DNA of 61,334 bases from Thermoplasmata archaeon (GTDB lineage Archaea > Thermoplasmatota > Thermoplasmata > Thermoplasmatales > Thermoplasmataceae), in NCBI GenBank assembly GCA_021802205.1, contig JAKAAT010000002.1, positions 1 to 61,334 of the forward strand. Reading direction: 5' to 3'. The notes below the pieces were generated by a model. That model was not told where the DNA came from. It worked only from the letters and a program-made list of their open reading frames with translations, and ran no database searches. The translations under genes and the position numbers were made by a program. Of the stretch, positions 1 to 61,334 are shown one piece after another. Each line of letters opens with the position of its first letter. Position 1 is the stretch's first letter.

Positions 1-111
1 AGAGTAATGACAGAGGTTATTAAAGCTAAGAAAATAGAGTATATTATACAGGAATTAGCTCTTAAGGTTGTTAATTACAATATTATGAGGGGGATGACAC
101 ATGCCTATTAA
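1..111 (+). CDS. 3' end of an unidentified ORF cut by the window edge
   Basis: Frame 1 is open from the first base to a TAA at 109-111. It encodes 36 residues, rich in Lys, Ile and Val, with no recognisable motif. It could be the C-terminus of a gene that starts before the window, or chance. The downstream gene is on the other strand and ends at 197, so this would be a convergent pair. Low certainty. Confidence 0.25.
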   Translation, partial: RVMTEVIKAKKIEYIIQELALKVVNYNIMRGMTHAY

Positions 112-196
112 TTATGCAACACACTATGAAATAATAATACTGATAAATAAGATAATATATTTAACCATGCGACCTTGGAATGGCTTTACAGGTGAA

Positions 197-991
197 TCAC
201 CTTTTAATGTCCTGAAATTCAAGTTCAGGTTTTTCTGGACTTCCATATACCTTAGCCATTACATGTTCCGGATCGTGGTTGAATATAATTGCAATATTCT
301 CCTTTATTGCCTTCTTTACCAGCTTTTTCTTCAATCTTAAGGATTCGACAGGATAGGAATCTATGGCTGTAATGTAGTAGGGCTTTATGTGAAATGCAGA
401 GGGAAACAGGTCTCCACCGTACATATACTTCCTTGAATTTATATTAAACAATGTAACCATATGTCCTTCACTGTGCCCGCCGGTAATAACTGTGCTGATA
501 TTTCCGTTTATTCTTCTTGAGCCTTCTAATTTAATAATTCCAGGAGTTATTCGATCCTTTATATAGCTTCCTCTGGTGAACTCATTTGGGTGCCTGTATG
601 CCTGTAATTCCTTTTCCTGTACAATTAAAGATGTATTTCTGAATAGTTTATTTTTTGAAAAAACATGCCCGCAATGATCAAAATGCATATGTGAAACTAT
701 GACTTTATCCAGAGCATTTATATGATAATCGTTTTCAATTAATTCTTCGATATCGTGATCTTTTATGGGCTTAAAGATTTTCCTGAACTTTTCCGAAAAA
801 TTGTTTCCGATTCCCGCATCCAGAAGTATGTGCCTGTTATTGATATTCAGCATAGGAATATTAGTTGTTATCCTTATTTTGTTCTCTATGTCATGGAAAT
901 ATCTTGACCATATAGCCTTTGGAACAATGCCAAAATAAGCTCCTGAATCAAGTTCATATGATCCATCATTCAAAAAATATAATTCATCCAT
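197..991 (-). CDS. Metallo-beta-lactamase fold hydrolase (lactonase-like)
   Basis: A 264-residue protein of the metallo-beta-lactamase superfamily. The metal-binding HxHxDH motif is at residues 101-106 (HMHFDH), followed by H109; a second metal-site His lies in TGGHSEGH near 172-178 and the bridging Asp in GGDLF near 193. This arrangement is typical of cytoplasmic hydrolases such as AHL lactonases and related esterases. No signal peptide is visible. The substrate cannot be read from the sequence. It is monocistronic, starts at ATG 991 and has an AT-rich upstream stretch facing the next, divergent gene. The family call is firm and the exact activity unknown. Confidence 0.85.
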   Translation of the reverse strand: MDELYFLNDGSYELDSGAYFGIVPKAIWSRYFHDIENKIRITTNIPMLNINNRHILLDAGIGNNFSEKFRKIFKPIKDHDIEELIENDYHINALDKVIVSHMHFDHCGHVFSKNKLFRNTSLIVQEKELQAYRHPNEFTRGSYIKDRITPGIIKLEGSRRINGNISTVITGGHSEGHMVTLFNINSRKYMYGGDLFPSAFHIKPYYITAIDSYPVESLRLKKKLVKKAIKENIAIIFNHDPEHVMAKVYGSPEKPELEFQDIKR

Positions 992-1103
992 GGCAAACCA
1001 TGAATAATTAAAATATTAATGTTTTGCAAATTCTCTCCACTATACATAAAAAATATAAATATACATGACCTTCATAAATATGATGGATTCAGAGGCATGA
1101 GAA

Positions 1104-1751
1104 ATGAAAGAAGGCACCGGAAAAGACGAAATTCAATATATTAGCAAATCATTGCTGAAGCAGAGAGGATGGACAGAAGGCATGATAAAAACATTCCTTG
1201 GAGAGCCAGATACAGAAAAGGACAATCCTATGTATAGGTCTGCAGCATCCATGAAACTTTATGATATGAAAAGAGTTCTGGCTGCAGAATCCGGCGAAAG
1301 TTTTAAAGAAAGGAAGTTGAATGCAGAAAAAAGATCAAAAACCATGAAGAATGTGGCAGACCTTAAAAAACAGGAATTAATGGGGCAGATTGAACTTATG
1401 ACTTTCAAAATCAAAGTAATATCAGAAGAGAATTTATTACAAAATGCTGTAAAAAACTATAACGACTTTCATGAAATGATTGCAATGGAGAGGAATAATT
1501 TTTCATTTGATTATGCCACACCAAAATCAGATAAGGCATTTCTGGAAAGGATTGAGGTCAATTATATCAGGCATAACCTTACGAAGTACGACACTGCACT
1601 GGAAACCATGGCAGGCAGGATAGGCGTACACGAGGCAGTTGTTAAAATCAAGTTCATGATCATGGATGCAATCTCAGAGAAATATCCATATCTTGCAGAT
1701 GAATGCCGGAAACAGAAAGACAGAATAAATGCATTGATACAGGATAATTAA
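1104..1751 (+). CDS. Conserved-looking soluble protein of unknown function
   Basis: 215 residues, charged and mostly helical, no membrane segment. The first 70 residues contain a compact region (SKSLLKQRGWTEGMIKTFLG) that resembles small domains seen in other uncharacterised proteins, followed by a Lys/Glu-rich linker and a second helical domain. No catalytic motif is visible. ATG 1104 has a TATA-like ATAAATATAC about 30 nt upstream, which fits a short-leader archaeal transcript. The neighbours give no functional hint. I do not recognise the family. Confidence 0.6.
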   Translation: MKEGTGKDEIQYISKSLLKQRGWTEGMIKTFLGEPDTEKDNPMYRSAASMKLYDMKRVLAAESGESFKERKLNAEKRSKTMKNVADLKKQELMGQIELMTFKIKVISEENLLQNAVKNYNDFHEMIAMERNNFSFDYATPKSDKAFLERIEVNYIRHNLTKYDTALETMAGRIGVHEAVVKIKFMIMDAISEKYPYLADECRKQKDRINALIQDN

Positions 1752-1761
1752 TGATATTATT

Positions 1762-1806
1762 CATTGAATACAATTCATAAGAAAATATAATTGTCATTAT
1801 TCAATG
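1762..1806. terminator. Imperfect inverted repeat after the 1104-1751 gene
   Basis: CATTGAATACAATT (1762-1775) faces AATTGT plus ATTCAATG (1789-1806); the right arm has four extra bases (CATT). It lies 11 nt after the stop codon, so it may form the 3' end hairpin of the transcript, but archaeal termination rarely needs hairpins. The rest of 1807-2060 shows nothing I can name. Confidence 0.3.
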
Positions 1807-2064
1807 CATAATAGGTATTATATAATTTTGAAGCAGTTTCTTACAAATTGCCTTGCTAAGAAAAACTGTATATGATTACTTTGATAAATTCTGGAAGGAA
1901 AACCAATTAACGTGTAGTTACTTTGCAGAAATTGTATATAAAAGTAGGGCAGACTGTGCTTAATCTATTTATTCACATTGATATGGCCATGCCGATACCA
2001 TGCATACCAAAATCTACTAGGCTAAGCACATTTGGAGAATTTAACAATGTTTGTCTTTACCTCA

Positions 2065-2111
2065 TGTCACATGTGACACAATATTTATATGAAAGTATGT
2101 CTTATATGACA
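2065..2111. promoter_or_regulatory. Two TGTC-N6-GACA dyads around the TATA box of the DUF4143 ATPase gene
   Basis: TGTCACATGTGACA (2065-2078, perfect 14-bp palindrome) and TGTCTTATATGACA (2098-2111) share TGTC-N6-GACA and are 33 bp apart. Between them lies AATATTTATA (2080-2089), about 28 nt before ATG 2114, a good archaeal TATA position. A dimeric repressor bound to both would block the promoter and the start codon. The binding protein is unknown. Confidence 0.6.
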
Positions 2112-2113
2112 TA

Positions 2114-3454
2114 ATGACTTCAGATGAGGAATATATCAGCATCCTATCAGATTATAATTTCTGGGGAAAGAGTATTGATACAGGTATACCAAGAAATTCT
2201 TATACTGATATGATCATGAAATTTTTAAATGGCATAAATATAGTAACAGAAAGTGGCATAAGGAGGTGTGGCAAATCATTTATATCCATGCAGGCTGCGT
2301 TCTTATTAATACAAAATAGCTACATACCAGAAGATATACTGATTATAAATTTTGATGATGAAAGGCTTGAAAATAGTATCTCAACACTGGATGACATATA
2401 TAATGCATATAAAAAATTGATTAAAAAAACCGATAACAATATCATAATAATAGATGAAGCTCAGGAGGTACCGGGCTGGGAAAAATTCGTTAGAACATAC
2501 TCTGAAAAAATAAAATTCATAATTACAGGTTCATCATCTAAGTTATTGAGTTCTGAATTTTCAACACTCTTATCCGGCAGGAATATAAATATCAACATAA
2601 CCCCCTTATCATTTATTGAATATCTGAAATTTAACAACATAATAATCAAAGATAGAAAGGCTCTGGCTATCAATCTTGAAAAGATATTAAAATATTTAGA
2701 ATTATATATAAAATTTGGCGGGATGCCTGCTCCGACATTGCACGCAGATATACACCAGGAGTTAGTAAAAAGCTATTTTGATACCATCATTTTGAAAGAT
2801 ATAATGGATAGGTACAAAATAAGGGAAGGGGATAAATTGAAGTTCTTGATTAAATATTATTTAATTAATATTTCGTCACTAATAACCTATAATAATATAT
2901 ACAAATCGATTAAAAACACATTACCATTGCCTTTGAAATCTATTCAGAGATACAGTGAATATATAGAAACATCGGGCCTGATATTTTTTACAAAGAAATT
3001 CTCATATTCATTGAAGGAGCAGGAAAATAGCCCAAAGAAAGTTTATTCCATTGATAATTCATTTTCATATTATTTTGGATACAATTTCATGGAAAATAAG
3101 GGAAAATTTATAGAAAATGCTGTTGCCCAGGAATTTATACGATTAAGGAATGTTATTCCATTACTAGAATTGTATTATTACAGAGAAAAAAGTTATGAAA
3201 TAGATTTCATAGTTAAAATAAAAAATTTAATAATACCTGTGCAGGTCAGTTACATGATAAATGAAACCAATATTAAAAGAGAAGTTAAGGGCATAATAGA
3301 ATTTTCGAAGAAATTCAAAACTAAGTACGGAATCATTATAAATTCTAATAAAAACGAAGAACAGGTCTATGATGGAATTAAAATTAGATTTGTTAAATTA
3401 TATGAATGGCTAATAAATGCCAATGAATATATAAAGGAATCTGACGACATCTAA
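2114..3454 (+). CDS. ATP-binding protein, AAA_14 plus DUF4143 type
   Basis: 446 residues. Walker A is GIRRCGKS (48-55), Walker B is IIIIDEAQ (about 112-119), and sensor-like ITGSSSKLLS follows. The C-terminal third matches the DUF4143 pattern seen in archaeal and bacterial ATPases often found near mobile or conflict genes, ending in a degenerate PD-(D/E)XK-like region (EIDFIV...PVQVSY) where the usual ExK lysine is missing. Two paralogues are in this window (37829-39142 and 39261-40550). The promoter carries two matching palindromes. Cellular role unproven; the family is sometimes linked to toxin-antitoxin-like or mobile loci. Confidence 0.85.
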   Translation: MTSDEEYISILSDYNFWGKSIDTGIPRNSYTDMIMKFLNGINIVTESGIRRCGKSFISMQAAFLLIQNSYIPEDILIINFDDERLENSISTLDDIYNAYKKLIKKTDNNIIIIDEAQEVPGWEKFVRTYSEKIKFIITGSSSKLLSSEFSTLLSGRNININITPLSFIEYLKFNNIIIKDRKALAINLEKILKYLELYIKFGGMPAPTLHADIHQELVKSYFDTIILKDIMDRYKIREGDKLKFLIKYYLINISSLITYNNIYKSIKNTLPLPLKSIQRYSEYIETSGLIFFTKKFSYSLKEQENSPKKVYSIDNSFSYYFGYNFMENKGKFIENAVAQEFIRLRNVIPLLELYYYREKSYEIDFIVKIKNLIIPVQVSYMINETNIKREVKGIIEFSKKFKTKYGIIINSNKNEEQVYDGIKIRFVKLYEWLINANEYIKESDDI

Positions 3455-3480
3455 AATATCTTTTTACAACCTTCCATTGT

Positions 3481-4092
3481 TCAATAGTGACTTTTTTCTT
3501 TTATAAAATAATCCAGCCTGTTTCTGAATGAAAGGATGTGCAGAATAACCAAGACCTCGATTACTGCTATTCCAAATATCTCATCCTCAGCAACTGACTG
3601 CCATGGAATTATTGCATATAAAATCCAGGATAGAATTATTGTTATTATAATAGGAATCCCAAATATCATTTTATTGATGATAAGTGATATTCCAATAGTA
3701 GCGTAAGAGATACTGGCAAGGATAAAAAACCATATAGATACAAAATCATGGGGATATGTTCCTTCGTGATATATTCCTATAAGGGCCAGAAACAGTGCCG
3801 AAATTATGAAGAACGATATTCCCGCATTCTCCACTTTATGTTTGCTTTTAGAGAGGAACAGGGATGCAAGTATAGCTATGAAAATAGCCTCGATCATCAA
3901 TCCAACATTATAGATATATGGGTATGCAGGTGCCGGATGGCCGTTCAGAATCATATTTCCACCACCGAGGTCACTCAATGCATTTCCCGTAACCCTGAAC
4001 CATGGATTGAATATAACTGAAACTATAATGACTATCCAGATGAAGACAAGCGTTATTCCACCTATGATGTATATATATTTCATATCCGACAT
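3481..4092 (-). CDS. DUF998 family membrane protein
   Basis: 203 residues with about six hydrophobic membrane segments. The family hallmark is present: NPWF plus NALSDLG in the first loop (residues about 29-43), a central GIYHEG-PHDF pair of loop motifs and a closing transmembrane helix. DUF998 proteins are integral membrane proteins of unknown function. The gene is convergent with the ATPase gene (26-nt gap) and 67 nt downstream of the TDT-type transporter gene on the same strand, so it could be co-transcribed with it. Confidence 0.8.
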   Translation of the reverse strand: MSDMKYIYIIGGITLVFIWIVIIVSVIFNPWFRVTGNALSDLGGGNMILNGHPAPAYPYIYNVGLMIEAIFIAILASLFLSKSKHKVENAGISFFIISALFLALIGIYHEGTYPHDFVSIWFFILASISYATIGISLIINKMIFGIPIIITIILSWILYAIIPWQSVAEDEIFGIAVIEVLVILHILSFRNRLDYFIKEKSHY

Positions 4093-4159
4093 TATTTAAT
4101 CTAACTTTATTTTATATTTATCCTTGCCGATTGGAAAAAATCTTAAAAAAATAATTTAT

Positions 4160-5206
4160 TTATTTGCTTGGTGTGGCTTTCATATTCCTATCCAGCCTGT
4201 GTACAAATATATAGGTGTTCAGCAGCGCATAGAACCAGAGCAGAATCAGGACTATCCAGATGAACAGGAATATGTCACCAAGCACAGCAATCCTTGTAAC
4301 CGCTTCAAGCTTTATGGTGGATGTTGCAAATAAACCCAGAGGAAAACCATATGCCCATACAGATAGATATCCGAATGTTTCCTTCCTGAACATTATTATA
4401 AACATAACAAGGAAATTCCATACCTCGAAGCCCCACAGAAGAATTGAAATAAATTCTACCGTGCCTATTCCCAAGATCATGTGCCCGATAACCGGGCCGA
4501 AGGATGTTATGGAAAGCAGGTTTATGATTATCAGGCTCGAGACACCAACCGGTAGCATGGCAGTAGGAAGTGTGGAACCTGATTTATTGGACACATGCCC
4601 TGATAGTGCTACTGAACCTATGAATATATACAGGAAGAAGAATATACCGAGACCCATCAAAACCAGGAAGTATATTGCCTGTGCTGTATTTCCGTGGTAA
4701 TATCCCATTAATGGTGTTGCAAGGAATATGCTTGTACCTATGGATAGTGGTGGTATTATTATGGCATAGTTTATTTCATTTTTATCTATTTCCTTGGTAT
4801 AAAGCCTGTATCCCAGAAGAATTCCAAGTATAAGTGCAAGGAAGTAGCTGAAGAAATAGTTATAAAGCGATAGGGTTGCAGTGAGGCTGCTGAGACCGTA
4901 AAGATCTATGAGTATATGATTCATCACAAAGGAAATAATGGGAATCAGTGCAATGAAACTCAATCTCGTAAGGCTGTTCCAGTGGCTCCATTTCTTATCG
5001 TGTATTGTTAGTCCACGTACAGACCACAACATAAATATAACCACAAATATTATCACTCCAAGATAGAAGAATACCTCTCCGGTATATTTCAATGTCAGGT
5101 TATCCAGATATCTTGATACCAGGAAGAATACCTGGGCAACAGCAAGTGTGGCTATGGCCATGCCAAACCATTCCGATCCGAATGCATATAACAATTTATT
5201 TTTCAT
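4160..5206 (-). CDS. TDT (TehA/SLAC1-like) family transporter
   Basis: 348 residues with about ten transmembrane helices. The start (SEWFGMAIATLAVAQ) matches the opening motif of the tellurite-resistance/dicarboxylate transporter family, which includes TehA, the malate permease Mae1 and plant SLAC1 anion channels. Substrate not assignable: dicarboxylates, sulfite or another anion are possible. It is divergent from a TetR-type regulator whose double operator lies in the shared promoter, so expression is probably induced by a ligand of that regulator. Confidence 0.75.
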   Translation of the reverse strand: MKNKLLYAFGSEWFGMAIATLAVAQVFFLVSRYLDNLTLKYTGEVFFYLGVIIFVVIFMLWSVRGLTIHDKKWSHWNSLTRLSFIALIPIISFVMNHILIDLYGLSSLTATLSLYNYFFSYFLALILGILLGYRLYTKEIDKNEINYAIIIPPLSIGTSIFLATPLMGYYHGNTAQAIYFLVLMGLGIFFFLYIFIGSVALSGHVSNKSGSTLPTAMLPVGVSSLIIINLLSITSFGPVIGHMILGIGTVEFISILLWGFEVWNFLVMFIIMFRKETFGYLSVWAYGFPLGLFATSTIKLEAVTRIAVLGDIFLFIWIVLILLWFYALLNTYIFVHRLDRNMKATPSK

Positions 5207-5223
5207 TTATCATCATCCTATAC

Positions 5224-5270
5224 TGACTGTATAGTCAATAATTATATAAATATTTTGACCATATAGTCAA
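5224..5270. promoter_or_regulatory. Two TetR-type operators between transporter and regulator genes
   Basis: TGACTGTATAGTCA (5224-5237) and TTGACCATATAGTCAA (5255-5270) are near-identical dyads built on TGAC-N6-GTCA. AT-rich TATA-like sequence (ATTATATAAATATTTT) lies between them. This is the expected layout for a TetR dimer repressing both divergent genes. Confidence 0.75.
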
Positions 5271-5287
5271 ATAATTAATATATCTAA

Positions 5288-5845
5288 ATGCAATATAAGG
5301 GTATGAAGGCCGATAAAAAGGAAAAAATACTGGAGGCAGCAATAAAGGTATTTTCTGGAAAAGGCTATGATCAGGCAACCATGGATGAAATTGCAATGGA
5401 AGCTAATGTAAGCAAGGGTCTTCTGTTTTTTTACTATGAAAACAAGGAGAATCTCATTATAGAATCAGCACTTAAATCAGTACCCATTGAAGTTATGAAT
5501 GCCATAGATAATACAGCTTATCTGGATGGAAATGGCATTCTCTATGATTTGGGAATAAAATTTCTGTATTATTACAAACCCTCTGATATAAGAAATTTAT
5601 TTCTTTATACCGTAAGCAACAAGAATAAGTACCCTGCCCTGAAGGATAAACTAAAAGACCTCTGTTTCACCAGCTTTGACAATGTATTCAGCAGGGTCGA
5701 AAGGATGGCAGATATGAAACTATCCCTTGCAAAAAAGAGGTCATTCTTCGGTTCTCTGCTTTGCTATCTTATCTGGTGGGATGAAAACGATCAGTCAATA
5801 GAGGAATATACAACAGAACTGGTTGAAGGATTTTTAGCATATTAA
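5288..5845 (+). CDS. TetR family transcriptional regulator
   Basis: 185 residues. An N-terminal helix-turn-helix of TetR type covers about residues 8-55 (KKEKILEAAIKVFSGKGYDQATMDEIAMEANVSKG), followed by an all-helical ligand domain with a short Trp-rich C-terminus (LIWWDEND). Two ATGs are possible: 5288 and 5303 (MKADKKEK). The second has a TATA-like box (TTAATATAT) about 25 nt upstream, so it may be the true leaderless start. It probably represses the divergent transporter and itself through the paired dyads at 5224-5270. Ligand unknown. Confidence 0.85.
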   Translation: MQYKGMKADKKEKILEAAIKVFSGKGYDQATMDEIAMEANVSKGLLFFYYENKENLIIESALKSVPIEVMNAIDNTAYLDGNGILYDLGIKFLYYYKPSDIRNLFLYTVSNKNKYPALKDKLKDLCFTSFDNVFSRVERMADMKLSLAKKRSFFGSLLCYLIWWDENDQSIEEYTTELVEGFLAY

Positions 5846-5897
5846 CATATTTATGTTGCTATAAAAAAGTTTATGGTAAGATAGTGTATATTTTTCT

Positions 5898-6454
5898 ATG
5901 TTTCCACCGGACCCGAAAATGAAAAATGGTTTCTATAACGAAGAAATATACAGGCAGGCTCTTGATCTATATCCCTCAGTCGTAAAATTGCTAAAAAGCA
6001 AAGGAGAGGAAAATAAGGATAAGACATGGATCATCTTCAAGAATGAGAAGTATTCCTATAAGGAAACAGACAATATCAGCTCCGGAATTGCATCAGGACT
6101 TATCGGGCTTGGGGCAAAGAGAGGCGATAAAATTGCAATATATGCATTCAATTCTCCCCAATGGCTGTTCTCATATTTTGGCATACTCAAGGCTGGTTGT
6201 ATTCCTGTAACAGTGAATACAGGTTTTATAAAAGACCCACTGGTATACAATATTGATATGCCTGAATCCAGATTCCTGTTTCTTGATAGCAGACTTGCCG
6301 GGAATTATCTGGCTGTAAAGGATAATTTACCATACTTAGAAAAAATTATTTTGATAGGAAATGAGAATGGTTTACCTCAGAAATTAGAGAATACTGTTAC
6401 CTTTGAGACCTTGCTAAAAACTTATTCTATTAAGGAAGACTCAGAATTAAAGGG
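5898..6454 (+). pseudogene. Acyl-CoA synthetase (AMP-ligase), 5' piece cut by IS607
   Basis: The N-terminal 186 residues of an ANL-superfamily AMP-dependent acyl-CoA synthetase (FKNEKYSYKETDNISSGIASGL, GDKIAIYAFNSPQWLFSYFGILKAGC). The reading frame runs into the insertion at the codon after Lys-185 (AAG GG|T) and stops at 6467 inside the insert. The remainder resumes at about 8396. Joining G6454 to A8396 restores a sensible in-frame sequence (ELKG-YFKNGYDPSAM). Before disruption the enzyme would have activated a carboxylic acid with ATP and CoA. Confidence 0.8.
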
Positions 6455-6509
6455 TTCTAACTGTTAATGGTAATATTTATATATAATTATTTATTATTAT
6501 GCAATATAT

Positions 6510-7094
6510 ATGAGCAGGATATATACAATCAGGGAGGCATGCGATATATTACAAATAGATGCAACCACACTGAGGAGGTGGGATCGTGAGGGGAAAATAC
6601 ACTGCATTAGATTGTCAAATAATTTCAGGAGGGTACCAGAGGAAGAAATAAACAGGATACTGGGTGTAAAGAGCAACAGGATAGATGCACTATATGCAAG
6701 GGTATCATCAAATGACCAGAAGGGTGATTTGTATAAACAGATCGAGAGATTGAAGGCACTGCACCCTGATGCAGCAGTATACTCGGATGTAAGGTCTGGA
6801 TTGAAGTTCAACAGAAAGGGATTCAATGAATTATTGAATAAAATAGAGAACAATGAAATCAACAATATCTACATTACACATAAGGATAGACTGGCAAGAT
6901 TCGGCTTTGATTTAATAGAAGCAATATGCAGCATGCATAATACAAATATTATAGAAACAGATGGTGAGGAAATTGCATCAGCAAATGAGGAGCTTACTAG
7001 GGATTTGATATCCATAATAACATCATTCTCAGCAAAATTATATGGTTTAAGGTCTCATAAAATGAAGAACATACTGGAGGCAGTGAAGGAATGA
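6510..7094 (+). CDS. tnpA: IS607 TnpA, serine recombinase
   Basis: 194 residues. A MerR-like helix-turn-helix sits at the N-terminus (YTIREACDILQIDATTLRRW, residues 5-24), then the resolvase catalytic domain: LYARVSSNDQ (61-70) holds the nucleophilic serine, with the conserved YSDVRSG and HKDRLARFG motifs following. This N-terminal DNA-binding, C-terminal-lacking layout is specific to IS607. It catalyses excision and insertion of the element. ATG 6510 has a TATA-like AATATTTATATA about 30 nt upstream, so it is probably read from a promoter inside the element. Confidence 0.93.
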   Translation: MSRIYTIREACDILQIDATTLRRWDREGKIHCIRLSNNFRRVPEEEINRILGVKSNRIDALYARVSSNDQKGDLYKQIERLKALHPDAAVYSDVRSGLKFNRKGFNELLNKIENNEINNIYITHKDRLARFGFDLIEAICSMHNTNIIETDGEEIASANEELTRDLISIITSFSAKLYGLRSHKMKNILEAVKE

Positions 7095-8386
7095 CGCATC
7101 CCTGGAAGTCAAAAGGTGAAACAAGAACCATATGGTTTTACTATAATCCTGATGACAGGATACTTGAATACTTAATGGATATGAAAGAATTAATCAATAG
7201 AGGCATATTGAATGCATATTCCATTGCAGTGCAGAATAGCAATCAATTGCCGTCACCAATAACCCTGAGAAAGTCTCTTAAAAATTATTATGATAATAAT
7301 ACAGAGTATGCAAAACACCATATCAATCCCGTATGCAGGAGTGCCATAGCAATACTCAGGTCTTACAGGAAGAACAATGATGGTGAATTAAAGGTAATAA
7401 AGGCAGAGAAGCTTGCAATGAGAATAGATTCAGAATTAACTAAAATAGAGAATAATCAATTGAGGATAACACTGAAACCCCATGAATACGAATATATTGA
7501 CATAGTGGATAAGAGTAATAAATACATTGATTACTCTCAATATCCCATATCAGAGGTATTATTGACAGGTAATAAAGTATGCATAACATTCAGAGTCAGC
7601 ACTGATGACAAACCTGTTATTCATAACAATATCATAGGATTTGATTTGAATTTCAAATCTATCGATTATACAGTGATAAGGAATAGTGAGATAGTTGAGG
7701 TAAAATCAATAGATACATCAGATATAGCACAGGCACAGAGGGATTATGCAAGGAAGAGGAGTAAGATGCAGAAGCACATAATCAATCCTGCAAAGAGGGA
7801 CAGGAAACTAAAGGAGGCAAAGCACAGGCAGAGGAATATTACTAATGATAAAATACATAAAATAACCACAGAAATAGTAAGAAACAATAGTGAAAAGACC
7901 TTTGTCTTCGAGGATCTGACCAATATAAAGGAGGAGGGAATGAAAAAGAAGAATAGGAAAAGGAATAGGGGAGATAAGAGCAATGGAAATAATAAAAAAG
8001 ATGCAAAAAACAATATCAAATCAAAAAGATTCAGGACACATATAAATAAATGGCCTTACAGGCTGTTCCAGAGATATATTGATTATAAATCAGACAATGA
8101 AACATTGTATGTAGATCCGGCAGGGACTTCATCCGAATGTCCTGTATGCGGTGGTAAATTAAGGCACCCTCGCTGGAAGGAATCTGAATGCATCAACTGT
8201 GGCGTAACCTACAACAGGGATAAATTAGCATCATTATCCATCTCTGTTCGTGGATTATGCCTTTGCGGCACCCCGTTTGCCGTGAGTGGCAGTCCCTCCT
8301 GGCATTCAATGAAGAATGATTACCTGTACCATCCAGATCAGGCAAATATTGAGAATGATCAGCGACTGCAAGAAAGAAATGCATAA
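7091..8386 (+). CDS. tnpB: TnpB, RNA-guided RuvC nuclease of IS607
   Basis: 431 residues. RuvC-like catalytic residues are in place: GFDLN (D185), VFEDL (E274) and NRDKLAS (D377). A zinc finger CPVC...CINC spans 350-370. The basic low-complexity stretch (KKKNRKRNRG and after, about 285-315) sits between RuvC motifs. TnpB proteins are programmed by an omega-RNA made from the 3' end of the element and cut the donor site after excision, which preserves the transposon. Starts within the last codons of tnpA; GGAG lies 13 nt upstream. Looks functional. Confidence 0.93.
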   Translation: MTHPWKSKGETRTIWFYYNPDDRILEYLMDMKELINRGILNAYSIAVQNSNQLPSPITLRKSLKNYYDNNTEYAKHHINPVCRSAIAILRSYRKNNDGELKVIKAEKLAMRIDSELTKIENNQLRITLKPHEYEYIDIVDKSNKYIDYSQYPISEVLLTGNKVCITFRVSTDDKPVIHNNIIGFDLNFKSIDYTVIRNSEIVEVKSIDTSDIAQAQRDYARKRSKMQKHIINPAKRDRKLKEAKHRQRNITNDKIHKITTEIVRNNSEKTFVFEDLTNIKEEGMKKKNRKRNRGDKSNGNNKKDAKNNIKSKRFRTHINKWPYRLFQRYIDYKSDNETLYVDPAGTSSECPVCGGKLRHPRWKESECINCGVTYNRDKLASLSISVRGLCLCGTPFAVSGSPSWHSMKNDYLYHPDQANIENDQRLQERNA

Positions 8387-8395
8387 CAATGCATA
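8215..8395 (+). ncRNA. Candidate omega-RNA region at the 3' end of tnpB
   Basis: In IS607 and IS605 elements the guide RNA is transcribed from the last part of tnpB to the right end. Here that segment is clearly more GC-rich than its surroundings and holds a CGGCA-N7-TGCCG hairpin near 8267-8283. The guide would be the sequence just beyond the right end (from about 8396). The 5' limit is a guess. No direct evidence of transcription. Confidence 0.35.
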
Positions 8396-9517
8396 ATATT
8401 TCAAGAACGGCTATGATCCGTCAGCAATGATACTGACTTCTGGAACAACCGGGCAGTCAAAGGTTGTTGTGGAAAGCAATGCGCAGTTCATTGTAACCGC
8501 ACTCGATATGATTGATGCCGGGGGCGTCTCCTCAGACAGTGTTGTTTACGTTTATCTTCCATTATTCCATATCATGGCCCTGGATTTGGCTGCAATTTCT
8601 TCAATGATGGCTAATGCAACTATGGTTCTTGTAGAAAAATTTGATCCTGTTAACTTCTGGAAAGATATAAAGACCTATAAAGCAACCCATTTCCATGCTG
8701 TAGGACCTATTTTTGAAATGCTGATAAAACAGCCAGAGTCGGTTGAGGAGAAAGACCATGGTGAAATAGTTGCCATAGCCTATTCATCCAGAGAGATCTG
8801 GGAGATGGCTGAGAAGAGATTTAACATCCATATTACTGGTGGATATGGCGGCACAGAGGCAGGCATACCCGTAACATCGCCATACAGTGATGTGATAAAG
8901 GGAATAAACCCACCAGGTAGCTGTGGAATACCGGCACCGCCATTCCAGGTGGAAATTCAGGACATATCCGGATATCCCGTTAAACCCGGCGAGGTAGGTG
9001 AAATTGTTATAAGACCGAAATTGCCATATGCAACTTTCCTCGAGTACTATAAGATGCCTACAGCCACGGTGAATGCTTTCAAGGGTTTATGGTTCCACAC
9101 GGGAGACCCGGCAGATATGATGAAAAAGGCAACATATATTTTGTTGACAGGGCGAAGAATTCAATAAGAAGAAAGGGGGAGAATATATCATCCTTCGAGG
9201 TAGAACAAATTCTGCTTAAAATGGATGAAATCAAAGATGTGGCCGTGTTCCCAGTAGTCACCGGAAGTGATGAGGAGGTCATGCTTGCAGTTGTACCAAA
9301 GAACCCTGGATTAAATCCAGAAATAATTGTAGATTTTTGCATAGACAATATGCCATCTTTCTGGATTCCAAATTACATACTGTTCATGGATGCACTACCG
9401 AAGACTCCTACAGGAAGAACACAGAAATATCTGCTCAGGGAAAAAGGTGTAACAAAGGATACTGTAAATGTGAAAAATCAAGTTGCCCACAAGCTGAAAA
9501 ATAAGCATAAAGCGTAA
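8396..9517 (+). pseudogene. Acyl-CoA synthetase, 3' piece with a frameshift
   Basis: Resumes after the IS607 right end with YFKNGYDPSAM and the ATP-binding loop LTSGTTGQSK (about 8430-8460), then the adenylate-forming core (GGYGGTEAG, WFHTGDPADM). At about 9119 a single base, probably a G, is missing: the first frame ends at 9167, while the other frame continues the family sequence (DEKGNIYFVDRAKNSIRRKGENISSFEVE) to 9517, ending in KTPTGRTQKYLLRE. The gene is therefore broken twice, by the insertion and by the frameshift. A sequencing error at 9119 cannot be excluded. Confidence 0.8.
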
Positions 9518-9628
9518 TTATTCACATTTTATACACAGTTCATACAAGTTTAATATTAATTTTTTCGATTATATGATCCAATATAATAGGCTGAGACCGG
9601 GGCATAAATATAAATCATATTCCGCAAT

Positions 9629-9641
9629 ATTTATAAAAGGC
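9629..9641 (+). promoter_or_regulatory. TATA box of the 34-residue ORF / Doc operon
   Basis: TATTTATAAAAGG is centred about 26 nt before ATG 9663, the usual archaeal TATA-to-start spacing for a leaderless transcript. It supports the short upstream ORF as a real first gene. Confidence 0.5.
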
Positions 9642-9662
9642 AATAATAAGGATGGATATTGA

Positions 9663-9767
9663 ATGATAGATATGAATAGCAAAGATGAAATAAAAGAATT
9701 CTATGAATCTGAAATGAAAAATGACCCTGTCTTTAGACGGGTGATGGAAAGGCTTGCAAAATTATAA
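9663..9767 (+). CDS. Short protein upstream of Doc, candidate antitoxin
   Basis: 34 residues (MIDMNSKDEIKEFY...RRVMERLAKL), acidic first half and basic amphipathic end. Its stop codon overlaps the Doc-like gene by 14 nt, and a good TATA box lies 26 nt before its ATG. The size is small for a Phd-type antitoxin, but the C-terminal part of Phd, which wraps the Doc active site, is a similarly short helix. It may be a stripped-down antitoxin or a truncated relic. Function inferred from position only. Confidence 0.45.
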   Translation: MIDMNSKDEIKEFYESEMKNDPVFRRVMERLAKL

Positions 9768-10389
9768 CTCTAAGATTTTTATGGAATTCAATTCCAATCA
9801 GATTGTTTTATCACATGAAATAATTGCCGAATCCACCGGAATAAAGGTACATTACAATGAAGCCACCATAAAAGGCATAATCAATGCCATGAATCAAGGC
9901 TTTGGCGGGATAGATTTATATTCAGAAGCAGACGAAAAGGCTGCCATTCTATTTGAGCATATAATCAGATTCCATCCTTTTATGGATGGCAATAAGAGGA
10001 CGGCCATGTTCTCGATGAAAGTGTTTTTGCGAAATAATGGTATTATCTTTATATCATTCCCTAGTGATGTAAGATTTCTAATCTCTGTTGCAGAGAACTG
10101 TAATTCAAATTCAGAGGATATTGCACGTCTAACCAAAAATATAAAAAGATGGATCAGTGCCCATTGTGCTAAGGAAAACGATAAAAGAGAAATTAACAGA
10201 ATAATTGAAAGAAATATCAAAATACTGGAAAAGGTCAAGGGAATATCCAAGAGCAGGAATTGGTCCGATATTCTTTCCAAATCCATAACTTACTGGCTTG
10301 TAGAGAAGGTATATCCGGATATTGATATCAAATATGATGATTTGATTATGGAATTGTACGAATTAAAAAAATCAATGATTAAAAGTTAA
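9754..10389 (+). CDS. Fic/Doc family protein (Doc-like toxin)
   Basis: 211 residues. The Doc version of the Fic motif, HPFMDGNKRTA, spans 74-84 with catalytic H74 and the NKR signature of Doc kinases, which phosphorylate EF-Tu in bacteria. About 90 extra C-terminal residues of helical, charged sequence follow the roughly 120-residue Doc core. Start TTG 9754 has GGTGAT 8 nt upstream; ATG 9781 is the alternative. The overlap with the 34-residue ORF suggests translational coupling. The target in an archaeon (aEF1A?) is speculation. Confidence 0.8.
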   Translation: MQNYNSKIFMEFNSNQIVLSHEIIAESTGIKVHYNEATIKGIINAMNQGFGGIDLYSEADEKAAILFEHIIRFHPFMDGNKRTAMFSMKVFLRNNGIIFISFPSDVRFLISVAENCNSNSEDIARLTKNIKRWISAHCAKENDKREINRIIERNIKILEKVKGISKSRNWSDILSKSITYWLVEKVYPDIDIKYDDLIMELYELKKSMIKS

Positions 10390-10421
10390 AATTGTTTTTC
10401 CTAGATATGGATATCAACAAT

Positions 10422-11225
10422 TTATGAAACCTGTTTATGACTATAAACATAAAGACCCAGGAGAAATAACACAACAATATAGATTACCATTGAAATAATA
10501 GCCTCGTTGAAGTTCAATAGATTATAGTTCTGTGGTACAATCTGGATAAAGTCTGCATAAGAAAAATATGGTGTGTAGCCTATAGTCTTTGTAACTACAT
10601 TTGCATCCACATATAATAGACTATTTACGTTTAATGAATTTATCTGAAAAACACCATCAATAACCGGCATTGCCAGGAAAAATAAGAAAAACGAACCCAT
10701 AAGGACAAAACGATCAAGTTTTATGAGACTGCTCAAAAGGAAAACGATTGACATGGCCGTAAGGATCACAAGCAGGGATACCAGATATGCCCTAAGTAGT
10801 GTGGCCGGAATATTTCCGAAATAATAATATGATTCACCGGCAATAAAGGCAAAGAATGAGATCGTGGCCAGGGCAGCCAGTGTTGTCGCAGCAAGATATC
10901 TACCAATAAATATGCTGCTCCTTCTTACAGGTAGCGAAAGCATATATTTTGCTGTATTGGTGGTAAAATCGTTTGATATTGCAAAGCTGCCCATGAACGT
11001 CACAGTCCAGCAGATGAGGAAATATGAAAAACCTGCTAAGGTTGCTGAAAATGCCGTGCCACCAGTCCACAGGGTCTTTACGTGGTCTATCTGCGATATC
11101 TTATAAGCTATGAAAGCCAGGATCGCGGCATCCACCACAACCATCTCCATCATAATCCTTGATCGTGAGGCAAAATGCATGTAATCCTTATAAAAGAGCT
11201 TTATATGCGAAAACATTTTTTCCAT
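10422..11225 (-). CDS. ABC-2 type transporter permease
   Basis: 267 residues with six predicted membrane helices and a short cytoplasmic N-terminus, typical of ABC-2 export permeases that dimerise. A PVRRSSIFIGRYLAA stretch after the second helix fits the coupling-helix region of the family. Its start overlaps the stop of the ATPase gene upstream, so the two are one operon. Substrate unknown; such exporters move drugs, lipids or peptides, or act in gliding and sporulation in bacteria. Confidence 0.85.
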   Translation of the reverse strand: MEKMFSHIKLFYKDYMHFASRSRIMMEMVVVDAAILAFIAYKISQIDHVKTLWTGGTAFSATLAGFSYFLICWTVTFMGSFAISNDFTTNTAKYMLSLPVRRSSIFIGRYLAATTLAALATISFFAFIAGESYYYFGNIPATLLRAYLVSLLVILTAMSIVFLLSSLIKLDRFVLMGSFFLFFLAMPVIDGVFQINSLNVNSLLYVDANVVTKTIGYTPYFSYADFIQIVPQNYNLLNFNEAIISMVIYIVVLFLLGLYVYSHKQVS

Positions 11226-11959
11226 TATGAATCATCTCCTATATATTTGAAAAATGCACCCTCCAGTTCATTAGGCCCTATTCTGTCTCCTCCCATCATT
11301 TTAATAATCTCTGACGTTGCATCACTGGCAATAACCCTGCCTCTATTCAGGAGGATAATCCTGTCACAGGTTTCAGCGACTTCGAACATCAGATGGGAGC
11401 TCATTAAAATGAGTTTGGTTTTTTTGAGTTCATTAAGCATATTTCTGAAAATTTTTGACTCTATTGGATCAAGTCCATCAGAGGGTTCATCCAGAAGAAT
11501 GATGTCACTGTTGCCCATCAGGACGGCAGCTATCATGACCTTTCGCCTATTACCCTTGGATAGTTTCTTTATACGCAGATTCAGGTTTTCTATATGGAAC
11601 ATTGCTGCATATTTATTGATCTGTTCCATGGCAACGGACTTACTCAATTCCTTTATGGAACCCACAAATAACAAAAATTCCTTAACAGAATAGTAGTTAT
11701 ATGGCTCGGGGTCTTCTATAAGGGCAGAAACATGTTTCATAGCACTTACCGGATCTTCATGCACATTAACGCCGTCTATAAAGACTTCTCCGCCTGATGG
11801 GCTGATTAAATTGGTGAAGAGCTTTAATGTTGTCGTTTTCCCTGCTCCATTGGGACCGAGATAGCCTACCATTCCAGGACCTTGTATATCAAGGTTAAGC
11901 GGCTGTAATGAGAAATTACTGCCCATAACTTTGGTTAAATTAACAGTTTTGATTTCCAT
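11225..11959 (-). CDS. ABC transporter ATP-binding protein
   Basis: 244 residues with all ABC ATPase motifs: Walker A GPNGAGKTT (35-43), Q-loop region LIEDPEPY, signature LSKGNRRKV (about 133-141), Walker B IILLDEPSDGLDP (about 154-166) and the H-loop MSSHLMFE. The signature is LSKGN rather than LSGGQ, common in ABC-2 exporters. It powers the adjacent permease. Divergent from the membrane protein / winged-helix pair, with a perfect 17-bp dyad in between. Confidence 0.93.
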   Translation of the reverse strand: MEIKTVNLTKVMGSNFSLQPLNLDIQGPGMVGYLGPNGAGKTTTLKLFTNLISPSGGEVFIDGVNVHEDPVSAMKHVSALIEDPEPYNYYSVKEFLLFVGSIKELSKSVAMEQINKYAAMFHIENLNLRIKKLSKGNRRKVMIAAVLMGNSDIILLDEPSDGLDPIESKIFRNMLNELKKTKLILMSSHLMFEVAETCDRIILLNRGRVIASDATSEIIKMMGGDRIGPNELEGAFFKYIGDDS

Positions 11960-11997
11960 ATCTGGATATACTTTAAGAACCTATGAAATCACTGCTG

Positions 11998-12014
11998 GGT
12001 TCAAAGTTTGAACC
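11998..12014. promoter_or_regulatory. Perfect 17-bp dyad between exporter and regulator operons
   Basis: GGTTCAAA-G-TTTGAACC is perfectly symmetric. It lies 38 nt upstream of the ABC ATPase start and about 94 nt before ATG 12108. The best candidate binder is the winged-helix protein at 12796-13155, which would repress the exporter. A TATA-like AATATTTATA follows at 12020-12029. Confidence 0.65.
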
Positions 12015-12107
12015 TGTGTTAATATTTATAGGCAGACAAATTATTATGTTTTATAGATAGAGCAATTAACAGATATAACAAATTCTGTTTGTAATAATGG
12101 TGATAAA

Positions 12108-12806
12108 ATGGTTGATGAAAAAGGCAATGACATTATCCTGAAAAACATCAATGCAACAAGGAACAGGATAATAACCTTCGAACAGTATATGATAAGCAGA
12201 TCTTGGGGACTCTTCTTTGCACTATTCGCAGGTGTAATATTTCTATATGCTTACTTGGAACCGTTGCTCTCATATGTTATTATGCCCGATTATGTTCATT
12301 TCATAGCCTTTCTTATCGATTCCCTGTTGCTGGTAATCGCGCTCCTTTACTGGCTCCATATATATGGAAAAACTTTAAGATTCCTGAGATTGAAGAATGA
12401 AAATAGCATTGGTTCCAGTGGTGGATTATGGAAGAGAGTAACACTGGCTCTTGTTTTTATTCTCATTGCTGTATCCTTTCTCTCTTCGTATATTCCACCG
12501 GGCTATGAACCCATTGTTGAGATGGCCATTCAATCGATTATTTTCCTTGTTATGGATTTCATTATAATAAGGTCTGTAAAATCTTCATTATCTAAAATTC
12601 CTGGAGTGGTATATACAGTTGTAATTTCCTTTCTGTTCATTGTAATAATACCGTTGATTGTAGATTTTACCAGTATTTTGCCTATATTTGATGATCACCT
12701 GCTCTATTATTCATCCTTTGCTATAATTGTATTTGTCTGGCTTACTGCAGGCATCAGTATGATATACGGGGCACCAGACTATCTGGAGGTTGACAATGGA
12801 CAATGA
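12108..12806 (+). CDS. Membrane protein of unknown function, six helices
   Basis: 232 residues, with a charged 30-residue N-terminus followed by six hydrophobic segments (starting near residues 33, 62, 108, 136, 163, 200). No enzymatic motif. It precedes a winged-helix regulator with a 11-nt overlap and is divergent from an ABC exporter. Archaea often pair such membrane proteins with exporter operons controlled by PadR- or MarR-like regulators, so it may be a sensor or anti-regulator, but that is inference. Confidence 0.7.
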   Translation: MVDEKGNDIILKNINATRNRIITFEQYMISRSWGLFFALFAGVIFLYAYLEPLLSYVIMPDYVHFIAFLIDSLLLVIALLYWLHIYGKTLRFLRLKNENSIGSSGGLWKRVTLALVFILIAVSFLSSYIPPGYEPIVEMAIQSIIFLVMDFIIIRSVKSSLSKIPGVVYTVVISFLFIVIIPLIVDFTSILPIFDDHLLYYSSFAIIVFVWLTAGISMIYGAPDYLEVDNGQ

Positions 12807-13155
12807 AGTTCAATCCGAACTTAAAAACCTTCTACGCCAGATATCCGTGGAATTGAGCAACACTCCATTAACATCATCATCCAGACTTATAATCATAATG
12901 TCACTTGCCATTGATAAAAGGATGAAGCTTTCGGATCTAATGAAGGTCACCGGATGCGGGAAAGGTAGTATTGAGAATCATATTTCTAAACTTGAAGAGG
13001 GTGGTTTTGTAAGGACCGAGAAGGTATCATTTTTTAAATCACCGAGAGTGTATGCGCAGCTAACCGATAAGGGTAGAAATTTTTATGAAAATTATCTGAA
13101 ATTGATAGGGAAATTCCTGAAAGATGCGGAAAATAGTAGGAATGGAGATAAATAG
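12796..13155 (+). CDS. Winged-helix transcriptional regulator
   Basis: 119 residues from ATG 12796. That start is preferred over TTG 12790 because a GGAGG site ends 6 nt before it. The fold pattern is a typical winged helix: helix-turn-helix KRMKLSDLMKVTGCGKGSIENHISKLEEGGFV (about 43-75), then the wing KTEKVSFFKSPRVYAQLTDKG and a dimerisation helix. It resembles archaeal single-domain regulators with a DUF7342-like or TrmB-like head. Likely represses the divergent ABC exporter through the 17-bp dyad at 11998. Confidence 0.8.
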   Translation: MDNEVQSELKNLLRQISVELSNTPLTSSSRLIIIMSLAIDKRMKLSDLMKVTGCGKGSIENHISKLEEGGFVRTEKVSFFKSPRVYAQLTDKGRNFYENYLKLIGKFLKDAENSRNGDK

Positions 13156-13674
13156 TCAGTAATAGAGTCTTAGTGTAAGCTAAATCGAGGTTATTATAAT
13201 TAATTTTCTTAAAATTAGAATCCATAGTTATAAATTTATTATTGTGCATTGGGCACTGGTTAAAAGAACAAATTGGCAAGGAGCATCATGAATAATCATC
13301 AGAATCTTCCTTTGCTGTTTCTTCTATTATTGGCTACGGATTCCTTTATACGATCCAGTTCCACATTGTCTTTTTGTAACATTCCCGCGAATTTTTTTAT
13401 GTTTCTTCTGTGATTTAAAAATTTCAATAGTATATTATAAACTAACATTTTAGTACTTTTAATATTAGTTAACAAATTACAGATATCTAATGCATTGTAA
13501 GTGGTCCGATTCATAATTAACACTATATATAATGTTTATTTAACTATTTTAAAGCAAATATGGATGACCAGTTAACTCAAGGTTTTGTCCCATAATTTAT
13601 ATTAAAATAAAAGTTAATGAGTGGAGTGATATATAACCGAAAAGGATCTATATAACTATGCATTAATATAGTAC
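13156..13674. other. Gene-poor stretch
   Basis: 519 nt, very AT-rich. A 74-codon reverse frame (13299-13523) is open, with a basic C-terminus, but has no promoter-like upstream sequence, no Shine-Dalgarno site and no family resemblance that I can see, so I do not call it. A TATA-like CTATATAACT about 25 nt before ATG 13675 is the probable promoter of the helicase operon. Confidence 0.5.
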
Positions 13675-15021
13675 ATGGGCAAAGAATCAGAAACAGCGCC
13701 GTCTTTAAGGGAATATCAAAATGTCGCAATAGAATCATGGATAGAAAATGGCATGGAAGGTATATTTTCAATGGCAACTGGTACTGGTAAAACATATACT
13801 GCAATTTATTGCGTTAAAGAATTACTAAAAATAAATAAAAAATTTTTGACAGTTATATCATGTCCATACGTGCATCTGTTAAGTCAGTGGGAAAAAAGCT
13901 TGAAACGTTTGGGACTTACAAACATCTTCGTTACAAACACAGCCAAGTGGAAAGATAAATTATATATTAAAATAATAGGTCTTTACTATACAGACAACTT
14001 AATTGTACTAACCACAAATAATAAACTGTCTGATAGGGACTTTATAAATATAATAGAAAAATATCCATATGATAAATTTTTAATCGTTGATGAGGTGCAT
14101 GGAATAGGCTCACAAAAACGCAGAACTGGTTTATTAGAGATTTATAAATACAGATTAGGGTTGAGCGCAACTCCGGAGAGATATTTCGATGAGGAGGGGA
14201 CAGATTTTATCATAAATTATTTTTCTGGTATAGTATACACGTTTTCTTTGAAACAAGCTCTGAACACAATTAATCCCGATACTAACAAATCTTTCATTGT
14301 TCATTATGATTACCTGCCATATTTTATAGATTTGGATAAAGAAGAGGAAACGAAATATATGGAAATTACCAAAAAATTGGTAAAAATATGGAATTTAGAC
14401 GGATATGACGAAGCTAAGGAACAGTTGTTATTCAAACGTCAGAATATTATAAAAAATGCTTTTAATAAATATAATGTATTGAGAGAAATTATTGATAAGT
14501 TATCCTCTTCTCGAGATGTGAATCATACACTGGTTTACTGTTCACCACAACAAATTAGTGTTGTTCAGGATATTTTAAATGAAAAAGATATCATACAACA
14601 TAAATTCACAATGAATGAAAGTACAAAGCCTGATAGAAAATATAATAATACCAGTGAAAGGGATTTTATCTTGAGCAAATTTTCTGAGAAGTCTTATAAC
14701 ATGCTGGTGGCAATAAAATGTCTGGATGAAGGCGTGGATGTTCCGTCTATCAAGAATGCTATATTAATGTCAAGTACCGGAAACTCACGCGAATGGTATC
14801 AGAGGATGGGTAGGATATTACGCAGATGCAGAGATAAAGATCACGCATACATCTATGATATAATAGTAAAACCTCCTTTAAACGTTGATCCAGAATTTAA
14901 AAAAATTGAATTGAAGCTGTTTGAAAAGGAACTGAGAAGATATGATGAATTTTCCTATAATGCTGATAACAGTCTAGAGTGCTTAAATAAAATTTATAAA
15001 ATTAAACAGGAGATATGGTAA
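13675..15021 (+). CDS. Superfamily 2 DEAD/DEAH-box helicase, first gene of a putative defence operon
   Basis: 448 residues. Q-like LREYQ (11-15), Walker A ATGTGKT (34-40), Walker B DEVH (140-143), SAT motif LGLSATPER (about 162-170), and the second RecA domain with VAIKCLDEGVDVPS and motif VI QRMGRILRR near 374. This is the ResIII/SSL2 type seen in restriction and anti-phage operons. It lacks an attached nuclease or extra domain. Overlaps or abuts the next three genes in one transcription unit with a DndD-like ATPase, which suggests a DNA translocation or sensing module. Confidence 0.9.
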   Translation: MGKESETAPSLREYQNVAIESWIENGMEGIFSMATGTGKTYTAIYCVKELLKINKKFLTVISCPYVHLLSQWEKSLKRLGLTNIFVTNTAKWKDKLYIKIIGLYYTDNLIVLTTNNKLSDRDFINIIEKYPYDKFLIVDEVHGIGSQKRRTGLLEIYKYRLGLSATPERYFDEEGTDFIINYFSGIVYTFSLKQALNTINPDTNKSFIVHYDYLPYFIDLDKEEETKYMEITKKLVKIWNLDGYDEAKEQLLFKRQNIIKNAFNKYNVLREIIDKLSSSRDVNHTLVYCSPQQISVVQDILNEKDIIQHKFTMNESTKPDRKYNNTSERDFILSKFSEKSYNMLVAIKCLDEGVDVPSIKNAILMSSTGNSREWYQRMGRILRRCRDKDHAYIYDIIVKPPLNVDPEFKKIELKLFEKELRRYDEFSYNADNSLECLNKIYKIKQEIW

Positions 15022-15023
15022 TA

Positions 15024-15221
15024 ATGGATAGATCTAGTAAAATAGATTATAATTCGCTTAAAAAGCTGATAAAGGAAATTAATGATACGGTAGGAATTGA
15101 TGACAATTTAAAAGGCTTTTTGACAGAGGCAATTAAAAAAGAATATGAATTCCGTGAGAGTGAAAGGCCAAGAGTCGCAGCGTGGTATGAGGATCAAATC
15201 AAGGAGTTAAGTGATAATTGA
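15024..15221 (+). CDS. Small acidic-basic helical protein in the helicase/DndD-like operon
   Basis: 65 residues (MDRSSKIDYNSLKKLIKE...QIKELSDN), all helical by inspection. ATG 15024 is chosen because GGAG lies 11 nt upstream; ATG 15015 overlaps the helicase stop and would add three residues. It ends inside the start of the ATPase gene (TTGATG). Its position between helicase and ATPase suggests a linker or adaptor subunit. No family recognised. Confidence 0.7.
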   Translation: MDRSSKIDYNSLKKLIKEINDTVGIDDNLKGFLTEAIKKEYEFRESERPRVAAWYEDQIKELSDN

Positions 15222-17188
15222 TGTTTATTAAAGAAATCGTATTAAAAAATTATAGACAGTATAAAGATGTTACTATCAACCTGAATGTAGATAATAAAAA
15301 AAATATTTCGATAATATTAGGCAAAAATGGATATGGAAAAACAACGCTGATGAATGCAATATCCTGGTGTCTATACGGAAAGGAATTTTATTCAACAAAG
15401 AAGTTAAAAGGATTGCCGCTATTGAATAATATCCAGCAAAAAGAGTCAGATAAATCTGAAGAAAATGTTGAAATTTCCTTGTTTATGGTTGATATAAATC
15501 AAAACGAATTTAAAATATCACGTAAACAAAATTTTTTAAAGCAGAATTATGAATTTATTAAAGGCAGTTCTTCCTTTGAAATTTTATATAGAGGTAAAGA
15601 AGATAAAGAATTCACGGTATGGCCCGAGGATGATAAGGAATCATTTATAGATCGCCATTTTCCTGAATCTATTCACACCTATTTTCTCTTTGATGGTGAA
15701 ATGCTGGAGGAATATTTCCAGGACCACTCTATAATCAACAACGAGGTTTATAAACTGTCAAATTTGGAATTATTGGAAAAGGTTGAAAAACATATAACTA
15801 ATGCAAAAAATAATTTTAGAAGGGAAGTAAAATACAAAGCAGACTCACAAAAGTTAGATCAGATAACTAAAAAAATAGACGAGATAAATAATAAAATCAG
15901 AGAAATAGAAGATGAAAAAAATAAATTAATCCCACAAATCAAAGAGGCTGAAATAAATAGAGATGATTTACAGAAACAATTGTTACATATTCCAGATGTC
16001 AAAAGTATTGAGGAACAGATTATTGAAAATAAGAAAGCAATAAAGGATAATTTAAATAAAATTAACGAATATGAATTTAGCAAAATTGAGTTATTAATCA
16101 AAAAGGCACCCTACATATCTATGAAAGATTGTATCAAGGATGTTAGAGATAAGATCAAGGGGAAAATAGAAATTGGTGAGATACCATCATTATATAAAAA
16201 AGACTTTTTAAAAAAATTACTCGATGATAATAAATGTATATGCGGGAGTGATTTAAGTCAAAATAATGAGCATAGACAGGCAATAGAAAATCTTTATAAG
16301 TCTACAAATAGTGAAACAAACATAAGTGAAGATTTGAATAGCTTATACTATGCATTAGATAATATTTTAAGCAATAATTCTTTCAATAATGACTTAGCAA
16401 AAATTAATTCTAATATAATTGAAAGTAACCAACTGTATGAAAAAAATCTCGAAATAAAAACTAATTTGGAAACAGAATTGAAGGGCTTTAATTCCGAGGA
16501 AATAAAAGGTAAATATCACCAATTAAACAATTATGAGGTTTCTATACCACAGCAATATCTGAACTTGGGTGGGCTTAAAAATAGCCTTGTACAATTTGAA
16601 AATGAATTGCAAATTAAAAATAAGGAATATACCACAGCATTAGAGCATAATAATAAAGTTCAAACATATACGAAATATCTAAATTATATAGAAAAAGTTG
16701 AAGCCGCAATTAAAAAAATAAATCAAGATACCATGGAGAAAATGAGAATGGAAATAGAAAAAGAAACAAAGGAAAAATTCTTTAGTCTTGTAACCAAGGA
16801 GAGCACTTTTACAGAGCTGAATATAAAGGATAACTATGATTTTTCAGTAAAAGATAATGCAGGAAATGAGTTACTTGGCTCAATGGGGGCAGGAGAAAGA
16901 GAAGTATTGGCATTATCATTTATTGCTGCTTTGAACGATATCTCTGGAATTGATGTACCGATTATTATTGACACCCCGCTAGCTAGACTCGACCCGAGTG
17001 TTAAAATGAATATCGCTGATATGCTACATAACACCTTTAATAATACCCAGATGATTTTACTGGTTACGAGAAGTGAACTTACAGATGAAATTGAAAATAA
17101 GATAAATGATATATGCAGTAATAAACTGAAATTGGATTTTAGAGAAGACGTCAATGGCGATTATGTCGAGGTGATTAGATTTGAATGA
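15221..17188 (+). CDS. DndD-like SMC/Rad50-type ATPase
   Basis: 655 residues from ATG 15221. Walker A GKNGYGKTT (about 34-42), a FLFDGEMLEEYF block near 160 that is characteristic of DndD (DNA phosphorothioation ATPase) relatives, long coiled coils at about 200-290 and 430-540, a CxC pair in NKCICGSDL near 341 at the apex (a hook-like site, but not CxxC), and the C-terminal ABC signature GAGERE with Walker B IIIDTPLARLDP. No DndB, C or E is nearby, so it is not a sulfur-modification system as known. Likely partners with the helicase upstream. Confidence 0.88.
   Translation: MFIKEIVLKNYRQYKDVTINLNVDNKKNISIILGKNGYGKTTLMNAISWCLYGKEFYSTKKLKGLPLLNNIQQKESDKSEENVEISLFMVDINQNEFKISRKQNFLKQNYEFIKGSSSFEILYRGKEDKEFTVWPEDDKESFIDRHFPESIHTYFLFDGEMLEEYFQDHSIINNEVYKLSNLELLEKVEKHITNAKNNFRREVKYKADSQKLDQITKKIDEINNKIREIEDEKNKLIPQIKEAEINRDDLQKQLLHIPDVKSIEEQIIENKKAIKDNLNKINEYEFSKIELLIKKAPYISMKDCIKDVRDKIKGKIEIGEIPSLYKKDFLKKLLDDNKCICGSDLSQNNEHRQAIENLYKSTNSETNISEDLNSLYYALDNILSNNSFNNDLAKINSNIIESNQLYEKNLEIKTNLETELKGFNSEEIKGKYHQLNNYEVSIPQQYLNLGGLKNSLVQFENELQIKNKEYTTALEHNNKVQTYTKYLNYIEKVEAAIKKINQDTMEKMRMEIEKETKEKFFSLVTKESTFTELNIKDNYDFSVKDNAGNELLGSMGAGEREVLALSFIAALNDISGIDVPIIIDTPLARLDPSVKMNIADMLHNTFNNTQMILLVTRSELTDEIENKINDICSNKLKLDFREDVNGDYVEVIRFE
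17168..17175 (+). promoter_or_regulatory. Shine-Dalgarno that fixes the TTG start at 17181
   Basis: GAGGTGAT is a near-perfect complement of the 16S rRNA 3' end and lies 5 nt before TTG 17181. It lies inside the ATPase coding sequence and argues for translational coupling. Confidence 0.65.
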
Positions 17189-17600
17189 AAAGGAACCGTT
17201 ACTACTTTACATTGACGATAAGTATAGAAATAAAGAAAATTCTTTACTGCACAGTCCTGACAGCATTTTTACTAGATTGGGTAACAAACTGGGCAATAAA
17301 GATCTGTTTATGCTTGCGTTGATGACGGGCTTTAAAGAAAACATCAGATATGAAATTAAAAAGAGAGCAGATTTTGATTTGAGAACAGCGTATCTAAACA
17401 ACAATGAAAAGGCTTTAATTAAAGTTATTGCAATTAAAACAACAGGGGATTTGAATATTATTTCAAGTCCAGTAAAATATTATAGTATAGCAGAAGAATA
17501 TGTAAACGGTGGTATCGAAATACTTTATGATAGTATGCTTGGTAAAAATTATGATAGTTACATTAAAAACCTTGAAAATGAATTAAGACAAGTGCCATGA
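17181..17600 (+). CDS. Last gene of the helicase/DndD-like operon, unknown function
   Basis: 139 residues, starting at TTG 17181 (strong Shine-Dalgarno at 17168-17175) inside the end of the ATPase gene. Contains LGNKLGNKDLFMLALMTGFKENIR (about 32-55) and a mixed helix/strand C-terminus. The first motif looks like a small helical DNA-binding or partner domain; a relation to DndE-like proteins is imaginable but not shown. No nuclease motif is visible, leaving the effector activity of the operon unexplained. Confidence 0.7.
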   Translation: MNEKEPLLLYIDDKYRNKENSLLHSPDSIFTRLGNKLGNKDLFMLALMTGFKENIRYEIKKRADFDLRTAYLNNNEKALIKVIAIKTTGDLNIISSPVKYYSIAEEYVNGGIEILYDSMLGKNYDSYIKNLENELRQVP

Positions 17601-17733
17601 AATCGTTATTATTATCTATCAAAACTATAGGGAAACTTAACTCACAATTTACTCCAAATTTATTATATATCTTTAAAGTTGCATATATTCGTTTAAATAA
17701 AAAATCTTATATTTAATTTCAAGTTGTAATTTT

Positions 17734-19770
17734 ATGAATTCTTCAGACAGTAATAGGAATAAGGAGGATATGATCAAAATCTATTCTACTATGGTAAAGA
17801 GCAGAAAATATGAGGAGAAACTGCGTGATGCATATCTTGCTGATAAGAAGCCGCTTTTCAGCATAGCAGCGGGAAAGATTCCGGGAGAAATGCACCTTTC
17901 TGCAGGGCAGGAACCATCTGCAGCCTGGATGTCCGTACTGCTCAGGGATGATGACTTTGTATATAGTACACACAGGCCACATCACACCGCAATAGCAAAA
18001 GGCGTTGACCTCAACAGAATGACGGCAGAGATAATGGGTAGGGAAGGAGGATTGAGCAAGGGAAAGGGAGGACATATGCATATTTTTGATAATAAAGTGC
18101 ATTTTGCCTGTGCAGGAATTGTAGGTTCATCATTTCCACCTGCTGTTGGCGCAGCCCTTGCATTCAAGCTTGATGGAAAGGATAGCATTGCAGTGGCTTT
18201 CGGCGGTGACGGTTCATTGAACCAGGGTATGTTCATGGAATCGCTCAACCTTGCATCGCTGTGGAAACTTCCCGTTATATTTGTAATCGAAAACAATGAC
18301 TGGGCAATATCTGTAGAAACTAAAGATTCAACTCCACTGGAAAACGATGCCATCCGTGCAAATGGATTCGGGCTCCCCGGAGTGCATATAGCTGACAACG
18401 ACCCGGTAAAAATGTATGAGGCAGCTGCAGAGGCTGTTGAACGTGCCAGAACAGGCAATGGCCCAACACTTATAAGTATAGATACTTACAGGTACTACGG
18501 GCATTTTGAAGGAGACCCGGAAGTTTACAGGCCAAAAAATCAGGTAAAGGAGCTTATGGAAAAGGACCCTATAAAACTCATGAAGGCAGATCTGATCAAA
18601 AATGGCATCCTGTCCGGGGATGAGGATGAAAGAATCAATAATTCAGCCATGGAGGAAATATCACAGGCATTTGCATTTGCCGAAAACAGTACTGTACCTG
18701 ATGGAAAGGAAGCCTCGGAGGATGTCTATGCTCCGGTAAATTATGCAATAGATGCAGTGAGCAGAGGGAGAAAACTACCCATGTACGTTGCCATATCTGA
18801 AGCAATATCCCAGGAAATGGAAAAGGATCAGGACGTTCTATATATGGGTGAGGATGTGGCAAAATATGGTGGAATATTCGGTGCCACCACCGGATTGCTG
18901 TCAAAGTTTGGACCAGATAGAATCAGGGATACACCAATAAGCGAATCGGCATTCATAGGTTCTGCTTCAGGACTTGCAGCAGCAGGCAAGCGTCCCATAG
19001 TTGAACTGATGTTCTCAGATTTTGTGGGCGTAACACTTGATCCAATAATGAACCAGATAGCGAAGAACCATTATATGTCCGGTGGCACAGTAAATATGCC
19101 CGTGGTAATAACCATGGCTGTAGGCGGAGGATACGGGGATGCGGCACAGCACTCACAGACTCTGTATGCACTGTTCGGTCATCTTCCCGGATTAAAGGTT
19201 GTGGCTCCTTCCAACAGTTACGATGCCAAGGGTCTAATGATATCTGCAATTAAGGATAATAACCCGGTTATATACATGTTCCATAAGGGCTTGCTCGGTC
19301 TTCCATGGATGCCATATCCACAGTCAACTGTAGTGGAGGTTCCAGAAGAAGAGTATACAGTATCTATAGGAAAGGCAAAAGTTGTACTGGAAGGGAAAGA
19401 TATAACAATAGTGGCAGTAGGATCCACTGTTCATATGGCTACGGAGGCGGCGCAGATACTCAAGGCAGAGGGAATCAGCGCAGAAGTAATAGATTTAAGG
19501 ACAATAAAGCCGCTGGATACTGAAACTGTTATGGCGTCCGTTTTAAAAACAGGTGCCCTCCTTGCTGTTGATGAGGACTACGGTTCATTCGGCACAGCAT
19601 CTGAAATTATTTCAAAAGTAAGCCAAGGAATTTTCAGTAAATTGAAAACCGCACCTGTAAGCCTTACCTCGCCTGACACACCGGTTCCATACAGCCAGGG
19701 GATGGAAAAATACTCGCTTCCTGATAAAGACAAAATCATTAATACTGTAAGGGAGATGCTCAAGAGATGA
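17734..19770 (+). CDS. 2-oxoacid dehydrogenase E1, alpha and beta subunits fused
   Basis: 678 residues. The alpha half (1 to about 340) has the thiamine-diphosphate motif GDGSLNQG...IENN (about 156-188). The beta half starts near 347 (PMYVAISEAISQEMEKDQDVLYMGEDV) and ends with SPDTPVPYSQGMEKYSLPD. Two-gene E1 is the norm in archaea such as Thermoplasma; a fusion is less usual. It decarboxylates a 2-oxoacid (pyruvate, acetoin or branched-chain oxoacid) and passes the acyl group to a lipoyl domain. Overlaps the lipoyl gene by 4 nt. Confidence 0.92.
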   Translation: MNSSDSNRNKEDMIKIYSTMVKSRKYEEKLRDAYLADKKPLFSIAAGKIPGEMHLSAGQEPSAAWMSVLLRDDDFVYSTHRPHHTAIAKGVDLNRMTAEIMGREGGLSKGKGGHMHIFDNKVHFACAGIVGSSFPPAVGAALAFKLDGKDSIAVAFGGDGSLNQGMFMESLNLASLWKLPVIFVIENNDWAISVETKDSTPLENDAIRANGFGLPGVHIADNDPVKMYEAAAEAVERARTGNGPTLISIDTYRYYGHFEGDPEVYRPKNQVKELMEKDPIKLMKADLIKNGILSGDEDERINNSAMEEISQAFAFAENSTVPDGKEASEDVYAPVNYAIDAVSRGRKLPMYVAISEAISQEMEKDQDVLYMGEDVAKYGGIFGATTGLLSKFGPDRIRDTPISESAFIGSASGLAAAGKRPIVELMFSDFVGVTLDPIMNQIAKNHYMSGGTVNMPVVITMAVGGGYGDAAQHSQTLYALFGHLPGLKVVAPSNSYDAKGLMISAIKDNNPVIYMFHKGLLGLPWMPYPQSTVVEVPEEEYTVSIGKAKVVLEGKDITIVAVGSTVHMATEAAQILKAEGISAEVIDLRTIKPLDTETVMASVLKTGALLAVDEDYGSFGTASEIISKVSQGIFSKLKTAPVSLTSPDTPVPYSQGMEKYSLPDKDKIINTVREMLKR

Positions 19771-20009
19771 TTATAAAAGTACCGGAACTCTGGAAGGTGG
19801 AAGATCTGGGAAAGGCTATTGTGACGCAGTGGTATGTTGCTCCCGGAGATAAAATCAAGGAGGATATGCCTGTATGCCAGATAATGGCTGCCAAAGTTAC
19901 AATAGAAGTCAACATCCCGGTAAAGGGAACTGTAGTTAAATTGCTTCAGGAGGTCAATAATGAAATCTCTCCGGGAGATGATCTTCTTGAAGTTAATGAG
20001 GAAAAATAA
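19767..20009 (+). CDS. Stand-alone lipoyl-carrier domain
   Basis: 80 residues: just the biotinyl/lipoyl fold, with the modified lysine in MAAKVTIEV (K43). The ATG overlaps the E1 stop (ATGA) and GGGAGAT lies about 8 nt upstream. Normal E2 proteins continue into an E1/E3-binding domain and an acyltransferase core; both are absent here, and no acyltransferase or dihydrolipoamide dehydrogenase gene is near. It would act as the mobile acyl carrier for the fused E1, with the transferase supplied from elsewhere or not used. Confidence 0.88.
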   Translation: MIIKVPELWKVEDLGKAIVTQWYVAPGDKIKEDMPVCQIMAAKVTIEVNIPVKGTVVKLLQEVNNEISPGDDLLEVNEEK

Positions 20010-20113
20010 TACTTTATAATTTATTATTAAATTTGTGAGCAATAATTTTATAATACATTCAGTCGGCATATTTTTCAATAAAATTATTAACTGCCAAATT
20101 ATACAAATCTATA

Positions 20114-23100
20114 ATGCTGGAAAAAGGGATTTATGAGGAATTGGTAAATTTATGGCTCAAGGGGGAAATTGAAAACTATAAGAGTTATAAAATTTCAACT
20201 GATAGGATTGACTCTGATAGCTCCTCAAGACTTCTATCTATTTATATGGCAGAGAAACTGGAAAAGGCACTGAATTATATGAAGGATAACAATGCAAATC
20301 TTTCATTGAGGGTGAAATTTGTCAATGAGCTGCTTGAAACAATAAACTCCCGTTCAGGGGTCAAGGAATGCAATGAAATTATAGACCCCCCGGAAATGCT
20401 GCTATCAGTTGGTGAAAATTTTTACACCGGTGAAAATCCGGTTCCCAGACCTGCAACATCCATAGCATACAGTTCATTATTTACCGGTTCAATCGCAGAG
20501 CCCAGGCTTTATTCTGAGCTTAAACTGGAAATATTAACATCTGATTCCATAGACATGCTGGTTTCTTTTATAAAGTGGAGCGGGCTTCGGTTAATCTGGA
20601 ATGAATTGAAATCGTTCACTGAAAGGGGAGGGAAACTTAGGGTCATAACAACAACATACATGGGTGCAACTGATATAAAATCAGTAGAGGAATTAAATAA
20701 ACTAGTCAATACAGAAATAAAAATATCATACGATACAAAAAACACAAGGCTCCACGCTAAAACATATATTTTCAGGAGGAAAACAGGATACTCCACCGCC
20801 TATGTTGGATCCTCAAATCTGTCAAACGCCGCAATCTCAGGAGGTTTGGAGTGGAATGTCAAGGTGGCAGGAAAGGACATGCCAGAGATGCTGGGTAAAA
20901 TCCAGGAAACATTCAATACATACTGGCATTCCGACAGTTTCACTGAATACACTGAAAATCAATCTGATGAACTGATGAAAGCATTAAATAAGGAAATAAA
21001 GAGGAATCAGGAATCAGAATATATATTTGACATAAAGCCATATGATTACCAGTCAAAAATACTGGATGAACTGGATGCAGACAGAAAGCTCAGGGGAAAT
21101 TGCAGAAACCTTGTAGTTTCTGCAACAGGGACAGGGAAAACGATAATATCGGCATTTGATTACGCCAGGTTTGCCCGATCCCATTTCGGAAAGAACCGAT
21201 TATTGTTTATTGCACACAGGGAGGAAATCCTCAGGCAGAGCCTACAGTGCTTCAGGAGTGTACTCAGGGACTATAATTTCGGTGAACTGTATACGGGCAA
21301 TAATAGGCCGGCGTCCATGGAACATTTATTCATGTCGGTCCAGACCTTTAATTCCATATGGCCGGATCTTAAACTGGATAAGCATTATTATGATTTCATA
21401 GTTATAGATGAATTCCACCATGCACCTGCAAAATCATACCAGCCACTGTTGAAATATTTTGAACCTGAGATACTATTAGGCCTGACTGCAACGCCTGAGA
21501 GGATGGATGGAAAGGACATACTGAAATATTTCAATAACCACATTACTTCGGAAATCAGACTGCCGGAAGCAATTGACCGGGGAATTTTGAGTCCCTTCCA
21601 GTATTTCTGTGTAACCGATTCAGTGGATTTAGATTCTGTATCATGGAAGAATGGCAAATATGACCCAGGCGAACTGGAAAGGCTGTATACAGCCAGTGGG
21701 AATATGTCAGAAGAGCGGGCCAACCTGATTATTAATGCCACAGAGAGATATCTCTCAAATATTAATGACCTGAAAGGGCTCGGTTTCTGTGTTTCTGTTG
21801 CCCATGCTGAATACATGGCTTATTATTTCAATAAAAATGGTATAAGTGCAATCTACCTAACAGGAAATTCATCCCGGGAGGAAAGAAATAGTGCCCATGC
21901 TAAACTGAGAAACGGAGATATAAAGATAATTTTTGCTGTTGACATATACAATGAGGGAGTTGACATTCCTGAAATAAACACAATTCTGTTTATAAGGCCC
22001 ACTGAAAGCCTGACAGTTTTCGTACAGCAGCTAGGCCGTGGTCTGAGATTATCTGAAGGGAAGGAATGCCTTACTGTACTTGATTTCGTCGGAAGGTCCA
22101 ATGCAAAATATAATTTTGCCGCAAAATTCATTTCACTCATGCGTCACCGTGCAATTTCCATAAAAGATGAAATCACATCAGGATTTATAGACCTCCCCAG
22201 AGGATGTTATATTGAACTGGAAAGAAAGGCACAGGATTATATTCTAGAAAATATTAAAAAATCCTATTCATCCAGAAATGGCCTGGTTTCAAGAATAAAG
22301 GAGTTTATCCAAAACTCAGGCATGCCAATAACAATGCAAAATTTTCTGGAATTTTACCACATCAATGCCGGGGATGTGTATATCCGAAACAATTTCTCCA
22401 GATTGTGCGTTTTAGCAGGGATAAGGGAAGATTTCCATGAGGACATTGAGGAAACTATTACAAAGGCAATGAAAAGAATATGCCAGATAAATTCATATTC
22501 TTGGCTCAAAACAATCCTAGAAAAACTCATGATTCCTGATACTGTTTCTAAGGAAAGCCTCTCCCATGAAGAAATCAAAATGGCCGATATGTTTTATTTC
22601 ACAATCTGGAATGTACCTATAAATCAATCAGGTTTCTCTGACACTCTTGAGGCCCTGAATTCTCTTAAAAAATATCCGGTTCTATATGGGGAATTAATGG
22701 AACTTCTTGATTATCTGTTATCAAAAATTGATTTTGTTGAAGGTATGCCATCAAAGGAATCAATACTCCCTCTGAGATTATATAGCTCATATTCTAAAAA
22801 TCAGGTACTGGCTGCAATGGGCATTGCCGATCCCGGTTCGGTTCGTGAGGGAGTCAAGTACATTCCCGAAAAACATATGGATGTCCTGTTTGTAACACTG
22901 AATAAATCTGAAAAATACTATTCTTCAACAACGATGTACAACGATTATGCCATTGATCAAAGAATGTTTCACTGGGAGACTCAGAGTACAGTTTCCCCTT
23001 CGTCTCCAACAGCCAGAAGATATTACGGTTCTCCAGGTAACGGGAATACAGTTCTGCTATTCATAAGGGAATTCAGGGAGAACCTTCTGGGTGCATCTCC

Positions 23101-23230
23101 GTATATATTTATGGGAAGCGTTAGCCATAAAAGCCACAGCGGGGGCAATCCGGTGAGCATAATCTGGGAAATAGAAAGACCGGTACCTAAAAGGTATCTG
23201 GAAACCATGAATAATATGCTTCCGGCATAA
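20114..23230 (+). CDS. PLD-nuclease / SF2 helicase / DUF3427 protein
   Basis: 1038 residues. Residues about 120-280 form a phospholipase-D type nuclease half (LHAKTY near 213, GSSNLS near 235). Then come SF2 helicase motifs: ATGTGKT (about 336-342), DEFHH (about 432-436), GLTATPERMD and QQLGRGLR. The C-terminus has the DUF3427 signature (MFHWETQSTVSPSSPTARRY near 955-975). This multidomain family is found in defence islands and is thought to act on foreign DNA; its mechanism is not settled. It stands alone between metabolic genes with its own upstream AT-rich region. Confidence 0.9.
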   Translation: MLEKGIYEELVNLWLKGEIENYKSYKISTDRIDSDSSSRLLSIYMAEKLEKALNYMKDNNANLSLRVKFVNELLETINSRSGVKECNEIIDPPEMLLSVGENFYTGENPVPRPATSIAYSSLFTGSIAEPRLYSELKLEILTSDSIDMLVSFIKWSGLRLIWNELKSFTERGGKLRVITTTYMGATDIKSVEELNKLVNTEIKISYDTKNTRLHAKTYIFRRKTGYSTAYVGSSNLSNAAISGGLEWNVKVAGKDMPEMLGKIQETFNTYWHSDSFTEYTENQSDELMKALNKEIKRNQESEYIFDIKPYDYQSKILDELDADRKLRGNCRNLVVSATGTGKTIISAFDYARFARSHFGKNRLLFIAHREEILRQSLQCFRSVLRDYNFGELYTGNNRPASMEHLFMSVQTFNSIWPDLKLDKHYYDFIVIDEFHHAPAKSYQPLLKYFEPEILLGLTATPERMDGKDILKYFNNHITSEIRLPEAIDRGILSPFQYFCVTDSVDLDSVSWKNGKYDPGELERLYTASGNMSEERANLIINATERYLSNINDLKGLGFCVSVAHAEYMAYYFNKNGISAIYLTGNSSREERNSAHAKLRNGDIKIIFAVDIYNEGVDIPEINTILFIRPTESLTVFVQQLGRGLRLSEGKECLTVLDFVGRSNAKYNFAAKFISLMRHRAISIKDEITSGFIDLPRGCYIELERKAQDYILENIKKSYSSRNGLVSRIKEFIQNSGMPITMQNFLEFYHINAGDVYIRNNFSRLCVLAGIREDFHEDIEETITKAMKRICQINSYSWLKTILEKLMIPDTVSKESLSHEEIKMADMFYFTIWNVPINQSGFSDTLEALNSLKKYPVLYGELMELLDYLLSKIDFVEGMPSKESILPLRLYSSYSKNQVLAAMGIADPGSVREGVKYIPEKHMDVLFVTLNKSEKYYSSTTMYNDYAIDQRMFHWETQSTVSPSSPTARRYYGSPGNGNTVLLFIREFRENLLGASPYIFMGSVSHKSHSGGNPVSIIWEIERPVPKRYLETMNNMLPA

Positions 23231-23369
23231 TATTTTATAATATTTGAAATATTACAATCTATAACCATATATGGAATTATGTAAAGATAAATTTAAAATT
23301 TTGTGCAGGAATGCAAACAGGTTGATGGATCTAATTTATATGAAATGCGAATAATAAAAATAGAGATCT

Positions 23370-24758
23370 TTATTCACCGTCTTTTATTGTTGCTTTACTC
23401 TTTGTAACAAGTGCTATAATTATTCCCGAAATTATTACGGGAATAATTAAATAAATGCCGATGTCAAATGGGTATCCAGGAAATGGTATTATGCTCCCAT
23501 ATATAGCAAATATGTAAATCACACTGGCCACAAGTGGTATGAATATCATTAATGAAAGATCTGTAACCTTTGTTTTTAATTTCAATTTTCCCCATACTGG
23601 AAGAGAAATGTTTGAAATTATATGCACTATGTATAAAGATATTCCATTCATTGTAGTCAAAATGGTAGCCGCCGTAAATGGACCAAATAATATTCCTGCT
23701 ATTATCGCCACTGCTAATGAAATAGGCATTTCAAAGGCAATAATTTTTTTTGGAGAACCGTATTTTGTGTGGGTTTCTGACCAAGAATATGGAAATATCA
23801 TTCTATCCCTTGCCATTGCATAACCTACCCTGCTGAAAGCATTTCCCTGAGCAATTGATTCAGAAATAAAACTGTTCAGAGTTATCAGTATGAATATCAC
23901 CATTCCAATCAATCCGAGATATTTTTCTACTACTATGAATCCAGGATTGCTGGTTGTTGCAAAAGAACCCATATCATTGATCCCCCAGCCTACAACAAGA
24001 GCATAAGAACTGAATGCGTAGACAACAAAGGATAAAACTACCGCTATTAATATAGCCTTTGGAATATTCTTTTTAGGCTCATGAGTTTCTTCAGAGATTG
24101 TTATCATTGAACCGAGACCTACATATCCTAATATTGCGAACACTGTAGCTAGACCAATAGCACTGAATGAATGCCCGGTTGCTGTGAATGGCAGGACAGA
24201 GTTTGCAGGTCCCACTTTTATTATGATTATTAAAGACATCAGTATCAAGAACGTTATTTCAATGATTGATCCTATTGTAGTGTAATAAAGGGATGGTTTT
24301 AGCCCTCTGTAAAGAAACACAAACATTATGGTGAATGGAATAAAGATCAATGGAAGCCATCCATACGTATATCCTGAAAGGACGGGAATCAGCGGCCATA
24401 ATATACCAGCAAAGAATAACATCACGAATCCGCTCACGGCCCCCAGAAGATTGAAAAGGTATAACCATCCAGAGAAAACACCCATGCGCTTACCGAGGCC
24501 AGCCTCCACAAAAGCATAATATCCCCCTGCATGGCTTATCCGTTGAGAAAATCTATAATTCATGTACATTGCACATGCAACACCCAGTACCGCAATCATA
24601 TAAGTTAATGGAACAGAGGGTCCAACTACAGCCGCTTCTACCACAAAGAAGGATGCTGCTGTTGCAGCTGGGCCAACAAATGCCATACCCTGAAATACTG
24701 CGGACCATAAACCGCCACTCCTTGCTTTCAGCTCATTGTTAAATGTTTTATCTCCCAT
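23370..24758 (-). CDS. APC-superfamily amino acid/polyamine permease
   Basis: About 462 residues with 12 membrane helices and the APC core pattern (MAFVGPAATAASFFVVEAAV in helix 1, GYVGLGSMITISEETHEPKKNIPKAI after helix 6). ATG 24758 is preferred: GGTGAT lies 4 nt before it; upstream GTG/ATG codons overlap the HisD-like gene. Same operon as the HisD-like dehydrogenase, so the transported amino compound may be its substrate or precursor. Confidence 0.88.
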   Translation of the reverse strand: MGDKTFNNELKARSGGLWSAVFQGMAFVGPAATAASFFVVEAAVVGPSVPLTYMIAVLGVACAMYMNYRFSQRISHAGGYYAFVEAGLGKRMGVFSGWLYLFNLLGAVSGFVMLFFAGILWPLIPVLSGYTYGWLPLIFIPFTIMFVFLYRGLKPSLYYTTIGSIIEITFLILMSLIIIIKVGPANSVLPFTATGHSFSAIGLATVFAILGYVGLGSMITISEETHEPKKNIPKAILIAVVLSFVVYAFSSYALVVGWGINDMGSFATTSNPGFIVVEKYLGLIGMVIFILITLNSFISESIAQGNAFSRVGYAMARDRMIFPYSWSETHTKYGSPKKIIAFEMPISLAVAIIAGILFGPFTAATILTTMNGISLYIVHIISNISLPVWGKLKLKTKVTDLSLMIFIPLVASVIYIFAIYGSIIPFPGYPFDIGIYLIIPVIISGIIIALVTKSKATIKDGE

Positions 24759-26046
24759 TAACATCACCTTTTACATAGTTATCCCTGAATCTCAATTCCG
24801 CTGCTCTGGCCTTGGCCCCGAATCCCTCATAATCACTCTGTATCTTTACCCTATGTGCCAGCATATCCCTTACACCGTCGTCGGTAACCTTAGAATATGT
24901 TAAAATCTTTAAGAAGTTCCCAACGCTTAATCCACCTGAATATTTAGCAGCTCCCGATGTTGGAAGGGTATGATTGGGCCCTAAAAGCTTATCACTGAAC
25001 ACCGCAGGTACACCATGGTCTAAAAATACAGAACCGTAATTTATCAAATTAGCAAATGCGAAATCTGAGTTTTCTGCATTTAAATGTAGTTCAAGGTGTT
25101 CGGCAGCATAATTGTTTGTATAGTCTACTGCCTCTTTCATAGTGTCGCATAATGCAATTATTCCATGGTTTAGCCACGATTTTTTTAAAATTTCTTTTGT
25201 TGATAGCTTATTTATGTATGCATCCATTTTGTCGTAAATGCTGTGGGCAAGCTCTGATGATATGGTTACCAGGCAGCAACGAGCTGAAGGATCATGTTCA
25301 GCCTGAGATAACAGATCTGCCATAACTTCTTCCTCTATAGCAGTTTCATCGGCAAGTACCAGTATTTCACTTGGACCGGCTAACAGATCTATTCCAACTT
25401 TTCCAAAAACTTCCTTCTTTGCCTCATTGACGTAGGCATTTCCAGGTCCTGCAATCTTATTTACAGGTTTAACTGTTTCCGTTCCATAAGCCATAGCAGC
25501 AATAGCCTGCGCACCGCCAATTGTGTAAACCTCAGTTGCCCCGGATTTTATTATCCCGTAAAGTGTAGCAGGATTTGGCCTGTTTTCACCTGGTGGTGTA
25601 CAGGCAATTATCCTCTTGCAGCCTGCAACTCTGGCCGGAATTATGGTCATAGGGGGAGTTGAAAGGAGAGGGTATCTACCTCCCGGGATATAAACTCCCA
25701 CATTTTCTATTGGTAATATTTTTTGGCCAAGTATCGTTTTACCATTATCGGTTACAAATTCCATATTTCTATACATTGAAAATTGAAATTTTGCAAATGA
25801 CTCTATTCTCTTTATATTCGTATCTATGATTTCTTTAATTTTGTCAGGCACCTGTGATATTATCCTTTCTATTGCACTATCTTCCATCCTGAAGTCAGTA
25901 ATATTAACTTTATCGAATTGGCTTTCATATTCTCGTAAAGCAATATCTCCTTCAGATTTCACCCTCTCTATTATATCACTGACTGTCTTCACCACATCTA
26001 TGGTTTCATATTTCTCTACGATTTCGGATTTCAGTTCCCGTATCAT
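24748..26046 (-). CDS. hisD: Histidinol dehydrogenase family protein
   Basis: 432 residues with all HisD catalytic residues by motif: metal ligands Q248 and H251 (LLSQAEHD), D352 (SDKLLGPNH) and H398 (AHRVKIQ), and the acid/base pair E316-H317 (AAEHLEL). The usual reaction is two-step NAD-dependent oxidation of histidinol to histidine. No other his gene is nearby, and it is coupled to an APC permease and next to a divergent Lrp regulator. The same fold also serves dihydroxypropanesulfonate oxidation (HpsN), so the substrate may be different. Family firm, role open. Confidence 0.85.
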   Translation of the reverse strand: MIRELKSEIVEKYETIDVVKTVSDIIERVKSEGDIALREYESQFDKVNITDFRMEDSAIERIISQVPDKIKEIIDTNIKRIESFAKFQFSMYRNMEFVTDNGKTILGQKILPIENVGVYIPGGRYPLLSTPPMTIIPARVAGCKRIIACTPPGENRPNPATLYGIIKSGATEVYTIGGAQAIAAMAYGTETVKPVNKIAGPGNAYVNEAKKEVFGKVGIDLLAGPSEILVLADETAIEEEVMADLLSQAEHDPSARCCLVTISSELAHSIYDKMDAYINKLSTKEILKKSWLNHGIIALCDTMKEAVDYTNNYAAEHLELHLNAENSDFAFANLINYGSVFLDHGVPAVFSDKLLGPNHTLPTSGAAKYSGGLSVGNFLKILTYSKVTDDGVRDMLAHRVKIQSDYEGFGAKARAAELRFRDNYVKGDVNGR

Positions 26047-26059
26047 ACTTACACCTGAT

Positions 26060-26098
26060 TAAATATATATTATCAGTATTATATAAACCTGTAATACT
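26060..26098. promoter_or_regulatory. HisD promoter TATA with adjacent dyad
   Basis: On the minus strand a TATA-like AATATATATTTAAT (26060-26073) sits about 20-25 nt before the HisD start. Just behind it AGTATTA (26075-26081) and TAATACT (26092-26098) form a perfect 7-bp inverted repeat with 10 bp between. The neighbouring Lrp-type protein is the obvious candidate ligand. Confidence 0.5.
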
Positions 26099-26200
26099 AT
26101 TGCTTTGAATAAGTTATTTTTGCCAATTAATTTCTAATTACCACTATTTTTAAGAAATATATTTCAGGTATCTTTATATTTAACTATCTATTATTAATTT

Positions 26201-26704
26201 ATGAATAAAGATGAGCCCTTAGATATATACGACCTGAGAATTTTAAATAGTATAATTCAAAATCCAGAAATGAGACTAACAGATATCGGTAAATATGCAT
26301 TAATGGCTTCTGCACCTTCCATTAGTAAACGAAAGAAAAAGCTATATGATTCTGGAATTATAAAGAGCTTGGTTCCTATTTTAGATTATGAACTGTTGGG
26401 ATTTAAATATCCAGTGATTATACTGGTTAAGGCAAAATTTGGAAAAAATTATATTACAGAACTCGGAGAGAAATTATCAAACCTTCCCGGAGCAATATGG
26501 GTATATAATATCAGTGGCGATATCGATTTTATTGTATATGCAGTCTATAGGGATAGAACAGAATACCTAAAGGTTCTGGATATTATAACAGAATACGATA
26601 AAATAGAGAGGACAGATACACGCCAGCTTCATAGGATTATAAAGGATACAAATTTTCAAACATTAGTTGATACAATGGTTAAATATAAAAATGAATTCAG
26701 GTGA
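26201..26704 (+). CDS. Lrp/AsnC family transcriptional regulator
   Basis: 167 residues. N-terminal helix-turn-helix (YDLRILNSIIQNPEMRLTDIGKYALMASAPSISKRKKKL, about 9-48), then the RAM/AsnC ligand-binding alpha-beta domain with the typical GAIWVYNISGDIDFIVYAVYRD stretch. Octameric amino-acid sensing regulators of this type commonly control transport and catabolism. Divergent from the HisD-like/APC operon and probably its regulator. ATG 26201 has TATA-like TTTATATTTAAC about 27 nt upstream. Confidence 0.88.
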   Translation: MNKDEPLDIYDLRILNSIIQNPEMRLTDIGKYALMASAPSISKRKKKLYDSGIIKSLVPILDYELLGFKYPVIILVKAKFGKNYITELGEKLSNLPGAIWVYNISGDIDFIVYAVYRDRTEYLKVLDIITEYDKIERTDTRQLHRIIKDTNFQTLVDTMVKYKNEFR

Positions 26705-26904
26705 TTTGTTGATAGCGTCAGATATGTTTAGAATTTTATAAAATTAATAGTATTTTCCTATGGTTATTTTAAACTATATATGTATAAATGATGGATTATT
26801 AGAAATTTCAGAAGAAAATATCATGTGAATTGAGTTTATCTTACAACGTCGAATCAAAATTTGTTCATAGACATCTTAATATAAGCATAAAGATTTCATT
26901 TCTT

Positions 26905-27537
26905 ATGACTTCAATCACAGATATACACAGGCATCCGGAAAGATCAGTTCATGATATGGAAACTGCTTATTCCATACTGGATCAATCACTCCTGTCCCAT
27001 GTCGCATTCAGCATTGATAGTACAGTGTTCAATATTCCCATGGTATTTGCCAGGATCGGCAGTTACCTCTACCTCCATTCATTGAGAGATGGAAGATTTT
27101 ACAAAGCACTTAAATCAGGCATACCTGTCAGTGTGAATGTCACCATACTGGACGGCATCGTCCTTGCAAAGAGCGCTTTCAATACATCAATGCATTACAG
27201 ATCAGTAGTAGTATTCGGATCAATGTGTGAAGTGACAGATGATGATGAAAAAATGCGCATTTCTGAGGCACTGGCCGAGAAGATAGTACCGGGAAGGTGG
27301 AATGATTGCAGACATCCATCTCCGGAAGAGATCAATACTACCGGTTTCCTGAGCCTCTCTCTTGATGTGATTTCTGTCAAAGTTAATACAAGTGGCCCGA
27401 ACGAGAAGAAATCGGATGAGGATTTGCCATACTGGTCCGGCATAATCAAACTCCATACTATAATTGAAGCCATACCGAAAGATCATGACATTATACTTCC
27501 GGAATATATTGCGGATTATGTCAGGCGAAACATCTAG
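26905..27537 (+). CDS. Pyridoxamine-phosphate-oxidase-like flavin split-barrel protein
   Basis: 210 residues from ATG 26905; a TTG 26830 start would add 25 residues, but a TATA-like TTAATATAAG lies about 25 nt before 26905. The FMN-binding split barrel is seen in LSHVAFSIDSTVFNIPMVFARIGSYLYLHS and HYRSVVVFGSMCEVTDDDEK. This NimA/PNPOx-like family includes flavin reductases and nitroimidazole reductases; specific activity cannot be assigned. Monocistronic. Confidence 0.8.
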   Translation: MTSITDIHRHPERSVHDMETAYSILDQSLLSHVAFSIDSTVFNIPMVFARIGSYLYLHSLRDGRFYKALKSGIPVSVNVTILDGIVLAKSAFNTSMHYRSVVVFGSMCEVTDDDEKMRISEALAEKIVPGRWNDCRHPSPEEINTTGFLSLSLDVISVKVNTSGPNEKKSDEDLPYWSGIIKLHTIIEAIPKDHDIILPEYIADYVRRNI

Positions 27538-27673
27538 ATCGTATCCAGATTGAACACAAATGAACTATATCCAAGTCATGAACAGCAGTAAATTTTCCAA
27601 TCTTTATAGTTCGATTCCAGTCGAGGTGTTTCCTTAACGTAAAATTTAATAGTTTACCTTTAATGTAATAGCA

Positions 27674-28531
27674 ATGCTTAAAGAAGATTCATTGCAACGT
27701 GAAAACATAAAACCATTGTTAAAATGGGCAGGTGGTAAGAGGCAGTTGAACGACGCACTTTACAGCAGGATTCCTGGCTATTTTGAGAAGTACTTTGAGC
27801 CTTTCCTTGGAGGTGCATCCTTTCTTGTTAATTTGTACAATCATGGAATGATTAAAAGTGCAGTGGTGTCCGATTTAAATCCAGAATTGATTAACTTTTA
27901 CAATGTAATAAAGCAGTGCCCTAGTAAGTTTATTACACGGATGGAGGAACTGAAGTTAACAAATGACAAGGATACTTATTATTCCAATAGAGCACGATTC
28001 AATGAAATTGTTGGCAATCCTGACTTTTCACTGGAAAGATCTATTCTATTTATTTATCTCAACAAGCATAGTTATAATGGCTTATGGAGGGTAAATTCCT
28101 CATCAAAATTTAACGTCCCATATGGAAAATATAAAACTGTAAAGATGATCGACAGCGATAATCTCTACAATTTCAGTGCCATGCTCAAGGATGTACAGAT
28201 TGAAAGCGTTGATTTTGAAATTTGTGTTGATAGTGCAGAAAAAAACGATTTTGTATACTTTGATCCACCATACCAGCCATTGAATAAAACATCCTCCTTT
28301 ACCGGATATACTTACCAGGGTTTTAACTTCAATGAACAATTAAGGTTATTCAATGTTTTCAGAAGTCTAACTCAAAGGGATGTAAAGGTTATGCTAAGTA
28401 ACTCGTACTCAGAGGAGATTCGTGAACTTTATAGTGACTTCAATATAATAACTGTTGATGCCAAGAGATACATCAATTCAGTTGGAACCGGCAGAACTGG
28501 GGCAAAGGAATTGATCATCACAAATTATTGA
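27674..28531 (+). CDS. DNA adenine methyltransferase, D12 class (Dam / DpnM type)
   Basis: 285 residues. SAM-binding KWAGGKRQL (17-25) and FEPFLGGASF (about 42-51), catalytic DPPY (about 197-200). The surrounding sequence (WRVNSSSKFNVPYGKYK, VMLSNSYSEEIRELY, GRTGAKELIITNY) follows the M.DpnII/M.MboI branch of the D12 family, which methylates adenine in GATC. Specificity in this archaeon is inferred. It is convergent with a second methyltransferase and the last 14 bp overlap. Confidence 0.9.
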   Translation: MLKEDSLQRENIKPLLKWAGGKRQLNDALYSRIPGYFEKYFEPFLGGASFLVNLYNHGMIKSAVVSDLNPELINFYNVIKQCPSKFITRMEELKLTNDKDTYYSNRARFNEIVGNPDFSLERSILFIYLNKHSYNGLWRVNSSSKFNVPYGKYKTVKMIDSDNLYNFSAMLKDVQIESVDFEICVDSAEKNDFVYFDPPYQPLNKTSSFTGYTYQGFNFNEQLRLFNVFRSLTQRDVKVMLSNSYSEEIRELYSDFNIITVDAKRYINSVGTGRTGAKELIITNY

Positions 28532-29441
28532 CTTTCTTCGTACTGTATTTGTATATTGCGGTACCTTTTTCTTCAGGTTTCCTGAAGACAAATAAATGTT
28601 CATAGGCAAGTAGCAGGAAATTCTTTTCTATGGATGCCTTTTCCCAGTACTGCCTTGTCCTTGTATTGTGCTGAATTTTTATTATATCTTCTTTCAGGAT
28701 AAACCCCTGCTCCAGAAATATGTCCATAATCCTGAAGGACAGCGGTATTTGATGTTTGTATTTCCTGGAATCACCGATTAGTATGGCACAATATTTTCCC
28801 TCTTTTAATACACGGAATATTTCGGAAGACACGGTTCTCATTTGATCATAATATTCATCCAGAGATGTTATTCCGGAGAGGTCTCCTTCTATTTTATTAT
28901 TTTTCGAATAGGATATGATATTTGCATATGGAGGATGTGTTATAACCAGATCCACAGAACCATCGGAGATCTTATCCATATTTCTGGCATCTCCATCGTA
29001 AATATACTGATCCGGTGTATTAACACCTTCAGATTCAAAATTGAGCCTGTCCATTGCTAGCATTGCAGAGCCTTTATTGATATCTATTCCTATACCATGC
29101 CTGTTAAGAAGCTTTGCTTCTATCAGGGTAGTGCCGGAGCCAAGAAAGGGATCAAGAATTGTATCATTTTCTGCCGAATACCTTAATATAACATTTCTGG
29201 GTACCTGTGGTGCATAATTTCCCCGGTATTTGGCATTCAGGTAATGGGATGCCCATTTCCCGCGATCTGGAAAGCTCCAGATATTTTCAATTTCCAATTT
29301 AAAATTCTCTGGTTGGAGTTCCCTAATTTTGATTTCGCCTCCAATTCCTATATGCTGATCTTCTATCACGATTTCCTTATTTCTTTGGATAAAGTTATCA
29401 TAATCGGTCATAGTAATTTTCTTCATTTCCTTAAATTCCAT
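28518..29441 (-). CDS. DNA methyltransferase, beta class (N4-cytosine or N6-adenine)
   Basis: 307 residues. The order is DPFLGSGTT (motif I, 97-105) before HPPYAN (motif IV, 169-174); motif IV reads HPPY instead of SPPY or DPPY. The permuted beta-like layout is typical of solitary or restriction-linked MTases that act on single-strand DNA, such as DpnA. ATG overlaps the stop of a 47-residue RHH protein (TAATG), so they are one operon. Together with the Dam-like enzyme this resembles the two-methylase composition of DpnII-type systems. Confidence 0.87.
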   Translation of the reverse strand: MEFKEMKKITMTDYDNFIQRNKEIVIEDQHIGIGGEIKIRELQPENFKLEIENIWSFPDRGKWASHYLNAKYRGNYAPQVPRNVILRYSAENDTILDPFLGSGTTLIEAKLLNRHGIGIDINKGSAMLAMDRLNFESEGVNTPDQYIYDGDARNMDKISDGSVDLVITHPPYANIISYSKNNKIEGDLSGITSLDEYYDQMRTVSSEIFRVLKEGKYCAILIGDSRKYKHQIPLSFRIMDIFLEQGFILKEDIIKIQHNTRTRQYWEKASIEKNFLLLAYEHLFVFRKPEEKGTAIYKYSTKKVNNL

Positions 29442-29584
29442 TAATACACTCTCCTTTCAAGCCAGCTTCTGATCAGTGAATTGATTTTTGTAGAGACCTT
29501 TGAGTCCTCTTCTTTGCATACTTTCCTGAACTTCTCAAGAGTATCGATGTCCAGTGTAATGGTTATCTTCTGGGTTCTGCGCAT
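29441..29584 (-). CDS. Ribbon-helix-helix (CopG-like) regulator, 47 residues
   Basis: Sequence MRRTQKITITLDIDTLEKFR...INSLIRSWLERRVY: a beta strand (KITITLD) followed by two helices, the RHH layout. Stop codon overlaps the methyltransferase start. An 18-bp perfect palindrome lies 26 nt upstream of its ATG on the TATA position, so it very likely represses its own operon, a common way to control MTase dose in restriction-modification systems. Too short for most ORF filters but strongly supported. Confidence 0.8.
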   Translation of the reverse strand: MRRTQKITITLDIDTLEKFRKVCKEEDSKVSTKINSLIRSWLERRVY

Positions 29585-29609
29585 GTTATGAGAATCATAA
29601 TCCATATAA

Positions 29610-29627
29610 ATATGTATTTATACATAT
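29610..29627. promoter_or_regulatory. 18-bp palindromic operator of the RHH/methyltransferase operon
   Basis: ATATGTAT-TT-ATACATAT is perfectly symmetric and contains a TATA-like core. It sits 26 nt before the RHH start codon on the minus strand and about 22-39 nt before the rightward gene, so a bound RHH dimer or tetramer would control both directions. Confidence 0.7.
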
Positions 29628-29648
29628 AAATTCTAAATTTTCAAATGC

Positions 29649-30275
29649 TTGACCATATACCATATCATGGACTATAAGCACGCTTTCGAGCTTGTTAAAG
29701 AACTAGAATATGATAAAGAATGCACAGTGTATTCAGAAAAAGGTATTATCGTATTTATCACCAGGCCATCTAAATTATCCGGGAAGTTCAGTGATTATGA
29801 CTCCTCAAAAAATTTTCAAATATGGCTTCAATCAGGATCAGAAAGATTCAGGCCGAATCATCTCAGGATTTTAATTGACGTTAATTTAAGGTCTAAAAGC
29901 AGGCCTGATCTTAAAGAAGAACTGCTTAAAGCATTCGATTCAATATACTATGGTGAAGACCCACTGCATACATTACAAACCCTGCAGAATGAAACTTTCA
30001 GATTTTATTTGAATGATATTATGACGATTGGAATTCTACATCAATTGCTCCTAATTGAACAGGCATATGCCTACCATGGTGAAAGCCATTTTGACCCTCC
30101 AAACCTATTTTTGCAGGGATGGATAAGAGAATTTATAGATGGCCCGAAAGAAATTGATAATATGTGCATGAGTGTCGCTCACGGACAGCCACCAATGGCT
30201 AGATATGTTTCCCTGGAAAATAAAAAGGATAAGAAATATGTGAATAATTTAAGTGAATTATGGTACTTACAGTGA
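29649..30275 (+). CDS. Unknown protein beside DNA methyltransferases, possible restriction partner
   Basis: 208 residues from TTG 29649, which sits about 25 nt after a TATA-like TATACATATAAA; ATG 29667 is an alternative. Mixed alpha/beta, with HLRILIDVNLRSKSRPDLKEELLKA in the middle and a conserved-looking FLQGWIREFIDGPKEIDNMC...HGQPPMARYVS end. No clear PD-(D/E)XK or HNH motif is evident. It is divergent from the RHH-MTase operon and shares the operator. By position it could be the restriction enzyme or another accessory protein; unproven. Confidence 0.6.
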   Translation: MTIYHIMDYKHAFELVKELEYDKECTVYSEKGIIVFITRPSKLSGKFSDYDSSKNFQIWLQSGSERFRPNHLRILIDVNLRSKSRPDLKEELLKAFDSIYYGEDPLHTLQTLQNETFRFYLNDIMTIGILHQLLLIEQAYAYHGESHFDPPNLFLQGWIREFIDGPKEIDNMCMSVAHGQPPMARYVSLENKKDKKYVNNLSELWYLQ

Positions 30276-30280
30276 CTTCC

Positions 30281-30300
30281 TCCGGGGTTTGATACCCGGA
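30281..30300. other. Short GC-rich stem-loop after the 29649-30275 gene
   Basis: TCCGGG-GTTTGATA-CCCGGA makes a 6-bp stem five bases after the stop codon, in an otherwise AT-rich gap (30276-30590). It could mark a transcript end or an old insertion-sequence end. A second small dyad GATAAT/ATTATC lies at 30413-30430. Nothing else is recognisable in the gap. Confidence 0.4.
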
Positions 30301-30590
30301 ACTTCATACTTCAATTTTCGGTCTTCACCCTATTACACGCTACTCATGAAAAATCTTCAAACAACATGCATTCAATTTGTTATATATTGCCTAAATTCCT
30401 TTATTTAAAAACGATAATTTGTATATTATCATCACCGCTGTAGTATCGATACCCATATAATTCAAAATCTAATTCCTGGATCTATCATGATTTAGCGTAG
30501 CTTTCTTTATAACATAAGATCTAATATACCATTTACACGATAAATTGGTAAATAAAAACAATAAATATGATGTTTCTGATAACGTGTCAT

Positions 30591-32045
30591 CTATTGTTCT
30601 ACACGCCTCTTTGCACGTTTTTCATTTTCCTCATCTATTGTATCCATCTTAACATTATTGTGCCTCATATAGTAAGTGATTACAACGGCCAGGATAACAA
30701 GTCCGGGCAGGAATATGTATGCAGATGAAAGCGGCCATACCAGGTCTATCAATGAATAGTATATTGCTATGCCGATTATGATGGATGCAACACTGGGCGC
30801 CAGAATATGTGTTACAGGGTTGAGCTGTTTGAGGTGATGCATGAATACAGGCAGTGTTTCATTAACTATAATATGGTAACTAAGGGTGAACACTGAACCT
30901 ATAATAGAATTTATGACCAGCAGATCAAATAATCCATTATTCTCTCCGTAGTAATATACCAGTGGTATCAGCCCGAGACTGATTCCCGCAAGTGCAACGA
31001 TAAAAACAGCTATGACAGCCATGTATGGACTCTTATATTTTTTATGTATCCTGGTGAATACCTTCGGGAGTATTCCATCCCTTGATAAAGAATACAATTC
31101 CCTTGCTGCACTGTTTCCGAATATAACCGTGGATATCAGTGCTGAAACCAGGAAAATGCTGAATGCAGCCAGTGTAACATAGATTCCATAGTAACTGTCT
31201 GTTACATAGAGCCCCGGAGCAAAATATGCAAGCCCGGCAGGAAGATTTGGACCCAGGCCACCCACGTTTGCATAAATAACAAAGGTATCATATGCAATCA
31301 TTATGAGCAGTGATGTGACAATAGCTTTTTTGATTGTACGCCCGGGGGTCTTCGTTTCCTCGGCAAGAACTACTATGGAACCGTATCCTGAGAATGCTAC
31401 AAACCCGCCTGTTACCATGCCCAGGAAGAAGCCATGCAGGCCATCGGTTGAATTGAATATATTGAAATACTGTACACCGTTATAGGGTGATTTTACTATT
31501 ATTGCTATGGATAACCCCAGGAAGAATACCAGGTCAAATAAACCCATGATTATCGCTATCTTCTGACTGTAATTCAGGGACAGTATTCCGACTATCAGGT
31601 AAATAACCGGTGTTATGAATGAAACTATTACTACAAAGACAAATGGAAGTGTGTAACCGAGCATAACCTCTAAACCTATATACAGAAACCATCCCAGTAA
31701 TACACTGGAACCTATAATACTGCTGAGCACCACGAAGAGGTAATAAAATCCAACACTTTTGCTGAGGTATTTACTGTGGGTTGCGACTTCTACATATTTG
31801 TAATAACCACCGGCATTGCTGATTTTTTCAGAATAAATGTAAACAGCAATAACAGCAAGGAACAGTGCTATACCACCGATCAGGAATGTTAAAGGTGCAG
31901 TTTCCCCTGCATATTCCATTGCAGTTGCACCTGTGAAAGCAAAGGGCCCTGCTGGTGCAATAACCATGATTGCATAGAATACAAGGCCCCAGAAAGTCAT
32001 GCTATTTCTGTTCAATGTATTGTCCATAATATTTTCATTGTGCAT
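30591..32045 (-). CDS. APC-superfamily amino acid permease
   Basis: 484 residues, 12 membrane helices, helix-1 motif VIAPAGPFAFTGATAMEYAGE and the GYGSIVVLAEETKTPGRTIKKAI loop after helix 6, both typical of the amino acid/polyamine/organocation superfamily. Two Mets near the start (32045 and 32027) are possible. Charged tail at the C-terminus. Transports an amino acid or related solute, probably by proton symport in an acidophile. No partner gene. Confidence 0.88.
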   Translation of the reverse strand: MHNENIMDNTLNRNSMTFWGLVFYAIMVIAPAGPFAFTGATAMEYAGETAPLTFLIGGIALFLAVIAVYIYSEKISNAGGYYKYVEVATHSKYLSKSVGFYYLFVVLSSIIGSSVLLGWFLYIGLEVMLGYTLPFVFVVIVSFITPVIYLIVGILSLNYSQKIAIIMGLFDLVFFLGLSIAIIVKSPYNGVQYFNIFNSTDGLHGFFLGMVTGGFVAFSGYGSIVVLAEETKTPGRTIKKAIVTSLLIMIAYDTFVIYANVGGLGPNLPAGLAYFAPGLYVTDSYYGIYVTLAAFSIFLVSALISTVIFGNSAARELYSLSRDGILPKVFTRIHKKYKSPYMAVIAVFIVALAGISLGLIPLVYYYGENNGLFDLLVINSIIGSVFTLSYHIIVNETLPVFMHHLKQLNPVTHILAPSVASIIIGIAIYYSLIDLVWPLSSAYIFLPGLVILAVVITYYMRHNNVKMDTIDEENEKRAKRRVEQ

Positions 32046-32274
32046 TATTATTTAAGTTGACTGGAAAGGAATGAATATTTTCAGGAAAAAGATATGTAAT
32101 TAATAGACCCAATATCCTTTTTATTCCTTCATAGATATTCTCTATCTCGACAAATATTTATATTAATTCACCTGTGACCGGCTTTCATTATATTAGGCTG
32201 ATAGACTGTGACCTACAAAGTTTTCCTGGATAAGCTATATTTATATATGAATCTCCAATAGTTTTCTGGATTGC

Positions 32275-32616
32275 ATGGATGTAATGGAAGAAATGAAACA
32301 GAAAATTGTAAAAGAAGTAGATGAGAAGGGCGAAGCGATAATCTGGAAAGGTACACTTCAGGAATATATAGACTCATTGCAGGAGGAAGAAAATCAATTC
32401 GATTTCCCAGGTGATACCCCTGTTGAAGTTTGTGTGTTAAGAAATAAAAAAGGAAAGCTGGCCCTGATCCTTGTATTCAATCCTGACACAAAAGATGAAG
32501 GTTACATTACACTGGGAGATGAAAATACTTTTATGACCGGTTTGGAAGGCGTTCCCAATGCTGATAGCGGGTTCTGGATTATGGTCAGTGCACATCTAGA
32601 TGAATCTAATCTGTAA
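32275..32616 (+). CDS. Small soluble protein of unknown function
   Basis: 113 residues, acidic, helical first third (MDVMEEMKQKIVKEVDEKGE) then beta-rich (VEVCVLRNKKGKLALILVFNPD, GYITLGDENTFMTGLEGV). No known motif. TTATATATGA lies about 29 nt upstream of ATG 32275 (promoter-like), which supports a real gene. Function not inferable; neighbours are a permease and a thiolase on the opposite strand. Confidence 0.6.
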   Translation: MDVMEEMKQKIVKEVDEKGEAIIWKGTLQEYIDSLQEEENQFDFPGDTPVEVCVLRNKKGKLALILVFNPDTKDEGYITLGDENTFMTGLEGVPNADSGFWIMVSAHLDESNL

Positions 32617-32672
32617 TCAACTTCATTATTTAGAAAAAAATTATTTTTTATTATAATTACAAAGTTATGCCT

Positions 32673-33833
32673 TTATTCTATTCTCTCGATGATAGCACCG
32701 TTGGCCATTCCACCGCCCTCGCATATGGCTATCAATCCGTATTTGTATTTCTTATTTTCCATAATGTTCAGCATTGTTGAAACTATTCTTGTGCCGGTTG
32801 CACCCAATGGATGCCCCAGTGCTACTGCACCTCCATTTACATTGACCTTATCATGATCAACTTTAAGCTCCTTCTCCCATGCAAGAACCACGGATGCAAA
32901 GGCTTCGTTCACTTCGAAAACATCTATATCATCAATGGACAATCCAGTACGTTTTAGAACCTTCTCAGTAACAGGAATCGGGCCTGTCAGCATGGTAACA
33001 GGATCAACCCCCACAGCAGCAACGTTCTTGATTACTGCCCTGGGCCTTAAACCGTATTTATTTACAGCAGCTTCCGATGCCAGTATGCTCATACTTGCAC
33101 CATCTGATATCTGGCTGGCGTTTCCAGCTGTGACCATTTTCAAATTGGAGAAGGCAGGAGGTAAATCGTTCATCTTTTCAAGGTCGGGCTTTTCCCTTAC
33201 GCCCTGATCATAATCGAGAACAATATTTCCATGTTCTTTTACAGGTATCATCTCCTTCTTGAATTGCTCTTTTGATCTGAACGCCCTTATATGACTTTCA
33301 TAACTCATCAGATCCATATCCTTTCTTGAGATCCCGAATTTGTTAGCTATAAGCTCTGCACCATATGCCTGGCTGAACCATTCTTCACCGAGGTTATACC
33401 GCCTTTTCAGCCCTTCAGTTATGGGATTTTCTTTTTCTATGGTGCTCAGCATGGGAACCCTTGTCATGGATTCAACACCACTGGCGATTGCAATGTCATA
33501 ATCCCCTGATATTATACCATTTCTGGCGAATTCGAGGGCCTGAAGGCTGGAACCGCACTGCCTGTCAATTGATACTCCGGGAACCGCCTCCGGTAGACCA
33601 GCAGAGAGCCATGCATTTCTTGCTATGTTTCCACCCTGATTTCCTGTCTGGCTCACACAGCCTGTTATGAATTCATCTACATTTTCTGGGTCTATTGTAC
33701 TGTTGTCCAGAACTTCTCTGACGAGATTGCCGAGCAGATCAACGGGATGGATATCCTTCAGGGCTCCGTTTCTTTTGCCGATAGGTGTTCTCTTTGCATC
33801 TATAATATAGACATCTGGCACATTATAGTTCAT
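32673..33833 (-). CDS. Acetyl-CoA acetyltransferase (thiolase)
   Basis: 386 residues of the thiolase I/II type. Acyl-accepting C93 in DRQCGSSLQ, catalytic H341 in GHPLGATG and C371 in CEGGGMANG are all present. It cleaves 3-ketoacyl-CoA or condenses two acetyl-CoA. Divergent from the HAD-ECH fusion and acyl-CoA dehydrogenase genes, so it belongs to the same beta-oxidation set. It is a CGGGM-type (condensing or degradative) thiolase rather than the archaeal HMG-CoA partner type, as judged from the intact three-residue active site. Confidence 0.92.
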   Translation of the reverse strand: MNYNVPDVYIIDAKRTPIGKRNGALKDIHPVDLLGNLVREVLDNSTIDPENVDEFITGCVSQTGNQGGNIARNAWLSAGLPEAVPGVSIDRQCGSSLQALEFARNGIISGDYDIAIASGVESMTRVPMLSTIEKENPITEGLKRRYNLGEEWFSQAYGAELIANKFGISRKDMDLMSYESHIRAFRSKEQFKKEMIPVKEHGNIVLDYDQGVREKPDLEKMNDLPPAFSNLKMVTAGNASQISDGASMSILASEAAVNKYGLRPRAVIKNVAAVGVDPVTMLTGPIPVTEKVLKRTGLSIDDIDVFEVNEAFASVVLAWEKELKVDHDKVNVNGGAVALGHPLGATGTRIVSTMLNIMENKKYKYGLIAICEGGGMANGAIIERIE

Positions 33834-34015
33834 ATACAGTTACATAGTGGATGGGTTTTTATATTTTTCTTCCGGGAACAAATCATGACAGTGATATCCT
33901 GGAATAATTGAAATATTACTGATAATATGTTACTGGCAGGCTGGAGCATCGGGAATAACCATTATGTGTCCGTACAAAAATATATTAGACCGGGAATATT
34001 GGATATAATATCAAT

Positions 34016-35893
34016 ATGGGTAGAAAAATAGGAATAGTTTTCCACGATAAAAATAGTAATCGTGAATTTCTCCGTAGATTGTTAAAATCAAAGGATATAG
34101 AAGTTATGTATTTAGGTGCAAATGGTGTGCTGGATATATTCATCAGTGGTCAGCAACCTGAAATATTGAATCCGATTAAATACACTACTGAATTAACAGA
34201 CATGTTCTCCATGGATTTCATTTTCTTTTTTGCAGGGGATGGAATAGAAATAGATAACGAAATTTTATGGAAGTTAAATAATTCATTTAAAGGAGTATTA
34301 TACCTCATTCCGGAAATTATTCAGGATATTCCAGCCTTACTGAAAGGCAATAATTTATCAAACTTCACCATTTTACATTTCCCAGATCTTTCCACAAAAC
34401 CTTTGGTGGAAATTCAGACGCCGGAGAATTATGATCCAGATAAAATCAGGAAGAGCCTAGATTTATTAGAATATCTGGGTCTCAGCAACATCCTGTTAGA
34501 AAGGGATATAGGAAGGCAGCTTATAGACCGGCTTCAACTGTCCTTCATAAATTCGGCTCTTCATGTACTGGAAGATGGTTTTTCTGTATCCACAGTTGAC
34601 GCTTTATTGAGATTTAGACTGGGCTTTGAAAATGGTATATTCCAGCTTGCAGATCTATATGGAATTGATAAAATATATGAGAAATATAAAATCATGGGTT
34701 TCGGCGTCCCCCATATGATTGACACTATGTATAGAGATAAGAAGTTTGGAAAATCCTCCGGTACCGGTTTCTATGATTACAGCAATGTCACCACTCTTCT
34801 TCCTGATGAGGGGATGTATAAATTGAATCCCTATGATCTTATCTCTCCTGTGATAAATGCAGCAACAGCCCTTCTTGAAATTTCTGATTTTGATTCTATA
34901 AACAGATTCTTTACAGTAGAATACGGATCACCAACAGGCATATTTGCCATTGCAGACGGTATCGGAATAAAGAACATAGTTGAAAATTTAGACAAAAATT
35001 ATAAAAAATACGGAGACATACTATTTAAGCCCGGGAGCAGGCTCATGGAAATGGTTGATAACAATACTGTGGGTGTTGCTTCTGGGTCTGGATTTTATAA
35101 GTATAATTACAGCGAATCAGATTTTGGCCCGGTGAAGTATTACAGCAGAGACAGATATGCATACATAGCTATGAACAGGCCGGAAGCTCTGAATGCACTG
35201 AACGAGGAAATGTGGGAGGGATTAAGGATCGCACTGGATAAAGCAAATAGTGATGGTAATGTAACATCCATTGTAATAACTGGATCCGGCAGGTCCTTTT
35301 CAGCCGGTGATGATATCAGGATGATGAGCGAATGGAACAACTCCATAGATGCTTCTATATGGCTCGACAGATATGCCAATCCACTGATTGATGCAATTAC
35401 ATCCTCCAGCAAACCTGTAATTTCAATGGTAGACGGTATTGCCTTTGGAGGAGGCTGTGAAATCAATATGCTATTTGATATCGTTATAGCCAGTGACAGA
35501 TCAGTATTTTCCGTCCCAGAGGGACTGATAGGCGCCCTGCCCCCTGTAGGGTCCTCATACGGCATTGCACTCACAGGAAGAAAATTATTCAGGTATCTTC
35601 TTACTTCAGAATGGATCAATGCAAATCAGGCAAACAGTCTGGGCATCGTGGATGTTGTTGTTTCAAGAGAACAACTGCCCTTTATGGTCTATGAGTTTAC
35701 AGAAAAAATCAGAAAGAGCGCGCCCATGTCTATCATAAACACAAAAAAGCTGATAAATGCCTGCAAGGAGAATTTTAAAGATCTGGAAAGACTCGCGGGC
35801 AGCTATCTGGTCATAAATGCAGGATCAGAAGATTTTAAAAAGGGACAGAAAGCATTCCTGAATAAAGAAAAAGTTGAATGGAAAGGGAAATAA
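34016..35893 (+). CDS. 3-hydroxyacyl-CoA dehydrogenase / enoyl-CoA hydratase fusion, degenerate NAD site
   Basis: 625 residues. The order is dehydrogenase-like N-terminal domain, two 3HCDH C-terminal-like domains (about 155-260 and 270-370) and an enoyl-CoA hydratase domain (from about 378). The hydratase half keeps both glutamates (GGGCE and VPEGLIG). The dehydrogenase half starts KIGIVFHDKNSNREF where GxGxMG should be, and keeps ILHF and LVEI (catalytic His/Glu region) but has D for the usual Asn in IDRLQ. Archaeal fusions with intact sites act as bifunctional crotonyl-CoA hydratase/dehydrogenases; this one may be only a hydratase. Confidence 0.85.
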   Translation: MGRKIGIVFHDKNSNREFLRRLLKSKDIEVMYLGANGVLDIFISGQQPEILNPIKYTTELTDMFSMDFIFFFAGDGIEIDNEILWKLNNSFKGVLYLIPEIIQDIPALLKGNNLSNFTILHFPDLSTKPLVEIQTPENYDPDKIRKSLDLLEYLGLSNILLERDIGRQLIDRLQLSFINSALHVLEDGFSVSTVDALLRFRLGFENGIFQLADLYGIDKIYEKYKIMGFGVPHMIDTMYRDKKFGKSSGTGFYDYSNVTTLLPDEGMYKLNPYDLISPVINAATALLEISDFDSINRFFTVEYGSPTGIFAIADGIGIKNIVENLDKNYKKYGDILFKPGSRLMEMVDNNTVGVASGSGFYKYNYSESDFGPVKYYSRDRYAYIAMNRPEALNALNEEMWEGLRIALDKANSDGNVTSIVITGSGRSFSAGDDIRMMSEWNNSIDASIWLDRYANPLIDAITSSSKPVISMVDGIAFGGGCEINMLFDIVIASDRSVFSVPEGLIGALPPVGSSYGIALTGRKLFRYLLTSEWINANQANSLGIVDVVVSREQLPFMVYEFTEKIRKSAPMSIINTKKLINACKENFKDLERLAGSYLVINAGSEDFKKGQKAFLNKEKVEWKGK

Positions 35894-35894
35894 A

Positions 35895-37025
35895 ATGGAA
35901 CTTAATGGAAAACTCAATGATGAGGAAGAATTAATAAAGAATAGCTTTGACGAATACTGCGAAAAAAATTATGTACCTTACTATGAAGAATACCTGAGGA
36001 ACAGGATATTTCCCAGAAAGATAATGAAGGATTTATCGGAATTACTTTTGCCATCAACTATTTCACTGGATAAAGATGAGAAAGTTGATGATGTTATCCT
36101 GGGTATTCTATCAGAAGAGATGGGAAAGTATGAATTTCCTTTGCCTGCATTTTTGTCTATCCATTTTTCAAAGCTTCTCCCGTATATAAATGATGAGGCT
36201 ATAAGGGAAAAATACATAAATCAGTATCTTGCAGGAGAATCAATAATATGCGGAGCATACACGGAGCCTGGCCATGGTTCGGATGCATACCATATTGCAA
36301 CCGAGGCAAGAAAATCTGGATCTGATTACATTCTTTCCGGAGAAAAGAGCTTTGTAAGCAATCCAGGAATTTCAGATATTTATATGATTTCAGCAAGAAC
36401 CGGAAAGGGCATAAGCATCCTGATGGCAGATAGGTCAATGGATGGACTTGAACCATACGAAATTGAAAATATGGCATATCTGTTCAGAGGAGAATTTGGC
36501 GGTATAAGGATGAATAATGTCAAGGTTCCTGGAACATATCTTGTTGGTGAGGAAAATAAGGGATTCAAACTGCTCATGGACATATTAAGCATCCAGAGAG
36601 TGCATGTGGGGTTATACGCCATAGGCATAGCTGAAGGTGCCCTGAATGAGGCAATTGAATATGCAAAGATGAGAAAGGCATTCGGGATGCCAATATCAAA
36701 ATTCGAGGCAGTGTCCTTCAGGCTTGCTGAGGATATGGCAAAGATCGAATCAATAAGGACACTTGCCTACAAGGCCCTTGCCATGGAAAATTCTGGGATG
36801 GACAACAGCATAGAAAGCGCCGCAGTAAAGGGCTATGGATGCGAAGTGGCATTCAATGCGGTCAGTGATGCGCTTCAGACACTAGGTGCAGCAGGATATT
36901 CAAAAACCTCATCAATGGAAAGGAAATTCAGGATATCAAGGGGATTTTTGCTGGGAGACGGTACTCCTGATATACAGAAATTGATCATATCCAGGAAAAT
37001 ATTCGGAAGAGATTTCAGCCCGTGA
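35895..37025 (+). CDS. Acyl-CoA dehydrogenase
   Basis: 376 residues from ATG 35895, which directly follows the previous stop; an upstream ATG at 35874 overlaps it. FAD and substrate motifs of the ACAD family are seen: AYTEPGHGSD (about 116-125), GEKSFVSNPGISD, and the C-terminal domain RMHKAFG-like KMRKAFGMPISKFEAV. The position of the common catalytic Glu reads GDGTPDIQK, Asp instead of Glu, a variant also seen in some ACADs. Oxidises acyl-CoA to enoyl-CoA, feeding the hydratase upstream. Confidence 0.9.
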   Translation: MELNGKLNDEEELIKNSFDEYCEKNYVPYYEEYLRNRIFPRKIMKDLSELLLPSTISLDKDEKVDDVILGILSEEMGKYEFPLPAFLSIHFSKLLPYINDEAIREKYINQYLAGESIICGAYTEPGHGSDAYHIATEARKSGSDYILSGEKSFVSNPGISDIYMISARTGKGISILMADRSMDGLEPYEIENMAYLFRGEFGGIRMNNVKVPGTYLVGEENKGFKLLMDILSIQRVHVGLYAIGIAEGALNEAIEYAKMRKAFGMPISKFEAVSFRLAEDMAKIESIRTLAYKALAMENSGMDNSIESAAVKGYGCEVAFNAVSDALQTLGAAGYSKTSSMERKFRISRGFLLGDGTPDIQKLIISRKIFGRDFSP

Positions 37026-37758
37026 GGTTGAAGGCATCATTGAGTCCTGATTAGATTACTATATTTAACCTCTTAGTAACATGGTAAGAATATATGCTGC
37101 CCTGTAAATATTTATACCTTAATTAACTATTAACCTTTATGTAATATGAGATGGAAGTTTTATCAGCACAATGAGTTATAGATTTGGTTACAGGAAAACC
37201 AAGGTATCAGGTAACTTTTGGTGTCTCCAACGAAATTACCGAAAAAATAGTTGCCAGACTAACTGAAGAGCAGAAAGAATCTCCTAAGATCTAGTCAAAC
37301 AGAGTCTCAATTTCAACTTCATATGAAAATGGGAAACTGATAATGTAATTGTTTTGCTGTAATTGAGAGTTGAAAGTGCTAATTTTGGAACATTCAATTT
37401 GTTTACTTTGATTAATTTATTAATACGGTTAGATAGTTTTGACAAGTTAGCAGTAGTTATTCTAGAACTCATTGATTTTTGGAAGTCTATCTTATTAGCA
37501 ATGTCATCTAAGCTAATGTTTTCTTGAAAAGTACCATCAGTTATATATGAACCAATCATCGAATTAATTTATATATATAATGAGTTTGGGGCACAAAAAG
37601 ATGCATTGGATTTATGATTATATCGCAATACTATTAGATTCATGGCGGTGAATAAATATTTATAGGTTCTATATAGTTTTATTGCCTATTGAGAAGTAAT
37701 TGTATAATATTCGTTAGTCATGAAATGCATTCTCTGTAAATTCATTTATGCAGTTTAC
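37026..37758. other. Long gap with degraded coding traces
   Basis: 733 nt. Between about 37173 and 37294 a plus-strand frame reads like the end of a protein (LVTGKPRYQVTFGVSNEITEKIVARLTEEQKESPKI), without a good start. A 91-codon minus frame at 37284-37559 overlaps it and has a helical leucine-rich N-terminus but a poor end. Both look like remnants rather than working genes. No repeats or RNA seen. Confidence 0.4.
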
Positions 37759-37801
37759 GTGGGTCAAATGTTGGAGAAAATGCACCACATGTGGGTCAAA
37801 T
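37759..37801. promoter_or_regulatory. Direct repeats GTGGGTCAAAT upstream of the second DUF4143 ATPase gene
   Basis: GTGGGTCAAAT occurs at 37759-37769 and 37791-37801, 32 bp apart; the palindrome CCACATGTGG (37785-37794) overlaps the second copy. They lie just upstream of a TTTAAATATATT TATA-like box and ATG 37829. Same 32-33 bp spacing as the paired sites before the first ATPase gene, but different sequence. Confidence 0.55.
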
Positions 37802-37828
37802 TTAAATATATTCAAAATATAACCTTAC

Positions 37829-39142
37829 ATGGATGTTGACAAATCAGAGCTTATTGAAATATTGACCGATTATAATCTGTGGGGGAATTTCAAGAAAAAC
37901 CTGATAGAAAGGCGGGAATATAATTTAAAGCTTTCAGAGCATCTAGAATCAGAAACAATAAACGTAATAAAAGGCATTAGAAGGTCTGGAAAATCAAGTA
38001 TATGTATAAAGTATATCCAGGAACATTATGATAAAAAAGATTCACTTATAATTAATCTTGAGGATCCCAGATTGCCCGTAAATATTGATTCCAATCTGTT
38101 GATGGAACTGCTCCAGGCATATTACGAGTACGTCAATCCCGATAATTTAAAAATAGTTGTTATAGACGAAGCACAGAACGCCAATGGCTGGGAGCGGTTC
38201 GCAAGATATCTCGTTGAGACAAAAAATATTAAATGTATGGTTACCGGATCCTCATCCAAATTGCTGAGTGATGAATATGCAACATATATAACCGGTAGAC
38301 ACATTGACATTCTTGTATTCCCACTTTCATTTTATGAATTTTTGAATTTTAAGGGGATTCGCATAAATTCCGTTATTGATATGATTAATAAAAAATTTGA
38401 AATAATCAATATGCTCATTGAATATATTGAATATGGGGGATTTCCAGAAGTTTCAATTATAGACAATACCGATGTTAAAAAGGAACTAGTTAAAAATTAT
38501 TTCAATGATATTATTATAAAAGATGTTGCAAAACGATATAAAGTAAGGAACATATCGCAGCTGGAACAGATTTCGTTAGAATTATTATCTAATATAAGTG
38601 ATGTTGCATCATTAAGGTCTATAAGTAGATCATACAATATAAGTATAGGAACAGTGGAACGATATTTCAAATATCTTTCAGGTTCTTACCTGTTTATAAC
38701 ACTTGAAAAATATACCTTCTCAAAAAGAAAACAGAATAAATCATTAAAAAAAGTTTACTCCATAGACACGGGAATATATAATTCCTTATCATTTAAATTT
38801 TCCAAACAGGAAGGCAAGAAAATGGAAAATATAGTTGCCATTGAATTATTCAGGAGAATTAGTAACTCAAACAAAACACTATACTACTGGAAAGATTACT
38901 ATAATCATGAAGTTGATTTTGTTATAAATGCGGAGGCTAATGTAGAACAATTGCTTCAGGTAACTTATTCATCCTCTTATGAATCAATTGAAAAAAGAGA
39001 AGTTGAAAATATCATAAGAGCTGGAACAGAATTGCACTGTAGTAATTTGAAAATTATAACATGGGATTATGAAGGCACTAAAACAATTGATAGAGTAAAA
39101 ATCAATTTTGTTCCCTTATGGAAATTTTTATTGATCCAGTAA
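37829..39142 (+). CDS. ATP-binding protein, AAA_14 plus DUF4143 type (second copy)
   Basis: 437 residues. Walker A GIRRSGKS (49-56), Walker B IVVIDEAQ (about 108-115), sensor TGSSSKLLS. Starts like the first copy (ILTDYNLWGNF versus ILSDYNFWGKS). C-terminal VDFVI...LLQVTYS is PD-(D/E)XK-like but without the lysine. Convergent with the third copy 119 nt away, and their C-termini are alike (ITWDYEG...FVPLWKFL versus VTWDFES...FIPLWKWL), pointing to an inverted paralogous pair. Confidence 0.85.
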   Translation: MDVDKSELIEILTDYNLWGNFKKNLIERREYNLKLSEHLESETINVIKGIRRSGKSSICIKYIQEHYDKKDSLIINLEDPRLPVNIDSNLLMELLQAYYEYVNPDNLKIVVIDEAQNANGWERFARYLVETKNIKCMVTGSSSKLLSDEYATYITGRHIDILVFPLSFYEFLNFKGIRINSVIDMINKKFEIINMLIEYIEYGGFPEVSIIDNTDVKKELVKNYFNDIIIKDVAKRYKVRNISQLEQISLELLSNISDVASLRSISRSYNISIGTVERYFKYLSGSYLFITLEKYTFSKRKQNKSLKKVYSIDTGIYNSLSFKFSKQEGKKMENIVAIELFRRISNSNKTLYYWKDYYNHEVDFVINAEANVEQLLQVTYSSSYESIEKREVENIIRAGTELHCSNLKIITWDYEGTKTIDRVKINFVPLWKFLLIQ

Positions 39143-39260
39143 TAGATGATAAACAAAGTTGAAGTTGTTATGGATCGTAAATAATCATGAGAATTTCCAG
39201 TAAAGATATTACATTATCTGTTTTAGATAAGAAAATATTAAACCATTTTCAAATAAAATA

Positions 39261-40550
39261 TTAATTAAAAATCTTTATATCCTCCATGAGCCATTTCCAT
39301 AAAGGTATAAATTTAATAGATTTCCCATTATAATTTTTAATAGACTCAAAATCCCATGTAACAATATTTAAATCATCACAATTCATTTCATTAGAACCAC
39401 TTATGAGTGAATTAATTTCGCGTTCTTTTATATCCTCCATAGATGAAGAAAATGTGACGTTTATTAATTTCAGTACTTTCATGCCCTTATGTAAAACAAA
39501 ATCAATTTCTTTATTATTATAACCTTTCCAGTAATTTATTTCAAAGTTATTATGGCTATAATTTTTACATTTTAAAAGGTCAACGGCAACAGTATTCTCA
39601 ATCAACCTTCCTATATTTCTATCAAATACGTTTATATTTATCAGGCCATTATCTATTATATAGACTTTTTTTGGTGCAATAATGGATTCTTTGAGTTTAA
39701 ACGAAAATCTTTCAAGAACAAAAAATATATACGAATCTGTAAAGTATGAAATCCAGTTGTTAATTGTGCTGTTACCTGATATGTTTAGGATATTCCCCAA
39801 TTTTTTATAACTTATTTCGGAAGAATAATTATTGATAATATATCGGGATAATTCCTTTAATTTAGATTTCAATTTTATGTTATACGCCTGTATTATATCT
39901 CGTTCAATAATATCGTTGTATAAATCCATTAAATAATCTCTGCCTATTTTTAATGCCAGTGGAAACCCTCCAAGATCTATATATTTATTGAGAAGATTTA
40001 TTAACTCTGCCTTTTTATTTGTTGAATAAACGTTGTTCTTTTCTGTGTTGAATCCAAAATAATGAAGAAATTCCGTAAAGCTGAAGGGCAGAAGGTTGTA
40101 ATTAATGTGCCTACCTGTTATATGATTAGCCAAATCCCTGTCTGATAATCTTGAGTTGCTTCCGGTTATCATTATTTTTTTTTCATCAATTAGCCTGGAA
40201 ATGAACTTTTCCCATCCAGTTACTTCCTGAATCTCATCAAATAATATTATATCTACATCACCCTCAATGGAATAAATAGCCTCCAGGACGTCATTGAGAT
40301 TTTCTGAGGATATGTTCAACCGTTCATCATCAAAATTAACATATCCAAATTTTATATTTTTAAGTATTTCAAATGAAAATGTGGATTTGCCGCACCTTCT
40401 CGGCCCTAATATTATGGCGGCAGCCCCTAATGTTAATGAATTTATATCGAATGGCAATTCTCTCTTTATGATTTTCTCATTAGATATCAAACGCATCATG
40501 CGATCTTTCTGATCCTTTAAAATATTCATAAGCTGGATAGAGTCTGGCAT
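39261..40550 (-). CDS. ATP-binding protein, AAA_14 plus DUF4143 type (third copy)
   Basis: 429 residues. Walker A GPRRCGKS (49-56), Walker B IILFDEIQE (about 100-108), sensor TGSNSRLS. The N-terminus differs from the other two (no ILxDYNxWG), but the C-terminal half is clearly related. Its promoter has a third, unrelated dyad (40593-40617). Three differently regulated homologues within 40 kb suggest repeated acquisition. Function unproven. Confidence 0.85.
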   Translation of the reverse strand: MPDSIQLMNILKDQKDRMMRLISNEKIIKRELPFDINSLTLGAAAIILGPRRCGKSTFSFEILKNIKFGYVNFDDERLNISSENLNDVLEAIYSIEGDVDIILFDEIQEVTGWEKFISRLIDEKKIMITGSNSRLSDRDLANHITGRHINYNLLPFSFTEFLHYFGFNTEKNNVYSTNKKAELINLLNKYIDLGGFPLALKIGRDYLMDLYNDIIERDIIQAYNIKLKSKLKELSRYIINNYSSEISYKKLGNILNISGNSTINNWISYFTDSYIFFVLERFSFKLKESIIAPKKVYIIDNGLININVFDRNIGRLIENTVAVDLLKCKNYSHNNFEINYWKGYNNKEIDFVLHKGMKVLKLINVTFSSSMEDIKEREINSLISGSNEMNCDDLNIVTWDFESIKNYNGKSIKFIPLWKWLMEDIKIFN

Positions 40551-40592
40551 ACCAGGTTATCTGTAATTGTTATTTAATTATTCCTATACTAC

Positions 40593-40617
40593 AGGAAACT
40601 TATAGTAAGTGTTTCCT
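40593..40617. promoter_or_regulatory. AGGAAAC...GTTTCCT dyad upstream of the third DUF4143 ATPase
   Basis: AGGAAAC (40593-40599) and GTTTCCT (40611-40617) are a perfect 7-bp inverted repeat, with a nested, shifted ACTTA/TAAGT repeat inside, and another TTCCTAT at 40581-40587. It is about 45-65 nt before ATG 40550 on the minus strand. Probably an operator; binder unknown. Confidence 0.45.
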
Positions 40618-40783
40618 ATCCCGCAGGATATATTTGATATAATTGTAAGTTTAGATTGTTATCAGCAGTAACTAAATAATGAAATTCTAAAAGGAATGGT
40701 GGTTGATATACAAGTGATCGTGTACCATATTCTGTGTAGTTATAAAGCGTACCTCTTGCTGAACATTTCTCCAATCCCATCAT
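40616..40783 (-). CDS. Doubtful 55-residue ORF in a gene-poor gap
   Basis: MMGLEKCSARGTLYNYTEYG...LYQIYPAG, protein-like composition, open between two stops. No promoter at the right distance and no Shine-Dalgarno. It could be the remnant of a longer gene. The rest of 40784-41015 shows nothing recognisable. Confidence 0.2.
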   Translation of the reverse strand: MMGLEKCSARGTLYNYTEYGTRSLVYQPPFLLEFHYLVTADNNLNLQLYQIYPAG

Positions 40784-41015
40784 AGCATTTATAGCATCAT
40801 TTCATTTTCCCGAATGCGTGCCTTGAATTGAAATCTATTGATTTAAGATGGAATATCTTCATAGTTGAATCCTAATCAGGGAATGATAATATTACCATAG
40901 GCTTCATAAAAAGTAATTGTAATAGTGATAGTAATAAATACAGCATAGGTGATGTTATTGCTCTATTATGGAAATGCAATAAATAGACTTATAGGATGTT
41001 TAAATTAGGTTACTG

Positions 41016-41600
41016 TCAACGTTCCAGAGAGTTTAATATTTTCTTTCTTACCTTATTTTCTGATATTTTAGAAATGTATGTTTTTAATATTTTCTTATCT
41101 GCATTAGCCTTTAGTTCATTGAATAATTCAGGAGGTATTTTTTCGTTATAATAAACGAAATCTATCAACGTCTTTTCTCGGTCTGAAACAGGAATATAAA
41201 AATCATAATATTTAACATATGTATAGCCGAAAAACAGTTCTCTGGCTATCTTCCTGACAATATAATTTCTTCCATTAAACTGCATTAATCCGGTTCTGAC
41301 ATGTAGTGGTGTAATTATTACCGGATTTGTTTCCTGGTCCCAGAGTTTTAATATGGACAGTGCATTTTCAAGGCCATAATAAAATGGATAGTATGTAAAT
41401 CCAGTTAGCATGATATCATTGTAAACACTGTAATAACCGTACCTGATCCTGTTTATTTTATCTTTTTTAAGCAGATTGGATAGAAATATCTTATAATAAT
41501 CTCCATTCGCATGTCGAAAACTAAGGAATCTCTGGACATCATTTGCAGAGAATACGTATTTATTCTGAAAAGTACTTAAAAATTGCTTCACATATTTCAT
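41016..41600 (-). CDS. AbiEi-type antitoxin (winged-helix plus C-terminal domain)
   Basis: 194 residues from ATG 41600 (GAAGTGAT lies 4 nt upstream; a GTG at 41609 overlaps the previous stop). N-terminal helix-turn-helix (YVFSANDVQRFLSFRHANGDYYKIFLSNLLKKDKINRIRYGYYSVY) and a C-terminal domain with YIPVSDREKTLIDFVYY, the AbiEi signature. AbiEi proteins bind operator repeats and neutralise the nucleotidyltransferase AbiEii. Here the order is toxin first, antitoxin second, the reverse of the usual. Confidence 0.85.
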   Translation of the reverse strand: MKYVKQFLSTFQNKYVFSANDVQRFLSFRHANGDYYKIFLSNLLKKDKINRIRYGYYSVYNDIMLTGFTYYPFYYGLENALSILKLWDQETNPVIITPLHVRTGLMQFNGRNYIVRKIARELFFGYTYVKYYDFYIPVSDREKTLIDFVYYNEKIPPELFNELKANADKKILKTYISKISENKVRKKILNSLER

Positions 41601-41605
41601 AAATA

Positions 41606-42262
41606 TCACTTCAATGAGTTGATATATTGTTGTATATAATCTAGCATTCTGCTGTACGATGGTGGTAACCCTTGGTATACCAATGTCTTCAGGATATCTT
41701 CGTCAATAGGTTTCTGGTTGTTATCCAGAAAATTTATTAAACTTTCTCGGATCATCTCGGAATGATTAATATGTTTTATTAATATGTATATATCATACAA
41801 ATCTCTGATAAATCTTCTATTATTGTATGCCAATATCTTTTCTTTAATGAGGTCTTCAGGAGACAATGTTAATACATTCACTGTATTGCCTTCAATAAGT
41901 TCATAGTCCATTTCAACAGGATTTTCGGGATAATGCTTATGGTTAATTTCTATTTTTACATTTACATTGCCATCTAAGATATTGGAAAATAATATGTTTC
42001 CAGTATCCTTTAGTTTTAATAATGTAAGGGAACTGGATTGGATATTTGCTTTAAAATCATTTATATAATCAGAAAAACTGCCAGAATATAAATATATATC
42101 TTCAGAAAACCGGTATCCAGAATAACATCTCCATAGAGACGTACCACCATGAAGAACAAGGGAACTATCTATATTGTATAATAACAGGACTAACTCGTCC
42201 TGCAATTTTGCTACCTCTATCTGATTTCGATTTTTTAATTGTTTAACTATTGGAAGTTTCAT
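41606..42262 (-). CDS. AbiEii-like nucleotidyltransferase with altered active site
   Basis: 218 residues. LVLHGGTSLWRCYSGYRFSEDIYLYSG (about 35-61) is the NTase motif, but the second catalytic Asp of DxD is Tyr (SEDIY instead of SEDLD). Later motifs are normal (LSPEDLIKEKILAYNNRRFIRDLYDIYIL near 133-160). AbiEii toxins transfer nucleotides to tRNA or other targets; loss of the second Asp should reduce or abolish metal binding. The toxin may be dead or altered. First gene of the pair, driven by a promoter with an 11-bp-arm inverted repeat. Confidence 0.8.
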   Translation of the reverse strand: MKLPIVKQLKNRNQIEVAKLQDELVLLLYNIDSSLVLHGGTSLWRCYSGYRFSEDIYLYSGSFSDYINDFKANIQSSSLTLLKLKDTGNILFSNILDGNVNVKIEINHKHYPENPVEMDYELIEGNTVNVLTLSPEDLIKEKILAYNNRRFIRDLYDIYILIKHINHSEMIRESLINFLDNNQKPIDEDILKTLVYQGLPPSYSRMLDYIQQYINSLK

Positions 42263-42272
42263 AATGTAATAT

Positions 42273-42302
42273 ACAAGAGTTATGTAAATATATAACTCTT
42301 GT
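42273..42302. promoter_or_regulatory. Operator over the TATA box of the first AbiE pair
   Basis: ACAAGAGTTAT (42273-42283) and ATAACTCTTGT (42292-42302) are perfect 11-bp arms around 8 bp. On the minus strand the centre is about 26 nt before ATG 42262, so it covers the TATA region. AbiEi antitoxins autoregulate through such inverted repeats. Confidence 0.7.
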
Positions 42303-42414
42303 TATTTTAAATTTAACATGTTAAAGGATATTTTTTATATATTTTCTGTTATCAATAGTGGATGGCATATAGATTTCTGGAAATTAATATCTCCAAATGT
42401 AAATATATTTATTT

Positions 42415-43203
42415 TTAGATACTGTGGAAGGCACCATTTATAACTTTTAAAACTTCCTTACTGTCAGGAAGGGGACTAATTAAGAAAGAAAGTTCTGATT
42501 TCCATTTTGCTGAATTTAAGGCATTGCCTATATTATCCAAAAAATCTGTGCTGTTGAATTTGTTTCCCCTCATGTCAAATTTTCTATTTATTAATTTTAA
42601 GTCTGGTTGCAAATTATGGAATTTAATAAGAAAATATAAATCATATATATCACGCATCTTATCACGTTCAATGATTGAGGCTACCTTTTCAGAAATAATC
42701 TCTTTTAAATTCATTACAGGCACAGGAAACATTGGAATATCAGGATAGGGTGGTGTCAGATACTTTATATCTGGAGGTAATATGATGTCATTTCTCAAGC
42801 TTAAATCTATATCTATGTTTTCCATATAATTTAATTCATTATATAATGGGCCCTTTATTCTAAGCTCATAATTTATGCCAACAACAGTATCTCCTTCTTT
42901 ATGCCCTCTATGTTCTGTGTTTATTATATCATATTGCAAATTAACATTTTTAAGTGCCCTGTTCATTTTAACATAAATTGAGTTTAAAGATTTTTCTTCG
43001 GATAAATATGAAAAGTCAAGGTCTTCTGAAAACCTGTTTAAATTATAAAAATATTTTAAGGAAGTACCTCCCTTGAATATTAATTCATCATCGAATTCAT
43101 TGTAAATTTCATATAATAAAAGTGTCAGCAAATAATCCTTTTCAAGCTGCCTTATATCCAGAAATTTATATGAGTGCTGCATTAAAGTCTTTTCATCAAT
43201 CAT
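42415..43203 (-). CDS. AbiEii-like nucleotidyltransferase toxin (intact motif)
   Basis: 262 residues from ATG 43203 (GGAG lies 8 nt upstream; a GTG at 43212 overlaps the antitoxin end). FKGGTSLKYFYNLNRFSEDLDFSY (about 43-66) has the full GG-DxD nucleotidyltransferase site. MNLKEIISEKVASIIERDKMRDIYDLYFL gives the second conserved block. Compared with the degenerate neighbour at 41606-42262 this toxin should be active. Second gene after an AbiEi-like antitoxin, the standard order. Confidence 0.88.
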   Translation of the reverse strand: MIDEKTLMQHSYKFLDIRQLEKDYLLTLLLYEIYNEFDDELIFKGGTSLKYFYNLNRFSEDLDFSYLSEEKSLNSIYVKMNRALKNVNLQYDIINTEHRGHKEGDTVVGINYELRIKGPLYNELNYMENIDIDLSLRNDIILPPDIKYLTPPYPDIPMFPVPVMNLKEIISEKVASIIERDKMRDIYDLYFLIKFHNLQPDLKLINRKFDMRGNKFNSTDFLDNIGNALNSAKWKSELSFLISPLPDSKEVLKVINGAFHSI

Positions 43204-43807
43204 TTTGTCCACTCCTGTAATTTTTAATCAGTAATGTAACTTTATTTTTTAAAGCAGGTGAACCCATTCTTTCTGCGTATTCTATTAATTTTTTAACATC
43301 AATTAATTTAGATCTCATAGCCCTATTGAAAGATTCCTCCACATAAGAAAATTCGGGATTCTTATAATATATTGAATCTATAAACGCTTTTTCAGGAGTT
43401 GCAATGTATATATTGTCTATTCTTTTATATCCAAAAAATTTTTCTCTTTTTATAAAATTAAATTCTATTAAATTTTTTTCCAGTTCTATATTTCTGTGCC
43501 GCTTAATAGATATTACACTATATTTTTTTATAATCTGGTCAGTAATTGAATAATACTCAAATGCAGAAAAAAGGCTAATGTATGATGGATAAACTATGTT
43601 GGAAGCTATTTCATAAAGATCTATCCGGTTACCATTATTAATATAATATTTTCCTCTCTCTATTCTTTTAACGTATTTATTTGATGATAATAGTTTTGAG
43701 GCATATTTACTGGATTTGTTCATTATTTTTGCTGCATCTTTTATCGTGAATATTTTTTTATGGCCTGAAAGTTCATTTAAAATATCCTGTGTTCTATTAT
43801 ATTGCAT
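43196..43807 (-). CDS. AbiEi-like antitoxin of the second pair
   Basis: 203 residues from ATG 43807 (a TTG at 43813 would add two). N-terminal helix-turn-helix (TQDILNELSGHKKIFTIKDAAKIMNKSSKYASKLLSSNKYVKRIERGKYYI) and C-terminal IATPEKAFIDSIYY typical of AbiEi. The stop lies within the toxin start region, so they are coupled. Upstream is a very AT-rich promoter (43811-43840) with weak dyads only. Confidence 0.85.
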   Translation of the reverse strand: MQYNRTQDILNELSGHKKIFTIKDAAKIMNKSSKYASKLLSSNKYVKRIERGKYYINNGNRIDLYEIASNIVYPSYISLFSAFEYYSITDQIIKKYSVISIKRHRNIELEKNLIEFNFIKREKFFGYKRIDNIYIATPEKAFIDSIYYKNPEFSYVEESFNRAMRSKLIDVKKLIEYAERMGSPALKNKVTLLIKNYRSGQND

Positions 43808-44190
43808 ATACAATATATAATAATATCATATATATTAGTTGTGTTACTATATATCCACAAATATGGGGATATTGTTACATGTAATTTGAATAATATTAGA
43901 CACCATGAAATTGCGCACCAGCTGTAGAATGGACGCAGTATATTGTTCCGGCATCAAGGTTATAACCGAAAATTATGATGACAATGCTGCAAAAATTGTA
44001 TCACGATATATTCATATTGTCATATTCCATATTTTATTGCCTCCTTGTGTTCAGAAGATGAATTTCTCCCTGTTATTTATTCATCAGCTCATTATTAAGA
44101 GCGGGTTTATATTTACACATAATAGTGTACACAACCTCCTGTTTCATGTACTGTAATCTTCATATAATTCTATGAAAAACGTATAATTAA

Positions 44191-45120
44191 CATTATTATG
44201 CATATTTTTTAACATACAAAATTATTGAGAGGTTATATTCTGATAATATAGTGATTCTTGAAATACACAATCTCTATGTGCAGATTGTAAGGAAAAAAGA
44301 TATAAATAATTCAATCGCAACAGGTGATAGTGCAGACTACGGCCTTACGACTATAAAGAACTATGAATTATGCGTACAGAGCTTAAACAATTTGGTAAAG
44401 GAGAGCCCAGAGAACATTGGAAATAAAGGTAAAACTAAGGAGCATGAGATGGGACTGTTTGTACACTCATTCAATATAATGGACCTTGGAACAAGATTGT
44501 ACATAACCATAGGGGAATCTATGAAATCGGGAAGGCAGGCATACGATGGGGTCAATGAAGTTATTGCATTATGTAAACGCCAATCCAAATTTAGCCATTT
44601 TCGGCAATTTAACTTACCACTTTAGCCGACAAAACTGGGAATAAGAATTATAGATAATAAATATAGAGAAATAGAGTATTTTGGTCATCATTGACAAATT
44701 CATATTAAGTATTTGATATATAAATATATATGGTAACATTATTCTGCCATTTTTGGCTATTTTTCACTTGCCGTTTACGCATTAGATCAATGTGGAAATG
44801 GATTCCATCCGCCTTGACAGGTATTATTCATTCCAGTTATACATAGATGGTCTTGGTAATACTAAGGTATACATTATGCTAAAGAAGAATTCAACACTGA
44901 ATGGATCTGAGAAATAGAAGGATACCATGATAGAGTTTGTTGAGAATAGCATTGCATTACATGGAAGAACACCATCAGAGAAGCAATTAACAATCAGGAT
45001 TTGCAGTAGACAAGAACATGCTTGGATTGAATGTGCAACAGAAGAAGGATGACGGGATATAAAGTACACTATTGTGCAAAGCCATAGGGCATAATTTGTT
45101 CAATATGGGTAGATTATAAT
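44191..45120 (+). pseudogene. DDE-type insertion-sequence transposase, interrupted and decayed
   Basis: First piece (44191-44571) reads KIIERLYSDNIVILEIHNLYVQIVRKKDINNSIATGDSADYGLTTIKNYE in part and ends LYITIGESMKSGRQAYDGVNEVIAL. After a 207-bp insert (44572-44778), the second piece continues in a shifted frame (VEMDSIRLDRYYSFQLYIDGLGNTKVYIMLKKNSTLNGSEK) with an in-frame stop near 44917, then a third frame (GFAVDKNMLGLNVQQKKDDGI-stop-TLLCKAIGHNLFNMGRL). The D-RYYS block, LNG-SEKWK-like and end motifs look like an IS4/IS5-type transposase. At least one stop and two frame changes: dead. Confidence 0.65.
44572..44778. mobile_element. MITE-like insert of about 207 bp inside the transposase pseudogene
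   Basis: The left end TGTAAACGCCAATCC...TAGCCA...GGCA and the reverse complement of the right end GTAAACGGCAAGTG...TAGCCA...GGCA share about 24 of 35 bases, so the insert has terminal inverted repeats. It is flanked by the same six bases, GCATTA (44566-44571 and 44779-44784), a likely target duplication. Removing it joins EVIAL to DQ...VEMDSIRLDRYYS nearly in frame. No ORF inside, hence a non-autonomous element. Confidence 0.6.
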
Positions 45121-45169
45121 GGTGTTCCACATTCTTATACTTTTTATTGGTAAGTTGACGATAATACAA

Positions 45170-45925
45170 TTATTTATTACTAAAGAAAATTAATGCAAAT
45201 TCGCCATCTCTAGTTATAGTCAAATACTTGCTCTTATGGTTATTCCCCAAGTATTCCTCAGTGAGAAGCCCATTTTCAATCAATTTTCGTATCCATTTAG
45301 ATAATGTGCCCCGGGGAAGTTTATATCTGCCATTATTATTAATATTATTAGGTGGTTCATAATTCCGAGCTAATGCATCATACACATCACTCACTTTTAC
45401 GTATTTCTCTATATTTGTTGTAGAATCATGAACGATTCCCAGTATTTTTAAAAGGTTTCTATTATTTTGAAGTTCTTCTGGTGCAATACGTGGAATATTA
45501 AATTCAATTTTGCCTCCATTTATATCAATATAATAAGGAAAACCACCTATCCATATTGCTGTAGTAAAAAGATTTAAAGCGAGAACTTTTCTACCACCCG
45601 TCAAATTAAAATAAAAACTGGCATCAGGATATTCATCTCGTAATTTGAATACCTGCTCCATAACATCATTTATATCGTTTTCAAACACTTTGATCTGTAG
45701 AAATTCTATTCCAATCTGATTGGCTTGCACCTCCAGGTCTTTTAAAGCTTTGAGTATTTCATTTATACTTTCCGTATCTGGACTATTTTTCCTATTATTC
45801 GGTATTTCCACGAATACTATGATCCGGTCAATACTGTAATTCTTTACTGCAACTTTATACGTTTCACCTATGTTCTTCCCGGCAGAAAATATATGGAACT
45901 GCTTTTTTTTACTGTTATCATTCAT
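45170..45925 (-). CDS. CARF plus winged-helix regulator, Csa3-like
   Basis: 251 residues. Rossmann-like CARF domain at 1 to about 155: strands FHIFSAG and RIIVFVE, then the ligand-loop motif FNLTGGRK (106-113) followed by VLALNLFTTAIWIGG and YYIDI. C-terminal winged helix about 165-250 (KVSDVYDALARNYE, LPRGTLSKWIRKLIENGLLTEEYLG, KYLTITRDGEFAL). Csa3 regulators sense cyclic oligoadenylate and act on CRISPR genes; no CRISPR gene is near. It is divergent from the NYN/CARF/helicase operon and is probably its regulator. Alternative: a CARF effector-regulator for a different messenger. Confidence 0.85.
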   Translation of the reverse strand: MNDNSKKKQFHIFSAGKNIGETYKVAVKNYSIDRIIVFVEIPNNRKNSPDTESINEILKALKDLEVQANQIGIEFLQIKVFENDINDVMEQVFKLRDEYPDASFYFNLTGGRKVLALNLFTTAIWIGGFPYYIDINGGKIEFNIPRIAPEELQNNRNLLKILGIVHDSTTNIEKYVKVSDVYDALARNYEPPNNINNNGRYKLPRGTLSKWIRKLIENGLLTEEYLGNNHKSKYLTITRDGEFALIFFSNK

Positions 45926-45990
45926 TTTAAAATAGTATAATCATTTTTGGTATAAAATAATTTCCGTATCAAGAAATCATTTCCAATTAC

Positions 45991-46001
45991 ATTGATATAA
46001 T
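45991..46001 (+). promoter_or_regulatory. TATA box of the NYN/CARF/helicase operon
   Basis: ATTGATATAAT lies about 25 nt before ATG 46021, fitting a leaderless transcript. The 95-nt divergent region also holds GGTATAAAATAATTT (45946-45960), a TATA candidate for a second start. No strong dyad was found for the CARF regulator, although ATTTCC/GGAAAT-like half sites occur. Confidence 0.45.
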
Positions 46002-46020
46002 TTACATAGATGCATATATT

Positions 46021-46581
46021 ATGGATAAAGAGATTGAAAACTCAAAACTGATAAATATAGCCATTCCGAACGGAAATAGCATAAGTGGAAGCTATGCAAT
46101 AATAGATGGCATGAATATAGCATTATCGAGAAAAAGTAAAAACAAGGGGATATTGAATAATGTATTGAAAGTTTATAAAAAGATGCAGGAATCATACGAT
46201 CACGTAGAAATTATCGCCGATGCCAGTATAATACATAACATTGATGACAAGCAGACCCTATCGCAATCTGAGATAAAACAAAAAATCTTTATATGTCCTG
46301 CAGGTATAATAGCTGATGACCTAATCTGGGAGAGGGCGCTATCACTGTATTCCCTAGGTGCCGAAGTTACAATAGTAACAAATGATAAATTTCCAATTAC
46401 CAGATATTCAATAGAATATGAAAATATTAGAAATCTTACAGTTTCTATATTGTATGATGAAAGTATATATTTATTAGAAAGGGATATTTTATATCTTCAT
46501 AATAGGGATAATGGAAGAACAGAAAGGATTGGGATAGATTGTAAAATAGAGTATCGAGATTTAATGATGGTGAGTGAATAA
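46021..46581 (+). CDS. NYN/PIN-type ribonuclease domain protein (Zc3h12a-like)
   Basis: 186 residues. AIIDGMNIAL (26-35), ADAS (66-69), ADDLIWERA (98-106) and VTNDKF (119-124) match the acidic residues of NYN/Zc3h12a nucleases (D29, D67, D99/D100, D122). Such domains cleave RNA. Leaderless start at ATG 46021. First gene of an operon with a CARF protein, a helicase and a PLD nuclease, which suggests an RNA-cleaving effector. Substrate and trigger are inferred only. Confidence 0.82.
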   Translation: MDKEIENSKLINIAIPNGNSISGSYAIIDGMNIALSRKSKNKGILNNVLKVYKKMQESYDHVEIIADASIIHNIDDKQTLSQSEIKQKIFICPAGIIADDLIWERALSLYSLGAEVTIVTNDKFPITRYSIEYENIRNLTVSILYDESIYLLERDILYLHNRDNGRTERIGIDCKIEYRDLMMVSE

Positions 46582-46583
46582 TA

Positions 46584-47081
46584 ATGAACAGTGAAAGTCA
46601 GGATGAGATAAAGAATTCAAAAGGATCTGTGCACCTATTACTGGTAGGCCAGTCTAAAGGTCATATTAGCAAGGTATTAGAAATATTTGAACCAACACAT
46701 ATAGATCTGTTCACAACAACTGAATTATTCCTTCAAGTTTCAGAGTTTATAACTTCTATGAACTCGTATCATGGCACACATCATGTTTGTGTAATTCCCT
46801 CCTTTAGAGAAAACAGTATATACTCAGGCATTTCTATTATTTATTCACGTTATAAAAACCTAAAATCAAGATTTCCAGGAATGAGAATATATTTCGGTAT
46901 TACTGGCGGAACAAATACAATGGCTGTTGAAATGGCTTTAACTGCAGTCATGACAGAAGAGTCTATACATTATGTGGTAAAAGATTCCGACAATGACAAC
47001 GCAGGAGAAAATATAATTTTGTTCAATACTGAAGAATTAAACAAAATAATAAAAAATGGCACAATTGGTGGGGGGAGATAA
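46584..47081 (+). CDS. Stand-alone CARF-like protein
   Basis: 165 residues. VHLLLVGQSKGHI (16-28) at the first strand and IYFGITGGTNTMAVEMALTAV (102-122) at the ligand-loop give the CARF pattern; HYVV follows as the next strand. No helix-turn-helix and no nuclease fused. Starts 2 nt after the NYN gene stop (GGTGAGT 9 nt upstream). A second sensor in the operon, perhaps forming a heterodimer with, or holding, the NYN RNase. The call as CARF rests on motif reading and should be checked by structure prediction. Confidence 0.72.
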   Translation: MNSESQDEIKNSKGSVHLLLVGQSKGHISKVLEIFEPTHIDLFTTTELFLQVSEFITSMNSYHGTHHVCVIPSFRENSIYSGISIIYSRYKNLKSRFPGMRIYFGITGGTNTMAVEMALTAVMTEESIHYVVKDSDNDNAGENIILFNTEELNKIIKNGTIGGGR

Positions 47082-49781
47082 ATGGAACGTGGACAATTTA
47101 ATGATTACAACGATATATTATATTATTCAAATTTAGAATCAGAAGACGATAATAAAAATTCGCAATCATTTGGCCAAAATCCTCAGTTCACACTAGGGAA
47201 ATATCTGAGTGTTTTGAAAACTTATTCTAAAATTCTTAGTAATAAAGCTAACTCTTTAAAATTTGACTGGCAACTTGTTGCTATTCCTGATGATTATGGC
47301 GAAGCAAAGGATTTATTTGCAATAAAATTGAATCCATCAAAAGGAAATGAAAAGAATTATAATAATCAGGAAAGTAAGGAAATTTTACAGCAAATTTCAA
47401 AGCAGACCATCAGGGGGCTGAAATACTATGAGCAAGAAAAGAAAAAAAATCAGTATATTGAAATTGTTGATGTATACGATGAAGGAACAGAAGACGATAT
47501 CACACTCATAGTAAATAAGTTGCCTGATGGACCTATAGTTTTCCCAGATCTTAATGATTTATCGTTGAAGAGAGAAATCGAGGCAATCACAAAATTGGAA
47601 GATAGACCTGAAGAATATTTGCTTCCATTACTTAGACTTGCAGGACAGAATAGTGACAAAATCTGGTCTAAACCGGATTTAGTCGATGTAATGGAATGGA
47701 GAGTCCTAAATGATGCAACATTTCCGGGCATAAATGACCAACGTAAAATGGTGAGGCAGGCATTATCTACTAATGACTTCGCTATACTGGAAGGGCCGCC
47801 AGGTTCAGGGAAAACTACTGTCCTCTCTGAACTCATATTGCAGTTGCTTCTAGCAAAGAAAAGGGTGTTACTTGTGGGGTCTACTCATGTTGCAGTTGAT
47901 AATGTGCTTGAAAAGATAATCAAATATACTAATATAGTGGTTCCAATTAGAATAGCTCCACTAGACATGGAATTATCACCGGAAATTATGGATTTAACAT
48001 ATAATAAATATGTTAAAAGTTTCAAAAAAAAGGTTCTAATGGAATTATTAAAATTAAAAGATAAAAATGATATCCAGAAAGACTGGATAAATGAAATTCA
48101 AACAGATAAAAATGACATTTTTATATCTCAAATAATCAATGATAGTATAAATCTGGTCAGTGGCACTACTTTCGGTGTTCTTCAATTCCCTGAGATCAAA
48201 AATTGCATAAAAAATAAAACTTTCAAACCACTTTTCGATGTGATGATTATAGATGAGGCCAGCAAAACAAATTTTACAGAGTTCTTGGTTCCAGCAATGT
48301 TTGCCAAAAAATGGATTATTTCCGGAGACCCAAAGCAACTTTCGCCGTACACTGACCGGGATCTAATTGTGAGCGAGATAAATTCACTACTGGAAGATGA
48401 ATATAAAAATGCCCCGATTCCTTACTCAGATCTTGAAAAAGTTTCTTTATTAGCATTTTGGGCAAATAATGTACTTAGCTCGGGAAGAAAAGACGCTCCA
48501 CAAAGAGCACTTTTAGTACTTGATGACCATGACTGGAAATTGCAGAAAGCCATATCAGAACAGATCAACAACTCGAAGGTAGAAACAATAATTCATGTTA
48601 TACCAGAGACTGTTAAAAGTGAAGAAACTGAAAAAATCATGATAAATGGGTCTGATGTTATCATAGCCAATTCCAAATTTATACAAAAATATGCTGATGC
48701 ATTGCCCTACGGTACTATAATACACGGGAACATGATTTCCAGCAAAAAAATGGAATTCAGAAATCAGTTCTATTTTAAAGCTTTAAAATTAAATCATTCC
48801 AGCAATGTTGCGGTCAAAGATAGTAAACTATCTGACGAAATTGCTTGGAGATTGATCAGATATTATGAAATGAGAATGTCCGTTAAAAAAGCCTTACAGT
48901 ATAAAGAAGAAATACGGGATTTAATTCCAAAAGCTGGAACAATGCCTATTGACAAGGGGAATAAGAAAATCGTTGATTATATATGGGATAAACTAGACAA
49001 AATAAAATATACAATTTTTCCATCAATATTAGAGACCTTGATATCAGGAAATTCAAACATTAATTCAAACTATAGGGGTTCGATTCTTGAATCTGGATTT
49101 TCAAAAGAATATAAAAACTCTATATGGACTCTTTTAAGCTACCAGTATAGGATGCATATTGGAATATCTTACTATCCACGAAAGTTGGTATATACATCTG
49201 AGGATGGGATCTCAGTGGCTCTGAAAGACACAGATAAAATTGATAGAGAATGGAATTTCAAAAGGTATCAAAAAAGAATAGTGTGGTTAGATGTTGAACG
49301 TAAAAATTCATATAGTAAAAAAATTAAGAGGCAGAATGTTAATGATGCGGAGGCAGAGAAAATAATAGAAGAATTAAAAAAATTTGTTGAATTTGCTGCT
49401 GAAGATACATCTGAAAAACACGAATGGAGTGTTGCTATCATGTCATTCTATGCGAATCAAACAATATTACTGAAGAACAAAATACGGAAGCAGTTTGAGG
49501 GAAAAGGTTCGGTTTATTATAACAAAGATAAATCTGTAAAAATCTTTGTAGGGAATGTTGATGCAATGCAAGGTAGAGAAGCAGATATAGTGTACCTATC
49601 CATGGTAAGAACAGGGGGTCTTGGTTTTCTTGATAACATGAACCGGATTAACGTAGCTATAACACGGGCAAGATATCAACTGGTTATAGTGGGCAATCAT
49701 AGGGTTTTTTCTACTTCCAAAAAAGAAGACGCACTTGTGCATAGGCTTGCCATAGAACTTACACCAAACTATGAGTTATAA
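47082..49781 (+). CDS. Superfamily 1 helicase, UPF1/DNA2-like
   Basis: 899 residues. An N-terminal unknown region (1-200), Walker A GPPGSGKTT (about 235-243), STHVAVDNV (motif Ia), Walker B MIIDEAS (about 388-394), SGDPKQL (III), a 230-residue insertion, then YRMH (IV-like) near 688, MQGREADIVYLSMVRT (V, about 828) and NVAITRARYQLVIVGN (VI, about 856). These SF1B helicases unwind RNA or DNA 5'-3'. Starts directly after the previous stop, GGGGAGAT ahead. Probably the motor of the system, feeding nucleic acid to the NYN or PLD nuclease. Confidence 0.93.
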   Translation: MERGQFNDYNDILYYSNLESEDDNKNSQSFGQNPQFTLGKYLSVLKTYSKILSNKANSLKFDWQLVAIPDDYGEAKDLFAIKLNPSKGNEKNYNNQESKEILQQISKQTIRGLKYYEQEKKKNQYIEIVDVYDEGTEDDITLIVNKLPDGPIVFPDLNDLSLKREIEAITKLEDRPEEYLLPLLRLAGQNSDKIWSKPDLVDVMEWRVLNDATFPGINDQRKMVRQALSTNDFAILEGPPGSGKTTVLSELILQLLLAKKRVLLVGSTHVAVDNVLEKIIKYTNIVVPIRIAPLDMELSPEIMDLTYNKYVKSFKKKVLMELLKLKDKNDIQKDWINEIQTDKNDIFISQIINDSINLVSGTTFGVLQFPEIKNCIKNKTFKPLFDVMIIDEASKTNFTEFLVPAMFAKKWIISGDPKQLSPYTDRDLIVSEINSLLEDEYKNAPIPYSDLEKVSLLAFWANNVLSSGRKDAPQRALLVLDDHDWKLQKAISEQINNSKVETIIHVIPETVKSEETEKIMINGSDVIIANSKFIQKYADALPYGTIIHGNMISSKKMEFRNQFYFKALKLNHSSNVAVKDSKLSDEIAWRLIRYYEMRMSVKKALQYKEEIRDLIPKAGTMPIDKGNKKIVDYIWDKLDKIKYTIFPSILETLISGNSNINSNYRGSILESGFSKEYKNSIWTLLSYQYRMHIGISYYPRKLVYTSEDGISVALKDTDKIDREWNFKRYQKRIVWLDVERKNSYSKKIKRQNVNDAEAEKIIEELKKFVEFAAEDTSEKHEWSVAIMSFYANQTILLKNKIRKQFEGKGSVYYNKDKSVKIFVGNVDAMQGREADIVYLSMVRTGGLGFLDNMNRINVAITRARYQLVIVGNHRVFSTSKKEDALVHRLAIELTPNYEL

Positions 49782-49797
49782 AAATAGAGGGAAATAT

Positions 49798-50877
49798 ATG
49801 ATAAGTAATGAAGTAATAATGGAGAGAAATATTGAAAATGAAAGCTTTGACTGCATTGGAACAATAAGGGTGAATACAGAAAATAAATATATAATTACCA
49901 TTCTACGTATAGCAGAAAAATTTGGACAGTTGACACCTGAGAATTTAAGAAATAACCTGTTACCCAATCAGCCTATTACGATGGCAGAAAATATCATTAA
50001 AAATTATCAGGCACTTGGTTTTATAGGAGATACTGGAAATCTTACGTCCCTCGGTGAGATGGCAATTAAAGGAGATGTTTATATGCCGGAACAGGGAGAA
50101 TATACAATATGTGCAACCAGCGATAGCCTTGTTAATAATGCGATTATTAAAATTTACAGGATTAAACGGAATGAAAATAAGGAAAAAACCATACAAAAAC
50201 CGGAAATATTAAAAGGAGTTGAGTGGCGTCCTATACTGGTCCTATTAGGTGGACAAAAGGAAAAGGTAATTGTAGAATCTATAGATAATAAAGTTCAAAA
50301 AAGTAAGTCCAAGGAAAATTTTAGCATTGAAGTCAGAAGTAATTATACTAGAAGTAATGTAATCCTTAAAGAAGGTGGGAAGTCTCAATTCGAGTTTCAG
50401 AACAATAGACTTAAAATTGATGATGTATGGAGCGCAGTTACAAAAAATAACGGACTTAAGTGGACGGGTGATGCACTTCAATATGGATTTGCATTATTAC
50501 CTTATGGAAAAACAAATGCAAATGAACGAAGCTCATTTTCTATGAACCTTCCCGAAATGACATTAAACTTAAATGAATTCGGAAATTTAAAGGCTAAGCC
50601 TATTACAGTGAAGATTCAACCATCATCGCAAAAAGATGCTGATATATGGGCCCAAGATGTCATTTTAGATAGAATAGTTGATTTTATAAGTGAGGATAAA
50701 TTTATGCATATATCAGAAGAAGTAAAGAAAAAATTTGAAACATACACACCTAGAATTCCTGAAAGAGATGAAATGGTAAAAGCACTTTATAGTAAGTCAG
50801 TTGATAGTGGTAAAGCATTACCTAAGGGATACTGGTATTTGCAGGCTCCTGTTGACCTTAGCATGGAGGAGGAGTAA
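49798..50877 (+). CDS. Unknown protein with winged-helix-like N-terminus in the CARF operon
   Basis: 359 residues from ATG 49798 (GAGGG lies 7 nt upstream); ATG 49771 overlaps the helicase end. About residues 22-90 look like a winged helix (YIITILRIAEKFGQLTPENLR...IKNYQALGFIGDTGNLTSLGEMAIKG). The middle and C-terminus are beta-rich with no motif I know (GLKWTGDALQYGFALLPYGKTN). It lies between the helicase and the PLD nuclease in one unit, so a nucleic-acid-binding or docking role is likely. Not recognised. Confidence 0.75.
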   Translation: MISNEVIMERNIENESFDCIGTIRVNTENKYIITILRIAEKFGQLTPENLRNNLLPNQPITMAENIIKNYQALGFIGDTGNLTSLGEMAIKGDVYMPEQGEYTICATSDSLVNNAIIKIYRIKRNENKEKTIQKPEILKGVEWRPILVLLGGQKEKVIVESIDNKVQKSKSKENFSIEVRSNYTRSNVILKEGGKSQFEFQNNRLKIDDVWSAVTKNNGLKWTGDALQYGFALLPYGKTNANERSSFSMNLPEMTLNLNEFGNLKAKPITVKIQPSSQKDADIWAQDVILDRIVDFISEDKFMHISEEVKKKFETYTPRIPERDEMVKALYSKSVDSGKALPKGYWYLQAPVDLSMEEE

Positions 50878-52374
50878 ATGCCAGGCGACAAAGTAGAAAA
50901 AGGAATTGTTTTAAATAAAATTATAGATAATAGCAATAAGGTTGTAGGACCAGTTTTAATACAGCAGGGTCATCCAAATTTAGAAAAAATAAGTTCAGAA
51001 GAGCATGGTATCTTCCAACCTGGAGCCAATAATCTTATTGATAAAATAATTAAAGTAATTTCTCACACTAAGCAATTTCTATGTGTTAGCAGTTTTCTTA
51101 TCCAGGACTCCAGCATTATCGATGAAATAAGAAAATGTTACGAGAGGGGCGTTAGAGTATACATTTTGACCGCAGCGGAAACACAATTATCCAATCCTAA
51201 TGAAGAGGATGACAGTCCTTTAGAAAAAAGGAAGTCAAACTTTCGAGATATGTTAAACAACCTAAGTTCACATGCACTAATTCATACAGGAGATGATCTG
51301 CATGCCAAATTCATTATATCAGACCCGAAAACGAACCCGAAAGCAATTGTTTTTACATCCAATTTAACACTCAGGGCGCTCACTGAAAATATTGAGCTTG
51401 CTATAGAATTATCAGGAAAATTTGAGGTAGAGGAACTATTCAAACAATTTTTATATGGATTCTGGAAAGCAGCTAAACGAGAAGTAAACTCAAGTAATAA
51501 GGAATTATCTGCGGTTAACCAGCATCCTGAATTTGTAGACCTTGCATATACACCTCAAAGAATAAAATGGACTTTAGGTAATCAATTATTAATAAAGGAT
51601 CTGCTGGGTAAAATGATTGAATCTGCGGAGTCCTATATATCGATCTCGACATGGACTATAGATATGGAGCACCCTATCGCTATGCAACTAATCAAAAAAG
51701 CCTCAGAGGGGGTTAAAGTTATTTTATTCACTAGGCCACACAGTGCAAATAAAGAGTTTACCATCACATTAATCAAGAACGGTGGCACTGTATATTGCCA
51801 TAAACTATTGCATGCAAAATCTCTGATAGTGGACGGTAAACAGGGCTTAATTATGACTGCCAATATATCTAAATTAGGACTTGATGAAGGATTTGAAACT
51901 GCTGTCATATTATGCCACGACCAGATAAATGTTTTAAATAAAATACACAATGAATGGAAACATGGGTGCCAATATAGGAGTGAGAAGACAATAATACTTG
52001 GAGATATAAAAGTTCCATGGATTAACATAACAGAAAATTTTGAGGAATTACCAAAACCCGGAGTAAAAGATATAGATTTAGGCCAAGTTACAGCCAAAAA
52101 GTTAAGAGATTATTTTGACGAAAAGATAGAAGATTATTTACCTGACAATAATCAGAAAAATGTAAATGATAAACAAATCAATTATACTATTAACCTTCTA
52201 CCACCGAGACTTCCTACTCACCTAGCAAACCCAAAAATCGAAGAAAAAAACGATTTAGAAATTTATACCACCAACAATGGAAAATATATATGTGTTAAAA
52301 ACAGAGAGCACATGTCAAACGCGGAGGACTTATCCAAAAAGATTAATGCAAAAATTGTTCTATGTGATAAGTAA
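50878..52374 (+). CDS. Phospholipase-D family nuclease with two HKD motifs
   Basis: 498 residues. First HKD: LHAKFIISD (about 141-149) followed by FTSNLT; second: LHAKSLIVD (about 310-318) followed by IMTANISKLGLDEGFE. The two-domain PLD fold with the second half RPHSANKEFTITLIKNGG fits a nuclease or phosphohydrolase rather than a lipase signal-bearing enzyme (no signal peptide). DISARM uses a PLD protein (DrmC), but the other DISARM genes are absent. ATG starts immediately after the preceding stop, GGAGGAG ahead. Likely the DNA-cutting effector. Confidence 0.88.
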   Translation: MPGDKVEKGIVLNKIIDNSNKVVGPVLIQQGHPNLEKISSEEHGIFQPGANNLIDKIIKVISHTKQFLCVSSFLIQDSSIIDEIRKCYERGVRVYILTAAETQLSNPNEEDDSPLEKRKSNFRDMLNNLSSHALIHTGDDLHAKFIISDPKTNPKAIVFTSNLTLRALTENIELAIELSGKFEVEELFKQFLYGFWKAAKREVNSSNKELSAVNQHPEFVDLAYTPQRIKWTLGNQLLIKDLLGKMIESAESYISISTWTIDMEHPIAMQLIKKASEGVKVILFTRPHSANKEFTITLIKNGGTVYCHKLLHAKSLIVDGKQGLIMTANISKLGLDEGFETAVILCHDQINVLNKIHNEWKHGCQYRSEKTIILGDIKVPWINITENFEELPKPGVKDIDLGQVTAKKLRDYFDEKIEDYLPDNNQKNVNDKQINYTINLLPPRLPTHLANPKIEEKNDLEIYTTNNGKYICVKNREHMSNAEDLSKKINAKIVLCDK

Positions 52375-52484
52375 TATTAAATAAATTCTTGGCAGCATGC
52401 CTGTATATTATTACATGCAAGTAATCATAGAATTTTTATCCTTTAAACATCCATGTCACTCAGCATTTAAGTCTTATTGTCAGG

Positions 52485-52497
52485 AAAATTTATATAA
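52485..52497 (+). promoter_or_regulatory. TATA box setting the start at 52517
   Basis: AATTTATATAAGC lies about 25 nt before ATG 52517, which is the expected leaderless spacing. It argues that translation begins there and not at ATG 52397, which has no such signal. Confidence 0.55.
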
Positions 52498-52516
52498 GCA
52501 AGGTGTATTAAAATGT

Positions 52517-53221
52517 ATGAATATTCCATTATCTATTAATTCAGATTTTGAAAGAGTATTAATAAAATTTAGAGATATTACTGAAGGAAATATTGTAACT
52601 TTTGAAGATAAAGAAATTGCTGAATTCCTTATGCAGGCAAAAGGACGCTTCAGTACCTGGAAATCGTTTCTTAATTCAAACTATTTAAAAAGTATAAAAA
52701 AGTCTCCCCAGTTACCGGATTATTTTTGTGATATGGTAAAAAGATGTCTACCGGAAAATGGGAATGGTAGCTGGAATGGCATGGAAAGGCAAGAGAGTAA
52801 TTTGTGCTCTCAATATATTAAATTGATAGATGCATTCATAGATATTTTAGATTTCAATCATTTTATTTTTCCGGACTATGATAATGTTAAAGAATTATTA
52901 CACGAATATGTAGATCACACTTCTACCAAACACATATCAGGAATGGGCACATTACTTGCAACATCTATTCTTTTTGTTTTTGATGAAAATCATTTTATGG
53001 TGCTGGATGAACCTGTTAAAACATACTTTAATGTTAATGATGACAAAGATGGAATCGATAATTATGATAAAATTATAAGTTATTCGCAGCAGCTTGCTGC
53101 TAAATATAAATTAAGTATGTGGATGATGAATAAAGCATATGCTGTTTACGCTCATGGAAACTCAATAAAAGTAGGAGATTTCAATCAGCCTCGTATTCCA
53201 AGCAAATACATAAAAATATAG
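52517..53221 (+). CDS. Helical protein with an HhH-like core, downstream of the PLD gene
   Basis: 234 residues. Residues about 142-170 (KHISGMGTLLATSILFVFDENHFMVLDEPVKTY) resemble the helix-hairpin-helix region of HhH-GPD proteins, where an Asp follows a GxG hairpin, but the key lysine is absent. The first half is charged and helical. A separate TATA box means it may be expressed apart from the operon, though the two may be read through (143 nt after the PLD stop). OGG-like HhH proteins are known in some CBASS operons; a link is not shown. Weak assignment. Confidence 0.6.
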   Translation: MNIPLSINSDFERVLIKFRDITEGNIVTFEDKEIAEFLMQAKGRFSTWKSFLNSNYLKSIKKSPQLPDYFCDMVKRCLPENGNGSWNGMERQESNLCSQYIKLIDAFIDILDFNHFIFPDYDNVKELLHEYVDHTSTKHISGMGTLLATSILFVFDENHFMVLDEPVKTYFNVNDDKDGIDNYDKIISYSQQLAAKYKLSMWMMNKAYAVYAHGNSIKVGDFNQPRIPSKYIKI

Positions 53222-53387
53222 AAATAAGTGCATGTAACAGTCAAATTATTTCATTCAATGGCAATAAAACTGTTATAATCTTTATATCCCTTAAATATTG
53301 AATTTAAAATTATAACTAACGACTATTGTATTTATTCCTTGTTACCTTATAATGTAAATTTCTATTATACTCTTCTTCAAGCCAGTG

Positions 53388-53627
53388 TTACCTTAATTTG
53401 CCTTTATGCGTTAAACAGAAATTTCCCTTTTTATTCCCATTTTTTATTAAGCCTTCATTAATTAAAATAGAAATTATTTTAAGAACATCTATGTTATATT
53501 TTTTTATTTCGTGTCTCTTATTAAGTTGATTCACACTAAAACAGCCCCCAGGGGATTTCTGAATTCTTGATGTATTCCTCATAAGGATATCTTTTTGTTG
53601 CTGTACATTATCCGTATCAGTGGGCAT
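53388..53627 (-). CDS. Small winged-helix-like protein
   Basis: 79 residues with a winged-helix look (IKKYNIDVLKIISILINEGLIKNGNKKGNFCLTHKGK), convergent with the 52517 gene and divergent from the winged-helix gene at 53718. Start ATG 53627 follows an AT-rich stretch. May be a regulator of the neighbouring pair or a relic; unsure. Confidence 0.4.
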   Translation of the reverse strand: MPTDTDNVQQQKDILMRNTSRIQKSPGGCFSVNQLNKRHEIKKYNIDVLKIISILINEGLIKNGNKKGNFCLTHKGKLR

Positions 53628-53717
53628 TTATTATCATATTCCCAATGAATTTAAAACTATTTGTTACCTGGTGTGATTATCCAGTATACTTTTTATACTA
53701 GCATGTAATAATATTTT

Positions 53718-54155
53718 ATGGGTGCATTCAGTGAAATATTTGGTAAAGTTCCCAGAGTATTAATTCTGGAAATGTTTTCGGAAGAACCGGATGATGAATT
53801 AACAGTTAAGGATATAATTGAACAAACAGGAATTTCAAAAAGAGGTGCATATTTAATTATAAGAAAATTCCTAAATGAAGGATTGTTAGTTGAATCCGGG
53901 ATTCGCCCAAAAAAATACATGTTGAATTACAACGACTTAAGGGCCAGAACATTGATCAATGCTGAGCCATTACTTATAATGGGAAAATTAGAATATGAAT
54001 TAAAGGTTGATAAAAACATACCTGTAAATATGCCTTATCAGGATACTTATACCTATATCAATTCAGAAGATATTATGATAGAGAATAAAAAATCTGGGGA
54101 AAACACTCTGGATCTAGAGGAAAATATCGATAATCCCTTACCAGTAGGTGCATAA
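53718..54155 (+). CDS. Winged-helix DNA-binding protein
   Basis: 145 residues. KVPRVLILEMFSEEPDDELTVKDIIEQTGISKRGAYLIIRKFLNEGLLVESGIRPKKYMLNYND (about 9-72) is a clear winged helix; an acidic tail follows. First gene of a two-gene unit with a 214-residue unknown that starts 2 nt after it. In toxin-antitoxin-like or phage-control units such regulators commonly precede the toxin or effector. TATA-like box (ATACTTTTTATAC) about 25 nt upstream of ATG. Confidence 0.75.
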   Translation: MGAFSEIFGKVPRVLILEMFSEEPDDELTVKDIIEQTGISKRGAYLIIRKFLNEGLLVESGIRPKKYMLNYNDLRARTLINAEPLLIMGKLEYELKVDKNIPVNMPYQDTYTYINSEDIMIENKKSGENTLDLEENIDNPLPVGA

Positions 54156-54157
54156 TA

Positions 54158-54802
54158 TTGAAAAATATAATTTTTGAATCATATAGAATTGCAGTAAGAT
54201 CAAAAAGTCTCTTCAGAAATATTGATATAAATTATTTGATGAATAAATTCAAGACAAATGGTTATGCGTTTAGAATTCCACCCCCGGTAATAAATCCTGT
54301 TGCCGATGAAACCAGTGTTGGATTTAAAGGACCATTATTACAGAAAGGGGAAATAATAATAGATGTTAACAGTGATATAAATTCAATCGGAATACAATGT
54401 AATTCCATGGATAGTTTAATCAAAGAATTAGAAACTGTGTTCCTGCCAAACATTAAGGCAATGAATTTGTTTTATAAAAATATCTGGTTCTATGAGTTGC
54501 AGTTAAAAATAAAGAAACAAAATAATGAACAAAGCTTATTTAAAACATTTTATAGTTCTGACGAAAATAAGGAATTTGAAATTATTAAAAATATTGACAC
54601 TAACATGACTATGAGTGGATTAACATTATGGGATTCCGGAAATCCTAATATGGAAGATTTCACTGAAATGAGATTGTTTATTGATCCTCTAGACACAGAA
54701 CTTTTAGTTTATAAGATTATATTACGAAATAAGGAAGAATTAACATTTATGAAAAAAATTAAAAGTATTAATCAAAATATCAAATTTGAGAATACTACAT
54801 GA
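54158..54802 (+). CDS. Unknown protein paired with the winged-helix gene
   Basis: 214 residues from TTG 54158, 2 nt after the previous stop (coupled). Beta-rich start (FRIPPPVINPVADETSVGFKGPLLQKGEIIIDVNSDINSIGIQCNSMDSLIKELETVF), C-terminal half mixed. No motif recognised; no membrane segments. Likely the effector or partner of the regulator upstream. Confidence 0.6.
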   Translation: MKNIIFESYRIAVRSKSLFRNIDINYLMNKFKTNGYAFRIPPPVINPVADETSVGFKGPLLQKGEIIIDVNSDINSIGIQCNSMDSLIKELETVFLPNIKAMNLFYKNIWFYELQLKIKKQNNEQSLFKTFYSSDENKEFEIIKNIDTNMTMSGLTLWDSGNPNMEDFTEMRLFIDPLDTELLVYKIILRNKEELTFMKKIKSINQNIKFENTT

Positions 54803-55299
54803 TTTGAGTTCCAGTTAAAAATATGTAATATTATCGATTTGAATCAATTGAAAATTATTGAAATTATCTCAAAATATAAAATGCCTGTATAAGGCTATTA
54901 AAATCAAGCATTATTTATTCCGCGTTTCGCCGAAATACCATTTGATAATGTAACTATATTAATGTAAATTTACAATTCCTTCTTTTAATATGATAATACT
55001 ATCCCAATTTAATTAAAAAAACTAATTTTATAAAATTTATTGACCTTTGAATATCGGCACTTAATAGTAGTTAAACAATGTATTGGAATGTTTGATTGTT
55101 TCGGGCAACGCCAACAGATATATTTATAGATCTACTAAGTTTCTAAAAATGAAACATATCAGATTATATCAAATTAAGGGAGAGTTTGTTCCATGGAAGA
55201 TTGAATGTCTAAAGTTACTTCGCACCATTACGAAAAGAATGGATAATGAAGCCTACTAATGTGTACATTTATTGGTATTCTTATCTTGGTCTTTAATAT
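54803..55299. other. AT-rich gap with one short ORF
   Basis: 497 nt. At 55149-55259 a 36-residue ORF (MKHIRLYQIKGEFVPWKIEC...NEAY) has a TATA-like ATATATTTATAG about 26 nt upstream, so it may be a leaderless micro-gene, but a chance ORF is equally possible. The remainder shows only homopolymeric AT runs. Confidence 0.3.
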
Positions 55300-55920
55300 T
55301 TAACAATTTGATAACGTGCATTTGTATCGACGAGTTAAACTTAAAATGAACGTTCCATTACAATATACCGATCTAAATATTTCAATATTTTTTTGGAGTT
55401 CCTTTTTACTCATTTTATGTATTGGAATTGAATTTATTGTTTTATCATTTTTCTTTTGAATTCCCCATTTTAGACCAAATTTAAATTCATATTTGCAAGC
55501 AGAAAAATCTTGATTTACTGAAGTAATTTCGGCAAAAATAGTATAAAAGATAATGCGTCCCGGTTCATCACAATCGTATTTTGGTTGGTCTACAAAATAG
55601 GACTTATCTAATGAAGACGAATAGAATGGTATGCCGGAATTTGCTATCATTATATCGTTATGGCAGTTTGGAAGGGTCTTACCATCAGGAATGCCATCTA
55701 TCCTAAGGGATGGGTCTCTTTTATCTACTTCTTCACTATAAGTTTGAAGGATTGCCCATTCATAATTTCCCTTAGGATACTCTTTTAGCTCTAATTTTGA
55801 CGGACATGCTTTAATCTTCTCACACGGGATTATTGTTGAACTTTCCCGGCCCATAGAATAAACAAATTTAACCAATCCCGCATTATCAATATGACAGATT
55901 ATATCTTTATCTTTTACCAC
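55300..55920 (-). CDS. Unknown protein, 206 residues, upstream of HNH nuclease
   Basis: Cys-containing (CHIDNAG, ACPSKLEL, NCHNDIM, YKCTLSNC), alpha/beta pattern, no membrane segment, no motif I recognise. It is downstream of the HNH endonuclease gene on the same strand with a 90-nt gap, so it may be part of its unit. Function unknown. Confidence 0.55.
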   Translation of the reverse strand: MVKDKDIICHIDNAGLVKFVYSMGRESSTIIPCEKIKACPSKLELKEYPKGNYEWAILQTYSEEVDKRDPSLRIDGIPDGKTLPNCHNDIMIANSGIPFYSSSLDKSYFVDQPKYDCDEPGRIIFYTIFAEITSVNQDFSACKYEFKFGLKWGIQKKNDKTINSIPIHKMSKKELQKNIEIFRSVYCNGTFILSLTRRYKCTLSNC

Positions 55921-56010
55921 TGTTTTACCTTATTTTTTGTTACAACAGAAATCAATATATCCTGTTGTTTTATTCCTTATTTATCCATGCAACCTTAGGC
56001 TCATAGATAT

Positions 56011-56928
56011 TTATGACAAGAATACATTTTCATAATGCCATTTAAGATAAACATCAGATTCACTTTTCCTGGGCAAATTTAGATCTCCGCATTCAACAAG
56101 TTTTTTATATTGCTCCTTGAGATATTTACTGTTACTTCTATCCATTTTTTTACTAACCATAACTCTATTATTGGAAATCGTCATTAAACCTTCATCAAAA
56201 AGCCTATGGTGAATTGAACAAAGACAGAGGCCATTGGCAAATTTTCCTGCCGAAGTTAAATCCTCTTTAACAGGTTTGATATGAGCTGCTTGAAGTAAAA
56301 TGTCAGAATCAACACCACAAATAACACAATGGTGATCAAATATGTTAAGAGTGTTTCTTCTAAATTCAGATTGGAATTGCCTACCCATTACAATCCTTTC
56401 TTTTGTTAAAGGGTCCACACCATCAACTTTTATTTCTGTATCATCTTTGCTCAAGCTGTAAATGATTTTATTTCCTCGATGGTCTTTAATAATACTTGTG
56501 ACCTTACCTTGATATTGGTCTAAGAGCCTATCATACATATCTTTGAAGAGATTCCATTTCGGGGTTTGCGTATGTCCAAATTTTTCTAATCCCTTGATAT
56601 TATTTATAATGTCAAGTGATATTCCTGGTTCGAATATTTTTATATCTCCCGGTCTAAATTTATTCCTAAAGGGATAATCATCGTTTTCCTGTACTGTATC
56701 ATACACCTTAAGCTCAATAGTTATCCCGTCTCTATTTGGGTCATATAGCATTAAGGTTCCTTTTCCTTCCCCATTCAAATAGTCATGTGGCGTGCCCCAA
56801 TCTTCCCGTTCAACATTTTTGAACACTTCGATATAATTCTCACTATCAATCCCAGATTTATCACCAAACTGAATGTAGGCTATCTTACCAATTGGAATAT
56901 CAAATTCCCGCCTTCTCGAGTTACTCAT
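56011..56928 (-). CDS. HNH endonuclease (McrA-like)
   Basis: 305 residues. The HNH core lies near 193-245: CVICG, AHIKPV, NGLCLCSIHHRLFDEG, with zinc ligands from the two Cys pairs and catalytic His in AAHIKP. N-terminal 190 residues (IPIGKIAYIQFGDKSGID...) are a separate domain of unknown kind, a possible modified-base or structure reader. HNH proteins of this design restrict foreign or modified DNA. Upstream region is AT-rich. Confidence 0.85.
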   Translation of the reverse strand: MSNSRRREFDIPIGKIAYIQFGDKSGIDSENYIEVFKNVEREDWGTPHDYLNGEGKGTLMLYDPNRDGITIELKVYDTVQENDDYPFRNKFRPGDIKIFEPGISLDIINNIKGLEKFGHTQTPKWNLFKDMYDRLLDQYQGKVTSIIKDHRGNKIIYSLSKDDTEIKVDGVDPLTKERIVMGRQFQSEFRRNTLNIFDHHCVICGVDSDILLQAAHIKPVKEDLTSAGKFANGLCLCSIHHRLFDEGLMTISNNRVMVSKKMDRSNSKYLKEQYKKLVECGDLNLPRKSESDVYLKWHYENVFLS

Positions 56929-57278
56929 AATATTCTCAGCCTCCTATTCTTAATGTGATTTCTTTAATAAATCTATTTAATATTTTCAAATTTTTATCAA
57001 TATCACATTTCCAAAAACCAGCACCAAAATCTCTTTACATAGTCCCATGTTCAATTTAAATGAATTTATTGCATTTTAATTTTGGAAGGGACATAGTGTA
57101 CCAAAGAACTGTGTTTGTCAGTAGATATCAACAATTATGATGAAGATCGACAGCACGATTGTTTAGTAAAATTTATAGAATTGAATTGGCATAAATTTAT
57201 TGGCTTTTACTATACAGTATGGTTAGGATAGTTTAAGTTTAAAAACACGTAAAGAAATCATGAAAAACCTTATTTAGC
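56929..57278. other. Gap before the IS110 leader
   Basis: About 350 nt, AT-rich, no convincing ORF or repeat. The left end of the IS110 element probably lies in its final part (about 57220-57250), but I could not fix the exact base. Confidence 0.4.
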
Positions 57279-57440
57279 CTCAGCTATATGACGATATAGC
57301 TGTGAGAATCTGGGGCGGTTGTTGTATAACTTGACCCTCGAGGGCGTTCTATAGAATAGCCGCCCTTCGACTCGATTTCATACCTTATTTAATAAGGTGA
57401 ATAGGAGTTTGTCGAGTCTACGATTCTAAATCTCACAGAA
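57279..57440 (+). ncRNA. Candidate IS110 bridge RNA
   Basis: Nested stems can be drawn by eye: CAGCTATAT-GACG-ATATAGCTG (57281-57302), GGGCGG/CCGCCC (57313-57318 with 57360-57365) enclosing CCCTCGAGGG and TTCTATAGAA, GACTCGA/TCGAGTC (57369-57375 with 57412-57418) enclosing ACCTTATT-T-AATAAGGT (57382-57398), and TGTGAGA/TCTCACA (57301-57307 with 57431-57437) closing the two large internal units. Two loop-bearing units before the transposase match the target- and donor-binding loops of bridge RNA. Ends guessed. Confidence 0.6.
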
Positions 57441-57458
57441 TCACTGGGAGGTGATTAA

Positions 57459-58612
57459 ATGGTAATTGGTTTGGATGTACATAAACGTTCCGTATATGGA
57501 ACTGTAATGGAGGATAATGGCAATATTATTTCCCAGAGGAATATGGAGAATAATATAGAGACAGTCATTGGGTTTTTATCTGATTATAAGGATCATGATA
57601 TTGTAATAGAATCATCTACGTCCGGTAAATATCTTAGCAAGGAGCTATCAATTCTAGGTTATAAAATACATTTAATAAATCCTTCTAAAGTACCTGAAAT
57701 AGCGAATAATTATAAGAAGACAGACAAGGAGGATCCATTCCAGCTTGCAGATGTATTCAGGAAGGGAGGAATGAAGGAGATATACATTCCATCAGGGGAA
57801 ATAGAGAATATTAGATCTTTAGTAAGGTACAGGCATTCCCTGGGAGAGGAATTAACATTGAAGAAGAATAAAATACATGCACTGTTAACATCCTATGGAA
57901 TAATAATAAAAGCTACAGACCCATTCGGGAAGAAGGGATTAAAAGAAATTGAAAATAGTTATAATAATCTCAATTATTCTGATAGAATAGTTTTAAGATC
58001 ACTGTTAAGTGACATATCATCTATTAAGGAAAGGGAAAAGGAGATAGAAACAGAAATATCATCAATAGCAAACAGCAGTGATGACATAAAATTATTGATG
58101 ACAACCCCGGGAATAAACTTCTACACAGCAGCAGGAATACTCTCGGAGATAGGGACAATAAATAGATTTGAGAATAAACTTAAATTTGCTTCATATACAG
58201 GATTGATACCCAGTGAATATTCATCAGGTGAAACAATAGTAAAGGGCATATAACAAAGCATGGACCACCATTATTGAGATTCTTCCTTGTTGAAACAGTG
58301 CATTCACTGATAAAGTTTACAAAGAAATTTAAATCCAAGTATCTCAGCATAGTAAGAAGATTAGGAAAGAAGAGGTCAATAATAGCCATAGCAAGGATAT
58401 TGGCAGAGACAATTTATGCAATGCTGAAGAACAATACAAGATACATTGAAAAGGAAAGAATGGAAACAGTCAATCCTGATAAATTATACTTCAAGAGGCT
58501 CGAAGAACTGTCATTAAAGAAAATAAACAACATGAGAAGAGTTGCTAAAGATAGTAATGTGAATGGTGATTCAGCAAATTTAATATACCGTGGAGGCATA
58601 AAAGATTGTTAA
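57459..58612 (+). pseudogene. IS110-family transposase, frameshifted
   Basis: First frame 57459-58253 (264 residues) has the RuvC-like DEDD site: D6 (GLDVHK), E51, D89 and D92 (KTDKED), and the catalytic serine in PSEYSSG (about 255-256). The natural continuation (HITKHGPPLLRFFLVETVHSLIKF, then to 58612) is in another frame, so about one base is missing near 58246. The perfect Shine-Dalgarno GGGAGGTGAT precedes ATG 57459. The element is probably immobile unless the shift is suppressed or complemented in trans. Confidence 0.85.
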
Positions 58613-58798
58613 GTACAGATTTTTTATAGGAGTAAAAATATTACATTATCACTTAAAAATTTTTGAATTCCAAAATTTTCTAAAATAAGCTTATAATTTC
58701 CACTATTTGAGATAAATTAAATGTAATCATCCCATAATTTGCCAATTTCATCTTCGTTTATATTATAAAGATGTTTCTTCTGTATACTGCATTATTCA

Positions 58799-59317
58799 CT
58801 AATCTTCATAATCAGTTGAACCGGTGTGTATATCTTTTCTTGCTTTTATATAAGCTAATCTAGGAGTCCATAAAACTGTATATTTACTATCCAACCTTGA
58901 AATCGTTTTTCTAAATTTTGTTAGTCTTTGTTTAATTTCTTCAGTAGTCAATATATTCATATCAATATTTATGAAATAATCCACTCTTTTATAGAGTTTC
59001 AAATAATCACTTCCTGCATAATAGTTCTGATAGGAGTGTTCTCCTGGCCCTAAAATGGTAACAGATCCAATTAATATAGCTGACGCTAATGCACTAAAAC
59101 CGGAAATTCCGAAACTAATATTATGGCTAAAATATATTGAAGTACCAGCTATTGCACTAAGACTTGTTGCTAAAATACCTGTAATATAATGAATATTTTT
59201 AAACAAGGCAGCAGTATTAAAATGCCTCCTCGCTGAATAATTGCTATCGGTTTTTATTTTCTTTGCTTCTACAAACATGCCATTTCGTAAATCCTTATCA
59301 TTATTTATGTCTTCCAT
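58799..59317 (-). CDS. SLATT-domain membrane protein, CBASS effector
   Basis: 172 residues with two transmembrane helices (about 48-65 and 70-90; ITGILATSLSAIAGTSIY and ISGFSALASAILIGSVTIL) followed by the SLATT helix region (GEHSYQNYYAGSDYLKLYKRVDYF). SLATT proteins are pore-forming effectors gated by nucleotide signals in CBASS and related systems. Start ATG 59317 is 2 nt after the CD-NTase stop, so co-transcribed. Confidence 0.8.
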   Translation of the reverse strand: MEDINNDKDLRNGMFVEAKKIKTDSNYSARRHFNTAALFKNIHYITGILATSLSAIAGTSIYFSHNISFGISGFSALASAILIGSVTILGPGEHSYQNYYAGSDYLKLYKRVDYFINIDMNILTTEEIKQRLTKFRKTISRLDSKYTVLWTPRLAYIKARKDIHTGSTDYED

Positions 59318-59319
59318 AT

Positions 59320-60306
59320 TTATTCACCACCCAAAAATTTTGAATAATTTTCCGATGTTTCTGTCTCATTTCCTTTCCTAGCAGCTCGTTCTCCTTTTCT
59401 TAATAATTCATTGCACTTTTGTATTTTTTTGACCACTTCCCGTTTCTTGTCGGAATTAAGATATGCAGCAACATCTTCATTATACACCGGTTCCTTTACA
59501 CCTCTTCTCAAGTAATAAGGCATCCGTTCAAAAAATTCTCTTGTATTTGTCTTTAGCGAGTTATCTCCATCTTTTGGTTTGTTGTTGGCAAAGTAATCAT
59601 AAGTCATAGATTCAATATGGAAGGATTTTAAAATGTTCCCATTTCTTTTATTCCAATCCTTAACAAGCATAGTCAATTTACTCAGTTGATTATGATTTCT
59701 TTTATCTAGATTATTAAACACTCGAGCCATAATTTTTGGATTAGTTTTAACCCAATGCGGTTTATCTACTGTATCTGGAATCAAATATCCATTTTCATTA
59801 TCGGAGAAAGCTGGTATGACATCAGCCTTAATATAGCCAAAATCAACTGTAACAACATTTCTATCTATTCTTATTTGAATGTCTGGATCATTAAAATTTT
59901 TCTGTAGTGCTCTTTTTATCTTTATTAAGCAGTTTGATGATCCATTTGGTGTATCCATCCAACTATTATATTCTTCCCTATCTAGCTCGACCATTATATC
60001 AATATCATTGCCATTTCCATTTTTAATTTGCGTATTCTTGGCGGTTGAACCAATCACATTGATACCTGATACAGTCATATCTTTAGACAATGCTGCACTT
60101 ATCTTATTTTTTACATCATCTAAATGATATTGTTCATAGTCAGAAACGTGTATTTTTTTTATGCGATCAGAGAATAAATTCTCTATGTGTTTATTGAGGG
60201 GATCTGAAATAACAGGCGTATTTAATTTAGTATTAAAACCTCTTTGACTAAAAGAACCACCCTTGTATGTCCTAAAAAAATTTCCATACCCACCACCACT
60301 TCCCAT
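59320..60306 (-). CDS. CD-NTase (cGAS/DncV-like nucleotidyltransferase), CBASS
   Basis: 328 residues. GS at 86-87 (VIGSTAKNT), D101 and D103 (NDIDIMVEL), and third acidic residue D162 (KADVIPAF) make the polymerase-beta-like active site. The N-terminus is glycine-rich (MGSGGGYGNFF). Makes a cyclic di- or tri-nucleotide that activates the SLATT protein encoded next. Directly follows the gene of a TGT-like protein, as in type IV CBASS. The nucleotide product cannot be read from sequence. Confidence 0.88.
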   Translation of the reverse strand: MGSGGGYGNFFRTYKGGSFSQRGFNTKLNTPVISDPLNKHIENLFSDRIKKIHVSDYEQYHLDDVKNKISAALSKDMTVSGINVIGSTAKNTQIKNGNGNDIDIMVELDREEYNSWMDTPNGSSNCLIKIKRALQKNFNDPDIQIRIDRNVVTVDFGYIKADVIPAFSDNENGYLIPDTVDKPHWVKTNPKIMARVFNNLDKRNHNQLSKLTMLVKDWNKRNGNILKSFHIESMTYDYFANNKPKDGDNSLKTNTREFFERMPYYLRRGVKEPVYNEDVAAYLNSDKKREVVKKIQKCNELLRKGERAARKGNETETSENYSKFLGGE

Positions 60307-61254
60307 TTAATTGCACTCCCATTTTTCTTCTAATTCCATTTTTAAAACACTTTGACGTGACCTATCATTTTCTGTGAATGATTTCTCCCAATCCCAATAC
60401 GCTGTTACAGATTGCTCTGGTGAGTACGTATTTAAATGGCTCTTCGTAATCCATCTCTGCCCTGCAAATGCCTTCACCTCCATAGGCAATTTAGACAGTG
60501 TCTTAGTCGGCTGATATCCTATTAACATTAAATATTCAAGATTCGTAGTAGAAATTAAACCATTAATATGCTCGGTCAACAATCTGTCATTTCTGCCATT
60601 ATAACTGCCAAAATACTGCTTTGCATAAAAAGAAAAATAATTTATTCCTACTTCTTGGAACGGAGAGACACTCCTATTCCACTCATTTTCATTTATGCCT
60701 TTTATTAGCGGTATGGTTATAGTTGGATAATTTTTCATGCGTTTAATAAATTGAAATGTACTTTCGACTAAAGCATCTATAAACCATTTGCGACCTTTTG
60801 AGTCATCCTCAAAATAAACCGGATAATCACATGGTATATGGTAAGAAGGTGCAAATTTTTTTATTATAGAGACCTCAGTTTCAATATCGAAATATGGCAA
60901 TTTATTATCATGTATTGTTGATGTTGTAATTATCTTGCCTTTTGGAAAAAGATCTTGTGCAGTAATGCCAGTTTTTATTAATGTATTAACTGTATTTAAG
61001 TTTAACATTATATAAGGAAGGCCAGATCGTGCATTGATAAAATCTAGATGTTTTTTAGCATACTCAACTCTAAGAATTAATCCAATAGGCAAATTACTCT
61101 TAATATCTTTAGTGGTACAATATTTTTTAGTATTTTTTAATCTTCCTAGTTGTTTGGATGAATAATCTTTACATTGGAAACTCTCGTCAAACAATCTCAA
61201 AAAACTGTTTGAAGCATAATTCTCGAAAAACTTTTTGGGAGTCTTGTTTAACAT
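60307..61254 (-). CDS. Probable TGT-like (Cap10-type) CBASS accessory protein
   Basis: 315 residues, TIM-barrel look: PYIMLNLNTVNTLI, PVYFEDDSKGRKWFIDALVEST, YPTITIPLIKGINENEW, VGINYFSFYAKQYF, LEYLMLIGYQPTKTLSKLP. The pattern resembles tRNA-guanine transglycosylase relatives, but the zinc Cys set is missing. Its place before the CD-NTase fits type IV CBASS, where TGT-like and QueC-like proteins accompany the NTase. Start ATG 61254 is 80 nt from the window edge; QueC-like or other genes may lie beyond. Family call tentative. Confidence 0.5.
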   Translation of the reverse strand: MLNKTPKKFFENYASNSFLRLFDESFQCKDYSSKQLGRLKNTKKYCTTKDIKSNLPIGLILRVEYAKKHLDFINARSGLPYIMLNLNTVNTLIKTGITAQDLFPKGKIITTSTIHDNKLPYFDIETEVSIIKKFAPSYHIPCDYPVYFEDDSKGRKWFIDALVESTFQFIKRMKNYPTITIPLIKGINENEWNRSVSPFQEVGINYFSFYAKQYFGSYNGRNDRLLTEHINGLISTTNLEYLMLIGYQPTKTLSKLPMEVKAFAGQRWITKSHLNTYSPEQSVTAYWDWEKSFTENDRSRQSVLKMELEEKWECN

Positions 61255-61280
61255 AATTTACATTATATAGGTAAAAGTAA

Positions 61281-61315
61281 TAAGGATTATGCATTTAGTA
61301 AATTTAATATCCTTA
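61281..61315. promoter_or_regulatory. TAAGGAT/ATCCTTA inverted repeat upstream of the CBASS operon
   Basis: TAAGGAT (61281-61287) and ATCCTTA (61309-61315) are 7-bp arms 21 bp apart, about 30-60 nt before ATG 61254. TATA-like TATATAAT lies nearer the ATG (61262-61270). Could be an operator or terminator of an upstream gene. Confidence 0.35.
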
Positions 61316-61334
61316 GTAACATTACTTACCTTAC

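Follow-up and report, generated by a model that had tools for sequence, protein, structure and literature searches.

A conserved CARF-associated helicase-nuclease operon of Thermoplasmata archaea, probably a little-known antiviral immune system

The window, a 61,334-nucleotide stretch of DNA from a Thermoplasmata archaeon (genome G000), harbors a six-gene cluster that is a real operon unit spanning positions 45170 to 52374. Its features are as follows.

45170–45925, minus strand: CARF-winged-helix (CARF-wHTH) regulator, Csa3-like (PADLOC Csa3 model, orthologues), divergent from the operon
45926–46020, unstranded: divergent promoter region of 95 bp, with a like architecture in all five loci (89–95 bp)
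45961–45976, unstranded: dyad TTTCY-N7-GAAA, candidate operator of the CARF-wHTH regulator, present in all five intergenic regions
46021–46581, plus strand: putative NYN-domain RNase, Zc3h12a/PRORP-like, with four invariant Asp residues; weak match for the window protein alone
46584–47081, plus strand: stand-alone (free) CARF protein (PADLOC CARF, AF2 model, PDB matches)
47082–49781, plus strand: UPF1-like SF1 helicase, CnuH/MkoA-like (AAA_12, AAA_11 and SMUBP-2/UPF1 profile matches)
49771–50877, plus strand: elongated winged-helix (wHTH) protein resembling the N-terminal half of CnuE (AF2 model); start possibly at 49798
50878–52374, plus strand: double-HKD PLD-family nuclease, DrmC/MkoB-like (PLDc_2; both HKD motifs invariant)

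All genes were found at the coordinates given in an earlier note on this DNA, and the tight operon described there is confirmed: neighboring operon genes are separated by 0–2 nt or overlap, except that the alternative start of the wHTH gene at 49798, suggested by the orthologue in L007, would place a 16-nt gap ahead of it. The note had also counted an HhH-like gene (52397–53221) after the PLD gene. This gene has no match in Pfam, NCBIfam or PADLOC and no similarity to the McrB encoded at that place in G006, and none of the other four loci shows a counterpart 3' of PLD in its ORF list. Given the lack of a family match and of a counterpart at the four other loci, the system ends at 52374.

Four other genomes carry these six genes in the same order and on the same strands, with 26–72% protein identity to the window, so that the arrangement occurs in five of 200 genomes (the window's own counted) from three genera. 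Strong homologues of the wHTH protein, the free CARF, the NYN protein and the PLD nuclease are confined to these five carriers among the 200 genomes; for the free CARF this holds at E below 1e-70. The conserved order and the restriction of homologues to carriers rule out a chance juxtaposition, and the outcome that the earlier note had named as refuting its proposal, genes occurring independently in relatives, was not what was found. The combination it described, with a motor, nucleases of two kinds and two CARF proteins, stands as a conserved operon. All six genes are under purifying selection (dN/dS 0.14–0.27 against L007). The CARF-wHTH gene also occurs in G094, adjoining a helicase, and in G017, adjoining an NYN remnant in a decayed copy of the operon.

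The CARF-wHTH regulator is divergent from the operon in all five loci, as had been described for the window. It matches the PADLOC Csa3 model at 3.6e-44 and NCBIfam TIGR01884 at 4.6e-8, the latter below the family cut-off, and its profile gave no usable match in the PDB. Orthologues from five genomes share the motif T-[GS]-G-[RK]-K, in which G111 and K113 are invariant. The TTTCY-N7-GAAA dyad lies at similar positions in all five divergent promoters and is a candidate operator to which this regulator may bind. The dyad was seen first and tested afterwards; in the fairer test, which accepted any shared 4-nt dyad with a 5–10 nt gap, none of 4000 shuffled sets contained one, a result that overstates the significance because the motif was picked before the test and the five regions share a common ancestry.

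The free CARF protein matches a PADLOC CARF model at 7.9e-10; the names of these families reportedly come from a 2020 classification of CARF proteins. Its AlphaFold prediction has a mean pLDDT of 77.5, with two of five models good and three near 41. The plain Foldseek list contained two non-CARF rows (KsgA, ranks 46 and 49), and in a structural second look all 50 rows were CARF-type chains, judged by their titles, with a best Z of 14.3. Structural matches in the PDB include Can2, Cam1 and Csm6, while a profile search of the PDB returned only Csm6, at 0.02. Failure of the CARF motifs in structure prediction had been the other outcome named as refuting, and the free CARF passes this check through its model and its CARF-type structural matches. 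By fold and motifs, both proteins can be placed in the CARF superfamily, the fold being predicted for the free CARF only. Among viral contigs, 45 pattern matches to the free CARF included no relative.

The Zc3h12a-like NYN family was recognized in all five orthologues scanned (best 1.9e-6), and D29, D67, D99 and D122 are invariant in all five, a pattern that corresponds to the conserved acidic active site predicted for NYN/PIN nucleases. The earlier label of a Zc3h12a-like RNase therefore stands for the family, whereas the window protein alone matches weakly (Zc3h12a-like NYN 0.038, PRORP 0.0026; both below Pfam cut-offs). A profile search of the PDB yielded neither an NYN chain nor any other usable match.

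The remaining three genes form a core that recurs in archaea and bacteria. The helicase belongs to the UPF1/SMUBP-2 family (AAA_12 1.4e-38, AAA_11 3.3e-26; in the PDB, SMUBP-2 5.8e-34 and UPF1 1e-30), with helicase motifs invariant among orthologues. The wHTH protein probably binds nucleic acid. Its model (AF2 pLDDT 84.0) contains a winged helix at residues 37–102 with a Z of 8.2, which the tool itself marks as borderline, and no usable match beyond these residues. Foldseek returned nothing at E 0.001 or better, a PDB profile search returned nothing usable, and a first scan of genome contigs with this protein alone gave no match; no new fold is claimed, since only residues 11–273 are spanned by enough structural rows. 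The nuclease matches PLDc_2 at 1.1e-23, and its two HKD motifs (H142-K144-D149 and H312-K314-D319) are invariant in five of five orthologues.

The neighborhood search proposed in the earlier note bore out the co-occurrence of helicase, PLD and CARF. Among the best 80 of 124 helicase loci found, 76 have the wHTH protein after the helicase and 66 have the order helicase-wHTH-PLD. For triads with 1.5 kb or more of flanking sequence on either side, a CARF match was present in the locus in all eight archaeal cases (four already-known carriers, G024, G066, G036 and G214, and four new ones) and in 34 of 42 bacterial cases. Three of the eight bacterial triads that lacked a CARF match (L041, L101 and L103) lie outside a distinct helicase clade that has AAA and radical-SAM neighbors; this clade, which served as an internal control, shows a CARF or RtcR match in one of 16 rows. 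An RtcR-like CARF-sigma54 frame starts at the end of PLD, on the same strand, in 41 of the 80 best loci, every one of them bacterial; the two such frames tested matched PADLOC RtcR_PspF1 at 4.7e-150 and 1.7e-205. The bacterial cassette of helicase, wHTH, PLD and RtcR-like genes occurs in Marinomonas fungiae and Stutzerimonas stutzeri, among others. Archaeal loci have the CARF-wHTH regulator and some have a free CARF, which is not universal, as none of the window's kind was seen in L021, L043, L034 or L059. The slot ahead of the helicase in archaea is occupied by NYN, PIN, viperin or nothing: L021 has a viperin (NF038283, 4.7e-85) in the operon place of NYN, and one other archaeal locus has CARF_m1 plus a PIN protein there.

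This recurrence of the core beside CARF sensors in both archaea and bacteria makes an immune system probable. A housekeeping origin, in which the UPF1-like helicase and the nucleases clear damaged host RNA and CARF senses broken ends in the manner of Rtc, would accord with the kinship of the helicase to UPF1 and with the RtcR-like activator of the bacterial version, given that RtcR answers to damaged RNA (PMC7790460, PMC9650030) and that RtcR relatives control RNA repair. Nevertheless, it appears unlikely: the operon is very patchy (5/200 relatives) and decayed in G017, viperin, an antiviral enzyme, stands in the same operon in L021, and the core is mobile. Eight near-identical helicases come from seven genera, and one bacterial copy is cargo at a published SXT/R391 ICE hotspot (PMC5122569), beside AbiE. 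Plasmid records yielded four matches for the helicase and four for PLD, and phage records none. The helicase search of viral contigs gave three loci; the tree places the helicase of one of them, L019, on a long branch within the AAA/radical-SAM clade, and the wHTH-PLD-like protein of L019 has no plasmid match.

Whether the CARF proteins serve a type III CRISPR system, answering to cyclic oligoadenylate made by Cas10, bears on the source of the signal. Like CARF domains bind cA4 or cA6 in solved structures, the CARF-wHTH regulator scores as Csa3, and Cas1 is present in five of eight carriers, which indicates CRISPR in some carriers and possible crosstalk. However, the Cas10 palm family PF22335 was absent from all seven archaeal carrier genomes tested, among them G006, a single contig rated 99% complete, while it matched in five of 14 control genomes; E. 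coli was one of these controls, so the family also picks up Cas10 relatives. Among 121 relatives the family was found in six, with no carrier among them, and no cas gene was recognized among the operon's own genes. A role as a CRISPR accessory is hence very improbable. For the window itself, the earlier note had reported no cas10, cas gene or CRISPR array. A simple scan detected no CRISPR-like repeats, there were no Rfam matches, the family scan covered ORFs from 39 kb onward, and G000 (84.6% complete) has no Cas10 or Cas1 match. Other synthases gave no common source either. mCpol was absent from eight of eight carriers, and SMODS scored above the cut-off in two of seven, represented by a separate CBASS, whose cyclase lies in the window 7 kb from the operon, and by a 458-aa protein encoded far from the operon in G006, presumably a CCA-adding enzyme. 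The operon itself has no CD-NTase, the defining enzyme of CBASS. Neither a ligand for the CARF proteins nor an oligonucleotide synthase common to the carriers was found, which leaves the earlier description as nucleotide-triggered without a source for its signal, and we use that term as an inference.

The six-gene cluster probably constitutes a little-known antiviral immune system. Its role in defence is well supported by context, namely the viperin in L021, the ICE cargo and the patchy distribution. We consider it likely that it acts as a stand-alone CARF-regulated antiviral operon by the following mechanism. Infection would raise a nucleotide or RNA-end signal, probably not a cyclic oligoadenylate made by Cas10, as no carrier genome tested has a recognizable Cas10. 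The CARF-wHTH regulator would bind this signal, act at the TTTC-GAAA dyad and turn on the divergent promoter; in bacteria, the RtcR-like CARF activators would play the same switch role. With the wHTH protein as its adaptor, the helicase would load on single-stranded nucleic acid of foreign origin (probably RNA) and bring the PLD nuclease to it, and the complex together with NYN would destroy it. NYN would be the RNase arm, in place of the viperin, or of CARF_m1 plus a PIN protein, in other archaea, and the free CARF, whose gene abuts that of the helicase, may gate the complex or remove the ligand. A broader proposal, advanced tentatively, is a form of CARF immunity independent of Cas10 that spans both domains: one core would be governed by CARF-sigma54 in bacteria and by CARF-wHTH, with a free CARF in some cases, in archaea, in response to RNA ends or other signals not made by Cas10, and with an exchangeable slot for NYN, PIN or viperin.

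Research on CARF domains has dealt mostly with their role as receptors for cyclic oligoadenylates made by Cas10. In the core described here, CARF sensors are coupled, in bacteria and archaea alike, to a single helicase-nuclease machine, and no recognizable Cas10 is present in the archaeal carriers tested; the question of what else CARF domains sense thereby becomes directly testable. Moreover, archaeal viperins gain a set of genetic partners, and the bacterial version, which is mis-annotated, sits in the well-studied SXT/R391 hotspot.

The earlier note held that the cluster matches no named system known to its author. Tested defining features of DISARM, Mokosh and CoCoNuT are indeed lacking, but the closest PADLOC models are Mokosh MkoA for the helicase (1.7e-85) and DISARM DrmC for the PLD nuclease (8.1e-28; MkoB 1.2e-10). 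The likeness to DrmC is that of a broad PLD family (64.5 against an NCBIfam cut-off of 133 bits), and no DrmA/DrmB-type domain (DUF1998) is among the Pfam matches listed for the ten proteins at 45170–55920. Mokosh type I shares a UPF1-like helicase and a PLD nuclease. It is defined by the N-terminus of MkoA, which we take to be a kinase domain, and the window helicase has no room for one: the best stretch of the match begins at profile position 524 of 1112 and residue 119 of the helicase, and no protein-kinase family is among the matches listed (25 of 31 Pfam rows) for the ten scanned proteins. The operon also differs in its extra wHTH gene and CARF regulation, and none of ten wHTH-type proteins matched a PADLOC Mokosh model.

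There is also a resemblance to CoCoNuTs, and the earlier statement is not supported in the form given. The layout of helicase, elongated wHTH and effector is described for CnuH relatives in PMC11090510: in CoCoNuT types II and III and their relatives, too, an elongated wHTH joined to a nuclease comes after a UPF1-like helicase, CnuE of type III-C combines a distorted wHTH with two PLD domains, and RtcR-like CARF regulators accompany some CoCoNuTs, as in the bacterial version of the present core. A CnuH-like helicase followed by an elongated wHTH-effector is found here as well, the wHTH protein corresponding to that of CnuE by layout, not by sequence comparison. In G006, McrBC lies 3' of PLD. 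In contrast to CoCoNuTs, the operon encodes the wHTH and the PLD in two distinct genes and includes dedicated CARF proteins as well as an NYN RNase, the McrC family (PF10117) occurs in only one of eight carriers (G006) and not in G000, and the carriers are archaeal, while CoCoNuTs are described as 'nearly absent in archaea' (PMC11090510). The cluster thus resembles both CoCoNuT CnuHE and Mokosh but lacks tested defining features of each, and it is very unlikely to be a divergent form of either Mokosh type I or CoCoNuT.

No description of an operon combining CARF, NYN or viperin and helicase-wHTH-PLD was found in the literature searched, including passages of PMC12839542 and PMC12458937; the 2020 CARF classification may mention parts of it. 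An NYN RNase also occurs in a CRISPR-associated defence locus of Bacteroides fragilis, and its three active-site Asp residues (PMC11346440) appear to correspond to invariant Asp residues here; that locus is, however, of type III-B with SAM-AMP as its signal, whereas the carriers tested here have no recognizable Cas10. Prokaryotic viperins hold the same operon place in other archaea, between CARF-wHTH and helicase, while the window has NYN in that place and no viperin in the operon. Finally, the RtcR_PspF1 activators (PADLOC PDLC01994) represent a CARF regulator that in bacteria is directly linked to this helicase-wHTH-PLD core, whereas the archaeal loci use a Csa3-like CARF-wHTH without the sigma54 AAA domain, and some of them add a free CARF.

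All genes that an earlier note had read from the sequence alone were found in the window. Family names are annotations throughout.

45170-45925, minus strand: CARF-winged-helix regulator (CARF-wHTH), Csa3-like (PADLOC 3.6e-44)
46021-46581, plus strand: NYN protein
46584-47081, plus strand: free CARF protein (PADLOC CARF 7.9e-10)
47082-49781, plus strand: UPF1-type helicase (AAA_12 1.4e-38)
49771-50877, plus strand: wHTH protein, start possibly 49798
50878-52374, plus strand: PLD nuclease (1.1e-23), two HKD motifs

CARF-wHTH is separated by a 95-bp divergent gap from the five remaining genes, among which intergenic gaps are 0-2 nt or overlaps (16 nt before the wHTH gene if it starts at 49798). 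The Zc3h12a-like match of the NYN protein is weak for the window protein alone; it recurs in 5/5 orthologues, and a PRORP match in 4/5. The predicted fold of the free CARF protein has a mean pLDDT of 77.5, with two of five models good; in a structural second look, all 50 of 50 rows were CARF-type proteins judged by their titles, with 7bdv Can2 at Z 14.3 (rmsd 2.5 over 129 residues). KsgA appeared at ranks 46 and 49 of the Foldseek list for this protein. The wHTH protein was predicted with a pLDDT of 84.0, and its residues 37-102 form a winged helix (Z 8.2, borderline by the tool's own note), the first 17 rows all being winged-helix regulators; residues outside 37-102 gave no usable match.

The wHTH protein proved a good marker of the system, being present in 5 of 200 genomes including the window's own (84.6% complete, 105 contigs; the genomes sampled are partly MAGs), and the six-gene arrangement is identical in all five, with protein identity to the window of 26-72%. 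In a gene-by-gene search of the 200 genomes, strong matches to the free CARF (E < 1e-70), NYN (E < 1e-76) and PLD (E < 1e-200) proteins were confined to these five carriers, and weaker matches were found in 4, 19 and 27 further genomes, respectively. Strong matches and gene order thus coincide in the five carriers, rather than the genes occurring independently in relatives, the outcome that the earlier note had set against its proposal. Strong CARF-wHTH matches extend to two more of the 200 genomes: in G094 the gene still faces away from a helicase gene, on a contig of 3.4 kb, and in G017 a shortened copy adjoins an NYN remnant, with no helicase-profile match within the 17 kb read around them. 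A wider set of 400 genomes of the class yielded seven with the wHTH protein; the two extra carriers, G214 and G337, keep helicase, wHTH protein and PLD, the G337 helicase being cut by the contig end. The PLD protein of carrier G036 has a shorter C-terminal end with stops beyond and keeps both HKD motifs. Between the window and the locus of G006, dN/dS is 0.14-0.27 for all six genes.

The divergent gap spans 89-95 bp in 5/5 loci and carries TTTCY-N7-GAAA at a comparable position (45961-45976 in the window); a 4-nt dyad of any kind common to all five occurred in 0 of 4000 shuffled sets. The pattern in itself is no rarity across the 61 kb: 3 matches occur where 2.95 are expected, two of the three being this site on its two strands. 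Because the five loci are related, the dyad shows conservation, not binding.

A scan of the helicase alignment against one genome per species (84,980 species) returned 124 relatives, of which the best 80 were kept. Within these best 80 loci, a wHTH protein follows the helicase in 76 and PLD is also present in 66, while 41, all bacterial, have an RtcR-like (CARF-sigma54 regulator) open frame on the PLD strand that starts -390 to +101 nt from the PLD end; the RtcR-like profile was built from 39 of these genes, so most match by construction. Two RtcR-like proteins examined are CARF-sigma54 AAA-HTH proteins (PADLOC RtcR_PspF1 4.7e-150 and 1.7e-205; PF00158). Among helicase-wHTH-PLD triads flanked by 1.5 kb or more on each side, a CARF match is present in 8/8 archaeal and 34/42 bacterial loci; four archaeal triads are on known carrier contigs (G024, G066, G036, G214), and L034, L043, L059 and L077 are new (in L034 the CARF-wHTH match is weak, 1e-3, and the CARF_m1 gene clear). 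In a quick tree of 81 helicases, built under a simple model and showing long branches (duplicates L029, L030, L031 and L107 and six loci in which no helicase gene call reached 600 aa were dropped), the five Thermoplasmata helicases form one supported clade (96*). Of the eight CARF-less bacterial triads, L045, L048, L058, L061 and L091 belong to a separate 16-row clade whose helicases neighbour an AAA ATPase and a radical-SAM gene and in which 1/16 rows has a CARF or RtcR match, and L041, L101 and L103 lie outside it. A second conserved operon (L045, L048, L052, L058, L061, L091 and others) consists of AAA ATPase, longer UPF1-like helicase, wHTH protein, PLD-like protein, small protein and NrdG-like radical-SAM activase. 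Six PLD-like proteins of the AAA/radical-SAM clade (L048, L052, L058, L061, L094, L106) have no HKD motif.

Gene orders of archaeal loci (//, divergent promoter; core, helicase-wHTH-PLD)
Thermoplasmata: CARF-wHTH // NYN, CARF, helicase, wHTH, PLD
Methanomicrobiales L100: CARF-wHTH // radical SAM of viperin cluster, CARF, helicase, wHTH, PLD
Methanomassiliicoccales L086: order of L100 as far as the contig end
Prometheoarchaeum L077: CARF-wHTH // CARF, helicase, wHTH, PLD
Heimdallarchaeota L043: 365-aa gene, CARF_m1, CARF-wHTH // viperin-cluster gene, helicase, wHTH, PLD
G214 L021: CARF-wHTH // viperin, helicase, wHTH, PLD; CARF_m1 and PIN genes beyond PLD
Lokiarchaeota L034: CARF-wHTH (weak), CARF_m1, PIN-like, core; all on one strand
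Thaumarchaeota L059: CARF-wHTH, core (PADLOC CARF 1.1e-50)
Heimdallarchaeota L099: viperin-cluster gene, core; no CARF match in just 1.2 kb upstream

By these gene orders, the NYN gene occupies the place of the viperin-like gene of L086 and L100, a slot that is empty in some loci. Viperin is named by an NCBIfam model in L021 only (NF038283 4.7e-85); the other viperin-like genes share its BLAST cluster and a Radical_SAM match, and the cluster also takes in one gene of bacterial L048, far from its helicase. PIN in L021 and L034 is based on the PADLOC CARF_PIN model, and the 365-aa gene of L043, which has no PADLOC match, is PIN-like by place only. In one study, 9 of 48 viperins from Asgard archaea gave E. 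coli protection against T7, as did one more once codon-optimised (PMC11291487). Around the L021 core lie three NYN-type genes (3719-4234, 15009-15572 and 18035-18667, the third by eye) and an RNase III-like gene. In L077, a second, diverged PLD (1e-7) and UPF1-like helicase (3e-21) adjoin the core (7423-12594, minus strand).

The island around the window operon also carries AbiE genes, a restriction-like HNH gene, and a CBASS cyclase accompanied by a SLATT protein.

41606-43813, minus strand: two AbiEii genes and one AbiEi gene, upstream of the operon
56011-56928, minus strand: HNH protein akin to phosphorothioate-DNA restriction enzymes (NF045808 1.9e-19, below cut-off)
58799-60306, minus strand: CBASS, comprising SLATT_4 protein (58799-59317, 8.6e-22) and CD-NTase (59320-60306; NF041117 4.9e-50, below cut-off; SMODS 1.3e-18)
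60307-61254, upstream of CD-NTase: 315-aa gene, no Pfam or NCBIfam match

AbiE is also found beside a bacterial core, in L055, where the pair adjoins it and the flanks encode TraL, TraE, TraK, a TrbI-type protein and TraC by Pfam. In all four related loci read gene by gene (L055, L068, L071 and L098), the core has these conjugation-gene clusters on its flanks; they are absent from L047, another member of that group. Eight near-identical helicases from bacteria are spread over seven genera, with end branches of up to 0.02. L062 is from Marinomonas fungiae JCM 18476, whose SXT/R391 element ICEMfuInd1a has in hotspot traA-s054 genes of 2730, 1110, 1533 and 1446 bp, published respectively as a 'heavy metal transporter CzcA', a hypothetical protein, a cardiolipin synthase and an AAA regulator (PMC5122569). 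The L062 helicase, wHTH, PLD and RtcR-like proteins (909, 369, 511 and 481 aa) fit these lengths, one codon apart, in a comparison of lengths alone. Length and place make it probable that the 2730-bp 'CzcA' gene encodes this system's UPF1-like helicase. According to a 2009 ICE comparison, genes for restriction systems, helicases and endonucleases with a possible role in barring phage make up a disproportionate share of the variable genes (PMC2791158). On Klebsiella plasmid CP052287 (L110, 6863-9843), PLD and a sigma54 regulator adjoin an IS21 transposase with no helicase or wHTH gene annotated; this is apparently an incomplete copy, and the gene table there is incomplete.

Possible signal sources were searched for in the archaeal carriers. 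The Cas10 palm was found in 0/7 carriers (6/121 relatives) and mCpol in 0/8, its control ringing weakly and in one genome only. SMODS matched the CBASS of the window as well as a protein of 458 aa in G006 and the window's own genome, which we take to be the CCA-adding enzyme. Cas1 is present in 5/8 carriers; thus, among archaeal carriers, CRISPR is present in some, whereas no cyclase family of the three searched is shared by all of them. A 2014 analysis links a positive residue after strand 4 to nucleotide ligands and finds RtcR mostly without it (PMC4012209); CARF-wHTH retains the residue and the free CARF protein has GGTN, a pattern that may serve as a lead.

In layout and parts, the closest known systems are CnuH-CnuE of CoCoNuTs and Mokosh. 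McrC was matched in only 1/8 carriers, which argues against membership of CoCoNuT, and the helicase leaves no space for the kinase part of MkoA, which argues against Mokosh. The sole McrC match belongs to an McrB/McrC pair after the operon of G006 (L007, 12545-15464). RNA is favoured over DNA as the putative target of destruction by the kinship to UPF1 and the NYN gene. As membership of both systems fails where tested, the system is provisionally grouped as a variant of the known 'UPF1-like helicase plus wHTH plus nuclease' arrangement, CARF control and the exchangeable arm being its own features.
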